This document shows positions 1 to 44,386 of a stretch of DNA of 44,386 bases, piece by piece (the first letter of the stretch is position 1; each line of letters begins with the position of its first letter). The position numbers were made by a program, and so were the translations under genes. The stretch comes from a virus. A model generated the notes under the pieces. The model was not told the origin of the DNA. It saw only the letters and a list, made by a program, of their open reading frames with translations, and ran no database searches. The stretch lies in IMG/VR virus record IMGVR_UViG_3300005253_000543, positions 1 through 44,386 of that record. One strand, written 5' to 3'.

Positions 1-25
1 GCTCGGAGATGTGTATAAGAGACAG
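1..25. other. Residual Nextera/Tn5 sequencing adapter
   Basis: The first 25 bases match the 3' end of the Illumina Nextera read-2 adapter, and bases 7-25 are the 19-bp Tn5 mosaic end (AGATGTGTATAAGAGACAG). This is library DNA, not phage. Homology to the other end of the window begins at base 26, directly after it, so the true sequence starts there. Confidence 0.97.
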
Positions 26-1075
26 GGCTAGTGGAGGCGGCGGGGCCTCACCCTTCGACCGACTCCCATCCATCAACTGAACGTCTGGAACGCTTTTCCC
101 TTCGACCTCAGAGAAGGTTTTGTTGCCGATAGACTTGATTCCCATGATGTTGAGATATTTTCCGTTCCTCTGTACGACCAAATTTGCCTGTTCGCCCTGG
201 CCCGCTTTGAGATAGGGCCACAAGTCTTTTTTCCAGCAAGTGCATTCCCAATTCCCGTACTCCACCTTGACGTAGTTCCCCTTGCGGTAGATGACTTCCT
301 GATAGCGGTTAATCTTTGCCAGTGTGCCCGCAGGCGGGTCGGTTGGTATCGGTGGGTCTGCCGGCGGGTCAGGCGGCGGCGCCGGCGGTAGAGCGGGCGC
401 AGAGAGTGGCCGGCCTTCTGTGTCGGTGACTTCGCGGCCTTCCGGGGAAAGATCGTCGTCCGCCTGCATCATTTCCTCGTCGGTGTAGATGTCCGCTAGG
501 TCGGGGTAGGCTTTCCGCAGGGCAAGAGCTTCGGCACACTTAGCCAGCATGTGCCTGGGCATCTTCCGCCACATGAAGGCTTCGGGGGAGTTAATGTCGG
601 CTGGCGAGAACTCCTGCCAAAAGGCTGTCGCCACGGTCGGTTGTTCGACGCCCTTCTTCCACAACTTGATGCGGGCCAGGATGGGGATTTTTTTGTCTGT
701 TCCGTACTCATAGTCCGCTTCGCCTATCGAACCGAAGTCCTTGTGGCTCCTTGCGGCCATCGCCCGATAGCCGTCAATCCCAATCTGAATAGCCATCTTG
801 CCTTTGCGCTTGACACAGTGAAGTTGTCGGGTGAAGGGGTCGAGCTTGTGCTTCTTTGCGACGAACATGAACAGGGCAAATTCGTCGGGAGTGGTGTCTT
901 TGGCAACCGTGCGCTGCAAGAGAGCTATCTGTTCCGGGCGAAGTCCATGCTCTCGCCTTGCGAGTTGTTCCGGCAAAACTCCCGCGACAAGCGCGGTCGA
1001 AGTCTGCCGCTTGCGCTTGGGTGGCTTGCGCTTCGTGCGCCGTTTGCGCTTTGGTTTGCCTTTCTTAGACCGCAT
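26..1075 (-). CDS. bet: Bet/RecT-family recombinase, 3'-truncated second version
   Basis: Reading the minus strand from the ATG at 1073-1075 gives an uninterrupted frame to the contig edge, beginning MRSKKGKPKRKRRT and containing the same single-strand annealing domain as the complete gene at 43021-44319 (EFALFMFVAKKHKLDPFTRQ, then IQIGIDGYRAMAA). About 80 C-terminal residues are missing because the contig ends, and the frame runs on into the adapter. The start overlaps the stop of the coiled-coil gene upstream by 11 bases. It differs from the other copy by scattered substitutions and by two compensating codon-sized indels, one near residue 33 and one in the proline-rich linker. That indicates natural divergence, not read error. 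It is probably the same genomic locus in another strain, not a true paralogue. Confidence 0.9.
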
Positions 1076-1838
1076 CGACACTCCATACTTCGATCCCAGG
1101 ACAAGCAGCTTCGGCCTTTTTCTTGTCTTTGGCTGCGCGAACCATCCTTCCAATTGCAGCCTCGTCAGCCATCCGGTATGTGCCTGGAATCAAGGCATAA
1201 TTGAGAATGCGAAACTTCCAGTTCGTCCGGCCCTTGATGCCAGCCATCTTTGGGATCGAGGGCTTCACCTTGACCTCTTTGACCTGGGCGGCGGCTTCCG
1301 CCGCATCTTGCGCCGCCCTTACGTCTGCGTCAGCCTGCGCGGTTGCTTCTCTCGAAAGCCTGTTAGCGTCCCGCTTCCCAAATTCGCCAGCCTTGCGCGC
1401 TTGCTCAATTTCTTTTTCCCGCTGCTTGCGCTGGGCTTCGGCGTCACGCTCAGCGGCTATTCGCCCTCTTTCGGCTTCTGCGGCAGCCACTCGGCGGCGG
1501 TCGGCGTTGAGCTTTTCCTGTTCCACTTCCGCAGCCCTGCGCTCCTCTTCACGCCACAGAGAAGCCTTTCCTGATGCAAGCTCAGCGATAGGTGTCACCC
1601 GGTTCACGAAAGCAGCCTTCTGGTTGCGTAGTGTTTCCAAATGCTCGCGCGCCGAGTTGATGCCTGGGTCTAGTACGAAGCCAACCGCCTTGATTTCTTT
1701 CCGCGCATCCAAGGCAATCTGGCAAGCGAGCGTATAAGATTCCTGGTCTCTTACTTGAATCGAGGTTGCTTGCTCGTAGAGGATGGCAAGTCTGCTTTCA
1801 ATTGGCTTTGTATCAATCGGTGTAAGCGTTGTGCTCAT
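1065..1838 (-). CDS. Coiled-coil protein encoded directly upstream of bet
   Basis: A 257-residue protein. Residues 1-75 are probably helical. Residues about 90-185 form a long charged Ala/Arg/Glu coiled coil (WREEERRAAEVEQEKLNADRR onward). The C-terminal 55 residues (KGRTNWKFRI, IPGTYR, CPGIEVWSVDAV) resemble the tail of proteins that often accompany RecT/Bet or ERF genes in phages and whose function is unknown. It is preceded by a GAGGACGG ribosome site, and its stop overlaps the bet start by 11 bases, so the two are likely translationally coupled. A role in recombination is inferred from position. It does not look like a lambda-exonuclease or YqaJ nuclease. Confidence 0.8.
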   Translation of the reverse strand: MSTTLTPIDTKPIESRLAILYEQATSIQVRDQESYTLACQIALDARKEIKAVGFVLDPGINSAREHLETLRNQKAAFVNRVTPIAELASGKASLWREEERRAAEVEQEKLNADRRRVAAAEAERGRIAAERDAEAQRKQREKEIEQARKAGEFGKRDANRLSREATAQADADVRAAQDAAEAAAQVKEVKVKPSIPKMAGIKGRTNWKFRILNYALIPGTYRMADEAAIGRMVRAAKDKKKAEAACPGIEVWSVDAV

Positions 1839-1845
1839 TCCGTCC

Positions 1846-2109
1846 TCACTTCACCACGAAGATTCCTACTAACTTGATGTGGACCGTCTTTCCCCGGCGT
1901 CGCGCCTCAAGCTTCAAGGTTCGGTGGGTTTTGGCAGCGAGATAAAGAGAGCTAGCTAGTTGGATAGATTCAACGGAAACTGGCAACCATTTATCTTTTC
2001 CAAGTTTCTTTACCGCTTCCCATATGGGTATCCAAGAAGCCAGCTTTCCCCTAGGAGCAGGTGCTTCCTTCGATGGCTTACCAATGTCGAAAGGTTGAAC
2101 GATGTTCAT
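1846..2109 (-). CDS. Small protein of unknown function
   Basis: An 87-residue protein starting MNIVQPFDIGKP, basic toward the C-terminus (LEARRRGKTVHIKLVGIFVVK). No family was recognised. Its ATG overlaps the stop of the upstream zinc protein (ATGA), and the next gene follows within eight bases, so it belongs to the compact early operon. The basic, strand-rich tail would suit nucleic-acid binding, but nothing specific supports that. Confidence 0.65.
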   Translation of the reverse strand: MNIVQPFDIGKPSKEAPAPRGKLASWIPIWEAVKKLGKDKWLPVSVESIQLASSLYLAAKTHRTLKLEARRRGKTVHIKLVGIFVVK

Positions 2110-2297
2110 GCCGTTTTCTCCAGTACCTCAGGAAGTTCAGACCAGCAGACCCAGCACACTGTTCCGCCGAAAAGTGTTGTGCGTTTGTCGTTCACAAACA
2201 GAGAGCGCATCACATGGCAGCTCCCGCACCTCTGAGGCGTGAACGCCAGTACAAGGCAGCTACCATCCGGCCCCCAGATGTATTCGACTTCTGCCAT
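2106..2297 (-). CDS. Small cysteine-rich, probably zinc-binding protein
   Basis: A 63-residue protein starting MAEVEYIWGPDGS. Two CxxC pairs (CGSCH and CWVCW) about 30 residues apart are typical of a zinc ribbon. The start was chosen because GGGGAGGG lies just upstream. An earlier in-frame ATG two codons upstream is possible. It overlaps its neighbours by a few bases on both sides. Role unknown. Confidence 0.65.
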   Translation of the reverse strand: MAEVEYIWGPDGSCLVLAFTPQRCGSCHVMRSLFVNDKRTTLFGGTVCWVCWSELPEVLEKTA

Positions 2298-2299
2298 TT

Positions 2300-2521
2300 T
2301 CATCCCTCCCCACAACCGGCCCGGCGTTCCATGTCCCGCTCATGGGCTTCCAGGTCGGGCTGTGTGCAAGTGTGGTGCTCCCGATTGATGTGCATAGTGC
2401 CGTAACCATTTTCGTTTGGCGGACAATGGCATCCTCCGCGCGGATGTGTGGCATAAGAGCCGCAATCAGGGCAGGGGTGCTCTCTCCAAGACCGTAACTT
2501 GTTGTATTCTTCCCTCGTCAT
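2300..2521 (-). CDS. Small Cys/His-rich protein
   Basis: A 73-residue protein, MTREEYNKLRSWREHPCPDC..., with CPDC, CHCPP and HHTC groups that could hold one or two metal ions. The start overlaps the stop of the HTPLPW protein (ATGA), and its own stop falls within the ribosome site of the next gene. No known family was recognised. Confidence 0.6.
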   Translation of the reverse strand: MTREEYNKLRSWREHPCPDCGSYATHPRGGCHCPPNENGYGTMHINREHHTCTQPDLEAHERDMERRAGCGEG

Positions 2522-2964
2522 TCCGCTTTCCCCCCTAGAGCCGCTTCGACTTCGCGGATGGATTCCTCTAGGCGCTTGAATGTTGATGCTTCCCTTGAAT
2601 CAAAGCCCCTGCCATGTCCGAGTAATCCTAAGAGCGCATAAGCATCGCGGGCGGCTCCCAGCAACTCCTCCACCTTCGGGCGGGCGTTGACGGAGGTGAC
2701 GATGAGTTTGGCATTGGCTGAGTTTTGGTCGAGAAAGTCGGAAGAGTCGAATCCCGCCCAATGTACAACCTCTTTCCTGGTGCCAGCCTTCATAATGCAA
2801 AGCACATGCTGGTTTTCAAAAATCTCCCACGGCAACGGCGTATGCTTCGTTTCTCTCATCGCCTCGACCTCTCCAGTTTCTCTTTCAATGGACAGCACAG
2901 CTAGGATTAGAATCAGGCTTAGGCTCACAACCATTGCAGCTACAAAAAACACTTTGCTAAACAT
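2518..2964 (-). CDS. HTPxPW-type phage protein with an N-terminal membrane segment
   Basis: From the ATG at 2962-2964 (after AAGGAG) the 148-residue product begins MFSKVFF, has one strong transmembrane helix (about residues 5-24), and continues into KHTPLPWEIFENQ... NAKLIVTSVNARPKVEELL. That second part is the usual layout of a widespread small phage family that normally begins directly at MxxHTPxPW. The membrane segment is therefore an unusual in-frame extension. An internal ATG before RETKHTPLPW, with GAGG upstream, could also yield the soluble form alone. A related protein is encoded at 41951-42223. Function unknown. Confidence 0.7.
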   Translation of the reverse strand: MFSKVFFVAAMVVSLSLILILAVLSIERETGEVEAMRETKHTPLPWEIFENQHVLCIMKAGTRKEVVHWAGFDSSDFLDQNSANAKLIVTSVNARPKVEELLGAARDAYALLGLLGHGRGFDSREASTFKRLEESIREVEAALGGKAE

Positions 2965-2966
2965 GG

Positions 2967-3116
2967 TCATTTCTCCTTGCTTGGCCCCAGCATTTCGTCT
3001 ATCAGCGGCTTGATGTCCGCGTGCCACACAACGGGGAACAGTAAGCGAATCACGAACCAGCACACAACTCCCCCGCAGACTAGAATCAACTCGAAGATGA
3101 GCAGGTCTAAGAGCAT
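2967..3116 (-). CDS. Small membrane protein (49 residues)
   Basis: A short gene, MLLDLLIFELILVCGGVVCW..., with one or two hydrophobic helices spanning residues 2-31 and a charged tail ending SKEK. The ATG overlaps the stop of the upstream gene, and the AAGGAGAA at its own 3' end serves the next gene, so it fits the operon tightly. It could be a small inner-membrane or lysis-related peptide. No family is assignable. Confidence 0.65.
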   Translation of the reverse strand: MLLDLLIFELILVCGGVVCWFVIRLLFPVVWHADIKPLIDEMLGPSKEK

Positions 3117-3361
3117 CGCTGTCTCACCCTTTTAGCGGTCAGTTCAATGCAAACCGTTCTATTGTCACCATGCCTGGGAATAAAGGTAGCAAGCAGCCGC
3201 CTAAAAAACGTCCTCTCAAAAATGTGCAAATGTCTTGCTTGTTCGCCTTTCTTGGACTTCGGGCCTTTGAAATAACAGCGAAACAAGTCTCCGTTGGCTC
3301 GATAGTGTGCGCTTTCTATCCACACCCTCTGCTTATTGACCTGCTGCCTACTTCTTTTCAC
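3107..3361 (-). CDS. Basic small protein, GTG start
   Basis: An 84-residue basic protein read from a GTG just inside the end of the upstream membrane-protein gene, with GAGAGG immediately before it. Sequence includes QRVWIESAHYRANGDLFRCY and FRRLLATFIPRHGDNRT. A longer frame exists to a TTG at 3439, but that part overlaps the upstream gene in another frame and was rejected as the start. Function unknown. Confidence 0.55.
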   Translation of the reverse strand: MKRSRQQVNKQRVWIESAHYRANGDLFRCYFKGPKSKKGEQARHLHIFERTFFRRLLATFIPRHGDNRTVCIELTAKRVRQRCS

Positions 3362-3497
3362 TACCTCTCTCCCATGTCCGGCGGTGCGTGCGCCGTTCCT
3401 CTTCCGCCAGCATCTTTTTGTGCGCTCGGAAAGCCCCAATCAGAATCCAAGCCGAAAGAAGTGCAGCCACTAAAAGCACCCAGCCAAAGAAGTCCAT
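3348..3497 (-). CDS. Small single-span membrane protein (49 residues)
   Basis: MDFFGWVLLVAALLSAWILI followed by a very basic and charged cytoplasmic-type tail (HKKMLAEEERRTHRR). One clear transmembrane helix covers residues 5-22. It starts directly after the stop of the gene at 3501-3821 and overlaps the next gene. Topology is like that of many phage accessory membrane peptides. No function can be given. Confidence 0.65.
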   Translation of the reverse strand: MDFFGWVLLVAALLSAWILIGAFRAHKKMLAEEERRTHRRTWERGSEKK

Positions 3498-3500
3498 CGC

Positions 3501-3821
3501 TCACGCTCCCTTGAGAGGTACGGGGGCATCGGTGGAAAGCGACACCCCCGCAGTCGTGTATGGACTGCCCTTGTCTCGGTCGGAGGGGCCAGGGGCAGTC
3601 TGGTGAGAAGTCAACCTAGTAAAGATAGCGTAGAGAGAATCTGCCGAAACCCTAATGTGCCTGTTGCGTATATCCCTGGTCGGTGGTTCAAGAACTGTCG
3701 CCCTGAAAGTGCAGCCGTTTCTTCTACACCTACCAGCAAAACCGTTAAGCTTTCGCCGTCCACCATCAAAGGCAAACTTCTTTGGCGTGTATTCCATGTG
3801 GTGCAGGAAGCGGCAGTTCAT
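3501..3821 (-). CDS. Hypothetical protein with duplicated leader motif
   Basis: A 106-residue protein beginning MNCRFLHHMEYTPKKF. The first codons match the beginning of the upstream gene (MSFRFLYHWRMKW) at DNA level over about 27 bases, so the two starts share a duplicated leader. The middle (GRCRRNGCTFRATVLEPPTRDIRNRHIRVSADSL) looks like a folded basic domain. An internal ATG (MEYTPKK) could be the real start if the leader is regulatory. Function unknown. Confidence 0.55.
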   Translation of the reverse strand: MNCRFLHHMEYTPKKFAFDGGRRKLNGFAGRCRRNGCTFRATVLEPPTRDIRNRHIRVSADSLYAIFTRLTSHQTAPGPSDRDKGSPYTTAGVSLSTDAPVPLKGA

Positions 3822-3824
3822 TTC

Positions 3825-4190
3825 TCAGGCCCTTTCGGTCCTCTCTTTTTTTCGGTAACGCGCGCGAATGAGTTGCACCATATTTATTGCATTTTCTTCC
3901 GTCTCTACAATAATGGCGCACATCTCATTCTCCTGGCGCCTCGCTTCTTGAATCTTCGCGTCGAGTTGCAGCCCATCCCTTAACTTAACTCGTAGTCCCT
4001 CCAAGAGATTCTTGTTTTGATTCATCAAGACATCATAAAACGAGTCGTAATAACTAAGTTTACCGACCGCTTTTTCTAGTGTGTAGACTGCGTGTTCTAA
4101 CCTTTCTAGTAGCACTGCCTGTTTCTGTTGCCGTTGCTGACGTTTGGTAAGCCACTTCATTCGCCAGTGGTACAGGAAGCGGAAGCTCAT
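3825..4190 (-). CDS. Coiled-coil early protein
   Basis: A 121-residue, mostly helical protein. After the MSFRFLYHW leader it has a basic Gln-rich segment (RQQRQQKQ) and long amphipathic helices (LERLEHAVYTLEKAVGKL, then KIQEARRQENEMCAIIVETEENA). Its ATG overlaps the stop of the RHH regulator gene. A second ATG lies at 4160. No family recognised. Confidence 0.6.
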   Translation of the reverse strand: MSFRFLYHWRMKWLTKRQQRQQKQAVLLERLEHAVYTLEKAVGKLSYYDSFYDVLMNQNKNLLEGLRVKLRDGLQLDAKIQEARRQENEMCAIIVETEENAINMVQLIRARYRKKERTERA

Positions 4191-4191
4191 T

Positions 4192-4365
4192 TCAAACAGC
4201 CTTTGCAGGCTTGTTGTCCGTGCGCCTATCTAATTCTTGACGGGCAAGCGTGCGGAACCACTCGCTTAGGTTCATTCGTTGTCTGCGTGCCTGCCCGATG
4301 AACCGCCTACGTTCTCCGCGCCGCAATCGGATATTCACTTGGCTTCGTTTTGATTGGGTAAGCAT
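4192..4365 (-). CDS. Ribbon-helix-helix (Arc/CopG-like) DNA-binding protein
   Basis: From ATG 4363-4365 the product (57 residues) reads MLTQSKRSQVNIRLRRGERRRF..., with a short beta strand (SQVNIRLR) followed by two helices ending NLSEWFRTLARQELDRR. That is the layout of RHH repressors, which bind as dimers of dimers to tandem operators. It is the first gene of the early block, and upstream lie two identical 8-bp repeats one helical turn apart, so autoregulation is likely (inference). No strong Shine-Dalgarno site precedes it. Translation may be leaderless from the promoter proposed upstream. Confidence 0.7.
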   Translation of the reverse strand: MLTQSKRSQVNIRLRRGERRRFIGQARRQRMNLSEWFRTLARQELDRRTDNKPAKAV

Positions 4366-4374
4366 GATAGACGC

Positions 4375-4403
4375 ACCATAGACGCTAGACAAATAAAAAG
4401 CAA
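4375..4403 (-). promoter_or_regulatory. Candidate early promoter
   Basis: On the minus strand TTGCTT (4403-4398), a 17-base spacer and TATGGT (4380-4375) form a moderate sigma-70-type promoter. The predicted start point is about 4368, only a few bases before the RHH start codon. It is located where the early operon must begin, but the match is imperfect. Confidence 0.35.
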
Positions 4404-4406
4404 GCG

Positions 4407-4425
4407 TTTTAATGTGATTTTAATG
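4407..4425. promoter_or_regulatory. Tandem operator-like direct repeat
   Basis: TTTTAATG occurs at 4407-4414 and again at 4418-4425, an 11-base period that places both on the same face of the helix. It lies just upstream of the proposed -35 of the RHH gene. RHH repressors typically bind such tandem short sites, so this is the likely operator. Confidence 0.45.
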
Positions 4426-4452
4426 CGGCGTGTTTTCTTATACTTGGAGGGA

Positions 4453-4481
4453 GGGGCCGGGGAGTGGCGCTTCCCGACCCC
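4453..4481. terminator. Strong GC hairpin, possible late-operon terminator
   Basis: GGGGCCGGGGAG and CTTCCCGACCCC pair around a five-base loop with only two imperfect positions. It lies just after the last late gene (ends 4497) and before the early promoter, where a terminator is expected. No T-run follows on either strand, so termination is inferred from position and stem strength only. Confidence 0.4.
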
Positions 4482-4496
4482 TTGTGAGAGAGGATA

Positions 4497-4814
4497 CTAC
4501 GTTTTGGGAACTACACCTTTCAGGCGGGCAACAGCCATTTCAATCAAGAGATTCAGCAAGGAATCTTTGACTTCGATTCCACCGTCTTTCGCCGCTTGCT
4601 TGATGCGCTTGAAGGCCGCACCTTTCTTCTGCGAGTTGGTTAGGTTGCCAGCCTCCAACTCACGGACTACCGCCCAAGCCACCTTGCCCAATTTGGTCTT
4701 GAGCATAGCCCGGGCTGCTGCGATCAGCTTGTTCAGGGCTGACTTTCCAAACATTCCGACTGCGACCTTCTTGAAGAACCTCCAGAGTTTTCCGAACAAC
4801 TTCTTTACTCCCAT
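4497..4814 (-). CDS. Small basic amphipathic protein, possible lysis-cassette member
   Basis: A 105-residue basic protein with an amphipathic cationic N-terminus (MGVKKLFGKLWRFFKKVAVG). The C-terminal half (KGAAFKRIKQAAKDGGIEVKDSLLNLLIEMAVARLKG) resembles the C-terminal pattern of LL-H type phage holins. No classical transmembrane helix is obvious. It is the last gene of the late operon, downstream of the endolysin, which suits lysis or membrane association. The function is a guess. Confidence 0.55.
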   Translation of the reverse strand: MGVKKLFGKLWRFFKKVAVGMFGKSALNKLIAAARAMLKTKLGKVAWAVVRELEAGNLTNSQKKGAAFKRIKQAAKDGGIEVKDSLLNLLIEMAVARLKGVVPKT

Positions 4815-4824
4815 GACACTCTCC

Positions 4825-5517
4825 TTATTTTACGATCCCTTGGAAGAAGCTGCCGACTGAGCCGATCAGTTGCAGCAAGAACAACCCTGCACGCTTCGCT
4901 AGGTTGGCTGGCTTAGTCATCTGCTTTACCTTCTTCTCAATATGGGCCGTGGTTTTGTTGATGTTCTCCGCTGCGCCAGCAACCTCCTGAGCGATTTTCT
5001 CAGTGGATTGCAAGGTAGCGGGAATGCTTGGATCTCCGGTGATGCGGGCGGCGTTTGCTGAGGCTTCGGCTAGGTTCTTCAACACTGGCTGGAGTGCTTG
5101 TACCGCAGCCGATACTTCCTCAGCCACTTCCTGCATGTTGGCATCGGTGTTTTCGAGTGACTTTGCCAGTTGGGGGAGAATATCAGTGCGGAAGCTGGCG
5201 AGTGTCTTTTCAGCCTCGCGCAGTACACGGCCTGCCTGTCGGCTGTTCTTGGCCCAATACTGCCGCTGTTCCTGGGAGGCTTTGGCCCATTCGTCCGAAG
5301 CCTGGGCTATCCGCATGAGAGTGGCATCGGTGTGCTCCAGTGTCCCACTCAGGCCGGCGCGCAGATCCAGCAGCAACTCCTCAAACTGCTGAACGCCGCC
5401 TGTGCTCTGATGCAGGACAACCGTGGTTTGCACCATCGCGGCGCCCACAGACAGGGCGGCTAGGGTGGTAGCCACTTGCAGCGAGAGCTTGATGACCTTT
5501 GCGATCTTGTCGAACAC
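4825..5517 (-). CDS. Membrane-anchored coiled-coil protein, candidate lysis or envelope protein
   Basis: A 230-residue protein from a GTG start directly abutting the upstream stop. An N-terminal hydrophobic helix (about residues 12-34, LSLQVATTLAALSVGAAMVQTT) is followed by a long helical region rich in Ala/Glu/Gln with chemoreceptor-like heptads (residues about 45-195), and a second hydrophobic stretch at the C-terminus (AGLFLLQLIGSVGSFFQGIV). Both ends could insert in the inner membrane. Following the endolysin, it may be holin- or spanin-like, but the length is unusual for those families. Confidence 0.6.
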   Translation of the reverse strand: MFDKIAKVIKLSLQVATTLAALSVGAAMVQTTVVLHQSTGGVQQFEELLLDLRAGLSGTLEHTDATLMRIAQASDEWAKASQEQRQYWAKNSRQAGRVLREAEKTLASFRTDILPQLAKSLENTDANMQEVAEEVSAAVQALQPVLKNLAEASANAARITGDPSIPATLQSTEKIAQEVAGAAENINKTTAHIEKKVKQMTKPANLAKRAGLFLLQLIGSVGSFFQGIVK

Positions 5518-5703
5518 TTACTTCCCTTTCAGCTTCGGGTACTTCTCTGTTATGCCTTTGCGGAAATTACCTGCCAGTGCGTTCAAAAACTTCACCAGAA
5601 CCTTGCCCCACATCGGCTCGATTTCTTTCGGTTCTGGCAGCGACTCGACCAAGGCATTCAATCCGTAGTACAGCCCGATAACCACCATAGTTTCTGTTTC
5701 CAT
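5518..5703 (-). CDS. Small protein of the lysis region
   Basis: A 61-residue protein, METETMVVIGLYYGLNALVESLPEP..., preceded by a strong AGGAGG site. The first 20 residues are moderately hydrophobic and the rest is helical and basic (FRKGITEKYPKLKGK). It lies between the endolysin and the membrane-anchored protein. A holin role is possible but not supported by a clear membrane span. Confidence 0.55.
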   Translation of the reverse strand: METETMVVIGLYYGLNALVESLPEPKEIEPMWGKVLVKFLNALAGNFRKGITEKYPKLKGK

Positions 5704-5712
5704 GACAGCCTC

Positions 5713-6099
5713 CTATGCTTTTGTCCACGGCCCTTGAAAGTGAGCCATATCCTTTTTCGTCCACCGTCCTCCCCAAACTAAGCCGAGGGATTCTCCAATC
5801 TTCCCAATTCTTTCCCACACTGGATCGTTGGAATCCCACTGGAGTTTGTCCGGGCCGTGAAGTTGGAACATAGCGAAAGGCGCGACATCTATGGCCTCAG
5901 CACGCATCTCTGGGGGTTGCGGCAGGTGCTTGGAGTTCATAGTCCAAGAGACGCCCTTCTTGATATTCTCTTTCTGCTCCTCCTCCGTCCGAAGAGTGTC
6001 CAGAACCATCAAAGGAATCTGGGCTTCGGTGCATCGGGCTAGAAATTCAATCACTAGCGGTCGGAAGCGCGTGCTCAGGTCTGAAAGGCGACGGCTCAT
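5713..6099 (-). CDS. M15-type endolysin (L-Ala-D-Glu peptidase)
   Basis: A 128-residue protein with the D-Ala-D-Ala carboxypeptidase/endolysin fold of peptidase family M15. It has DTLRTEEEQ (helix start), SKHLPQPPEMRAEAIDVAP (the zinc ligands His and Asp) and, near the end, WGGRWTKKDMAHFQ (catalytic acid and third zinc-ligand His). Length matches single-domain phage endolysins such as that of T5. It would cut peptidoglycan stem peptides at lysis. No signal peptide is visible, so release through a holin is expected. It lies directly after the tailspike gene. Confidence 0.9.
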   Translation of the reverse strand: MSRRLSDLSTRFRPLVIEFLARCTEAQIPLMVLDTLRTEEEQKENIKKGVSWTMNSKHLPQPPEMRAEAIDVAPFAMFQLHGPDKLQWDSNDPVWERIGKIGESLGLVWGGRWTKKDMAHFQGPWTKA

Positions 6100-8334
6100 T
6101 TAGTTGGCCTCTGTGGTGGTGTTAGCCAGAGGTTGAGAGACGAGAATGTAAATCCTCGCCTGCCCTGCTGTAGCATTAACATGGTTGTCGCCGGTTAGGT
6201 CGCATTGGATTTCGATTGTCGCGGCTGCGACGGCCATGTAGGGAGCAAACTTGTCGGTGGAATCAAACAGCAGCGCGCCCTTACCCCCGCTTGCGGTGGC
6301 ATCGTGTAACTCGTACACGGTCGCTGCGGCGAAGAAATTGTCATCCAGCGTTAGATCATTGGCCGCCCCTCCGTTCGTTCCGACCGAGCAGACCGCCGCC
6401 GAAATAGAACCCCCCGACCAGCCCGTAACCACCGTTCCCACGACATCGTGAATCATCGTGTTGGCTGGGAGCGTCCAGAGAGTGAAGGTGTCCGCCGTCG
6501 CCCCAGCCGTCATATCGCCGAAGTCCACCTGCTTGAAAATCCAGCGGGGCAAGTTGGAAAGGTCGCCCTCAAGACTGTTCATTCGAGCCTGAGCAACCGG
6601 ATGAAAAGAGGCTGCCGTGTCCCCGATATTAGGGCCATAGACAGAGTTGGCTCCGTTTTGTCTGAGTAACGCCCCACCGGAATTTCCGGTCAGTATGTTC
6701 CCAACGATGTAGTTTGAGACTGGGCTTGCGCCAGAGTTTTCCTCTATCCCGTGGTCGCCACTGGAATCTATAGATACATTTCCAACAATCGTGTTGAAAC
6801 TTGGTTCTGTGGTAGCCAGGATTAGTTCAATACCACTCTTGGTGGAAGACCGAATGACGTTCCCGACGATTGAATTGCTCTGACCGCCCGATACAAGAAT
6901 CCCTTGTAGCGTCGAGGAAAGAATCGTGTTTCCTTGGATTGTGCATCTATCTCCTCCCACCGTGATGCCTGTACTTCCAGGGGTGTCGATTACGTTTCCA
7001 ATGATTGAAATTCGTAGGTCATTAGTACCCGTTTGTATCCCGCGCAAAGTTGGACTTGTTATACTGTTGTTGGAAATAGTCACGTCCGTTGACGCGTTGG
7101 AGGTTGTATTGACAATCCCATTTTGCGAAACCGAACTTATTACGTTAGTAGAGATGCTAACGCCAGAAACAGCGGAAAAAACTATTCCTTCCGCTGTCGA
7201 ACGGATTGTGTTTCCATTCGCCGTGACTTCTTCGGTGGTTCCTACCCCGCCTGTAATGGCAATACCAGAGTTTCCAGATGAGCTGCCAGAACCATTGATT
7301 ACGTTTCCCTCAATGGTGACCTCTCTAATCACACTAGAGGCGTTGTTTGGTTCTAGGTCAATCCCATGAAGTGCCGAACCTGTGATTTGATTGTCGGAAA
7401 TTATTACCCGTTCGCCCTCGGTCACGGCAATGCCGTTTCGCCCTGCATTTGTAATGGTATTATTACGAATTGAATTTCGCAGCGGTTTCACTGTCACAGT
7501 AGAACTTGCAGAAATCAGAATGCCATCTCCGACAGAATCGGCCGACCACACGCCGTCTATCACTAAATCCACTACCGCCTTGAAAAGCATTGAGGGACGA
7601 CTGGTATCGCCATTAGAAGCGGAGGAATCAAACTTTAGGTTTCTGACGGTGATGTTGGTATTTCTTGCTCCGTCGGTAGCTGGATTTGGCGTGTCATTTT
7701 CCAGCAAAGAGTTATTTCCAAAGCTGGCGCTTGCCTTGATAATCGAAGCGGCCCCCGTACCCATCAATGTGCTATTGGAAGGCATTGTGATCGTAGATGT
7801 GATCGTGAAGGTTCCAGGAGGAACGATTACCAGTCCTCCACCAGCCGGCAAGCCGTCTAGTGCTCCCTGAATGGTGGTGTATTCAGTTCCATCGACGTAA
7901 CGGATTTCGTTGATTCTTCCTGCTGTTATGGTTCCAGTAAAGGTTTGCGCTGTGGCCCAAGTGTTCGTCAAGGTCAGAATGGTCGTGACGTTATCCACCG
8001 ACCATTGCAGCACGTTTGAGGAGTTGTGGACCTCGATTGTGTAAGACTCATCAGAGGTCAGCCAGATTCCCGCGAAACCCCCTGCATCTAGGAGTACCGG
8101 ATTGGCATTGGGAGTTCCGCCCCCTGAATCGGTGTAGGTTGCTTGATTTGTAGTTGTCAGGCTGATGTAGGTGTGGACGTGGCCGTTGGCGAGAGGGTTT
8201 CCTGACGTGTCGAGGAATTGAATCCTAGGAACGGGAATAAGTTGTTTGGTCTGAGCCTGCGCCGGCAAGATTACCAGCAACAAAGCCAGGAACAAGAAGG
8301 CCAACAAAAAGGCTAACCACAGAACTCGTTTCAT
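6100..8334 (-). CDS. Tailspike with beta-helix and N-terminal signal peptide
   Basis: A 744-residue protein. Residues 1-28 are a textbook Sec signal peptide (MKRVLWLAFLLAFLFLALLL... PAQAQ). Residues about 35-115 (IQFLDTSGNPLANGHVHTY, YTDSGGG, LLDAGGFAGIWL, YTIEVHNSSNVLQWSVDNV) match the pattern of the P22-type tailspike head-binding domain. Residues about 150-570 are a parallel beta-helix with repeated NxIxxSxxxGIxV turns (ITNAGRNGIAV, GNTILSSTLQGILV), typical of host-polysaccharide depolymerases. The C-terminal 150 residues form a separate beta-rich domain. It starts four bases inside the end of the polyvalent-protein gene. A signal peptide on a tailspike is highly unusual. Confidence 0.88.
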   Translation of the reverse strand: MKRVLWLAFLLAFLFLALLLVILPAQAQTKQLIPVPRIQFLDTSGNPLANGHVHTYISLTTTNQATYTDSGGGTPNANPVLLDAGGFAGIWLTSDESYTIEVHNSSNVLQWSVDNVTTILTLTNTWATAQTFTGTITAGRINEIRYVDGTEYTTIQGALDGLPAGGGLVIVPPGTFTITSTITMPSNSTLMGTGAASIIKASASFGNNSLLENDTPNPATDGARNTNITVRNLKFDSSASNGDTSRPSMLFKAVVDLVIDGVWSADSVGDGILISASSTVTVKPLRNSIRNNTITNAGRNGIAVTEGERVIISDNQITGSALHGIDLEPNNASSVIREVTIEGNVINGSGSSSGNSGIAITGGVGTTEEVTANGNTIRSTAEGIVFSAVSGVSISTNVISSVSQNGIVNTTSNASTDVTISNNSITSPTLRGIQTGTNDLRISIIGNVIDTPGSTGITVGGDRCTIQGNTILSSTLQGILVSGGQSNSIVGNVIRSSTKSGIELILATTEPSFNTIVGNVSIDSSGDHGIEENSGASPVSNYIVGNILTGNSGGALLRQNGANSVYGPNIGDTAASFHPVAQARMNSLEGDLSNLPRWIFKQVDFGDMTAGATADTFTLWTLPANTMIHDVVGTVVTGWSGGSISAAVCSVGTNGGAANDLTLDDNFFAAATVYELHDATASGGKGALLFDSTDKFAPYMAVAAATIEIQCDLTGDNHVNATAGQARIYILVSQPLANTTTEAN

Positions 8335-11300
8335 TCAATTCCTCCTAGTACACTTTCATCTGGACGAAAATCAATTCGCGTAGGTCTTTCTGGAACTTCG
8401 ATCTTGGGTTCCCAGCCCAGTGCTTCTTGCGCCCAGCGAATGTTCTTTAGCATCCAGTATTCTATCTCTTGACGCTTTTGCGCGGGTGTCTTTTTCTGGT
8501 CATACGCTATTCTTCGGATGCGTTCCCTCGCGTTCTGCATCCGTTTGCGGTAGCTTTTCAGTTTGAGATATTCCCGCCCTTCTGATGGGGTGAGTTTTTG
8601 CCCCCTTACGTCTCGACCTGGATACTTTCGGCTTGCTCGATACGCTTGCCACTTTTGGTCTAGTTCCTCAAACCGCTGCCAAAACTTCTCTATCGGCTCT
8701 GCCCCACCAGTCGGGAAGCGAGTTGCTAGTGCCCGTACAAGCGGAATATCAGCAGCGGTTCTTTCAGGACGCTCCGCACCTTCTCTTGGTAGCAGTGTGT
8801 CAATTGCTTGCACAATCATTCGGCCTGTGCCAGCAGAATGCCCATAGATGAAATGGTCGAGTTTCGCAGGAGAGTCCAAGCCCGGAATGCGGATACCGTT
8901 GCGCGCTAATGCTCTGATTGTGGTCTTGCTGAGTTCACTTGTGTAGGGCTTCGCCCGTTCTTCTGGTGGCAGCCTTTCCAGGCCGCGAGGCTCAATCGGT
9001 CGCTCGCGGAAGAAATCGTAGTTGGTAAGGTTTTCCAACATCGGCCTCATTCCGGTTGGAATTATGTCAGGTAACGTACCTTCGAGCATCGAATCTATGA
9101 AACCGTCCCATGCGCGCGGGTGCTCTTTATCCACCCATTCAGCAAATCGCTCTACGAAAGTTCCATAGGTCAAGCCCCACAGAAAGGGCTTAGGAATACG
9201 CAAGAACGGAGTGACATCTTCTAGTGGAGTTCCATCGGTTGGAATGTGCCAGAAAATGTCTCGTTCCCAGCGCGGCAAAGACTGATAGCGCGGATCGTCT
9301 TTGTTGACCCAATAGAGCAGCAAGCTCGGAACAGTAACGCCAATTGTTCCTTTGACCATCGCTCCCACTGGATTTCTCCTGTGGGTACGAACATACTTGT
9401 CTGTACCCTGCACAGCAGCATTCCAAAACGCTACAATCCGATTGACGGCGCGGGTTTTTGCCCCCATGCGTTGAAAGTCAAGGGTCGCTTCCCGCGACTC
9501 AAAACCAGACTCCCGAAGCCCTAACCCCTTACCTCTCGCCTTGCGAAACACACCGATTCGGGTGGCCGCTTCCAGTGATTCACTGAATATCCTCGCTGCT
9601 TCAATCGGATGTCTGACTACCCATTCTGGCCGACCCATCATCAAGTCGCGTAGGTTTTTTTGAACCGTAGTTCTGTCGATTGAGATTAGAGCTGCGTGTT
9701 CCCCTCCCCCACGTCGCCATTCGTGATACCACTCATCCTTTTTCAGAAATGAAGCCAACCCCCGGACTGTATCTAGGCCAGGCTTGAAGCCAACTTCGCT
9801 TTGAAACCAAGCATCCATTGTGTCTCGCAAGGGGTTTCGGATTAGAAACTCTGGTGATAACCCGGTAGCCCCTAATCGCAACAAGCTGGCGGGTTTCGAT
9901 AAAAGCCAAACAATTAACCCACCGCTTTCCTTGTCCAGACCTTGCAGAGCTTTGTACAGGTCTTGATCGTGAACTTTGTAGTATCGACGCTTCCCTTGGT
10001 CCATCACCGTCAAAACCCCCTCTTTGGGTGAGGACAAATGCGACGGTCGGAAGACAGTTGCCAACACGTCGAGGTCGGCTACTTTCATGTCGGCTTCCGA
10101 GAAACCAGCCTCCCGTAGAGACTTTTTGATTTCTCCAATCTCGAACCGTGTAGGCCGAACTGGAGTCTTTACCCGCTCAATGAATCTCCCACTTCCTTTT
10201 GTCCGTTCTGCTTGACGAACCAGTGCCAGCATCGCTGCATTTCGGTCGGCCAGATTGATTATGGTGTAAAGGTTTTTCACGATTGATTCCAGCGGGTCAA
10301 TAATCTGACGCTCGGAACCTTTGATACGCTTGATCGGACTCCAGAGATCACCCAATCTTTCTTTCCCTATTCGACCAGTCGCTATCCCCTTCTGCTCCAT
10401 CACGCGGAAGAATGGGACGTACTCTTTGTTGAGGGACTTGATGACTTGATATTGCTCTGGGCTAATCATTTCGGAATCGCGGATGTAGCCAAGAACTAAG
10501 TCTTGAAATTCCTGCAATTCCGCCGCCGCTTTCCTAATGGTAGGATGCTTGGCTTCCATCCTGCTTAGAACAGCACCAGCCTCCTCCAATGGTATCCCTG
10601 TTTCTATAGGCTTTTCTCGACCAGCTAGTTCAATTGCGCGGCGAGAGACAAGATAGACCCGCAAATCGTCAAGCTGGTTCTCAAATGGCCGCAGAATTTC
10701 TCGTAGCGGCTTGGTGCCAGTTGGTTTGAGCGTTTTTGCCTCAAAGGGGGAATTTTCCAAGAACTCCGAAACTTTGGATGTCCAGCCAGCCAGCAATCGG
10801 CTCAGTGAGTAAGCATTTTCCTCTACGGGAAGTCTCTCACCCTTGAGCCTTTCCATTTCAGTTACCGTGCGCTGTAGTGGCCGCAAGGCATCTACCGTCA
10901 TGGTGTAGAGTTTTTCGGTAGTCGAAGTTTTCTCCGCGGTTTCGGTCTTTGAGAGACGGCTGAAAACCTTGCCTTCTGGACTGGTGGGCTCGAATGGTGG
11001 TGGTTCTTTCAGTCGCAACGACCCCCGCTCTCCTGGAAAACCACCTTCCCGGGCGAATCGTTCCATCTCGGCCTGTTCGGTCATGCCGAACTCGCGCGCC
11101 TTTACCCCGCCGATGCCTTCCAATGCTTTCGGCCGGCCGTGGCGCTTCACGGTTACGTCCCCAATCGCCACAGGTTCCGGGCCTTTACCGAAATCTACTT
11201 TCAGCGTATCTTCCCGAAACACCGCCTTGCCAGTTTCTAGGTCTTGTACCAATGCACCCACAGACGTAACTTTCCCGCTTCTTCCCATTGAATCTACAAC

Positions 11301-12953
11301 CCGTCCGCCACGTTCAATCGTATCGCCGAACTCATCTACAGCCCTGCGCTTGGCGGGTTCTTTCACTATCGCGCTAGGACGCTGCGGCTGTCGTTCCAGC
11401 CCTCTCCCAGAAAATTCAACTACGGTATCATCTCCAAAAACTTTGCCCAGCGTCTTTGCCTCATCTCCCACCCTAGAGAGACGAACGATTACCCCGTCGT
11501 AACCCTCAGACTCTAGTAATTCCCTAAGCTGGGCAATCTCTCTGCTGGTCTCAACTAAACCTTCAGCCTTCATCCTTATCGGGTTGGGGAATTTCCAGCC
11601 TGCCCTCCGAGTCAATGTGCTCCATTCCGCATCTGTTCGTATAGTTAGAGGGTTTTCTAGCCTAACCGCCACCTTCTCTACGGTTGGTCCGAAAAATTCC
11701 GCAAATTCCCTGCTTGGTGTGCTGTATCGACCCGGCCCCAAAATAGGCTCACCAGGATAGCCTTGAGAATAAACTGAACCCATTTCTTTGCGGCCTGAAC
11801 CTCTCAATAAATTCATCTCAACTGGTTTTCCAGTTCGAGCAGTATCAAGGTTCTTAGCAGGTGCGCTCGGCTCCCGTTCAAGCATCGAGGGTCGCGTAGG
11901 CGGACGCTCCGCTGCTCTCGCGGTAACTGCTTCTGCTTCCCTCTGTCGGCGGAGCACTTCCGGCACCCTCTCAGCCGCTACCCCCAAGTCGGCGGCTTCC
12001 CGCGCTGAAACCGGCTGGGGGGCCGGCAAAGGCTCTGTGGGAGGCTCTGGCGCTTTGAATGGATCTACCCAATCTGGGTGTGTTCTGTCTGCCTTCAAAG
12101 AAGCGCGTGGAGTGCCACCCTCTCCAACTACATAGTTGGTTGGTTTTCCATCCTCAAAGATTTGCCGCGTTCCCGGCGCTTCGACCATTTCCCCTGGCTT
12201 TTTCTTGCTAAGTCCATAAAGGGGATGTTGGTAAATAGCCCCCTCTGGGGGCGTTGGGACAGCACTAGGAGGCGCTGGCTTCGCCTCTGGCGCGCGTTCG
12301 GCCTCTGTCCGCCCTGCTACCCTGGCTCTTCTGCCTCGGACAGCGTGGGTGCCAGCCAGAGCAGCCAGCAGGGCCGTCAGACCCATTCTGGTAGCAATCT
12401 GCGCTGTACGCTGCTCGTCGCCTTCGTTTATGGCCTCACGGAGTTCGGGGTACTGCTCGGCCATGCCGCTAACCATGTGGATTGAGAAGCCACCTGAAAT
12501 AATCCTGCTGACAAGTGGTAATGCACCTGCGGTCAAGCCTGCCCCTGCTAGGATTGCGATGTTGCTTGGGGTCGAAAGACTTTCAGCTACTTCGGCGACA
12601 CCGCGCACTACTCCACCAAGAGGAAAGTCCACTGTTTCGGCAGGTTGAACTCCTTGCCCGGGTGGTGCCACTTGAGGGCCAAAACGGCTAGGATAGCGAG
12701 GTAGGCTTACGGTAGTAGTTGGCGGGCCTTCGGGAAACAGCTTCGTCAAAGGGATCAGCGGGACATCTACTTCGGTTTCCTGTACGGGTATCCCTGCGGC
12801 TCTGGGAGCAATGCCCATCTTGAACGGGGGGCGAACCAGTGGGGGCGGGGCGGGTGTCAGCTTGGGTGGCTTTGTAGGTTCTGGTACTGCAGCGTCGGGA
12901 GTGAAGCTAATCTTTTTATCTGGCCGAAAATCAATCTGTAACCCGTTCGCCAT
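8331..12953 (-). CDS. Large polyvalent ejection protein with ART-like and LPD38 domains
   Basis: A 1540-residue protein. Residues 1-110 are Pro-rich. Hydrophobic stretches lie near 113-165 and 187-203. Residues about 380-516 look like an ADP-ribosyltransferase domain of polyvalent proteins: NLLRGSG, GRYSTPSREFAEFFG, GYDGVIV and FGDDTVVEF are the usual landmarks. Residues about 640-980 are helical. Residues about 1010-1350 (YYKVHDQDLYKAL, LSPEFLIRNPLRDTMDAWF, FWNAAVQGTDKY) match the large polyvalent protein-associated domain LPD38. A helical basic region ends the protein. Phages inject such proteins with their DNA. The gene lies in the position of the P22 ejection genes, just before the tailspike. 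Catalytic activity is inferred, not shown. Confidence 0.8.
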   Translation of the reverse strand: MANGLQIDFRPDKKISFTPDAAVPEPTKPPKLTPAPPPLVRPPFKMGIAPRAAGIPVQETEVDVPLIPLTKLFPEGPPTTTVSLPRYPSRFGPQVAPPGQGVQPAETVDFPLGGVVRGVAEVAESLSTPSNIAILAGAGLTAGALPLVSRIISGGFSIHMVSGMAEQYPELREAINEGDEQRTAQIATRMGLTALLAALAGTHAVRGRRARVAGRTEAERAPEAKPAPPSAVPTPPEGAIYQHPLYGLSKKKPGEMVEAPGTRQIFEDGKPTNYVVGEGGTPRASLKADRTHPDWVDPFKAPEPPTEPLPAPQPVSAREAADLGVAAERVPEVLRRQREAEAVTARAAERPPTRPSMLEREPSAPAKNLDTARTGKPVEMNLLRGSGRKEMGSVYSQGYPGEPILGPGRYSTPSREFAEFFGPTVEKVAVRLENPLTIRTDAEWSTLTRRAGWKFPNPIRMKAEGLVETSREIAQLRELLESEGYDGVIVRLSRVGDEAKTLGKVFGDDTVVEFSGRGLERQPQRPSAIVKEPAKRRAVDEFGDTIERGGRVVDSMGRSGKVTSVGALVQDLETGKAVFREDTLKVDFGKGPEPVAIGDVTVKRHGRPKALEGIGGVKAREFGMTEQAEMERFAREGGFPGERGSLRLKEPPPFEPTSPEGKVFSRLSKTETAEKTSTTEKLYTMTVDALRPLQRTVTEMERLKGERLPVEENAYSLSRLLAGWTSKVSEFLENSPFEAKTLKPTGTKPLREILRPFENQLDDLRVYLVSRRAIELAGREKPIETGIPLEEAGAVLSRMEAKHPTIRKAAAELQEFQDLVLGYIRDSEMISPEQYQVIKSLNKEYVPFFRVMEQKGIATGRIGKERLGDLWSPIKRIKGSERQIIDPLESIVKNLYTIINLADRNAAMLALVRQAERTKGSGRFIERVKTPVRPTRFEIGEIKKSLREAGFSEADMKVADLDVLATVFRPSHLSSPKEGVLTVMDQGKRRYYKVHDQDLYKALQGLDKESGGLIVWLLSKPASLLRLGATGLSPEFLIRNPLRDTMDAWFQSEVGFKPGLDTVRGLASFLKKDEWYHEWRRGGGEHAALISIDRTTVQKNLRDLMMGRPEWVVRHPIEAARIFSESLEAATRIGVFRKARGKGLGLRESGFESREATLDFQRMGAKTRAVNRIVAFWNAAVQGTDKYVRTHRRNPVGAMVKGTIGVTVPSLLLYWVNKDDPRYQSLPRWERDIFWHIPTDGTPLEDVTPFLRIPKPFLWGLTYGTFVERFAEWVDKEHPRAWDGFIDSMLEGTLPDIIPTGMRPMLENLTNYDFFRERPIEPRGLERLPPEERAKPYTSELSKTTIRALARNGIRIPGLDSPAKLDHFIYGHSAGTGRMIVQAIDTLLPREGAERPERTAADIPLVRALATRFPTGGAEPIEKFWQRFEELDQKWQAYRASRKYPGRDVRGQKLTPSEGREYLKLKSYRKRMQNARERIRRIAYDQKKTPAQKRQEIEYWMLKNIRWAQEALGWEPKIEVPERPTRIDFRPDESVLGGIE

Positions 12954-12955
12954 AA

Positions 12956-14059
12956 TTATTCTACTTTCCGATAGCCTTGTTTAATGGCGTCCTGAAGTTG
13001 CGCCCTTGGTATTTTCCCTCTCACCCCATCTGGAGAAATGACGGAAACTGTGTCGGCTAGTTTGCCTTGTTCTGGAGCCTTTCCGCTCAGGACAGCATCG
13101 TAGTCTTCGTTGGCCTTCCGCAGAAGTTCTTCCATTCGAGCAGCTTGTTCTTTTGTCGGATCGCCTGGGAATCCAATCTGGGCCTTGATTACCTCCATTT
13201 CTCGCTTGAACCGTGCGTTGATGGAATCAAGTTGCCGCTTTTCCTCCCCGGTCGCTTGGCGATATTTCTCTTGCAAGCCAATCCACTGTCTTGCCAGTCT
13301 TTGTTGTTTGGGATCACCAGAAGCGAAGGCAGCGAATGGAGTAGTCGCCTTTTTCCCCCATGCTGCAATTTCCTTTCGCGCTTGAATCTCAACCTTTCCG
13401 TTTTTCTTTAGGCCCTTGGCTTCTAGCCATGCGGGATAAACAGCTTGAAACTCTCGCTCACTTGCCGGTTTTTCCATTTCGCGCTGGTGCCGACGAGTTT
13501 CCTTGTCCACACGCCGCTGCCTTTCAGCCGCAATCTGATCCTTTGCCGATGTGGAAGATAGGGCACCAACCCGCATGAACTCATCGCCTGGATACTGCTC
13601 TGGCGCCTCTTGCGCCCTTATCACGCCACTCTGGATCAACTGCCCTCGTACCTGTGCGTAGGCTTGCGTGCGCTGCTGCTCTGACACACCAAGCACCGCC
13701 TGAAAAGCACCCCCGATAGCATCATTCCTCTTGGCGGCATTGTCCAGTGCGGCCCCATCTAAATCTTCCAACGCCTTTCTCGACTTCGTGATGGAATCTC
13801 TGTACTGCGAAATCAACTGCGGCGACACACCAGCCCTGGTAACTAGTTCGATGGTTTTCCGTGGGTCGCCCTGCGCCTCCATGTAGGCTTTGCGGAATAT
13901 CTGCTGGTCTTTCTGCGCCTGTTGCTGTTGCTCGAGTTTTAGTTGCCCCGCTTGCTGGCCCTGCAGGAGACTCTTCAAATGAACCGCCTTCGTCATTTGG
14001 TCCAGCGGGCTCTTAAACTGTGGGGTGCGTACCCCCAACGCGGCTAGTGGGATTCCCAT
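12956..14059 (-). CDS. Putative internal virion/ejection protein
   Basis: A 367-residue, mostly helical, Gln-rich protein. Coiled-coil segments lie at about residues 35-60 and 175-300 (KDQIAAERQRRVDKETRRHQ, then LDSINARFKREMEV). The C-terminus (VISPDGVRGKIPRAQLQDAIKQGYRKV) is a short strand-rich motif seen at the ends of several phage ejection proteins. It lies between two other presumptive ejection genes, as P22 genes 7, 20 and 16 do. Its ATG follows AAGGAG within the end of the upstream gene. Direct homology to a named P22 protein is not evident. Confidence 0.65.
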   Translation of the reverse strand: MGIPLAALGVRTPQFKSPLDQMTKAVHLKSLLQGQQAGQLKLEQQQQAQKDQQIFRKAYMEAQGDPRKTIELVTRAGVSPQLISQYRDSITKSRKALEDLDGAALDNAAKRNDAIGGAFQAVLGVSEQQRTQAYAQVRGQLIQSGVIRAQEAPEQYPGDEFMRVGALSSTSAKDQIAAERQRRVDKETRRHQREMEKPASEREFQAVYPAWLEAKGLKKNGKVEIQARKEIAAWGKKATTPFAAFASGDPKQQRLARQWIGLQEKYRQATGEEKRQLDSINARFKREMEVIKAQIGFPGDPTKEQAARMEELLRKANEDYDAVLSGKAPEQGKLADTVSVISPDGVRGKIPRAQLQDAIKQGYRKVE

Positions 14060-14060
14060 A

Positions 14061-15206
14061 CTATTCTCCTTGCTCCTCCGGCCTCCGCAATGCTTGGGCC
14101 AGGAGAAGGTCGCTTAGGCTTCCAGTAGCTCCCGCGATTCCTCCGGTAATGGCATTCGCGCTACCGACATAACCACTGGCCCGGGCTGCTGCTGCGTTCT
14201 GGATACTTTGGCCTTGCTGTGCGGCAGAACCCAGGAGAATGTTACTCACGTTCCCGGCCGCAAACTGTCCCGCCGAGGAAAGTTGCCCTGCTGCGGTCTG
14301 TCCCACCCCGGACAAGGAAGCCAGTCGGTTGAACTGATTAGCCTGGTTCTGTTGGAAGATGTTGTAGTTTTGCTGGTACTCCGTCAGCGCCCGGTTATAG
14401 ACGTTGCTGTACTCACCAGAGGCATAGTCCTGTCCGTAGCGCGTGAGGGCTTCTGAGGTTGCCCCGGTCAGAAGGTTGCCACGCGCCGCGGCTGAATGCT
14501 CCAGGACATCCTGACCTTCTTGCAGCCGGAATTGATAGCCCGGAGTAAGCTGCATGGTTTCGAGCGTAGGAGCTTCAAACTCCTCCCCGAACGGCTGCAT
14601 CAAGGAACCAAACTCTCCCAATTCAGGATTAACCAGCGAACTAAGGTTGCCCGCTTCTCCCTCAGCACCAGCTAATACGGGAGTTGGAGCACCTCTACTA
14701 CCACCCTCAAAGGGAATGCCGCCTGGGGGTAGAGTGCTTCCTCCTGCCAGAGTAGAAAGTGGAACTCCATCCTCAGAGGGACGGCCACCCTTCCCCCTCG
14801 CCTCTAGCAAGGCTTGTATCCGTGGGGGCAAGGTAACGCCGCCGCGAGTTCCCGTACTCCCACTACCTACAAATCGTGGCTCACCGCCCGCACCCGGAAC
14901 CGCGCCGCCAGCCTCTTGTTGCTGTCCTGGAATCCCCATCAGATACGACAGGTTGGCGAGTGCCCCACGGCCAGTTTGAAGCCACGGAGCAAAGTTCTCT
15001 TGGGTAGTGGCAAATTGCTCTCTTTGAAAAGCTAGGGCTTCTCTGGCGGACTGAGCCTGTAGTTCTGCGGCGCGAGTTCCGGCCTCGGCTTGTACCCCAG
15101 CGGCACGTCCAGCCGCTCTTGACCCGATGACGCCGCTTGCGACCGCGCCACCAGCAGCGGCAATCCCACCGATTGCTAACGCGGTTCCAGTGCTAATTGC
15201 TGGCAT
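14061..15206 (-). CDS. Putative DNA-transfer (ejection) protein
   Basis: A 381-residue protein. The N-terminus is a Gly/Ala-rich hydrophobic helix (residues about 6-30, GTALAIGGIAAAGGAVASGVIG), then a helical segment rich in Ala, Gln and Arg (RAAELQAQSAREALAFQREQF... FAPWLQTGRGALANL). A low-complexity Gly/Pro region and a second Gln/Asn/Ala-rich helical part follow (LTEYQQNYNIFQQNQANQFNRLA). This composition is characteristic of short-tailed-phage DNA-transfer proteins. The start overlaps the acetyltransferase stop (TAATG). Confidence 0.75.
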   Translation of the reverse strand: MPAISTGTALAIGGIAAAGGAVASGVIGSRAAGRAAGVQAEAGTRAAELQAQSAREALAFQREQFATTQENFAPWLQTGRGALANLSYLMGIPGQQQEAGGAVPGAGGEPRFVGSGSTGTRGGVTLPPRIQALLEARGKGGRPSEDGVPLSTLAGGSTLPPGGIPFEGGSRGAPTPVLAGAEGEAGNLSSLVNPELGEFGSLMQPFGEEFEAPTLETMQLTPGYQFRLQEGQDVLEHSAAARGNLLTGATSEALTRYGQDYASGEYSNVYNRALTEYQQNYNIFQQNQANQFNRLASLSGVGQTAAGQLSSAGQFAAGNVSNILLGSAAQQGQSIQNAAAARASGYVGSANAITGGIAGATGSLSDLLLAQALRRPEEQGE

Positions 15207-15643
15207 TAGAGTGTCCTCTGGTAGCCTGTTTCAACTTTCTTGTAGCCCGACAACTTGGAAAACAATTCATCTTGGTCGATAGGGCAGGTCAGGTGCATCT
15301 GTACCGCCCCTAATTTCTTAGCCAATGTCTCGGCTTCCCACTTCAAGCGCAAGCCAGCCATCGTCTTTCGCGCTTCTGGTTCCACATACCAAATCAGTTC
15401 TCCCGCTGTCATCAAGCCAGAATAATAGTGGGGAAAAAGAATGAAGCAAAATACTCCAACCAGCTTGCCCTCTTGTTCTTCGACCAGGATTCTAGCCTGT
15501 GGGTTCGTGACCAGCTTCTTAGCAAGTTCAAGAGGAACCTCTGGATTGTCTGCGATGATCTCCCGGTAAGGACCGGACAGTAGAAAGTTCCTTCCCATTT
15601 CAATAATCCGAGGAATGTCGGCTGGGGTCGCTTCTCGGATCAT
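15206..15643 (-). CDS. GNAT-family N-acetyltransferase
   Basis: A 145-residue protein starting MIREATPADIPRIIEMG, the classical beta1-alpha1 opening of GNAT enzymes, followed by ILVEEQEGKLVGVFCFIL (beta2-beta4) and LRLKWEAETLAKKLGAVQMHLTC (acetyl-CoA binding region and beta5). The ATG shares its A with the stop of the upstream gene (TAATG), which argues against the longer frame that overlaps that gene. Substrate is unknown. It lies inside the tail/ejection gene run, where it may modify virion or host proteins early in infection. Confidence 0.85.
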   Translation of the reverse strand: MIREATPADIPRIIEMGRNFLLSGPYREIIADNPEVPLELAKKLVTNPQARILVEEQEGKLVGVFCFILFPHYYSGLMTAGELIWYVEPEARKTMAGLRLKWEAETLAKKLGAVQMHLTCPIDQDELFSKLSGYKKVETGYQRTL

Positions 15644-16518
15644 TATGTCAGCCCAACCACGATAAAGGTTCGACGGTCGCTCTCCCACTGATCGTTCACG
15701 GTCGAACCGTCCGTTCTTCCCTGCATTTTGAATATACGGTTTCCAGCCGAAAGCCCTGTGGCTACCCACACATTTGTATGCAATTGAATTGCGGCCCCAA
15801 CAAGACTTTCCTGCCCCGCCTTATCGGAACCGACCTCGGCCACAGCATCTACCATAACTCTACTTTCGATTAACGATGCAAGATCAGCAACAAAAGACCC
15901 ACGGAAAATTATCAAGGCTGCCCCGCCCTGTATATTTACTGTCTTGGTCATCTCAGGAATATCTTTATAGGTGCTTAGGACATCACTGATTGTCGGATCG
16001 GCCGTACTTCCAACCACCACACTCATATCAAGATGACTGGCTGTTTCATCGGCATCAACCTCGGCGGGTTCCTTCGCCTCAATGGATGTCCGCAGAGCAT
16101 CCGATGTGAACATTCGGGCCAGGGAGTCGGTTTTCTGCTTCCCCAAAGCCACGGCACCATCTAAAATCGACCCCTCGATCACCTTGTCAGTCACAACAAC
16201 CCGCGACAAGTCCCCAGCTCCATCAAGTCCCAGAAACCCCCTCTTTCCTCCGGTCAGGGGGCTTCCAACTCCATCCGCTGCAATCGCGTCGGTATCTTCC
16301 AGCAATCCCGCTACTGTCAGTTTGACGACCGTAGTTCCAATCCCTTCCGTTCTGCCTTGAATGATTGTCGCAGAAGCAATTTGTCCCAACAGGGTAAGAG
16401 TGTTTTGCAGCTTCTTATCATATTCCAGCAGTTTTTGGAGCGCCGTCCAGGTAAGCATTCCTTTTTCGTCCACAAAGCGGGAGCGACTAGGTGCAAAGGT
16501 GCTGGGGTTAGTGCTCAT
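15643..16518 (-). CDS. Virion protein in the tail-needle position
   Basis: A 291-residue protein. A short N-terminal segment and helix (MLTWTALQKLLEYDKKLQNTLTLLGQI) precede a region of beta-type repeats. A compact C-terminal domain ends IQLHTNVWVATGLSAGNRIFKMQGRT... DRRTFIVVGL, a beta-sandwich-like pattern common in trimeric fibre or needle tips. It directly follows the gp10-like gene with an ATGA overlap, where P22 carries its gp26 needle gene. Sequence similarity to gp26 itself was not seen, so the role is inferred from gene order. Confidence 0.6.
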   Translation of the reverse strand: MSTNPSTFAPSRSRFVDEKGMLTWTALQKLLEYDKKLQNTLTLLGQIASATIIQGRTEGIGTTVVKLTVAGLLEDTDAIAADGVGSPLTGGKRGFLGLDGAGDLSRVVVTDKVIEGSILDGAVALGKQKTDSLARMFTSDALRTSIEAKEPAEVDADETASHLDMSVVVGSTADPTISDVLSTYKDIPEMTKTVNIQGGAALIIFRGSFVADLASLIESRVMVDAVAEVGSDKAGQESLVGAAIQLHTNVWVATGLSAGNRIFKMQGRTDGSTVNDQWESDRRTFIVVGLT

Positions 16519-17957
16519 GCTCCGTTCCCCGGTGTCAGGTCAAGGTACGCATCAATAATTCTCCACGGCACTGCATCGCTGGCGCTGATCTCGTAAATCC
16601 GGTCACGGGATCGTCCTAAGCGCAGCCACCTTGCGCGCTTGCTATACTCACCCGCTTTCCCTACTCCCCTGTTGTGGGTGTTTGACCATGTGTGCCCGCC
16701 GTCATCAGACCAGCGCAAACCCATCATTGGGTCGCGTGGATTTCCTTCGCCATCAAGTAGCGGCGGGGTTGGCCCCACTCCCATCTCAAGGGCAACGTGG
16801 AGTTCATGGTGGAAGTCCCAATTGCTTTCTCTAGAAATATGCGGTGCGCGCCGAACCCGGCGAATCGCACTTCCGTCATCGTCAAAGATGGAAATGGACA
16901 TCTCATAGACTTTATTGCTCTTCCAATCGCCGACTAGATGCTTTCCGAAATTGAAGGTGTGGTTGCGGCTGTGGTGCGCCTCAAAAACGCCAAGATTCAG
17001 AAACGCTCGCTCATGCCACATATTTGACGCCACATCAAAAACCCAAGTCGCCGATGCCGTTGGGAAAAGCAGGACGTAAAAACTATGGCCTTGATCCTGG
17101 TAAGAATAGCCGATGGCGTCATTGATGGTTGTGTAGCCCTGCATGGCAAACTCGATAGCGTGGTTGCTCACGCGCTGGGGCGTATAGCCTGCGGCCCGCC
17201 ATACCATCGCGGCTCCGCGTTCATCCCCGCCCAGCCAGAACAGCGTGTTGTCCAGTCTCGCGGGCGAATGAGTTGCAACCATTCCCTTCTCGATTATCGC
17301 ACCAGGGATCACATCGAAGATTTGAGCACTGCCTGAATCGAAGTACACGACACTCTTGGTTATCCCAAAAAGCCACAGCTCCCGGTGGTCGGCCTTGAAT
17401 CCCACGATGTTGTCAGGAAACACTGAAACCGTGATGATCTGTAAAGCGGGCCACGAGGTTGCATCCACAACAGTTGAAATTCTGAAGGTCTGCGAATCCT
17501 TAATCAGCGCCAGGAAGAACCCGTCAACGTACTCAACCATCGAAACATTCGTAAGTGTCCCAGAGGCGATTTTTGTCAATCCATTTGTTATCAGATTCAG
17601 AACGTGCGCCCTCCCGCCGCTGGAAATGAGTAGTTGCGTCGGACTAGCGGCCATCGAGACGGGCAGGCTATCACCTGTTACCGTTCCACGCAAAACCTTG
17701 GTTCCGTCTGCAAAAATCTCGTACAATTTTGCCCCAGCCACAGCGAAAGTCCGTGCGTTGATGGTATGAATCCCCCGCACCGAAGCGCCTGTGAGTGCCA
17801 CAAAGAGTTTCAGCCCGGGCGTAGGATAGAGCACCAGATTAGACTTCCCTGCTCCCGTCTCAATTAACTCTGGATACCAGTTCATCGTAAAATCAGCACT
17901 GGCGTTGGGAGACTGTGATCTGTAGGTGCCTGCGAGAGCTAGGGGGTGACGAGCCAT
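16515..17957 (-). CDS. P22 gp10-like packaged-DNA stabilisation / tail hub protein
   Basis: A 480-residue protein beginning MARHPLALAGTYRSQSPNASADFTMNWYPE. It contains the features of the gp10 family: NWYPE near the start, LYPTPGLKLF, repeated beta-propeller-like strands, LFWLGGDERGAAMVWR, and a C-terminal RWSDDGGHTWSN. In P22, gp10 binds gp4 under the portal and helps plug the capsid. Its ribosome site AGGAG lies ten bases upstream, overlapping the plus-strand promoter of the tRNA-like element. P22 order puts gp4 directly before it. Here an endonuclease element intervenes. Confidence 0.85.
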   Translation of the reverse strand: MARHPLALAGTYRSQSPNASADFTMNWYPELIETGAGKSNLVLYPTPGLKLFVALTGASVRGIHTINARTFAVAGAKLYEIFADGTKVLRGTVTGDSLPVSMAASPTQLLISSGGRAHVLNLITNGLTKIASGTLTNVSMVEYVDGFFLALIKDSQTFRISTVVDATSWPALQIITVSVFPDNIVGFKADHRELWLFGITKSVVYFDSGSAQIFDVIPGAIIEKGMVATHSPARLDNTLFWLGGDERGAAMVWRAAGYTPQRVSNHAIEFAMQGYTTINDAIGYSYQDQGHSFYVLLFPTASATWVFDVASNMWHERAFLNLGVFEAHHSRNHTFNFGKHLVGDWKSNKVYEMSISIFDDDGSAIRRVRRAPHISRESNWDFHHELHVALEMGVGPTPPLLDGEGNPRDPMMGLRWSDDGGHTWSNTHNRGVGKAGEYSKRARWLRLGRSRDRIYEISASDAVPWRIIDAYLDLTPGNGA

Positions 17958-17959
17958 TG

Positions 17960-17968
17960 TGCTATACT
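17960..17968 (+). promoter_or_regulatory. Extended -10 promoter of the tRNA-like element
   Basis: TGCTATACT is an excellent extended -10 motif (TGnTATACT). No good -35 is present, which is tolerated by extended -10 promoters. The expected start point, seven to eight bases on, falls at 17975-17976, exactly the first G of the permuted tRNA-like RNA. It lies between the gp10-like start codon and the RNA. Confidence 0.5.
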
Positions 17969-17975
17969 CCTGTCC

Positions 17976-18075
17976 GGGGCAAGACGGACGTTCGACTCGT
18001 CCCTGAGATAGCGCTTCCTAGGTCAACAAAGCGTGCGGTACTCAGTAGCTCAACGGTAGAGCAGCCCCATTTCAT
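17976..18075 (+). tRNA. Circularly permuted tRNA-like gene (anticodon UUC if canonical)
   Basis: Read 5' to 3', with standard tRNA numbering: 39-43 GGGGC (17976), variable loop AAGAC, T-stem GGACG, T-loop TTCGACT, T-stem CGTCC, acceptor 3' strand CTGAGAT plus A (18003-18010); linker 18011-18038; then acceptor 5' strand TACTCAG (18039-18045), TA at 8-9, D-stem GCTC, D-loop AACGGTA, D-stem GAGC, A26, 27-31 GCCCC (18064-18068), and loop ATTTCAT with T33, anticodon TTC and A37. T, D and anticodon stems pair perfectly. Five acceptor pairs (CTCAG/CTGAG) form and the outer two do not. Conserved T8, A14, G18-G19, T54-T55-C56 and A58 are present. CCA is not encoded. The linker can extend the acceptor helix (GCGC with GTGC). 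It could be a true permuted tRNA or a tRNA mimic in the leader of the endonuclease mRNA. Confidence 0.72.
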
Positions 18076-18088
18076 CTTAGAAATCTCC

Positions 18089-18117
18089 TTGACACAGTTT
18101 TACGCATATGCTACCGT
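18089..18117 (+). promoter_or_regulatory. Possible second promoter for the endonuclease pair
   Basis: TTGACA (18089-18094) is a perfect -35, followed 17 bases on by TACCGT (18112-18117), a poor -10. The predicted start would be about at the ATG of the small gene (18125), implying leaderless translation. The -10 is weak, so this is tentative. Confidence 0.3.
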
Positions 18118-18124
18118 AGCATCC

Positions 18125-18385
18125 ATGCCAAACACTCTTATGACAGTAAAGGAAGTCTGCAAAGAGTTCGCAGATAAAATAAATGCGATTCCCGACAAGC
18201 GCGTTCGGAGAGCCATAGTTGAGTCGTTATCTGGAAGCCTTTTCATGGGGCCAGGAAGCAAAGCACTCCAAACCTCAAAGGCTGCACGCAGCCATGCTTC
18301 AAAAATCATGCACGCCAGTATGACAGCGGAAAAGAGACGCCAGAGAGCTAGGCGGGCTGCAAAAGCACGCTGGGCCAAAAAATGA
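18125..18385 (+). CDS. Small basic protein of the homing element
   Basis: An 86-residue protein, MPNTLMTVKEVCKEFADKIN..., ending in a very basic helix (TAEKRRQRARRAAKARWAKK) of a kind common at the ends of small phage DNA-associated proteins. Its stop overlaps the ATG of the HNH gene (ATGA), so they are co-translated. No Shine-Dalgarno site precedes the start. It is transcribed against the late genes on either side, which marks it as part of an insertion. Confidence 0.65.
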   Translation: MPNTLMTVKEVCKEFADKINAIPDKRVRRAIVESLSGSLFMGPGSKALQTSKAARSHASKIMHASMTAEKRRQRARRAAKARWAKK

Positions 18386-18924
18386 AAGAGACTTGGAAAC
18401 CAGTTGTCGGGTATGAAGGACTTTACGAAGTCAGCAACCTGGGCCGAGTAAAAAGAATTGCCCCGAGGATCGACGGGAGGAATTATAGCTTTGGGATGCT
18501 TCATCCGACCCCCAAGCAGAACCGAAAAGAAAGAAATCCTGGCACTTATTTTTATCTCAGCTTGCACAAGAATCGAAAACAAACAGTGCGCCAAGTTCAT
18601 CAGGTAGTTGCAGCAGCCTTTCTTGGTCCTTGTCCACCAGGAAAGCAAATAAACCACAAAAACGGAAACCCAGGCGATAACAGACCGAGGAATTTGGAAT
18701 ATGTGACCCCATCGGAAAACCTTGAACATGGATTCCGTATATTGAAAACAAGGAACCATGCGGGGTCCAGAAATCCGCACACCAAACTTACCGAGGGTGA
18801 TGTGCTTAAAATTCGCCATCTTCGTAGGCATGGACTTTCCCTCACAAATATCGCCGAGCGATTTTCGGTCACAAAAACAGTTGTGCAGTATATTGGTAAG
18901 CGAAAAACTTGGACTCATATCTAA
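18382..18924 (+). CDS. NUMOD4/HNH homing endonuclease
   Basis: A 180-residue protein. The N-terminal NUMOD4 motif (WKPVVGYEGLYEVSNLGRVKR) is followed by an HNH_3-type core (VHQVVAAAFLG, GKQINHKNGNPGDNRPRNLEYVTPSENLEHG). A C-terminal helix-turn-helix (KLTEGDVLKIRHLRRHGLSLTNIAERFSVTKTVVQYI) gives site recognition. This is the complete layout of a free-standing homing endonuclease. It sits on the opposite strand between two genes that are adjacent in P22. An unused ribosome site at the end of the gp4-like gene supports insertion. Confidence 0.92.
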   Translation: MKETWKPVVGYEGLYEVSNLGRVKRIAPRIDGRNYSFGMLHPTPKQNRKERNPGTYFYLSLHKNRKQTVRQVHQVVAAAFLGPCPPGKQINHKNGNPGDNRPRNLEYVTPSENLEHGFRILKTRNHAGSRNPHTKLTEGDVLKIRHLRRHGLSLTNIAERFSVTKTVVQYIGKRKTWTHI

Positions 18925-18928
18925 AAGT

Positions 18929-19657
18929 TTATCTCCTTCCTGCAGGACTGTCCGAGCGCCAATTATACTGCGCCCCACCGCCATCGCCCCTTAGTGCTGG
19001 GTCAACCGTCATCTGGAATTTGGGAACATTGAGGGATTTCAGCTTGCCTTTGCTCGACGCCGCCTGCACCGCTACCTCCACCGGAGTTGTCCGGCCGTAT
19101 TCCGGGGCTAGGTCAACAGCAAGTCCATAGCGCAGTGCCTTCAAGTAAGCCGGCGGAAGGGTTGTGTCGCCAGCAAGAGTGAAAGCTGCTAGAGGTGTCC
19201 AGGCATAGAGCTTAGTCTTGACGGCAACGCTGGGTATCTGCCAGTAACTCAGATTTCGCAGCGGAAAGGCATCGTCAATATAAACCACCTGCGGAAGTGT
19301 GCTGGTAATCTCCTTGACCGGAATCGCCTGCCAACCCTGTTCGTTAAGAATTTCAATGTCCAGTTCCAGCGGTTGCGAGGGATTGCTCAACTGGATAATA
19401 CTGGCTCGCTCAATCCGTGCCGGCCGCGCTACACTGAAATCCCCACCAGTTCCCATTGTGTAAGTCTGCTGGTTGACTACCAGGGTAAATTCGTGTGTAG
19501 TGATGGCGAAGATCGACAGGCGCTCAGAGTTCCACTCGTCAATCATTTGGTTCAGAATCACAAGCGCATCTGCACCTTCGGCGCCCGACGGTGTTTCACC
19601 ACTCGCCAGAGCGCCGATCAAACGCAGTGAGGATGCTACAAGCTCATTCCCGGTCAT
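18929..19657 (-). CDS. P22 gp4-like head-tail adaptor (tail accessory factor)
   Basis: A 242-residue protein beginning MTGNELVASSLRLIGALASGE and containing LVILNQMIDEWNSERLSIF, the hallmark of the gp4 adaptor family, then TLVVNQQTYTMGTGGDFSVARPARIERASI. The C-terminal helix (LPPAYLKALRYGLAVDLAPEYGR) is also typical. In P22, twelve copies bind under the portal and extend the channel. An AAGGAG at its 3' end (18932-18940) no longer precedes a same-strand gene, as expected if the gp10-like gene once followed directly. Confidence 0.9.
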   Translation of the reverse strand: MTGNELVASSLRLIGALASGETPSGAEGADALVILNQMIDEWNSERLSIFAITTHEFTLVVNQQTYTMGTGGDFSVARPARIERASIIQLSNPSQPLELDIEILNEQGWQAIPVKEITSTLPQVVYIDDAFPLRNLSYWQIPSVAVKTKLYAWTPLAAFTLAGDTTLPPAYLKALRYGLAVDLAPEYGRTTPVEVAVQAASSKGKLKSLNVPKFQMTVDPALRGDGGGAQYNWRSDSPAGRR

Positions 19658-19675
19658 GTGTCCTCGCCTCTGTCT

Positions 19676-19948
19676 TTAGAACAGTCCCACAAGGTCGGTG
19701 GCAGTGGTTCCTGTTGCAAATACCCTCGAAGCGCGAACAGCCAGCACTGTCCCAACCTTAATGCCAGCAAAAATAACAGGATCTTCGTCGTCTATCAGGC
19801 ACATCTTAATATCACCTGTCTTGCCGACGTAAATCGCTCTAGTTACAAACGGCAACTTGTCGGTATCGCTCGGCGTTATCGCAAACGCACGCTTCGCGGG
19901 CGAACTAAATCCGGTGCTGTACTCTGCTGCGTCAGTTTGCCCTGTCAT
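19676..19948 (-). CDS. Small conserved virion-region protein
   Basis: A 90-residue protein, MTGQTDAAEYSTGFSSPAKRAFAITPSDTDKL..., with pattern AxxItPsDtxxLpfvtRaiYVGktGDI ... aGixvGtvlavrasRVfaTGTTAtdlvgLf. That pattern recurs in phage genomes in the head-completion region, usually beside the coat gene. It is probably a beta-structured decoration or capsid-stabilising protein. The exact role is not known. A TAGGAG site precedes its ATG. Confidence 0.7.
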   Translation of the reverse strand: MTGQTDAAEYSTGFSSPAKRAFAITPSDTDKLPFVTRAIYVGKTGDIKMCLIDDEDPVIFAGIKVGTVLAVRASRVFATGTTATDLVGLF

Positions 19949-19959
19949 AAATCACGCTC

Positions 19960-20427
19960 CTACTTGGGCTTTTTCTTGGCCTCGATGGCCTTCTCTCGGT
20001 CTCTGAGTGCTGCGCCTAACTCCAAAGCGCTGGGCTCGGGCTCGGCTTCTGGTTTGACTACCGACGGGGCCGGCTCCTCAGGCTTAGAGTCTGGGTTGTT
20101 GAGCCAGCCCTTCCCCAGAGCCTTTTCTTCCTCGGCGCTTTTGACTGTAACCGGATCGTGCTCTCTGTGGTACTTGACCTTTGGAAATTCGTTCATCGCT
20201 TCTTCCTCCTGTTCTGCATCCTTCAACAGCTCGATCCAAAAGTTGCACTCTTGAATCGCGCCATCGTAGGCATTCACATTCGCAATCGCTTGGGCGCGGT
20301 CACGCTGCAATGCCGCTAGGCGTAGTTCCAGCGCCTCTTTGGTGATGAGAGAAGGTTTGCTGTTCTGGGCGAACCCGGCTAGGCATCCGCCCAAAACCAG
20401 CAAGAGGGCTAGAGCAAAACGCTGCAA
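19960..20427 (-). CDS. Exported, possibly lipid-anchored protein, TTG start
   Basis: A 155-residue protein from a TTG that follows the preceding gene's TAG stop by one codon, in the same frame. The N-terminus MQRFALALLLVLGGCLAGFAQ is a signal peptide. LGGC is lipobox-like and GFAQ an alternative cleavage site. A helical segment follows (LRLAALQRDRAQAIANVNAYDGAIQ), then FPKVKYHREHDPVTVKSAEEEKALGKGWL, a short motif seen in other phage structural-region proteins, then a Pro/Glu-rich tail. No Shine-Dalgarno site is visible. Readthrough of the TAG would fuse it to the 333-residue protein. Confidence 0.6.
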   Translation of the reverse strand: MQRFALALLLVLGGCLAGFAQNSKPSLITKEALELRLAALQRDRAQAIANVNAYDGAIQECNFWIELLKDAEQEEEAMNEFPKVKYHREHDPVTVKSAEEEKALGKGWLNNPDSKPEEPAPSVVKPEAEPEPSALELGAALRDREKAIEAKKKPK

Positions 20428-20430
20428 ATT

Positions 20431-21432
20431 CTAATCGACGGGCGCACCTGAATACAGTTGAATGAAGCGATCCGTTCCGTTGACAATCACCTTGATGTAC
20501 CCGTCGGCGGTTGTTGGTTCGGTCCCGGGCGTGTTGTTCCATACCAGTGCGATTGTGCCCGTCAAATCCATCAAAGCATCGTAGGTTTGGCTGTTGGTTT
20601 GCGCCTCTGGGAACTCAAACCGCATCGCGGTGAAGTTTCCCGTAATCGCTGTGGCAGAGAACACAGACCGGAAGCGAATGCCAGTCACATAACCGCTGAT
20701 GGTCCGCGTCCCAGAGTTGGAAGTGACCAACTCAACCTCAAGTCCACGCACGTTGCCGGAATTGGTTACGGCAGTTGTTCCTTTCAGGTCAACATCGACG
20801 TGCAGGCCGGTGATGCTTGCGCTACTAACGCCATCCTGTAGGCGCGGGCTGATTTCACCGCCAGTAACATTGCCCGTACTAACGGCGTTCTGTCCGGGCT
20901 TGACTTGAAAACCGATGGTGTCGCCCGTAGTGTTGATGTAGTCACTTCGGACGTTGAACCTGAGAGGCTGATCCAGCCCTGACCTGAGTGCAGTAATGGG
21001 TGCTTCGAGTTCCCACTGGCTACTCCGGCAACGAAAGGCATTTCCGTTGCTGACGTTGATAAGCGGAGTGTAAGCAGGAAATTCCGACGCAGATGTGCAG
21101 GCACCGGACAAATCCCTCTTGATAAAGCGGGCCGCTTTGTCGATCCAGATAACTTGACGGTTGCCGTGATCTTCCGCAAACGTGCCAGAGAAACCGCGTT
21201 GCACCCGAATCCGGTTGTTGGTGGAATCGACCGACAAGACCAGCATCGCCTCTTTGTCCACAAAGGCGATGTCGCCTGCGGTCACGTTCGATGCCGAAAC
21301 AATGTCAATTCGTCTTTCCGAATTGTCCACCGCCTCGTTGAGCGTGGTGGAGTTGAGGTTCGTCTGACCGAAGGCAGGAAACGCCGCCACCGTCAACAGT
21401 AGTGCCAGAATCAAGGATTTTGCTTTGTTCAT
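20431..21432 (-). CDS. Signal-peptide-bearing fibre or decoration-like protein
   Basis: A 333-residue protein with an obvious Sec signal peptide (MNKAKSLILALLLTVAAFPAFGQ, residues 1-23). Beta-rich sequence follows, including AGDIAFVDKEAMLVLSVDSTNNRIRVQRGF... and a C-terminal segment (TADGYIKVIVNGTDRFIQLYSG) resembling the end of phage head-fibre and decoration proteins. It lies directly after the coat gene and has a strong AAGGAG site. The fold suggests a virion surface protein. The signal peptide is unexpected for one assembled in the cytoplasm. Confidence 0.7.
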   Translation of the reverse strand: MNKAKSLILALLLTVAAFPAFGQTNLNSTTLNEAVDNSERRIDIVSASNVTAGDIAFVDKEAMLVLSVDSTNNRIRVQRGFSGTFAEDHGNRQVIWIDKAARFIKRDLSGACTSASEFPAYTPLINVSNGNAFRCRSSQWELEAPITALRSGLDQPLRFNVRSDYINTTGDTIGFQVKPGQNAVSTGNVTGGEISPRLQDGVSSASITGLHVDVDLKGTTAVTNSGNVRGLEVELVTSNSGTRTISGYVTGIRFRSVFSATAITGNFTAMRFEFPEAQTNSQTYDALMDLTGTIALVWNNTPGTEPTTADGYIKVIVNGTDRFIQLYSGAPVD

Positions 21433-21470
21433 CTCTCGTTTCTCTCCTTCTGGGGCTCTAACCCCTGGTC

Positions 21471-22679
21471 CTAGGAGGCCATCCTCACGGCCAATTCGGG
21501 ATACAGGGTCGCAAACCCGTACAAAATGTCCAGCCGGGTAATCAGCCGATCCTGGTTGATGTCGTAGTCGCGGATCATGCGAATCGACATTCCGAGTTGC
21601 TTATCGCTGACCCGAGCTGCCATATCGGTCCCACCCGGCAGAATCAAGTCAGCAGAGGCAAAGACGAAAGCATCCCGGTGGAATGCTAGTCCTTGCGGGG
21701 TGTTGGTATCGGCCGCGCCCTTGATGGTGAGTGCTGCGTTGTTCGCCGGCAGAGCATCGACGGTCTGGAATGGACCGGACGCCACAAGCGAGGGTGAAAT
21801 CGGGATGGTGGCGTTTCCGCTTCCATCCGAAGCTACATCGTCGGTGGCAACGAACTGGCGTAGAGAGCCGGTTGATTGCCGGTTCTGCGGGTTGACGGCA
21901 TTGACGTTGGCGATGGTGAAAACATCACCCCGCAGAAGGCGATTGGCCGCAGCCGAAGTCCAAGCGTCGGTGACGAGTGAGGCTCCGCTTTGGCTGGCGC
22001 CGTTCACCAATGGGGTTCCGCCCAGAGCACCGACAACGTGGGTATTGACGTTCTGATCCATCGACCACATCAGGCCCGCCACATACCCCATCGTGCCGCG
22101 TCGGTACTGCTCGGCAATGCTGGAGGCTTCTTGGAACAGGCCCGACAGGGCGTTGACGATGGTGGCTTCCATCGCCGGACTGATAATCACCGAACGCCTG
22201 GGTGCCTTGGGGGCCGCCTCTTCGTTCAGCCTTTGCCCCAACTGGAGGTAGAGTAGCAGCGTAGCTGGTACGGCTCCAGGCGTTCCGAGGCAGTTGTAGA
22301 TGTCCTTGTAGAGCGCAAGCCCGTCGAAGTCGATCTTGTTGGCGATGGTGGCAATGGCCGGGTAGATGAACCGCTGGGAGAAGTCGTCAATCGAAAGCGT
22401 CAGGTCTTGCGAGGAGAACTCAAGGTCAACACCAAACTGCGTGTCGAGAGTCAACGGAACCTGGGTTTCGGTCGCGTCCTCAAGACTCAGGGCTTGACCA
22501 GTCCGACCCTCATACCTAGGCGGCTTTCGGACGTTTACGGTGGTGCCGATCTTGGCTCCCGACCGGCCAAACTGCGAGTCGAGGTCGCGGCGCACATACT
22601 TCGTGAAAACCAAAAAGTTCTCAAGCACGCGCATCGCTTCCCGCGTGATCATTGAGATGGTAAGTAGTGTGTTTGCCAT
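21471..22679 (-). CDS. Major capsid protein, P22 coat (gp5) family
   Basis: A 402-residue protein beginning MANTLLTISMITREAMRVLEN. It shares the P22 coat layout: KIGTTVNVRKPPRYEGRTGQAL (N-arm/E-loop), DTQFGVDLEFSSQDLTLSIDDFSQRFIYPAIATIANKID (spine helix region), an inserted central domain with GALGGTPLVNG, and a C-terminal LPGGTDMAARVSDKQLGMSIRMIRDYDINQDRLITRLDILYGFATLYPE. It would form the T-number shell over the scaffold encoded just upstream. The HK97-type fold is inferred from the family. Confidence 0.93.
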   Translation of the reverse strand: MANTLLTISMITREAMRVLENFLVFTKYVRRDLDSQFGRSGAKIGTTVNVRKPPRYEGRTGQALSLEDATETQVPLTLDTQFGVDLEFSSQDLTLSIDDFSQRFIYPAIATIANKIDFDGLALYKDIYNCLGTPGAVPATLLLYLQLGQRLNEEAAPKAPRRSVIISPAMEATIVNALSGLFQEASSIAEQYRRGTMGYVAGLMWSMDQNVNTHVVGALGGTPLVNGASQSGASLVTDAWTSAAANRLLRGDVFTIANVNAVNPQNRQSTGSLRQFVATDDVASDGSGNATIPISPSLVASGPFQTVDALPANNAALTIKGAADTNTPQGLAFHRDAFVFASADLILPGGTDMAARVSDKQLGMSIRMIRDYDINQDRLITRLDILYGFATLYPELAVRMAS

Positions 22680-22700
22680 AACGGCGAATCTCTCCTTGGT

Positions 22701-23666
22701 CTAACCTTGCCTGCCTGCGTCCCGCGCTCGTCTGTATTCCTGATACTCCATCTGGTCGAGCGGAACGTCCGTTTTCGTAGTGCTTCCACCCACCGGAGTT
22801 ATCGGTGGCGGAGCACCTGACGCTGGTTTTTTGGGAGCAGGAGGTTTACCCGCCTCTTGTTCGGGTGTTCGGAGAGCAGGAGGATTAGCCGCCTCCTGAA
22901 CGGGTGTTGCCAAAATCGCTGAAAGCCGACCAATTTCTGCGACCGCTTTCAACGGCGACAAATCCATGAGCTTCTTAGGAAGCTCAGGATTCTTAGCAAG
23001 GTGATACGCCACCTCCGGGCCGTTGTCAAGCTCTATTATTGCCAGCAAGGCAGATTGTGGAATCTGGAGATTCCCGCCACCAACAACTTCATCGTAGTCC
23101 TCGTGGGCTGCGCGCGCTTTGTCTTGCCGCTCACCGAAGGCTTCAAAGACTTCCTGCTGTTCTTGCTGTTCTGCTTTCTGGGCTTCCTCGGCCTGGTTTT
23201 TCTTGAATCGTTCGTCGGCCTTGAAGTCACTCATCGCCTCAATGAACTCCTCGGTCGTCTCAAAGTCCTCGGCCAAAGGCTTTTTTGCTTCCCCAACCGC
23301 CGTCTCATCTTTCGTTCCAGCCTCAATCTGCCCTCTCAGGTTATGAACCTGATCTTCAAGCGAACGCTTCTCAGCCGTAAGCCTGTTGATTCTCTTCTCG
23401 GCGCCGCTGGGCTTGGCTTTTTCTTCCTCCGCTTTGGCGGCTGCCTCTTTCGCTGCCTTCTGCTCTGGTGTCTCTTCGGGCGCAGTTTTCTCTGCGGGTT
23501 TCTCAGCAGCCTTTCCCTTGGGAGGCGGTTCTTCCTTTGACTTGTTCTCTGGTTTAGCCGGTGCGGTCGGTTCCGGGGGCGTTTCTTCCACTGGCTTGCT
23601 GTCAATCGCTGCCTTTACTTCTTCCGGCGTGTCGGTTGGTGATTCGACCACTACTTCTTTTCCCAT
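22701..23666 (-). CDS. Capsid scaffolding protein
   Basis: A 321-residue, highly charged protein. The N-terminal third is Pro/Glu/Lys/Ala low-complexity sequence, followed by coiled coil (EKRINRLTAEKRSLEDQVHNLRGQ) and helical segments (EEFIEAMSDFKADERFKK, LLAIIELDNGPEVAYHLAKNPELPKKL). The C-terminus is short and basic (MEYQEYRRARDAGRQG), as needed for coat binding. Position directly upstream of the coat gene and the LDNGPEVAYHLAKNPE motif are typical of P22-like scaffolds. GGAGG precedes its ATG. Confidence 0.88.
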   Translation of the reverse strand: MGKEVVVESPTDTPEEVKAAIDSKPVEETPPEPTAPAKPENKSKEEPPPKGKAAEKPAEKTAPEETPEQKAAKEAAAKAEEEKAKPSGAEKRINRLTAEKRSLEDQVHNLRGQIEAGTKDETAVGEAKKPLAEDFETTEEFIEAMSDFKADERFKKNQAEEAQKAEQQEQQEVFEAFGERQDKARAAHEDYDEVVGGGNLQIPQSALLAIIELDNGPEVAYHLAKNPELPKKLMDLSPLKAVAEIGRLSAILATPVQEAANPPALRTPEQEAGKPPAPKKPASGAPPPITPVGGSTTKTDVPLDQMEYQEYRRARDAGRQG

Positions 23667-23675
23667 CGTCTCCTC

Positions 23676-23993
23676 CTATTTGTCCAGCCGGTCGTGGATA
23701 CGTTCAAAATGCTTGTCCACCCTCTTGTTAAAATCCCTCTGCGCGTTCCATCGCTCATCGGCTCGGGCGCAGGCTTCTTTCACTTCGCGTATGCCCTCTT
23801 CGCAGGCAAGTAATCTCTCAGCCAAAAGAAGATTGCCCGGGTTTCCGGGGTTGCCGTTGCGCTTCCGTTTGTAGTAGGGAATCCCATCTCGCAGCAGGGC
23901 ATAAAGCACTATTCCGATGACGGAGGAGACGATCCCTGGGCTGTGCTCAACCAACCCCGCCGCGGCTGCCATCCATTCGTGGTCAAGAATCAT
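23676..23993 (-). CDS. Single-span membrane protein with C-terminal coiled coil
   Basis: A 105-residue protein. A transmembrane helix at about residues 20-35 (GIVSSVIGIVLYALL) follows a short N-terminus. A basic NG/NPG linker (YYKRKRNGNPGNPGN) leads to a charged coiled coil (LLACEEGIREVKEACARADERWNAQRDFNKRV). The layout fits small phage holin-like or membrane-tether proteins. The ATG overlaps the upstream stop (ATGA). It lies between exported proteins and the scaffold. Confidence 0.65.
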   Translation of the reverse strand: MILDHEWMAAAAGLVEHSPGIVSSVIGIVLYALLRDGIPYYKRKRNGNPGNPGNLLLAERLLACEEGIREVKEACARADERWNAQRDFNKRVDKHFERIHDRLDK

Positions 23994-24385
23994 TGCAATG
24001 CGTTCGCCACGTTCGCCAGTTTGGTGCTGATAGCGTCAATCTGCGGCTGGAGCGTGGCGGAACTCTGGGCTTGGAGTGCGGCGATGGCAGCCTCCGCCGC
24101 CGCCAAACGAACATCGTGGTCGTTTACGACAAGAATAGTGGCCTGGAGCTTAGCGGCTTTCGTCCACTCGTTCCCCACCAGCGCCACCAAGACTTTGCAG
24201 AACTCCTGGGGTGTGACCGTGGGGGGGGCGATAGACGAATCTGCCGATACCACCGCCACGCACTCCGTCTCGAGCGAGCCCGTGCTTTGTGCTTGGATGG
24301 GTTCTGCGGAGAACAATCCCCACCACAACGTAGCCATCGTCAAGAAAAGCAAGCAAAGCGCCGTTTGTTTTCCAGTAATGTTCAT
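23990..24385 (-). CDS. Secreted small helical protein
   Basis: A 131-residue protein with a Sec signal peptide (residues 1 to about 33, hydrophobic core LCLLFLTMATLWWGLF, cleavage IQAQ). The mature part ends in a long Ala-rich helix with heptads (RLAAAEAAIAALQAQSSATLQPQIDAISTKLANVANAL), likely a trimeric coiled coil. GGAG sites precede the ATG. The 5' part overlaps, in another frame, the small zinc-type gene upstream by 236 bases. Confidence 0.7.
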   Translation of the reverse strand: MNITGKQTALCLLFLTMATLWWGLFSAEPIQAQSTGSLETECVAVVSADSSIAPPTVTPQEFCKVLVALVGNEWTKAAKLQATILVVNDHDVRLAAAEAAIAALQAQSSATLQPQIDAISTKLANVANALQ

Positions 24386-24485
24386 CGCAGAACTCCTCTC
24401 CTGCTAGTTTGTGTGTTGCCTTGTTCGTGCACTGCGTCCAGAACTCTTCCTGGTGGGTCGGGTTGAAGCCGTGGCAGCGCGCCAT
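24150..24485 (-). CDS. Small Cys/His protein overlapping the next gene
   Basis: A frame opening at an ATG that shares its A with the upstream stop (TGATG). The first 50 residues, MARCHGFNPTHQEEFWTQCTNKATHK... CDEHYWK, have a convincing C-C-C-H metal-site pattern. The remaining 60 residues (GGGIGRFVYRPPHGHTP...) overlap a signal-peptide gene in another frame and look non-natural. Either the protein really ends in overlapping frame, or the true gene is shorter and has lost its stop by mutation. Confidence 0.45.
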   Translation of the reverse strand: MARCHGFNPTHQEEFWTQCTNKATHKLAGEEFCDEHYWKTNGALLAFLDDGYVVVGIVLRRTHPSTKHGLARDGVRGGGIGRFVYRPPHGHTPGVLQSLGGAGGERVDESR

Positions 24486-25192
24486 CAATACACCACCACT
24501 GGACGACGTGCGCCTACGGGCTTGAAAGCCGCTGCGACCGTTGCCCATATCCTAGAGGAACCAAATGTCCAGCTCATCGTCACCGAACCGACTGGAGTGT
24601 TAGGGCCTTCATCGGAGACGTTTCCTTGCGCTGAACCAATGGCCGGGCTTTCTACCCGTTCGGTCTGACCCGCACCCACTGTCTCGTCTCCAGCTCCAGA
24701 GTGGCCCATAGAATCAATCACCCAGGCATTGTTGGTGAGAGTTGTGACGGCTACGCTGGCAGTAGTTGAACTTCCAGTCGCGGTGTTGTTGGCTTCCACC
24801 GGAGAACTCTCAGCGACTCCGGTATAGGAAACCGCCCCAGGCCAGATACGAAGGCAGGTTCCTCCCATTGTCACCACTACGTTGTTCGCTCCCGTGGCGG
24901 GCGCAATCAGAAACCACAATTCGCTTCTGTGGTTGGGACTGTCGGCTGCGGCGACAAGAGACATGCTGACGGCGTTATAGGTAACGGTTGAAACTGTCCG
25001 GTCTCCCAGCACAGTATCGAGAGTGCTGACAGTGACAAACAAAATCCGGTCGCTCCCGGCAACGGTGTGGGAGAAAGTAATAGAAGTCTGGTCTTGCGCT
25101 TCCTGTTCTCCGGTTGCTGCGTCTAAAGCAATCTGCGCCCAAGCGGGTGAGGCCACCAGGAGAGCCAGCAATAAGAGGATGTGTTTTCTCAT
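24485..25192 (-). CDS. Exported beta-sandwich protein
   Basis: A 235-residue protein with a clear Sec signal peptide (MRKHILLLLALLVASPAWAQ). The mature part reads as alternating strands typical of an immunoglobulin- or jelly-roll-like domain (ITFSHTVAGSDRILFVTVS, VTYNAVSMSLVAAADS, LWFLIAPATGANNVVVTMGG). Its start overlaps the upstream stop (ATGA). It is part of a run of exported-looking genes between portal and scaffold. The most economical role is a surface decoration or envelope-binding protein, but this is inference. Confidence 0.65.
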   Translation of the reverse strand: MRKHILLLLALLVASPAWAQIALDAATGEQEAQDQTSITFSHTVAGSDRILFVTVSTLDTVLGDRTVSTVTYNAVSMSLVAAADSPNHRSELWFLIAPATGANNVVVTMGGTCLRIWPGAVSYTGVAESSPVEANNTATGSSTTASVAVTTLTNNAWVIDSMGHSGAGDETVGAGQTERVESPAIGSAQGNVSDEGPNTPVGSVTMSWTFGSSRIWATVAAAFKPVGARRPVVVY

Positions 25193-26811
25193 GGCTTTTG
25201 GAATATCAGCGTCGCGATTAGACCTTGTGTGCCTGTGCCCGCCCCATCCACATCAAGCCGCCACGTTTGGTCAACAATCACATCGTCAAGCGACGTATCA
25301 ACCACGGAGGGGGTAGCTGCGGTGTTGGAACTGTCCTCGTCTTGGTCAATGGTCAGGTTGGTCGAAAGCGCATCGGCCACCGTGCCGGAGCAGGGATTCC
25401 CGGTAGCAACAGGAGCACACCGCGCCACGTCCACGGTGATTGCGCCCGAAGAACTCACCGTAATAACCGCACCCACCACGTCAATCAGGTTCATCCCGAT
25501 TAACTTGGAGCCAGTTGGAATGTGGAAGTAAAATGCTCCGTCGCCCGCCGTCACGGTGTTCGTAAAGTCGAACAAAACCATCTGGACTTCAACTTGTCCA
25601 AACTCTGAGCCTGCCAAGGCGTCGGGGGTCACTGCTAGGATGGTGCTCGTGCCAGTGTTTACTTCACTGGCGATTCCCATTTCCGGGCAGCCAACCGCTG
25701 TTGTACTCGCCGCGTCGCAATCAAGCGTGTCGGGAGAGGCGGCAGTCAAGGTCAGTCCCACCCCGCCAACACTGCTGCCTAGGAGGTCATCCCCGTCAAT
25801 ACTGGCGGCAGCATACTGTCCGGCGGCGACCGCTCCCTGAAGGTCAGAGAGATCAATAACTCCTTCGGCGCTTGCCTCTGACCCAGGCGTGAAGTCCTCA
25901 TCGCTCAACACACCCGCGAGTTCGGCGACTGTGGTAGCGGCGAAGAAGTCAAGCTTGTCAGATGAAAGAGCTACCGCAGAAGAAAGCCGGGCATCTTCAA
26001 GCGTGCCGGAAGAGAAGAAGCTGGTGGCCGAATCGCCCAGCGTAGCCGTGATTGCGCCTGTCCCAATCGCGGTCATGGCGCCGGCTTGAGTGATCTGTAC
26101 TCCGTTGCTGGCACCAAATTGAGCTAAGAGAGCATTCACGTCGGTCGCTGTAACCAATAACAGTGCCCCGCCAGTAGGATTCCCGGTGGTCTGCTTGAGA
26201 ACGAATCGGTCGGTGGAAAAGTTTGACTGGAAATCCCAAGTCATTATCTCCGCGTCGGCGTTGCTGACCAAACTCATTGCCCCCGTAGGAGCAGTCAGTT
26301 GATCCCATCTGCCCCCGCTGCCTGCCGATGCGCTTAATGTGAGAGTTGAACCATCGGAGGTACAAGTTACGTTCGTGGTGCAGTCGATGGTGAAAGGATA
26401 GGTGAAAAATCCGTTGTTTACTGCCGAGCCACCGTCTTTCCATTCGATAAAGACTATTTGGCTGAATTGCGAACGCGCAGGAAGGGCAAAGATAAGACAA
26501 CCGAGAATCAGTACCAACAACCCGATGATGATTCGTAATTCCCAGCGAGGGAACTTAGCCTGCACTTTGACTTCTTGCTTTAGTTGAGGAAGGACGAAAT
26601 CCTTTCGATGCTCTCCGCTGCGCTTAGTCCACAAACAGGTAGAAATAGCTTTGAGCGTCAGAAACGAATGCTCTGCAAGTGGGAGAGTCTTTTTCCACTC
26701 GGCGTAGTTCTTCTTGAACACAGACTCTTCCACTTCAACCCACTTGCCAACATTCACCAAGCCGACGGAGCGAAGTTTCTCTTGTTCTTCTTTGGTCAAC
26801 TTGATTTTCAT
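25189..26811 (-). CDS. Fibre-like protein with internal signal anchor
   Basis: A 540-residue protein. Residues 1-88 are a charged cytoplasmic-type domain ([24 protein letters not shown]...). Residues about 90-115 are a strong hydrophobic helix (LRIIIGLLVLILGCLIFALPARSQ) that could act as signal anchor or cleavable signal. The rest is Ser/Thr/Ala/Gly-rich and beta-patterned with fibre-like repeats (GSGGRWDQLTAPTGAMSLVSNADAEIMTWDFQ). A C-terminal domain (FGQVEVQMVLFDFTNTV... WRLDVDGAGTGTQGLIATLIFQKP) has the pattern of a fibre tip. The N-terminal domain ahead of the anchor is unusual. Confidence 0.6.
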   Translation of the reverse strand: MKIKLTKEEQEKLRSVGLVNVGKWVEVEESVFKKNYAEWKKTLPLAEHSFLTLKAISTCLWTKRSGEHRKDFVLPQLKQEVKVQAKFPRWELRIIIGLLVLILGCLIFALPARSQFSQIVFIEWKDGGSAVNNGFFTYPFTIDCTTNVTCTSDGSTLTLSASAGSGGRWDQLTAPTGAMSLVSNADAEIMTWDFQSNFSTDRFVLKQTTGNPTGGALLLVTATDVNALLAQFGASNGVQITQAGAMTAIGTGAITATLGDSATSFFSSGTLEDARLSSAVALSSDKLDFFAATTVAELAGVLSDEDFTPGSEASAEGVIDLSDLQGAVAAGQYAAASIDGDDLLGSSVGGVGLTLTAASPDTLDCDAASTTAVGCPEMGIASEVNTGTSTILAVTPDALAGSEFGQVEVQMVLFDFTNTVTAGDGAFYFHIPTGSKLIGMNLIDVVGAVITVSSSGAITVDVARCAPVATGNPCSGTVADALSTNLTIDQDEDSSNTAATPSVVDTSLDDVIVDQTWRLDVDGAGTGTQGLIATLIFQKP

Positions 26812-27128
26812 ATCTGATCACTCTCGATTTGTTGAACCGTGATCGAGCCTGACGAGGTGGCGATTCCCCCCACTACCTCACCGGGGAAATAGGTATTCGC
26901 TTCTTGGCTTACGCCGCTGCTCGGTTTACTCTTGGTAAAAACCGCCGGTGTTCCTTTCACGACCTTGGCTGGGGTTGAACTCCCGGTGGGGTCGTATTGA
27001 AGCAAGTTGGCGGTGGGGGGAGTATCAGAGTCGTAATCCTCTTTCACGCTAACGCGACGGCAAGGACTATTCGCAACTACGTCAATCTTGTTGGTGTCCA
27101 GCGCGTAGGTTGTAATGCGATCAGCCAC
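26808..27128 (-). CDS. Small beta-rich virion-region protein, GTG start
   Basis: A 106-residue protein read from a GTG seven bases before the portal stop, with GGAGGGAAAA before it. Sequence: [33 protein letters not shown]... [44 protein letters not shown]. Alternating strands and the gene position after the portal suggest a minor head or decoration protein. No family was recognised. Confidence 0.6.
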
Positions 27129-29193
27129 TTTTCCCTCCTGCGCCAACTGGTTTGTCCTCGTTCAGCAATTTCTGCCGTGCGGCAACGTCAGCGTTGACCG
27201 CCTTCAAGTTCTCCAGCGCGCCTTGCATTCCTGCGGCAACCTGAGCCAAAGCAACATCAGTCTCACCCTTTTGTAGGGCGATTCTTTCCTTTGACTCCAA
27301 TTCCCACTTTTTCATGTCCTTGACTGCATCCTGCTTCACCCGCTCGTTCTTAATCATCCCGGCCTGTTGCTGCACCATCTTGTTTGCCTGTTCAAGCAAC
27401 TGGCCTTGTTGCTGCAACTGCATTTGGGCCTGCTGCAATTTTGCCTGCGGGTTTTCGTCGTCGGCATCTTCTACACCTGGTGGCAGCATTCTCTTCAACC
27501 GCGCAGCAATAGTTTTCGCTCCCGGCCAATCCATTGCGCCCGCGATCAAGTCTCCAATGAAAGCCGCAGCTTGCGGAAAGACTTTGAGGAAGTCCAGCAT
27601 GGAAGCTACACCCTCTTGCCGCTTGGACTGGTAGGACGGGCCGACCGAGATTGAAATGTCGTAGGTGCCCACCTTCACATCGAATACTTTGTCTATCCCG
27701 GGTGAAACCATGCCTTGCGCTGCTGCTTGTTGTTCTTGTCCATTGTGAATTATTACGTGGTCGATGCTGGCATCGGGATTGACAATTCTCTGGATTCTTG
27801 CTCGGTCGTAAATCTTAGGAATCAAGTCCAAGATAATCCGGCCACCAAAACGAATTGACCGACTTAGGTTGTCGGAGTAATTCAGTGAGGTTATGTCGGC
27901 TGCTCTTTGTCGGGCTAGGATGGCTTTTCCTGATTGTTCTGGTCCGCGTGCGCCCAAAGAGGCGTTGTAAATCCCTATGGTTGCCTGCAAGTCGCCGGCC
28001 GCCATCCCAATCATCTGTGCCATTGCCTGAATCGGTGTCTCAGCTACTTGCCGCTGTGGTGGCGGAAGCGCCTTGCCACCTACCTCAAGAATCTTGTACT
28101 GCAAGACCGCAGTGTTTTTCCGGTTGGACTCGGCCCATTCCAGTTCGTGGTTCTCTATTTGTCCCTCGGCGGCAATGAAGGGAGCCTTTGGGGCTAGTGC
28201 GATTGCCTCGGTTGCAGCCGAGATCCAATAATTATATTGGCGTTGGGGATCTTTGGCCCCGCGCACCATGCCGGAAAGATGCCGCACTCCATCTACATCT
28301 ATGTCGTCACCCAGCACCGGAATAATCGGAATCCACTTTCCGGGCCACTCTTTTTCTTCCAGTATGTCCACCGCACTAATCTTCGCCCAGCGCACCCGAG
28401 TGCGGGTTCTTTCCACCTGGGCTACTGCCTGTTCTTCTTCCGGCAGTTGCTCAACCCAGGATTCATCCTGCAACTGGTAGAGGGTGTACTTCTCTTGCTC
28501 CAGGTAGAAATACTCAGCCACACGGATGATTTCTCTTGTGATCCAACCGGGAGCGCGGTTCCCAACCGAGGAAAAGTCAGTCAGAGAAGAGGCTGCGGCA
28601 GTAGGGTATTGCTGCTTGAAAACGTCCGATCCCATATCCTCAATGACGAAACACCAGCGGGCATCGGAATAATCTGGTTTCTTGTGGTTGGGATCGAAGT
28701 ACACCGTAAAAGGATTTTTGATGCGGTCAAACTTGATCTCCTGGTAATTGGATTCTTCCTCGATGTAGTCGGTGATAATCCGGTAGTATCCGAACCCGAT
28801 CCGCACCATCATATCGAAAGCGTGGTCGATGGCGATGGAAGCCTCGCTGTTGATTTCAATGTGCCGGATAATTCCCTGAATGATCTCAGCCGTCTTGACG
28901 GTTGCGCCATTGCCAACCGGATTTACCTGAATGGCTGGACGCTCAGCTCTCTGCTCGTTGGTTATCTTGCGAATGAATTGCGGCATCCGGTTCATGGTCA
29001 AACAAGGTCGGCCATCAGCCTCCCGGTCGGCTTTCACCATGTTCGGCCATTGCTCACCCACCGAAAATTTCAGGTCGTCGAGCGATTCGTTTCTGACCCT
29101 GTTTTCAGTTTCCGAAGCAAGTTTGAATCTTCGCTGCGCTTGTTCCAGAAAACTCTCGGTGCGGTCGTGAGATTTCTGTTCGTCCTCAGTCAT
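27121..29193 (-). CDS. Portal protein, P22 gp1 family
   Basis: A 690-residue protein starting [43 protein letters not shown], the usual opening of P22-like portals, followed by [26 protein letters not shown] and [23 protein letters not shown]. The stem/wing region includes [37 protein letters not shown]. The C-terminal 110 residues are Gln-rich coiled coil, matching the helical barrel of P22 portal. The ATG at 29191-29193 was preferred over an upstream TTG because it overlaps the GroES-like stop in the manner of its neighbours. Confidence 0.92.
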
Positions 29194-29449
29194 TGAACAC
29201 AACCCGAATATCGGCCTCTTGGAAAATGACTACCTTGTTCTCCAAATCCATATCGACGTACTCCCCGATCAAAACTGTTTCCCCCACTTTTACCCCGTCA
29301 ACCTTTGGCCCAACTGCAAGGACTTTGCATCTGTAGTTTTTCCGACTCCCGGCAGGAGTCCAAATCATCGAACCATCGGGTTCGGGAAGGCGCCGGCCTA
29401 CCACGCGATTCCCCAGCGGCCTCAATCTGGTTTCGCGCAGCTCACACAC
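29186..29449 (-). CDS. GroES-like (Cpn10) co-chaperonin
   Basis: An 87-residue protein from a GTG start. [25 protein letters not shown] matches the first strands of Cpn10 (consensus RPLxDRVVV... GGIxxP). [48 protein letters not shown] gives the GxVxAVGxG, VxxGDxVL and (R/E)EADILAV blocks. The mobile loop is present but short (PEPDGSMIW). It directly precedes and overlaps the portal gene, suggesting a role in folding portal or coat, like T4 gp31, though that is inference. Confidence 0.8.
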
Positions 29450-29610
29450 AACGGATTCCCGTATTCGTCATAGTAACTTGCTAGCTTTCCGCACCTTGGT
29501 GGGTTCTCTTCTAGTGTTGAGAAAACGGCAACGCACGCATACAGCCCTTCTTCTCCCGGCGGAAGCAGCTTCACCGGCGGCGGTAACTCCCTCTGGTGCT
29601 TGTTGAGCAT
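29422..29610 (-). CDS. Small zinc-finger-like protein
   Basis: A 62-residue protein starting MLNKHQRELPPPVKLLPPGEEGLYACVAVF and containing C, then [19 protein letters not shown], a plausible four-cysteine site. The start was chosen for its strong AGGAGG site; a longer frame upstream lacks one. Its 3' end overlaps the GroES-like gene by 28 bases. Function unknown. Confidence 0.6.
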   Translation of the reverse strand: MLNKHQRELPPPVKLLPPGEEGLYACVAVFSTLEENPPRCGKLASYYDEYGNPLCVSCAKPD

Positions 29611-29633
29611 CGCCCTCCTTTTACATGGCGCTT

Positions 29634-30047
29634 CTAGTTCAGTGCCTTCTTGTCGTCTCCGACGATGTTCTCCCGGCGGGAGCGATGTTTCTCCATCCAC
29701 TCCGGGTCACTGATTCCGTGGTGGGAGTTCATATCTAGCGCCATCACCATCTCCATTCGGCCGTGCTCGTCCAGCAACTCCCAGACTTCTTTCAAAACCT
29801 TCTCAGGATGCGCGGAAATGTACTTCCGTTCTGCTCGACTGTGTTCTCCCTCACGACTGCCCGGGCCGGCAGACTGAAACCGTCCCAGGCGGGCAACCAG
29901 TAGGGCGGCAATCCTCTTGGCCGGGAGAATCTTAAGTGTTTCTGTGATCGACTGCCCTAAAGAATTGAACCAGGAGAAGGTTACATTCCCATCCTGGTAG
30001 ATTGCCTCACCGGAATTATGGATGTGCGGAAACTTCGACTTCATCAT
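29634..30047 (-). CDS. Hypothetical protein between terminase and portal
   Basis: A 137-residue protein (start at ATG 30047 or the adjacent ATG), MKSKFPHIHNSGEAIYQDGNVTFSWFNSLGQSITETLKILPAKRIAALLVARLGRF..., with a helical C-terminal half (KVLKEVWELLDEHGRMEMVMALDMNSHHG). No family is recognised. It overlaps the upstream gene by four bases and sits in a run of small unknowns between terminase and GroES-like genes. Confidence 0.55.
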   Translation of the reverse strand: MMKSKFPHIHNSGEAIYQDGNVTFSWFNSLGQSITETLKILPAKRIAALLVARLGRFQSAGPGSREGEHSRAERKYISAHPEKVLKEVWELLDEHGRMEMVMALDMNSHHGISDPEWMEKHRSRRENIVGDDKKALN

Positions 30048-30271
30048 GTGGCAGTTACCTGTGGGTTGCCGCCTTCTTTCAGGATTAATTCCTGTCGCGG
30101 GAGTTCAAACTTGAACCCAGCCTGTGGGCAAAAAGGGGTAGGTGGAATCACGTCAAGGCGTTGGCCTTCGCACCACAGCGCGTTGTTTTTCCTGTCAATC
30201 GTCATTTCATAACCGCACTCTGGACAGAGGAAACCGTGAAGAATCTCAGCTTTCCGCTTGATTTCGACCAT
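30044..30271 (-). CDS. Small zinc-ribbon-like protein
   Basis: A 75-residue protein, MVEIKRKAEILHGFLCPECGYEMTIDRKNNALWCEGQRLDVIPPTPFCPQAGFKFELPRQ..., with CPEC, a later Cys (WCEG) and another (FCPQ) that could complete a zinc site. A TTG nine bases upstream is an alternative start. It overlaps the next gene by four bases. Role unknown. Confidence 0.55.
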   Translation of the reverse strand: MVEIKRKAEILHGFLCPECGYEMTIDRKNNALWCEGQRLDVIPPTPFCPQAGFKFELPRQELILKEGGNPQVTAT

Positions 30272-30276
30272 TTCTC

Positions 30277-30630
30277 TCAATACCTTGGTGAGTTATGACG
30301 CCCCAGGAGTGACCGCAAGGGTACTCCCGGTTGCCGCCGTGCCGGCGCCCGCGTAGGAACAGGGCGACCCCTGCGCTTCTTAGGCAGAACCATACCGCCG
30401 CGCGCTCCCAGGCCTCTTTGTCCGAGCCCAAGACCTATAGGACGACCTCCTGCAGTCGGCAAACTCCTTTTTTTCCGTAACAAGGAGCTGGCTGCGGCTC
30501 TCTGTCCAAGGGCACTACGGGTTGGCGTTCGAGAACCAGGTATTACCTGACGAGCTGGCAGGCTTGGCCTACTTGATCCAACACGGCCCCCTCTTTGTAA
30601 ACCACCACCAAATCTTCCTACAAATGGCAT
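30277..30630 (-). CDS. Arg/Gly-rich basic protein
   Basis: A 117-residue protein with an extremely basic, Gly- and Pro-rich composition (MPFVGRFGGGLQRGGRVGSSRPSLPARQ..., LPKKRRGRPVPTRAPARRQPG). It is probably disordered and nucleic-acid binding. A strong AGGAGG site precedes the ATG, which makes it a real gene despite low complexity. It might condense DNA or bind packaging intermediates, but nothing specific supports this. Confidence 0.55.
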   Translation of the reverse strand: MPFVGRFGGGLQRGGRVGSSRPSLPARQVIPGSRTPTRSALGQRAAASSLLRKKRSLPTAGGRPIGLGLGQRGLGARGGMVLPKKRRGRPVPTRAPARRQPGVPLRSLLGRHNSPRY

Positions 30631-30665
30631 CTCTTCCTCCTTTTAGTAGCTGTGCGAACTCCGTT

Positions 30666-30911
30666 TCATGTCTTGAACCCCATGCGTCTCATGCCAGCCA
30701 AAATCAGCCGTGACCCAAGCCAGGCACGATCCTCGCAGGGCGACCAGTATGTGGTGACATTCTTTGAACGATCTTCCAGGCACACAATGACGGTGTGAAT
30801 CTCTGGATCGTCCTTGGCGATGGCAAGGCACTCCTTCAACTGCTTGACAACTTCTCGATGGTTGCCCTGGTGGCGAGTCTCAAGTACGCGGATTTTGCTG
30901 GTGTCGGCCAT
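30666..30911 (-). CDS. Small conserved-looking protein
   Basis: An 81-residue protein, MADTSKIRVLETRHQGNHREVVKQLKECLAIAKDDPEIHTVIVCLEDRSKNVTTYWSPCEDRAWLGSRLILAGMRRMGF. The pattern of a helix followed by strands HTVIVCLED and VTTYWSP is like small phage proteins found near terminase. The start overlaps the upstream stop (TAATGG). Function unknown. Confidence 0.6.
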   Translation of the reverse strand: MADTSKIRVLETRHQGNHREVVKQLKECLAIAKDDPEIHTVIVCLEDRSKNVTTYWSPCEDRAWLGSRLILAGMRRMGFKT

Positions 30912-31573
30912 TACTGGTAACTTTCCTGTAGGATTTCAAAGCCTGTCTGGATTCGACTACCGAAGGGAATTTCGTCTGTGAGAACTACAGGCTCATCCGC
31001 AACCTCTGGCAAGTCTGGGATCTCTGGAATCCTGACTTGGACGTGCGGTTCCCAAGGCTCAGAGAAGTAAATCTCCCAAATCGCATTTAACTCGGATGAA
31101 TTACCAACTCTTTCGGGTAAGCCAATCTGTGCGTGAAAAATCTGACACAGGACTTTGTCTAATGTCCAGCTTTTAGGTGTTTGCCGTCTCCAAAGAGTTG
31201 GTAATTCCAATCCAAACTCTTTTGTGAACCATTGCTTCCACAACCCCAGCTTCGTGAGGTTTCTCTTTGGCGCTGTAATCCAACTTTTTTCCTTCTGCAT
31301 CACTACGGGAACAGTGACACTCGGGATCGCTCTAGGCTTAGATTTCCTAGCTAATCGGGAGGAAGTTTCTACTACGTCGGGTTCCAGTCGGGTTTCTATG
31401 ATTGGTGGCGTTGCGGCATCGGTCTGGGCTATCTGCTGCGCCTCTGTGATGATTTCATGGTATTTAGCCTCTAGTTCTGCGTAGAAGTCTTTTATGTCAA
31501 GTTGCTCCTCTTCTCGCGTGCGTATGAGTTTCCACCCGCCGGGGATGCGAACCACTTTTCCTCTAGCCATCAT
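30911..31573 (-). CDS. Unknown protein directly after terL
   Basis: A 220-residue protein beginning MMARGKVVRIPGGWKLIRTREEEQLDIKDFYAELEAKYHEIITEAQQIAQ. A helical N-terminal part is followed by a basic middle (SRLARKSKPRAIPSV) and a Trp-rich segment (LGLWKQWFTKEFGLELPTLWRRQTPKSWTLDK). The C-terminus is acidic and Pro-rich. It overlaps the terL stop (TAATG). No known family; position suggests a packaging or head-assembly accessory. Confidence 0.55.
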   Translation of the reverse strand: MMARGKVVRIPGGWKLIRTREEEQLDIKDFYAELEAKYHEIITEAQQIAQTDAATPPIIETRLEPDVVETSSRLARKSKPRAIPSVTVPVVMQKEKSWITAPKRNLTKLGLWKQWFTKEFGLELPTLWRRQTPKSWTLDKVLCQIFHAQIGLPERVGNSSELNAIWEIYFSEPWEPHVQVRIPEIPDLPEVADEPVVLTDEIPFGSRIQTGFEILQESYQ

Positions 31574-33054
31574 TAGGTCATCCAGTTCTGAGCACTCTGG
31601 TCAGGATGGACGAACACTCGCTTGGGCTTTGGGCCTGGGGGCGCCACCTTGGGCGCAAACGTCATGGCAGCCATATCGCCACAATCAGGCGAACTCAACC
31701 CGCGCTTCTTCATATCCGCCTTCTTCTCGAGCAAAATTTGATTCTTTCGGCTGTAGGTGTACTCCGGGCCGGTCAAATCAGCCGCCAGCTCGGGATCGTC
31801 GGGAATGTCCGCCCCTCCCATCAGCCAGTCCCGCATCAACCCCCAAACCTCTGCCCGCCGGTTGAAATACTTTGTCGCGTTATTCGCCTTCTGTGCCCCC
31901 TTGAACTCGAACAACCGACGCCCAAAACCTCGAAATCTTATCTGGTCAACCACCCCGGCCCCTAACCCATCCCCATCCACTACCGTCGCGTCCGGGCTTA
32001 ACTCCTCCATAAAAGCTATCACCCGCATCGCCACCTCAACCGTATCCAACCCTCGCAATTTTTTCAGAATTACCAGCTTCCGTCCCTGTCTCCACCCAAT
32101 TACCGTCTGATCGTCCCCAAACCGCGCCACATCCACTGCCAAAATTTTAGCCAGATGCTCATACCCCCTCGCCTCCTCCTTCCTCGCCCGCTCTACCGCG
32201 TCCGACGGTATGTACTGCGTGCTCCCTACCCGCGGAAACTCCCCCTTTACCCAAATCCTTACGTGATCTGAATCTTCACCGTAATCCAATACTTGCTGGT
32301 TAAGCTCCTTCTTGTTAGTTCCTTCAACCCGGCGACTGTCAATTTGATCGGTTTGCCATCTGTGTTTGTACTTGCCGAAGCACTCACGGAAGCGGCCGGC
32401 GGTGCGGGTGGGGTTGCCGAAGGCCAACCAGATGATTTCGGTGTCCTCGTCGGTCAGTGCGCCTTCGGTTACTTCCCAGATAGGGTCAGCGATGGCGCTG
32501 GCTTCGTCGAAGATGACTAGGATGCGCTTTCGCTTGTTGTGAAGGCCGGCGAAGGCTTCGGGGTTCTTCTCGTTCCAGGTGATGCGGTCGCAGCGCCAGA
32601 GCCGCTTGTGCTCTGGGACGTTGAAGGTGATTGACTCCGCTTCGACACTGAACCAATGGGAGTTAATCGCCAGCCTGAACCACTTGCAGACCTCCGGCCA
32701 AGTCTTTGTCTTGAGTTGCGGGTCGGTGTTGGCTGTGAGAACTACTTTGCAACCCTCTGCGGTACTCATGGCCCACTCGATCAGCATTCCGACCAGAGCA
32801 CTCTTACCGATGCCCTTACCGCTTGCTACGGCAATCAGGCAGGGTTGGTGGCGAGTCTGAGGGTCTTTCAGGTGAGAGCCTATCTTGTTGAGGATGCCTT
32901 CCTGCCAGTCCCGGGCGCCGGCCTCTCCTTCCAGCTCACCAGTGCCCCAGGGGAAGAACGCCTTGACGTACCCGGCCGGGTCGTGCTGATAGCCAGCTGC
33001 GTCTAGGATCAACTCCCGCTCTGCTTCGGCCTGAGTCAAGGTGGCTTGCGTCAT
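31573..33054 (-). CDS. terL: Terminase large subunit
   Basis: A 493-residue packaging motor. Residues 78-85 (SGKGIGKS) form the Walker A ATPase loop and residues about 178-185 (ILVIFDEA) Walker B with its catalytic Glu. Residues 210-219 (LAFGNPTRTA) are the coupling motif. The C-terminal nuclease has Asp at about 308 (LAVDVARFGDD), VVDGDGLGAGVVDQ at 358-371 and SSPDCGDMAAM near residue 465, giving the acidic metal-binding triad. It cuts and translocates DNA at the portal. Order TerS, 62-residue protein, TerL is tight, with short gaps. Confidence 0.95.
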   Translation of the reverse strand: MTQATLTQAEAERELILDAAGYQHDPAGYVKAFFPWGTGELEGEAGARDWQEGILNKIGSHLKDPQTRHQPCLIAVASGKGIGKSALVGMLIEWAMSTAEGCKVVLTANTDPQLKTKTWPEVCKWFRLAINSHWFSVEAESITFNVPEHKRLWRCDRITWNEKNPEAFAGLHNKRKRILVIFDEASAIADPIWEVTEGALTDEDTEIIWLAFGNPTRTAGRFRECFGKYKHRWQTDQIDSRRVEGTNKKELNQQVLDYGEDSDHVRIWVKGEFPRVGSTQYIPSDAVERARKEEARGYEHLAKILAVDVARFGDDQTVIGWRQGRKLVILKKLRGLDTVEVAMRVIAFMEELSPDATVVDGDGLGAGVVDQIRFRGFGRRLFEFKGAQKANNATKYFNRRAEVWGLMRDWLMGGADIPDDPELAADLTGPEYTYSRKNQILLEKKADMKKRGLSSPDCGDMAAMTFAPKVAPPGPKPKRVFVHPDQSAQNWMT

Positions 33055-33243
33055 TTAACTCCTAACTACGCCGTCACCGAAGGGTGTGAAGTCCGAAGCC
33101 TTCTCTGCCTGTTCTCGCGTGGCTACTTCGCAGGGATCGCTATCAACTCGTAGGTCGTCCGCTGGCATATCACAGAAGATGCAGGTGTCCGTCCAAGCAC
33201 CAAACACATGGTTTTTTAGTACCTTGCTTTCAGGGTGTGTCAT
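33055..33243 (-). CDS. Small protein between terminase subunits
   Basis: A 62-residue protein, MTHPESKVLKNHVFGAWTDTCIFCDMPADDLRVDSDPC..., with a CxxC (CIFC) and a later Cys, possibly a metal site. Its ATG overlaps the terS stop (ATGA) and its stop abuts the terL start. Function unknown. Confidence 0.6.
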   Translation of the reverse strand: MTHPESKVLKNHVFGAWTDTCIFCDMPADDLRVDSDPCEVATREQAEKASDFTPFGDGVVRS

Positions 33244-33863
33244 TTCTTTCCCTGCGCTCGTGCTCGTGCTGCAGCGAGAACTGCCGGCAGGTCGCCCAGG
33301 CCAGTTACTTCCACCTTGTCCACGAACAGCTTGAGGTACTTGCCTAGCAGTTCCAGAGAGCGCGCCTTGTCCGCCAGCTTGAACCTTGTCCGCATAACCT
33401 GTTTGCGCTCTCCGTCGCCAGTCCCACCAGTAGCATCCACGGTGTATTCCTGAATTGCCGCGGCTTGCTCCCGCGTCAGCTTCGAGAAGTCCAAGCGGAA
33501 CTCGCCGTCCTCATCCACCCGCATGTAGTCCAGCATGTTGGAGAAGCCCATCTTGGCAAGCTCTCCCAGCACTTTGTCGGCGCTGATTTCGAGCTTATCG
33601 GCGTGCTTTTGCATGAGCTTAGCGAGCTGAGCCTTAATGTGGACCTTCTGCAATAGCTTCGAGGCAATGGTATGAGCACTTCTAGCTGCATAACCTGCTG
33701 CAGTAGCGGCTCTTGTGCCGTTTAGGTCAATGATGTACTCCTTACAGAAGGTTCTTTCCTTCAGCTTGCGCTTTGGGGTGTTTCCTTTGCGCGAAACATG
33801 GCGGGGTTTAGGTACTGGTGGCTTGCTGATCTTGTCGGTCAGGTGGGTCTTTTCAGGTGTCAT
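33240..33863 (-). CDS. terS: Terminase small subunit
   Basis: A 207-residue protein from the ATG at 33863: MTPEKTHLTDKISKPPVPKPRHVSRKG... The N-terminal DNA-binding helix-turn-helix includes FCKEYIIDLNGTRAATAAGYAARSAHTIASKLLQKVHIKAQLAKL, the signature of the Terminase_2 family. A central helical oligomerisation part is followed by an RxxF-type segment (RTRFKLADKARSLELLGKYLKLF), also typical. A longer frame runs to a GTG at 33953 without a ribosome site. It is the first late gene, beyond the non-coding region. Confidence 0.88.
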   Translation of the reverse strand: MTPEKTHLTDKISKPPVPKPRHVSRKGNTPKRKLKERTFCKEYIIDLNGTRAATAAGYAARSAHTIASKLLQKVHIKAQLAKLMQKHADKLEISADKVLGELAKMGFSNMLDYMRVDEDGEFRLDFSKLTREQAAAIQEYTVDATGGTGDGERKQVMRTRFKLADKARSLELLGKYLKLFVDKVEVTGLGDLPAVLAAARARAQGKK

Positions 33864-33963
33864 AGGCAAAGAGAAAGCCCGGCCCATCTGGGGACAGAGT
33901 GAACCGGGCAGCCTTGAGATGCTGTGGGGGTGAGTTTCCCCACCATACAACACCGCAGCCTAA

Positions 33964-34356
33964 GCCCAGCGGTAAAGCAGAGTCAAGCCCTTTCTTTTGC
34001 TGGTTAAGATAGGTGGCAGTAAAAATGGGGGGTGCTAGTCAATGAGTGCGGCAAGCAGTGGCCATCTGTGCCGCGAAAGCGTGCTCTGGTGCGGGAATTG
34101 GGGCGCGTTTTGGTGTCCGATGGCCAAGCACTAGGCGGGGGGTCATGTGCTAGGGGAAATGGCTCATGCGGAATAGGAGGTTTGGACTATTCCAAGCGGG
34201 GTTGAGCGGGAGTAGGCTGTACCCGTGATGAGCAAGGAAAGCAATGATCGCCGGCTAGCCCCCGTTCCCCTTTGGCCTGTGTGTGCACCAGCTAGGTGCT
34301 GTTCGGGGGTCGGTCGGTTTTAATGATCAAGAAAATTGGACTCATAGAGTGGTAGC
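33964..34356. other. 0.4-kb non-coding region between divergent transcription units
   Basis: No convincing gene on either strand. It separates terS (minus) from two small plus-strand genes, so late and divergent promoters and possibly the packaging start site are expected here. A possible late promoter on the minus strand has TTGACT (33986-33981) and a weak TTAGGC 17 bases on. Structure includes a 7-bp hairpin at 34170-34193 (GGAATAG/CTATTCC), a 6-bp outer stem at 34259-34309 (CCCCCG/CGGGGG) holding an inner GCACC/GGTGC hairpin (34285-34299), and five CTAG sites. Function not determined. Confidence 0.6.
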
Positions 34357-34359
34357 GTG

Positions 34360-34557
34360 ATGGCAAAGCGCAAGCGCCAACTGAGGCTGTTGGGGGATAA
34401 GGAGCCGGAAACTGCGGCGCTCTTTACGTCGAGCGAGTTTCCCTACGATACCCCCGACGAGATCGCCTACAACGCCCAGCGCAAGAAAGAGGGTTTGTTT
34501 GTGATAACTCCAGAGGAAAAGGAGCAAGAAGAAAATGAGCAGGCAAAGCACAGATGA
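34360..34557 (+). CDS. Small hydrophilic protein, divergent operon
   Basis: A 65-residue protein, MAKRKRQLRLLGDKEPETAALFTSSEFPYDTPDEIAYNAQRKKEG..., ending in an acidic tail (TPEEKEQEENEQ). A GTG just before the ATG could also start it. It is transcribed away from terS and overlaps the next gene by 23 bases. No recognised family. Confidence 0.6.
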   Translation: MAKRKRQLRLLGDKEPETAALFTSSEFPYDTPDEIAYNAQRKKEGLFVITPEEKEQEENEQAKHR

Positions 34558-34759
34558 AATCAAGAATGGCCGGGTGTTCAACGGCTTCGACTACACGCTG
34601 CAAGTCTGGGTCAAGAATGGAGTGGTCCAGCCCTGCGCGCATCCACGGTACATGAGCCAGAAGATGCCATGCTGCAACCAACACGCCTACGCGGGCTGGC
34701 ATATTTCCAACGTGGACCAGCGCCTAGTTGACCACCGCAGCGTTCCGAATCCCAGCTAG
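34535..34759 (+). CDS. Small Cys/His protein, divergent operon
   Basis: A 74-residue protein, MSRQSTDEIKNGRVFNGFDYTLQVWVKNGVVQPCAHPRYMSQKMPCCNQHAYAG..., with a strong AAGGAG site. The core (FDYxLQVWVxNGxVQPCxHP... CCN) looks like a conserved small fold with a Cys/His metal site. It converges on the minus-strand gene that ends 20 bases later. Function unknown. Confidence 0.65.
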   Translation: MSRQSTDEIKNGRVFNGFDYTLQVWVKNGVVQPCAHPRYMSQKMPCCNQHAYAGWHISNVDQRLVDHRSVPNPS

Positions 34760-34778
34760 TACCCGGCTGCTGGCCGCT

Positions 34779-35012
34779 CTACGGAGTCGGCATAGGTTTT
34801 CTCAGTTCCTTTTTCTCGGCTTCTGTGAATCCAGGCATGCTTGGGTGCTTACTAAAGAGAATTGCGCCCCTTCTCATCTGCAAAATCAGTTCGAGCATCT
34901 CCTCCTGCGTCATTGCGCGTTGCCCAGCCGATCCACTCATGCCGACGTTCGCTTGGCCTTGACCCTCACCGTATATCCCCCGCGCCCAAAACGGTGCTTC
35001 TCCTGGTAACAT
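34779..35012 (-). CDS. Small hypothetical protein
   Basis: A 77-residue protein, MLPGEAPFWARGIYGEGQGQANVGMSG..., preceded by a strong AGGAGG. The C-terminal half is helical (MTQEEMLELILQMRRGAILFSKH). It is the last gene of the early minus-strand operon and follows one of three repeated junction sequences. No family recognised. Confidence 0.6.
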   Translation of the reverse strand: MLPGEAPFWARGIYGEGQGQANVGMSGSAGQRAMTQEEMLELILQMRRGAILFSKHPSMPGFTEAEKKELRKPMPTP

Positions 35013-35021
35013 GGCTTCCTC

Positions 35022-35234
35022 CTATGCCGACATTCTAGCCCTTTTCTCGCTTTCCTTGAAGAACTCGCTTCGGGCATGTGCCGCGATTGGTGCCACAATC
35101 CGATCCACAAAATCCTTAATACTCAAATTCTTGATTTCCTTTTTGGTACAATAAGTTGATGCCACTTTCCCATTCCCATCTCCTTCTTGAATTACGATAG
35201 CTACCCGTATTGTGTGGTGGTTGATTTCTGCCAT
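35022..35234 (-). CDS. Small hypothetical protein with EFFKESEK tail
   Basis: A 70-residue protein, MAEINHHTIRVAIVIQEGDGNGKVASTYCTKKEIKNLSIKDFVDRI..., ending SEFFKESEKRARMSA. GGAGG precedes the ATG. The tail sequence recurs at the 3' end of the gene at 35483-35842 and in the gap upstream of this gene, marking a repeated gene-junction module. Function unknown. Confidence 0.6.
   Translation of the reverse strand: MAEINHHTIRVAIVIQEGDGNGKVASTYCTKKEIKNLSIKDFVDRIVAPIAAHARSEFFKESEKRARMSA
35031..35066 (-). repeat. Junction repeat, copy 3
   Basis: Minus strand GAGTTCTTCAAGGAAAGCGAG, coding EFFKESE in this gene. The following gene's ribosome site lies just downstream. It matches the copies at 35232-35260 and 35484-35512. 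Confidence 0.5.
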
Positions 35235-35260
35235 GATTTCTCAGCCTCCTTGAAGAACTC
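35232..35260 (-). repeat. Junction repeat, copy 2
   Basis: Minus strand GAGTTCTTCAAGGAGGCTGAG followed by the ATG of the 70-residue gene. Here it is non-coding or out of frame but would encode EFFKEAEK, and it supplies the GGAGG ribosome site. Confidence 0.5.
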
Positions 35261-35486
35261 AGCGCCCCAAATACCCCAAGTACAGTTCGGCCAGTTTTAT
35301 CAGTTCGAGTAGGCGGCCGCCTAGTATTTTTTGGTTGTGATCGTTCATCACGAAGCTGCGATGATCTAAATTTATGTCGTAGCTCGTCATTTCGCTACCT
35401 ATCCTCGCAAGTTTCTTTGCGATTAGGGCAGCAACCGCCTCTTTATCCTTACGGATTACAACCAAGCCAAAAGGCCACAGTCTCAT
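35259..35486 (-). CDS. Small hypothetical protein
   Basis: A 75-residue protein, MRLWPFGLVVIRKDKEAVAALIAKKLARIGSEMTSYDINLDHRSFVMNDHNQKILGGRLLELIKLAELYLGYLGR. The ATG overlaps the upstream stop (ATGA), with GGAG inside the junction repeat. Mixed alpha/beta pattern; no family recognised. Confidence 0.55.
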   Translation of the reverse strand: MRLWPFGLVVIRKDKEAVAALIAKKLARIGSEMTSYDINLDHRSFVMNDHNQKILGGRLLELIKLAELYLGYLGR

Positions 35487-35842
35487 ATCTTCTCCGTTTC
35501 TTTGAAGAACTCATCAGGGTGCAGCCCTCGCCTTTTCAACTCAGCTCCCACCACAGTCCGTACCTGATCCAGCCAGCGGCAAAAGGTGCTCTCAGGCAGC
35601 CGTGAGAGTTTCACCGCCCGCTTGTAAGGGCCGTCTGCAATGAAGTAAAGCAGAAATACCCCACAACGCCCATGCCAGTTCTTCCGCCGGCGCAGCGCGA
35701 TCTCCCCGGCCTTCTGAAAGTCAGCACAGTAGCTACTCTCTTTCGGCCACTTGGGACCAGGGTATTCAGGAGAAGCCCCCACCGCGAACTTGGGCGCGCG
35801 CAGAACTAGCTGCTGGCATCTTCTGAATCTTCTATGACACAC
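35483..35842 (-). CDS. Putative HTH regulator (late-gene activator-like)
   Basis: A 119-residue protein. The C-terminal half (RRRKNWHGRCGVFLLYFIADGPYKRAVKLSRLPESTFCRWLDQVRTVVGAELKRRGLHP) has a Trp-anchored helix followed by a helix-turn-helix resembling the recognition region of phage late regulators of the Q/RinA/ArpU type. The gene is near the end of the early operon, a usual place for such a regulator. The family match is by pattern only. Confidence 0.5.
   Translation of the reverse strand: MCHRRFRRCQQLVLRAPKFAVGASPEYPGPKWPKESSYCADFQKAGEIALRRRKNWHGRCGVFLLYFIADGPYKRAVKLSRLPESTFCRWLDQVRTVVGAELKRRGLHPDEFFKETEKI
35484..35512 (-). repeat. Junction repeat, copy 1
   Basis: Minus strand GAGTTCTTCAAAGAAACGGAG then the ATG of the 75-residue gene. 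It encodes EFFKETEK at the end of the regulator-like gene and provides the GGAG ribosome site. It matches copy 2 at about 21 of 29 aligned bases. Confidence 0.5.
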
Positions 35843-35906
35843 ATCGAAATACTCGTGATCTCTCAGCTAGACAATCCTACCTTCTCCCCGTTGAATTTCC
35901 CCGGTG

Positions 35907-36077
35907 CTAGTGCGGCGCCTTCTCTTCCCGCTGCTCCTGCGCCGCCTCAGAGCGCGGGGGAACCTGAGCGGATAAGGGGTTCACACCAAGAGACACCACT
36001 ACCGATGCTGCAAAAACGAAGGTTAGACATATCCCAACCAAACTTCCCTGTTTGCTTGCACCGCACGATTTCTCCAT
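35907..36077 (-). CDS. Small secreted or membrane protein
   Basis: From ATG 36075-36077, with AAGG upstream, a 56-residue protein: MEKSCGASKQGSLVGICLTFVFAASVVVSLG... with a signal-peptide-like N-terminus (cleavage near LSAQ) and a short hydrophilic mature part (PPRSEAAQEQREEKAPH). A longer upstream frame looks non-natural and overlaps the zinc-finger gene. Function unknown. Confidence 0.5.
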   Translation of the reverse strand: MEKSCGASKQGSLVGICLTFVFAASVVVSLGVNPLSAQVPPRSEAAQEQREEKAPH

Positions 36078-36172
36078 CCTTGTCGCGTATCGGTTCTTCT
36101 CCAGGTGAACAGTACCGCTCAGGTTTATTTTGTTCGCCAACTTAATCACCTCTCTTCTTGCGCTGGTTGCGC

Positions 36173-36373
36173 TCACTTCCTTGCATTCCTGAGAACCGCA
36201 AACGCTGAGGTCTGTTCCTCTACCCGGAGCTGTAGCGGATCCGCTGTGATCGGCAGCGGCCGGCACTTCTCCTCATGGGTCCGGTAGCAATTCATGCCGT
36301 AGCAGAGAGGTTCCCCACAGTTAGGACAGCTTACCTTAGCCTGTGCTCTGCAGTGGCAAAGCCGAGAGTTCAT
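36173..36373 (-). CDS. Small treble-clef/zinc-finger-like protein
   Basis: A 66-residue protein, MNSRLCHCRAQAKVSCPNCGEPLCYGMNCYRTHEEKC..., dense in Cys and His (CHC, CPNC, C, C, HEEKC), enough for two zinc ions as in HIT-type or B-box-type fingers. Start overlaps the upstream stop (ATGA). Probably a protein-interaction module; role unknown. Confidence 0.6.
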   Translation of the reverse strand: MNSRLCHCRAQAKVSCPNCGEPLCYGMNCYRTHEEKCRPLPITADPLQLRVEEQTSAFAVLRNARK

Positions 36374-36633
36374 ACCTTCTCCTCCCCACCCTCATCCAGG
36401 CTCGTTAGAAGCTGCTGCTCGGACTCTACAGCGCCACGGATTTCATCAAGCACTGACTCATACAAACTCTTTACCCTTAAAGACTCCTTCCCAATCGCCC
36501 TAATAGTTCGTGCTTCCGGTGAAATCGGGCTGACACATTCTGGATGAAAGGGCTTCATCCCATCCCAGACAATTTCTTGTGCGGAACCAATCTCTACGTC
36601 ACAGCGAGTGCAAGGGTAAAATACGGTGCTCAT
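36370..36633 (-). CDS. Small CxxC protein
   Basis: An 87-residue protein, MSTVFYPCTRCDVEIGSAQEIVWDGMKPFHPECVSPISPEA..., with CTRC and HPEC suggesting a zinc site near the N-terminus and a helical C-terminal half (RVKSLYESVLDEIRGAVESEQQLL). ATGA overlaps link it to both neighbours. Function unknown. Confidence 0.6.
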   Translation of the reverse strand: MSTVFYPCTRCDVEIGSAQEIVWDGMKPFHPECVSPISPEARTIRAIGKESLRVKSLYESVLDEIRGAVESEQQLLTSLDEGGEEKV

Positions 36634-36932
36634 CCTTCCTCCGTGCTACTAGGTGCGGTGAGGTCGAGTTGGCGGCGCAGTTGTTCAGCACATATAATCA
36701 AACAACAGCGACAGATATTTTCCTTTGTGGGCCAGTCAGCTTCCTCGGCATCCTTTTGCCATTTGTCTGCCAGCTTTCGTTGTGACTCCCTCACCTTCTC
36801 CTGCTCGTCGGCTAGGAGGCGCTCGATTTCATCTGTGGCTTCTTTGAAAGCGAGATTGGCTTCTTGGGTGTGGTCAAAGCCAGTGACGTTTGTGAGTCGA
36901 ATCAGGACGTTCGGAATATCTTCCCGGCTCAT
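36630..36932 (-). CDS. Helical early protein
   Basis: A 100-residue protein, MSREDIPNVLIRLTNVTGFDHTQEANLAFKEATDEIERLLADEQEKVRESQRKLADKWQKDAEE..., mainly coiled coil, with CRCC near the C-terminus. ATGA overlaps on both sides. No family recognised. Confidence 0.55.
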   Translation of the reverse strand: MSREDIPNVLIRLTNVTGFDHTQEANLAFKEATDEIERLLADEQEKVRESQRKLADKWQKDAEEADWPTKENICRCCLIICAEQLRRQLDLTAPSSTEEG

Positions 36933-37186
36933 TCCTTAACCTCCAGTAATAATGCGCGGGCTCCTTTCATAATTCTTTCGGCGAAGGCGGGCATCCTTTG
37001 TGGAACACCATTCCTAGTGCGATAGCAAGGGTCATCGCCACACCAAACAGTTGTAGCGTCTATTACCTTCCCCAGCCTCTTAACCAAGTCGAGGAGGCAC
37101 ATAATTGCATCGCAGCCCTCTTTGTGTTCAAGTGGCCGCGACGAGGCCATCAACGAATAAATCTCACTCAGCTTGGGCTTTTTCAT
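36929..37186 (-). CDS. Hypothetical early protein
   Basis: An 85-residue protein from ATG 37186 with GGAG eight bases upstream: MKKPKLSEIYSLMASSRPLEHKEGCDAIMCLLDLVKRLGKVIDATTVWCGDDPCYRT... A helical N-terminal part is followed by a Cys-bearing loop. The longer frame upstream overlaps the preceding gene in another frame and was rejected. Confidence 0.55.
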   Translation of the reverse strand: MKKPKLSEIYSLMASSRPLEHKEGCDAIMCLLDLVKRLGKVIDATTVWCGDDPCYRTRNGVPQRMPAFAERIMKGARALLLEVKE

Positions 37187-37403
37187 TTGCTGGACTCCTT
37201 CCTGGGCGGCCTTCGCCCCAGCACCTTGATGCAGACCATGAACTCTGAATCTGGTTCTCCGGGCCACTTCATAAATCCAATAGGCCCAGTGACAACAGCA
37301 ATTCCACCTCTTACTTTGAGCCACGCTGCTACTGCTTTGTGGAATTTCGTGTCGGCCTTCGTCTTCTCCCCCTTCAGGATGAACCCTTTTCGGTCAAAGA
37401 CAT
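37183..37403 (-). pseudogene. Gene broken or frameshifted just after its start
   Basis: An ATG at 37403 has a strong AAGGAG site but reads only nine codons before a stop. The neighbouring frame, entered by a -1 shift within those codons, is open to 37183 and reads FDRKGFILKGEKTKADTKFHKAVAAWLKVRGG... EPDSEFMVCIKVLGRRPPRKESSK, ending in a TGA that overlaps the next ATG. This frame has no start codon of its own near its beginning. One extra T in the TCTTTG run would join them. Either an assembly or strain error, a true lesion, or programmed slippage (CGAAAAG). About 75 residues; the family is not recognised. Confidence 0.55.
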
Positions 37404-37414
37404 CTCACTCCTTC

Positions 37415-37744
37415 TCATCCATTCTCGTCGGACTGGCCCTCACTGATATTGATGAACGAGTTTTCGATTGCCATTTCGGTGACGCCCAAAGCAGTTTCTA
37501 AGAAGAGTTCGTTCACGGTTGACTTATCGTTATAGAGCGAAAAAGACTTGCTCTCCTTCGTGAACCTAGACCCGCCCGATACAACTGACAGGGAGAAGGT
37601 GAACTCGTCGGTTTCAACCAAATTGTCGTCTTTAAGCTCATAATATTTGCCAAAATCCTTGACCTCTAACCACGGACAGCACGAGGCCAGCGCGTCAAGA
37701 CGGTATCGAACGTATTTTGGATTCATGTAAGGTCGCCCAAGCAT
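37415..37744 (-). CDS. Hypothetical early protein
   Basis: A 109-residue protein, MLGRPYMNPKYVRYRLDALASCCPWLEVKDFGKYYELKDDNLVETDEFTFSLSVVSGGSRFTKESKSFSLYNDKSTVNELFLETALGV..., alternating strands then a helix. The ATG overlaps the upstream stop (TGATG). No family recognised. Confidence 0.55.
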   Translation of the reverse strand: MLGRPYMNPKYVRYRLDALASCCPWLEVKDFGKYYELKDDNLVETDEFTFSLSVVSGGSRFTKESKSFSLYNDKSTVNELFLETALGVTEMAIENSFINISEGQSDENG

Positions 37745-37983
37745 CACTTCCCCTCCTGCGTTGTGCCGAGTATCCGCTCTCTAAAATACTCGGCTTGGCG
37801 GTAGCCAATGTAATTGACCACTCGCTTATCAGCTTCCCCCAACCATGCTTGCAGTAGGTCGCCGGAAACACGAAGTCCGCTTGCTTGGCCTGAGCTATAT
37901 CCTCCTGGGCCTGAATAGGCCTTCTGTCCTTCGACAACCGCTAGTCGGAGAATCTCTTTCAGTATTTCCATTCCTGTTTTCAT
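37744..37983 (-). CDS. Hypothetical early protein
   Basis: A 79-residue helical protein, MKTGMEILKEILRLAVVEGQKAYSGPGGYSSGQASGLRVSGDLLQAWLGEADKRVVNYIGYRQ... Four-base overlaps (ATGA) join it to both neighbours. No family recognised. Confidence 0.55.
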   Translation of the reverse strand: MKTGMEILKEILRLAVVEGQKAYSGPGGYSSGQASGLRVSGDLLQAWLGEADKRVVNYIGYRQAEYFRERILGTTQEGK

Positions 37984-38198
37984 GGGTTCACCGTTCGCAC
38001 CGGAACAATAAACTTCTTCTTGAGTCGCAGGATCTTCAGCTTCTCTTTGGCTGTGTAACGAATACGCTCAATCGTGACCGTCACGCGCTGGTTGTTGGGG
38101 TGAATCATTTTTTGTAGAGCTAGGCATGCTCCCATCAGGGGTTCAACATCACCAGGAACCAACCTACCCGTCAACTTTACTGTCAATACTCTAGGCAT
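37980..38198 (-). CDS. Hypothetical early protein
   Basis: A 72-residue basic protein, MPRVLTVKLTGRLVPGDVEPLMGACLALQKMIHPNNQRVTVTIERIRYTAKEKLKILRLKKKF, with a GAGGAG ribosome site. It follows the replication-protein gene by nine bases. Function unknown. Confidence 0.55.
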   Translation of the reverse strand: MPRVLTVKLTGRLVPGDVEPLMGACLALQKMIHPNNQRVTVTIERIRYTAKEKLKILRLKKKFIVPVRTVNP

Positions 38199-38207
38199 CG
38201 TTTCTCC

Positions 38208-39128
38208 TCATGGGTTCACCGGGGCTTTCTTCTTCATGCACTCCAGGCACTTTAGAAATCCTGCTGGGATTTCAGCGCCGCAGTCCCTACACTTCCCAGG
38301 CTTGCCTTCTGGTCGTGGCCGTGGACCAAGTTCAATTACTTCTTGGCCTGGTTCATCTTCCCATCGCCGCTGATTCAGAAACGTCGCTGGGTAGGGAATG
38401 AATTTACCGTCCTCTTTTTGCCATTGCTCGGTTTGCATCCAGCGTTTTAGGCCAGCCAGAACTAGAGCAAGCCTCATTCCACTACGCATTCCTCGGTATG
38501 CTTTTAGCGCCGCTGGTTTTCCGACCTTTCTAGGATAGAGGTCCCAAAATGTTGAGAAACCAGACGGAGAAGGCGAAGCCTGAGCAGGGTTCTTTCTTTT
38601 TTCTTTCTTCTCTATTCTTCCTTCTTGTATAGGGGCGGGATGCTCGCCCTGATGCTGACCCAAATGCTTGCCATCTTGCTGACTAGTATATATTAGGAAC
38701 TTGGTAGAAGTGGTTTGTTTTGCGTCTAATAGCTTGCCCTTGTGTTGGCCATCCGTAATTGCGTATTTATTGATGAGAATTTGGTAGTTGGCGTGAACCC
38801 CTGGTGTTGTGAAGCGCTTAATGTAGCCCTTCGATTCAAGGCGCTGCAAAGAGTTTCTGGCAGTTGAACGAGCAAAGTTGTATGCACCAAGAGCCTTTGC
38901 GCTACCCCACCAGATTCCAGTGTGGTGGTCTGCCAACAGCAGTAGCAGGCAATACACAGAGAAGTCAGTTTTGTTTAGGAGTCCCTTCTGGACGTGCTCT
39001 AGGATTCCACGGCGGAGGGGTATGTATCCAGCAAACATCCAGCCCTGTCCTTTGGTACGGGCCGATGCGGGATTAGGAAGGACAGGCTGGCCCAAAACCC
39101 TTTCCCGCCCGGCTCGTACCGCGCACAT
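38208..39128 (-). CDS. Lambda-O-like replication initiation protein
   Basis: A 306-residue protein. Residues about 31-125 form a winged-helix domain (LLNKTDFSVYCLLLLLADHHTGIWWGSAKALGAYNFARSTARNSLQRLESKGYIKRF). A basic linker follows (RIEKKEKRKNPAQASPSPS). FWDLYPRKVGKPAALKAYRGM and YPATFLNQRRWEDE are the usual end motif of phage O-type and primosomal replication proteins. A C-terminal CRDCGAEIPAGFLKCLEC is an added zinc ribbon. ATG 39128 has AAGGAG ten bases upstream; the ATG at 39038 is an alternative. No partner helicase or DnaC-type loader was recognised. Confidence 0.75.
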   Translation of the reverse strand: MCAVRAGRERVLGQPVLPNPASARTKGQGWMFAGYIPLRRGILEHVQKGLLNKTDFSVYCLLLLLADHHTGIWWGSAKALGAYNFARSTARNSLQRLESKGYIKRFTTPGVHANYQILINKYAITDGQHKGKLLDAKQTTSTKFLIYTSQQDGKHLGQHQGEHPAPIQEGRIEKKEKRKNPAQASPSPSGFSTFWDLYPRKVGKPAALKAYRGMRSGMRLALVLAGLKRWMQTEQWQKEDGKFIPYPATFLNQRRWEDEPGQEVIELGPRPRPEGKPGKCRDCGAEIPAGFLKCLECMKKKAPVNP

Positions 39129-39142
39129 CGTAGTCCAACTCC

Positions 39143-39337
39143 TTAACCGTTGTCAACCTTAAAAACTGGTCGTACAGAAACAGAGAAATGGATGCGGTTG
39201 GCATACTCGTTGATTATCCCAGAGTCGTGAGGTTCTTCTGCGGCGTCGGCGTAGGAGCCGCATGTGTTCATGCTGACACCAATCGCAGCCCAGTGCAGCA
39301 AGGCACGCAGGTCGTGAATCTGAACGGAAATCGTCAC
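39143..39337 (-). CDS. Small protein translationally coupled to rusA
   Basis: A 64-residue protein from a GTG overlapping the rusA stop (GTGA), with GGCGGAGG upstream: VTISVQIHDLRALLHWAAIGVSMNTCGSYADAAEEPHDSGIINEYANRIHFSVSVRPVF. The longer frame reaching 39427 lies inside rusA and was rejected. No family recognised. Confidence 0.55.
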   Translation of the reverse strand: MTISVQIHDLRALLHWAAIGVSMNTCGSYADAAEEPHDSGIINEYANRIHFSVSVRPVFKVDNG

Positions 39338-39765
39338 AGAACCTCCACCGGCGAAATCTCTATTCTGGTAAATCCTCGCATTCCTCTCGGCACCAATATC
39401 TGCTTCGGGGTGCCCTCCACCAACCACTGCTCTGAATCGTCCACAATCAGCCCCAGGCCGCTAGGGTGGCTTTTCTTGGGAATCACAAGGCAGTCCCGCA
39501 CTGGCTTCAATCCTGCGTCCAGGTTGTCCTGCTCGATCCTGCGCTTGCGGTAGCAGGTGAATTGCACTCGCATCTTGGGGCGGTTCTTCTCCACCCACTT
39601 CTGCAAGCGATGGAGCTTCGGAGCGCCGAGATTTCCCGATATAAAGCCGTTGCAGGCCATCCTCAGCGCCGCATAGCTCGCCCAATGGTGATACTTCCCG
39701 CCCTGGCGGTAGGCATTCCCTGATGGTACCTCTAGGGGAATCTCGATGATGACGGGCCAGTTCAT
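39334..39765 (-). CDS. rusA: RusA-family Holliday junction resolvase
   Basis: A 143-residue protein. MNWPVIIEIPLEVPSGNAYRQ opens the domain. The catalytic core RRIEQDNLDAGLKPVRDCLV... GLIVDDSEQWL supplies the conserved acidic residues (DN, D, DD) that bind Mg2+ in RusA. Length is normal for the family. It would resolve branched DNA before packaging, working with the Bet recombinase. Confidence 0.9.
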   Translation of the reverse strand: MNWPVIIEIPLEVPSGNAYRQGGKYHHWASYAALRMACNGFISGNLGAPKLHRLQKWVEKNRPKMRVQFTCYRKRRIEQDNLDAGLKPVRDCLVIPKKSHPSGLGLIVDDSEQWLVEGTPKQILVPRGMRGFTRIEISPVEVL

Positions 39766-39767
39766 TC

Positions 39768-40631
39768 CTACACTCCACAGACTCCTTCACACTCAGTAGT
39801 GAATCCGAGTCCAAGTTGGAGTTCCCGTGGATTAAGCCGACCATTGAACTTGATTTTCTCCAGCGGCACACACGACCTGTGGACGTAGAGCTTCTGATCT
39901 ACCTTGCGGTTCACGACCCGGCCTGGGATTCTCAAGGCGTTGTCTATCGCAACCGCGCGCGCCCAATCTACTGGGTTCTTCTTGATGGCCTGCCACTCAG
40001 AATCATTGTGATAAGGGCAAAAGACACAGGCCGAACGGGGAACCTGATGCGGGACGTTGCCAATCTCTTTCAGCCATGTGAAGCAATCAGCCCGAGTCAT
40101 GGCCTTGTCCATGAGGGGAAACCGTAGATCCATCCACTTCTTGTTGCGATTGGGGTTGTTTCGCATACGAAGTGCCCGCCCAGCCTCTTCAATTGATATG
40201 CCGATGTACTGGACGATCACCACGTCTTTGGGAATCCTCTGGCGCGGCCTCAACCCAATTAACTCGTACCGGATCGCCCGTTCGATCACGTCAATCTTGT
40301 ATTCCTTGGAACATTGCCGGCGAAGCATGCCCTCCCGACCACCCTCAACTATTGCCGTATAGGCAGGAATCGAAGCGAACCGCTGCTTCGTGCTGTTCTC
40401 GCCCCGCATGAGATCATCACCTAGCCGACTCTTCTGGCGAATCCAAATGGGCGCACCGCCTACAGCTTGGAGCCACTCCAAATGTTGATAGACGGCCACT
40501 GGCTCCTCGCCTGTGTCTGCGAAGATGGCGCAATCAAGGGGGGGCTTGAGGAGGCCCTGAGCAAACATCAGGTACAGCGTTGTACTCTGAACGCCAGCAC
40601 CTAGCGACAGTACGTGATACTCAGTACTCAT
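39768..40631 (-). CDS. PP-loop ATPase, phage PAPS reductase-like
   Basis: A 287-residue protein. The PP-loop is SLGAGVQSTTL (residues about 9-19), followed by DCAIFADTGEEPVAVYQHLEWLQ, RRQCSKEYKIDVIERAIR, YIGISIEEAGRALRM, RFPLMDKAMTRADCFTWLKEIG and SACVFCPYHNDSEW. This is the phage phosphoadenosine-phosphosulfate-reductase-like family often found in accessory regions. The PP-loop gives AMP-forming activation. The substrate is unknown; nucleobase, sulfur or anti-defence chemistry are all possible. It has lost none of the expected motifs. Confidence 0.85.
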   Translation of the reverse strand: MSTEYHVLSLGAGVQSTTLYLMFAQGLLKPPLDCAIFADTGEEPVAVYQHLEWLQAVGGAPIWIRQKSRLGDDLMRGENSTKQRFASIPAYTAIVEGGREGMLRRQCSKEYKIDVIERAIRYELIGLRPRQRIPKDVVIVQYIGISIEEAGRALRMRNNPNRNKKWMDLRFPLMDKAMTRADCFTWLKEIGNVPHQVPRSACVFCPYHNDSEWQAIKKNPVDWARAVAIDNALRIPGRVVNRKVDQKLYVHRSCVPLEKIKFNGRLNPRELQLGLGFTTECEGVCGV

Positions 40632-40939
40632 GCCGTTTCCGCAAACAACTCAGCCTGCTCTGCGGGCCTTTCCACTGGCACCACTCGGTACAGAGATTGT
40701 CGCCGCGAAACAACCGTGTAGTTCAAGAGCCCTTGCTGGCGTAGCTGTCGTAGGATGCGGCCTGGAGAATCAGGCGCTATCATCCCAAGGTTGCCTTGAA
40801 TATAAAGCAACAGTTGTTCCATATGAAACTGTTCGTTATGGCGGCAGAACTCCATAATAAGCGAACCTATCCGGCTCCTGACCCTAGCCCGTTCCTGGGG
40901 GTCGCTAGTCACTGGCGCCATCTTGTTCATCGCAATCAT
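40628..40939 (-). CDS. Small winged-helix-like protein
   Basis: A 103-residue protein. RARVRSRIGSLIMEFCRHNEQFHMEQLLLYIQGNLGMIAPDSPGRILRQLRQQGLLNYTVVSRRQSLYRVV reads as a winged-helix DNA-binding domain (helices then a two-stranded wing). ATG 40939, or the next in-frame ATG, is the start. It overlaps the PP-loop gene by four bases. A regulatory role is likely but not shown. Confidence 0.65.
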   Translation of the reverse strand: MIAMNKMAPVTSDPQERARVRSRIGSLIMEFCRHNEQFHMEQLLLYIQGNLGMIAPDSPGRILRQLRQQGLLNYTVVSRRQSLYRVVPVERPAEQAELFAETA

Positions 40940-41063
40940 AAAAAACTTTGAACGTCCACCTAGTTTTGCATTCTGAGCAAGTCAACGCCAATCCAGGGAA
41001 TAACACTTCGATGTCCTCAACTATTTCTGTGTCATCACCGCAACAAGGGCAGTAAATCTTCAT
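40905..41063 (-). CDS. Small zinc-ribbon protein
   Basis: A 52-residue protein, MKIYCPCCGDDTEIVEDIEVLFPGLALTCSECKTRWTF..., with CPCC and CSEC separated by about 25 residues, a classical zinc ribbon. Its 3' end overlaps the winged-helix gene by 35 bases. Function unknown. Confidence 0.65.
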   Translation of the reverse strand: MKIYCPCCGDDTEIVEDIEVLFPGLALTCSECKTRWTFKVFYDCDEQDGASD

Positions 41064-41074
41064 CTTCTTTTCAC

Positions 41075-41914
41075 TCACTGGCACGCGATGATCCTTTGGG
41101 CGATCCATTCCGCGATTTGCGGGACAACGGCTTCGCCGAGGGCGTCATTTCTGGCATCGACCAATTGTCGGGAAAGCCCATCAACCGTTCTAGCCACACT
41201 GAATTGATGAGCCCACCAGTCCGCAGCCATTCGCGGATGTATTCCGGGCACCAGCGCAACGAGCTCCCGATGTTCGCTCCGCTCGGCCTCCGTCCCGACA
41301 TTTCCTTGCGGTAGCACGTAAGCGCATCCATTGCCCCGGTCAGTCCGCCCCTCAGTGAACCGAGGCTCTTGTCGGGGGTAGGCAAGTAGCCAAACCCTGT
41401 CGCGGATATGGGGGGCACCAAAGGCGGCCGCTGGTAGGCAATCCCATTCCGCGTCATACCCGCTCTCGGCCAAGTCTCCGAGAACTCGGCCCATCCCCCG
41501 TCCAAGCAAAGCTGAGACGTTCTCCACGACAACGTAGCGGGGTCGTAGTTCGCAAACGATGCGGAACATTTCGCTCCAGAGTCCGCTTCTGTCGCCTTCG
41601 ATTCCTGCCCGCTTGCCAGCGTTGGAGATGTCCTGGCAGGGGAACCCCCCGGAGATGATGTCAACCCATTTGAGGTGGTGGGCCCGCTGACATCGGTGCC
41701 TAGTTTTCCCGCTTCGCATTCGCCGCTCGTTCGGTTTGTAGATTCCGCAGCAATTTCGGATGTCGGCGTACTGCCTAGCACCGGGGAAGTGCTGGGCAAG
41801 CACCTTGCGGCAGTAGTCCTCAATTTCAATCTGCCAGTCCGTTTCGATTCCCGCCCGTTCAAACCCAAGGTCAAACCCTCCAATCCCTGCAAACAGAGAG
41901 CCATGCGTCAGCAT
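41075..41914 (-). CDS. DNA C5-cytosine methyltransferase
   Basis: A 279-residue protein with the family motifs in order: SLFAGIGGFDLGFERAG (I), FPCQD with catalytic Cys93 (IV), VVVENV at 128-133 (VI), FGAPHIRDRVWLLA at 165-178 (VIII), and ALGEAVVPQIAEW near the end (X). Motif X normally reads GNAV. Here the Asn is replaced by Glu, which may affect activity. It probably methylates phage DNA against restriction; no cognate endonuclease is encoded. A second frame, shifted by one base, stays open for 277 codons across the whole gene. Confidence 0.92.
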   Translation of the reverse strand: MLTHGSLFAGIGGFDLGFERAGIETDWQIEIEDYCRKVLAQHFPGARQYADIRNCCGIYKPNERRMRSGKTRHRCQRAHHLKWVDIISGGFPCQDISNAGKRAGIEGDRSGLWSEMFRIVCELRPRYVVVENVSALLGRGMGRVLGDLAESGYDAEWDCLPAAAFGAPHIRDRVWLLAYPRQEPRFTEGRTDRGNGCAYVLPQGNVGTEAERSEHRELVALVPGIHPRMAADWWAHQFSVARTVDGLSRQLVDARNDALGEAVVPQIAEWIAQRIIACQ

Positions 41915-41950
41915 CTCCCGTCAGCTTTGAGGATGCCGAGCATCAGTCAG

Positions 41951-42223
41951 TCAGCCTTGCCGCCGCTCAGCCTTGGCTAAAGCAGCATTCAAATTTGCCA
42001 AGGTTGTAGCCTCAAGCGGAGTAACCCTGTTGGAAAAACGCAAGACTTGCCGACAAACATTAAGCAAGTCTGGCGCAGCAGATATTACTGCAGCGTCATC
42101 AGCGCCCTGTTTGACATCAGCAATTGGGATGTAGTCGCTCTCCGGGCCTTTGTAGTCGGAGTCCACATGCCAACGACCACCTACATCCTGAGTGGCTTGC
42201 CAGTCTCCCATTGTGTGACTCAT
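41951..42223 (-). CDS. Small phage protein related to the HTPxPW family
   Basis: A 90-residue protein, MSHTMGDWQATQDVGGRWHVDSDYKG..., ending AAVISAAPDLLNVCRQVLRF. It has the layout of small phage proteins that open MxHTxGxW and carry a helical ANAxxIxxxPxLL segment. AAGGAG precedes it. A related protein is at 2518-2964. Function unknown. Confidence 0.65.
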   Translation of the reverse strand: MSHTMGDWQATQDVGGRWHVDSDYKGPESDYIPIADVKQGADDAAVISAAPDLLNVCRQVLRFSNRVTPLEATTLANLNAALAKAERRQG

Positions 42224-42515
42224 TGCTCACTCCTTATGCGAAAGGCGGCACCAGGCTGCTAGGCCCCCCAAACTTGTCGGGCGAGTGTGGGTTAGGTTGA
42301 CTTCCCACGAGCCTGGGGCGCTGGTGAAGCATGTCCTCGCGCTGCCCGCATCAGCCGTGCTGAGGTGTGCTGTCCTCCACGGCGTTTATCAACCACGACT
42401 GGTCCCGCCCGATTCCTTGCAAGCTCGTCTCTCCCATTGAAAACTGTGTGGCGACCCCTACCCAATTGGCGGTTTCTCAGGCACGCCCTAGGTAAAGCAA
42501 TCTGCCAGGATTCGC
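42224..42515. other. Gap with no convincing gene
   Basis: About 290 bases between the HNH gene and the small HTPxPW-like gene. One frame of the minus strand is open through part of it but has no ribosome site and unlikely composition. The region may hold a decayed gene or a regulatory element; nothing specific was seen. Confidence 0.5.
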
Positions 42516-43011
42516 TTAAGCCGCCACACACTTGATTCCGTAAAACTCCATCGCCTTTCTGACCTTCCCCATTGGGAAACCGATGCGATTCATTTCTTGG
42601 AGATAGCCGATGATATTGGTTCTGTTGCACAGCCTGTCCTCAGCCCTTCTCTTCTTGGGGTGGCATTTCTGGCACAGCGCGACGAGATTTTCTCTGGCGT
42701 TTGGATCGCCGAGCCTGTGTTCTTCTATCCATCGTGCTGGCAAAATATGATCCGCTGGATGGGCGACAGACCTCAAACCCGTACTTGTGAGCTTGGGAGG
42801 ACATGATTTTGCCCCACAGATGGCGCAGGGCTGCCCTGAAACGGCCTTTCTTGCCCTCTGCCACCCTGCCCCTCTGCTGGGCGCGGAGCCGGGGCGCTTT
42901 CGCCTTGCCTTCCGCTTCAAGCTCCGCGAGATTGAGCAAGTGCGACGACACTCCGAGCACCGGGCAGCCCCCCATGATAGAAACCTCCTTCGGCATATCC
43001 TTCTGCGGCAT
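42516..43011 (-). pseudogene. HNH nuclease-like gene split by a +1 frameshift
   Basis: Two starts with strong ribosome sites (ATG 43011 after GGAGG; ATG 42975 after AAGGAGG) open a frame reading ...LNLAELEAEGKAKAPRLRAQQRGR. The next frame takes over near 42864 with WQRARKAVSGQPCAICGAKSC and the HNH core HPADHILPARWIEEHRLGDPNARENLVALCQKCHPKK, to 42516. The core has both CxxC/CxxCH zinc pairs and the DH catalytic motif. The shift falls at a G-rich run (CCC or CCCC on the plus strand, 42864-42872). It may be a sequence error, strain mutation or real slippage. The gene directly follows bet. Confidence 0.65.
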
Positions 43012-43020
43012 CGGCGCCTC

Positions 43021-44319
43021 CTAGGCCACTGTTGGCGCTTCATCCCTTTCTTCAAACTCGATCCCTTGGTCCTCACAAACCGCTTCCAAGGTCGGAACCC
43101 AAGCGGCGGGAATCACATACAACTTGCGTTTCTCATCGCGCCTCCCCGCCATTCCGTCAATAATCTTGTCCTTGAGCGTTACGGTGTCGCCAAAAACCTC
43201 TGCCTCATCACCTTTGAATCGAATGACGACTTTCTTGGAGTTCGTTGTCGCTGGTCGCGCGACCGCATGGGCCAGTGGAGGCGGCGGGGCCTCGCCCTTC
43301 GCCCGACTCCCATCCATCAATTGAACGTCTGGAACGCTTTTACCTTCGACCTCAGAAAAGGTTTGGTTGCCGATAGACTTGATTCCCATGATGTTGAGAT
43401 AGTTCCCGTTCCTTTGCACGATGAGATTGGACTGTTCACCGACACCTTGTTGTAGGTAGGGCCACAAGTCTTTTTTCCAGCAGGTACAGTCCCAATTCCC
43501 GTACTGCACCTTCGTGTAGGCGCCTTTGCGGGTCTTGATTTCCCTGTAGTCGTTAATCTTTGCTAGGGTGCCCTCGGGCGGGTCGGTTGGCTTGGGCGAG
43601 TCTGCCGGCGGGTCAGGAGGCGGCGGCGCAGGCGGGAGAGCGGGCGCTGAGAGTGGTCGGCCTTCTAGGTCTGTGACTTCGCGGCCTTCGGGCGAAAGGT
43701 CGTCATCGGCCTGCATCATTTCCTCGTCGGTGTAGATGTCCGCCAGGTCGGGGTAGGCTTTCCGCAACGCAAGAGCTTCGGCACACTTAGCCAGCATGTG
43801 CCTGGGCATCTTCCTCCACATGAAGGCTTCGGGGGAGTTAATGTCGGCCGGCGAGAACTCCTGCCAAAAGGCTGTCGCCACGGTCGGTTGTTCGACGCCC
43901 TTCTTCCATAGTTTGATGCGGGCCAAGATCGGGGTTTTCTTGTCCACCCCGTACTCATAGTCCGCTTCGCTTATCGAACCGAAGTCCTTGTGGCTCCTTG
44001 CGGCCATCGCCCGGTAGCCGTCAATCCCAATCTGAATAGCCATCTTGCCTTTGCGCTTGACACAGTGGAGTTGCCGCGTGAAGGGGTCGAGCTTGTGCTT
44101 CCTGGCTACCAGCATGAACAGGGCAAATTCGTCGTTGGTAGTGTCCTTGGCAACGGTTCGTTTCAGGAGTGCTACCTGCTCTGGGCGAAGCCCATGCTCC
44201 CGTCTTGCGATTGGCGCGGCTACCACAGGGACAAGCGCGGTGGAAGTCTGCCGCTTGCGCTTTGGGGGCTTCCGCTGCGTGCGCCGCTTGCGCTTTAGTT
44301 TGGCCTTCTTAGACCGCAT
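43021..44319 (-). CDS. bet: Bet/RecT-family single-strand annealing recombinase
   Basis: A 432-residue protein. A very basic N-terminus (1-25) precedes the Bet domain at about 45-205: DEFALFMLVARKHKLDPFTRQLHCVKRKGKMAIQIGIDGYRAMAARSHKDFG, AFMWRKMPRHMLAKCAEALALRKAYPDLADIYTDEEM. A Pro-rich linker follows, then a C-terminal extension of about 190 residues with a Trp/Cys-bearing beta domain (YGNWDCTCWKKDLWPYL). That extension makes it longer than lambda Beta. It pairs complementary strands in recombination. No lambda-type exonuclease partner was found. This is the complete copy of the gene also present at 26-1075. Confidence 0.93.
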   Translation of the reverse strand: MRSKKAKLKRKRRTQRKPPKRKRQTSTALVPVVAAPIARREHGLRPEQVALLKRTVAKDTTNDEFALFMLVARKHKLDPFTRQLHCVKRKGKMAIQIGIDGYRAMAARSHKDFGSISEADYEYGVDKKTPILARIKLWKKGVEQPTVATAFWQEFSPADINSPEAFMWRKMPRHMLAKCAEALALRKAYPDLADIYTDEEMMQADDDLSPEGREVTDLEGRPLSAPALPPAPPPPDPPADSPKPTDPPEGTLAKINDYREIKTRKGAYTKVQYGNWDCTCWKKDLWPYLQQGVGEQSNLIVQRNGNYLNIMGIKSIGNQTFSEVEGKSVPDVQLMDGSRAKGEAPPPPLAHAVARPATTNSKKVVIRFKGDEAEVFGDTVTLKDKIIDGMAGRRDEKRKLYVIPAAWVPTLEAVCEDQGIEFEERDEAPTVA

Positions 44320-44386
44320 CTTTACTCCACACTTCGATTCCAGGGCACTTTGCCTCGGCCTTTTCTTTGTCTTTGGTTGCCCTAAC
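43270..44386. repeat. Diverged terminal overlap (matches 26-1142)
   Basis: Aligned with 26-1142 at a constant offset of 43,244 bases, apart from two compensating three-base indels in the coding sequence. By eye roughly nine in ten bases agree. It contains most of bet and the end of the upstream gene. It most likely represents contig circularity with strain differences, not a functional repeat. Confidence 0.85.
44309..44386 (-). CDS. C-terminal end of the coiled-coil protein (partial)
   Basis: The last 25 codons of the orthologue of the 257-residue protein at 1065-1838, ending CPGIEVWSKDAV and a stop overlapping the bet start. The rest lies past the contig end. Confidence 0.85.
   Translation of the reverse strand, partial: VRATKDKEKAEAKCPGIEVWSKDAV

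Follow-up and report, generated by a model that had tools for sequence, protein, structure and literature searches.

The window, by which we mean the whole stretch of 44,386 nt of viral DNA analysed here, is very probably a linearised circular map of about 43.2 kb (43,244 bases), broken where related strains carry different alleles. Its two ends hold diverged versions of the same locus, comprising bet, a gene for a RecT/Bet annealing protein, and at least the end of U, the gene upstream of bet. The presence of two bet genes in the record is probably an assembly effect, because an assembler would have followed two alleles out of one core. The allele difference behind the doubling looks real, judged from the two sequences, and is of an ordinary kind. 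Read in this way, the record most likely describes one bet and a genome whose size is near 43.2 kb, not 44.4 kb; its first 25 bases are adapter, and its ends are uninformative about packaging.

The two ends of the window match each other over their whole shared length. BLASTN (E limit 1e-3) found one off-diagonal self-match, 25-1142 against 43269-44386, with 86.53% identity over 1121 columns, 145 mismatches, 3 gap openings and an E value of 0.0. In a MAFFT alignment, the ends are identical in 966 of 1120 columns, with 148 mismatches (in 1114 ungapped columns) and two 3-nt gaps. The left copy has its gap at 371, in the Pro-rich linker of bet; that of the right copy falls at left-coordinate 975, in the N-terminal region of bet. 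Since each gap compensates for the other, the offset at either end is 43,244. An earlier, sequence-only reading had paired 26-1142 with 43270-44386 at this fixed offset, with gene order and overlap preserved and two compensating codon-sized indels in bet, and both alignments bear out its coordinates, MAFFT recovering each indel. Both copies contain the same two genes, and in both the stop of U lies 11 nt inside bet (U at 1065-1838 and bet start at 1075 on the left; U stop from 44309 and bet start at 44319 on the right). The codon phase is unbroken where the left copy is cut. On the left the homology is interrupted by an adapter, and on the right the contig simply ends; in neither place has the similarity faded.

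Features of the window, with their positions, strands and the matches on which each rests
Feature	Position	Strand	Evidence
Untrimmed Nextera read-2 (Tn5ME-B) adapter, non-phage	1..25	+	identical to the final 25 bases of the oligonucleotide
Left bet allele (RecT/Bet annealing protein), 350 codons, 3' end cut at adapter	26..1075	-	phrog_2780 E 5.3e-39
Mosaic tract of left bet, nearer to G001 than to the right allele	146..305	-	153/160 vs 121/160 bases
U, gene upstream of bet, 257 aa, overlapping the bet start by 11 nt	1065..1838	-	ORF; relatives at 6 loci
P22-like portal protein	27121..29202	-	PF16510 E 7.1e-173, phrog_156 E 9e-135
Terminase large subunit	31573..33054	-	phrog_2 E 1e-34
HNH endonuclease gene	42516..43076	-	phrog_144 E 4.5e-11, PF01844 E 0.00014
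Right bet allele, complete, 432 aa	43021..44319	-	phrog_2780 E 2.2e-39, PF03837 RecT E 7.5e-22
Diverged second U version, last codons only, cut by contig end	44309..44386	-	translation ends like left U

The left end of the window is a product of library preparation. Its first 25 bases are those of the Nextera Tn5ME-B oligonucleotide, for which we used the sequence given in an excerpt of PMC4248319, and the homology starts at 26 because phage sequence starts there. The window has the 19-base core of the adapter at one place, and none of 100 shuffles has it even when 3 mismatches are tolerated; among the 149 loci compared it is found in one, the window's own start. We infer that the left end is a read-through at the end of a library fragment; being a library adapter, it therefore cannot be read as a virion end. 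The sequence-only reading overlooked these bases, and the public viral record still carries the untrimmed Nextera Tn5 adapter.

The ends of the contig also provide no information about packaging. When a single molecule is terminally redundant, both copies of the repeat derive from one concatemer and so are identical. The P22-type portal would suit the terminal redundancy of a single headful-packaged molecule, but that explanation of the overlap can be given practically no weight, with 148 of the 1114 ungapped columns differing and one end being a library adapter; we rejected it because the ends have diverged. There is no exact terminal repeat either, the ends being 86% identical and the left one carrying adapter. 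Of the proposal of P22-like headful packaging made from the sequence alone, the part that stands is the portal, which belongs to the P22-like family (PF16510) found in P22-type headful phages; the use of the ends as a sign of circular permutation by headful packaging does not, since diverged ends cannot be the terminal redundancy of one molecule. The window resembles P22-portal phages in having a P22_portal family protein and, by Pfam, a Terminase_2 small subunit. It differs from the records of such phages in that its terminase large subunit is 47-48% identical to those of Pseudomonas phage AF, Escherichia phage phiv142-3 and the like (among the best 15 of 187 records), and in that megablast of 1-20000 and 20001-44386 against 50,697 phage records gave no match. 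The terminase large subunit had no match to solved structures at E 0.1.

Both versions of bet look like working genes under purifying selection, as far as substitution patterns can tell. Both copies belong to the RecT/Bet family, by PHROG for each and by Pfam for the right copy, to which that search was confined, and the right copy matches a solved structure, Recombination protein bet (7ujl, E 6.5e-4). The alleles are identical at 311 of 349 compared residues. Over the 349 shared codons, dN is 0.066 and dS is 0.453 (dN/dS about 0.15), and the differences fall mostly at third codon positions (33, 19 and 81 at positions 1, 2 and 3). Sequencing error would not give such a pattern, and the earlier view that the differences between the ends are real variants is upheld. 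The differences are clustered along bet, with 0 of 5000 permutations as uneven. In the protein encoded at 43021-44319, the N-terminus is rich in Lys/Arg, the linker is rich in Pro, and a C-terminal region extends past the RecT core; this last region recurs, at 40-41%, in two related loci (L144 and L147). We suspect an OB fold at the C-terminus, a prediction left unproved because the AlphaFold2 model of the right copy is poor (mean pLDDT 46.8, residues 194-392 below 50).

Purifying selection on both copies is also what would be expected of two working paralogues, and the linear contig taken at face value does show two bet copies. The contig could then be a fragment of a longer genome with a true tandem of diverged bet genes and at least part of U. 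We consider this unlikely. A single bet was found in 53 of 53 related loci, with flanks of at most 6 kb per side examined, shorter where a contig ended; because the 53 include apparent near-copies (L118/L119, and L131-L133 with the same identities), none of which was dropped, they are not a count of independent phages. A single bet was likewise found in each of the three whole records that have one (two of them also among the 53), and six other whole records had no bet match. Moreover, both copies are cut by contig ends, and the gene order of relatives fits a single locus.

The order of genes in relatives suggests that the right and left ends of the window belong together. When the map is closed, the order across the join is U, bet, HNH, with about 1.2 kb between U and the HNH gene. 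A search with U gave six loci, L144-L149, of which L146 is in the same contig as another locus, L016. In each of four of the six, a single RecT/Bet ORF comes directly after U in the same orientation, and Pfam RecT was confirmed in L144 and L145. L016 carries, all on one strand, first U, then another ORF and then an HNH homologue. G001 (IMGVR_UViG_3300005253_000649), a contig that begins inside bet, has bet before HNH, with about 780 nt between them, and further early genes in the window's order at lower identity. Because the gene order beside U agrees with the closed map, we place the two ends together.

Several observations count against a single circular map. No match to U was found in any of G001-G003 (0 of 3), two of the six U loci (L146 and L149) have after U another ORF that is not recognisably RecT/Bet, and the spacing between U and HNH is 4.8 kb in L016 versus the roughly 1.2 kb of the closed window. 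The protein that replaces bet beside U (L016 10326-11816; L149 9078-9731) has a C-terminal part with a counterpart in the bet ORFs at the remaining four loci, and it may represent an unrecognised family of annealing proteins. Its L016 copy had no PHROG or Pfam match, and a profile comparison with bet aligned just 57 columns at a probability of 52%, a weak match that is no proof of kinship. U itself matched no PHROG family at 1e-3, no Pfam family at the cut-off and no protein in the phage collection.

Scans of viral contigs for exact patterns, which may miss very near records, found no record with the stretch common to both bet copies and none with a stretch of U. No viral record beyond the window was thus found with the exact bet or U stretches, and hence neither allele was found on a contig that crosses the junction. 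When genome contigs were scanned with three bet proteins, 80 pattern matches came up, none of them a relative. The circular map with two strains at its closure, as first proposed, is supported, short of proof, by the gene order of relatives, by the single bet in relatives and by a strain breakpoint near bet.

That breakpoint comes from a second record, IMGVR_UViG_3300005663_000149 (G004, one of the six whole records with no bet match), which is identical to the window over 11289-42539 (31,251 bases, 0 mismatches). It leaves the window at 42540, inside the HNH gene and about 480 bases from bet. Beyond this point it encodes a different protein of 71 aa that is weakly HNH-like (phrog_826 E 7.9e-4; L086 15228-15559) and has no Pfam match at the cut-off. 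The 71-aa protein and the HNH protein of the window both end in the residues GIKCVAA. Strains with exchanged segments would give just such a departure, although it is possible that the tail of G004 is itself a mis-join. By comparison of these contigs, the HNH-bet segment appears as a site at which near-identical phages differ.

The left bet allele is best read as a recombinant of two types, because its likeness differs between neighbouring tracts. At 77-145, it matches the right allele at 65 of 69 bases and G001 at 59 of 69. At 146-305, this is reversed, with 153 of 160 bases matching G001 and 121 of 160 matching the right allele; the switch lies near position 146. The other genes of G001 resemble those of the window only remotely, and the tract that favours G001 might also indicate a chimeric contig made from two phages that are unrelated, or at least more distant than strains of one phage. 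This is somewhat less probable still than a true tandem. The identical contig covers 11289-42539, a 1540-aa reading frame (8331-12953) crosses 11289 unbroken, and between the two bet alleles there is 86% identity across all the sequence they share.

Most likely, the window derives instead from a mixture of closely related phages whose portal is of P22 type, and in which both alleles presumably coexisted. The strains would have shared an identical core and differed in their alleles of a short segment that spans the end of U, bet and the HNH gene. An assembler working from short reads could have left the core via one allele at the right end and via another at the left end, where the sequence ran into the library adapter, and it would have been unable to join the ends because the alleles differ by 13-14%. 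Homologous recombination among related phages could have swapped the alleles themselves, and either the annealing protein that the phage encodes or the HNH gene next to bet may have assisted.

A contig broken by strain differences is an ordinary finding, since viral assemblies of this kind are well described. Strain microdiversity and genomic islands are known to break short-read viral assemblies, according to the sections of PMC6487183 used here. As in the assemblies described in those sections, the phages here appear to form a population that is nearly identical apart from local variable segments, and contigs end at those segments. In contrast to them, the window is a contig close to complete, and its two ends overlap as different alleles, one of them ending in adapter. 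The window also resembles two circular assemblies, G002 (a relative with an exact end repeat of 127 nt and one bet) and G005 (an exact 123 nt), in that its ends overlap and so imply a circular map. However, whereas those repeats are exact, the overlap of the window is 86% identical and about 1.1 kb long.

Recombination functions encoded by phages could contribute to exchange at this locus. Rad52-like recombinases promote mosaic exchange between diverged phages, as set out in a portion of PMC3945230. The phages treated in that portion have mosaic diverged segments in otherwise closely alike genomes, and the window, like them, encodes a RecT/Bet protein. Unlike the cases in that portion, the mosaic tract of the window sits in the recombinase gene itself, and is known from sequence comparison. 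The HNH gene has the HNH domain of a homing endonuclease, by both phrog_144 and PF01844, and it is possible that the exchange is driven by it. We speculate, with considerable doubt, that the HNH-bet segment could be an active locus of exchange, at which phages identical over 31 kb swap HNH-type genes plus adjoining tracts of bet, with HNH cleavage, annealing by the phage's protein or the two together as the driving force. A gene for recombination would then be among the most recombined parts of the genome. A narrow literature search for HNH-linked exchange of alleles in phages turned up one paper, a review of restriction enzymes, and this does not show that such exchange has gone unreported.

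Other genes of the window were noted in passing. The only viral relative found for the 1540-aa protein is in the identical contig, and residues 974-1499 of this protein match phrog_9854, a family of unknown function. A gene like that for phosphoadenosine phosphosulfate reductase (39768-40631, phrog_424) lies near a DNA methyltransferase-like gene (41071-41904, phrog_1008), and 6100-8334 encodes a tail-spike-like protein (phrog_2234, E 6.6e-27).
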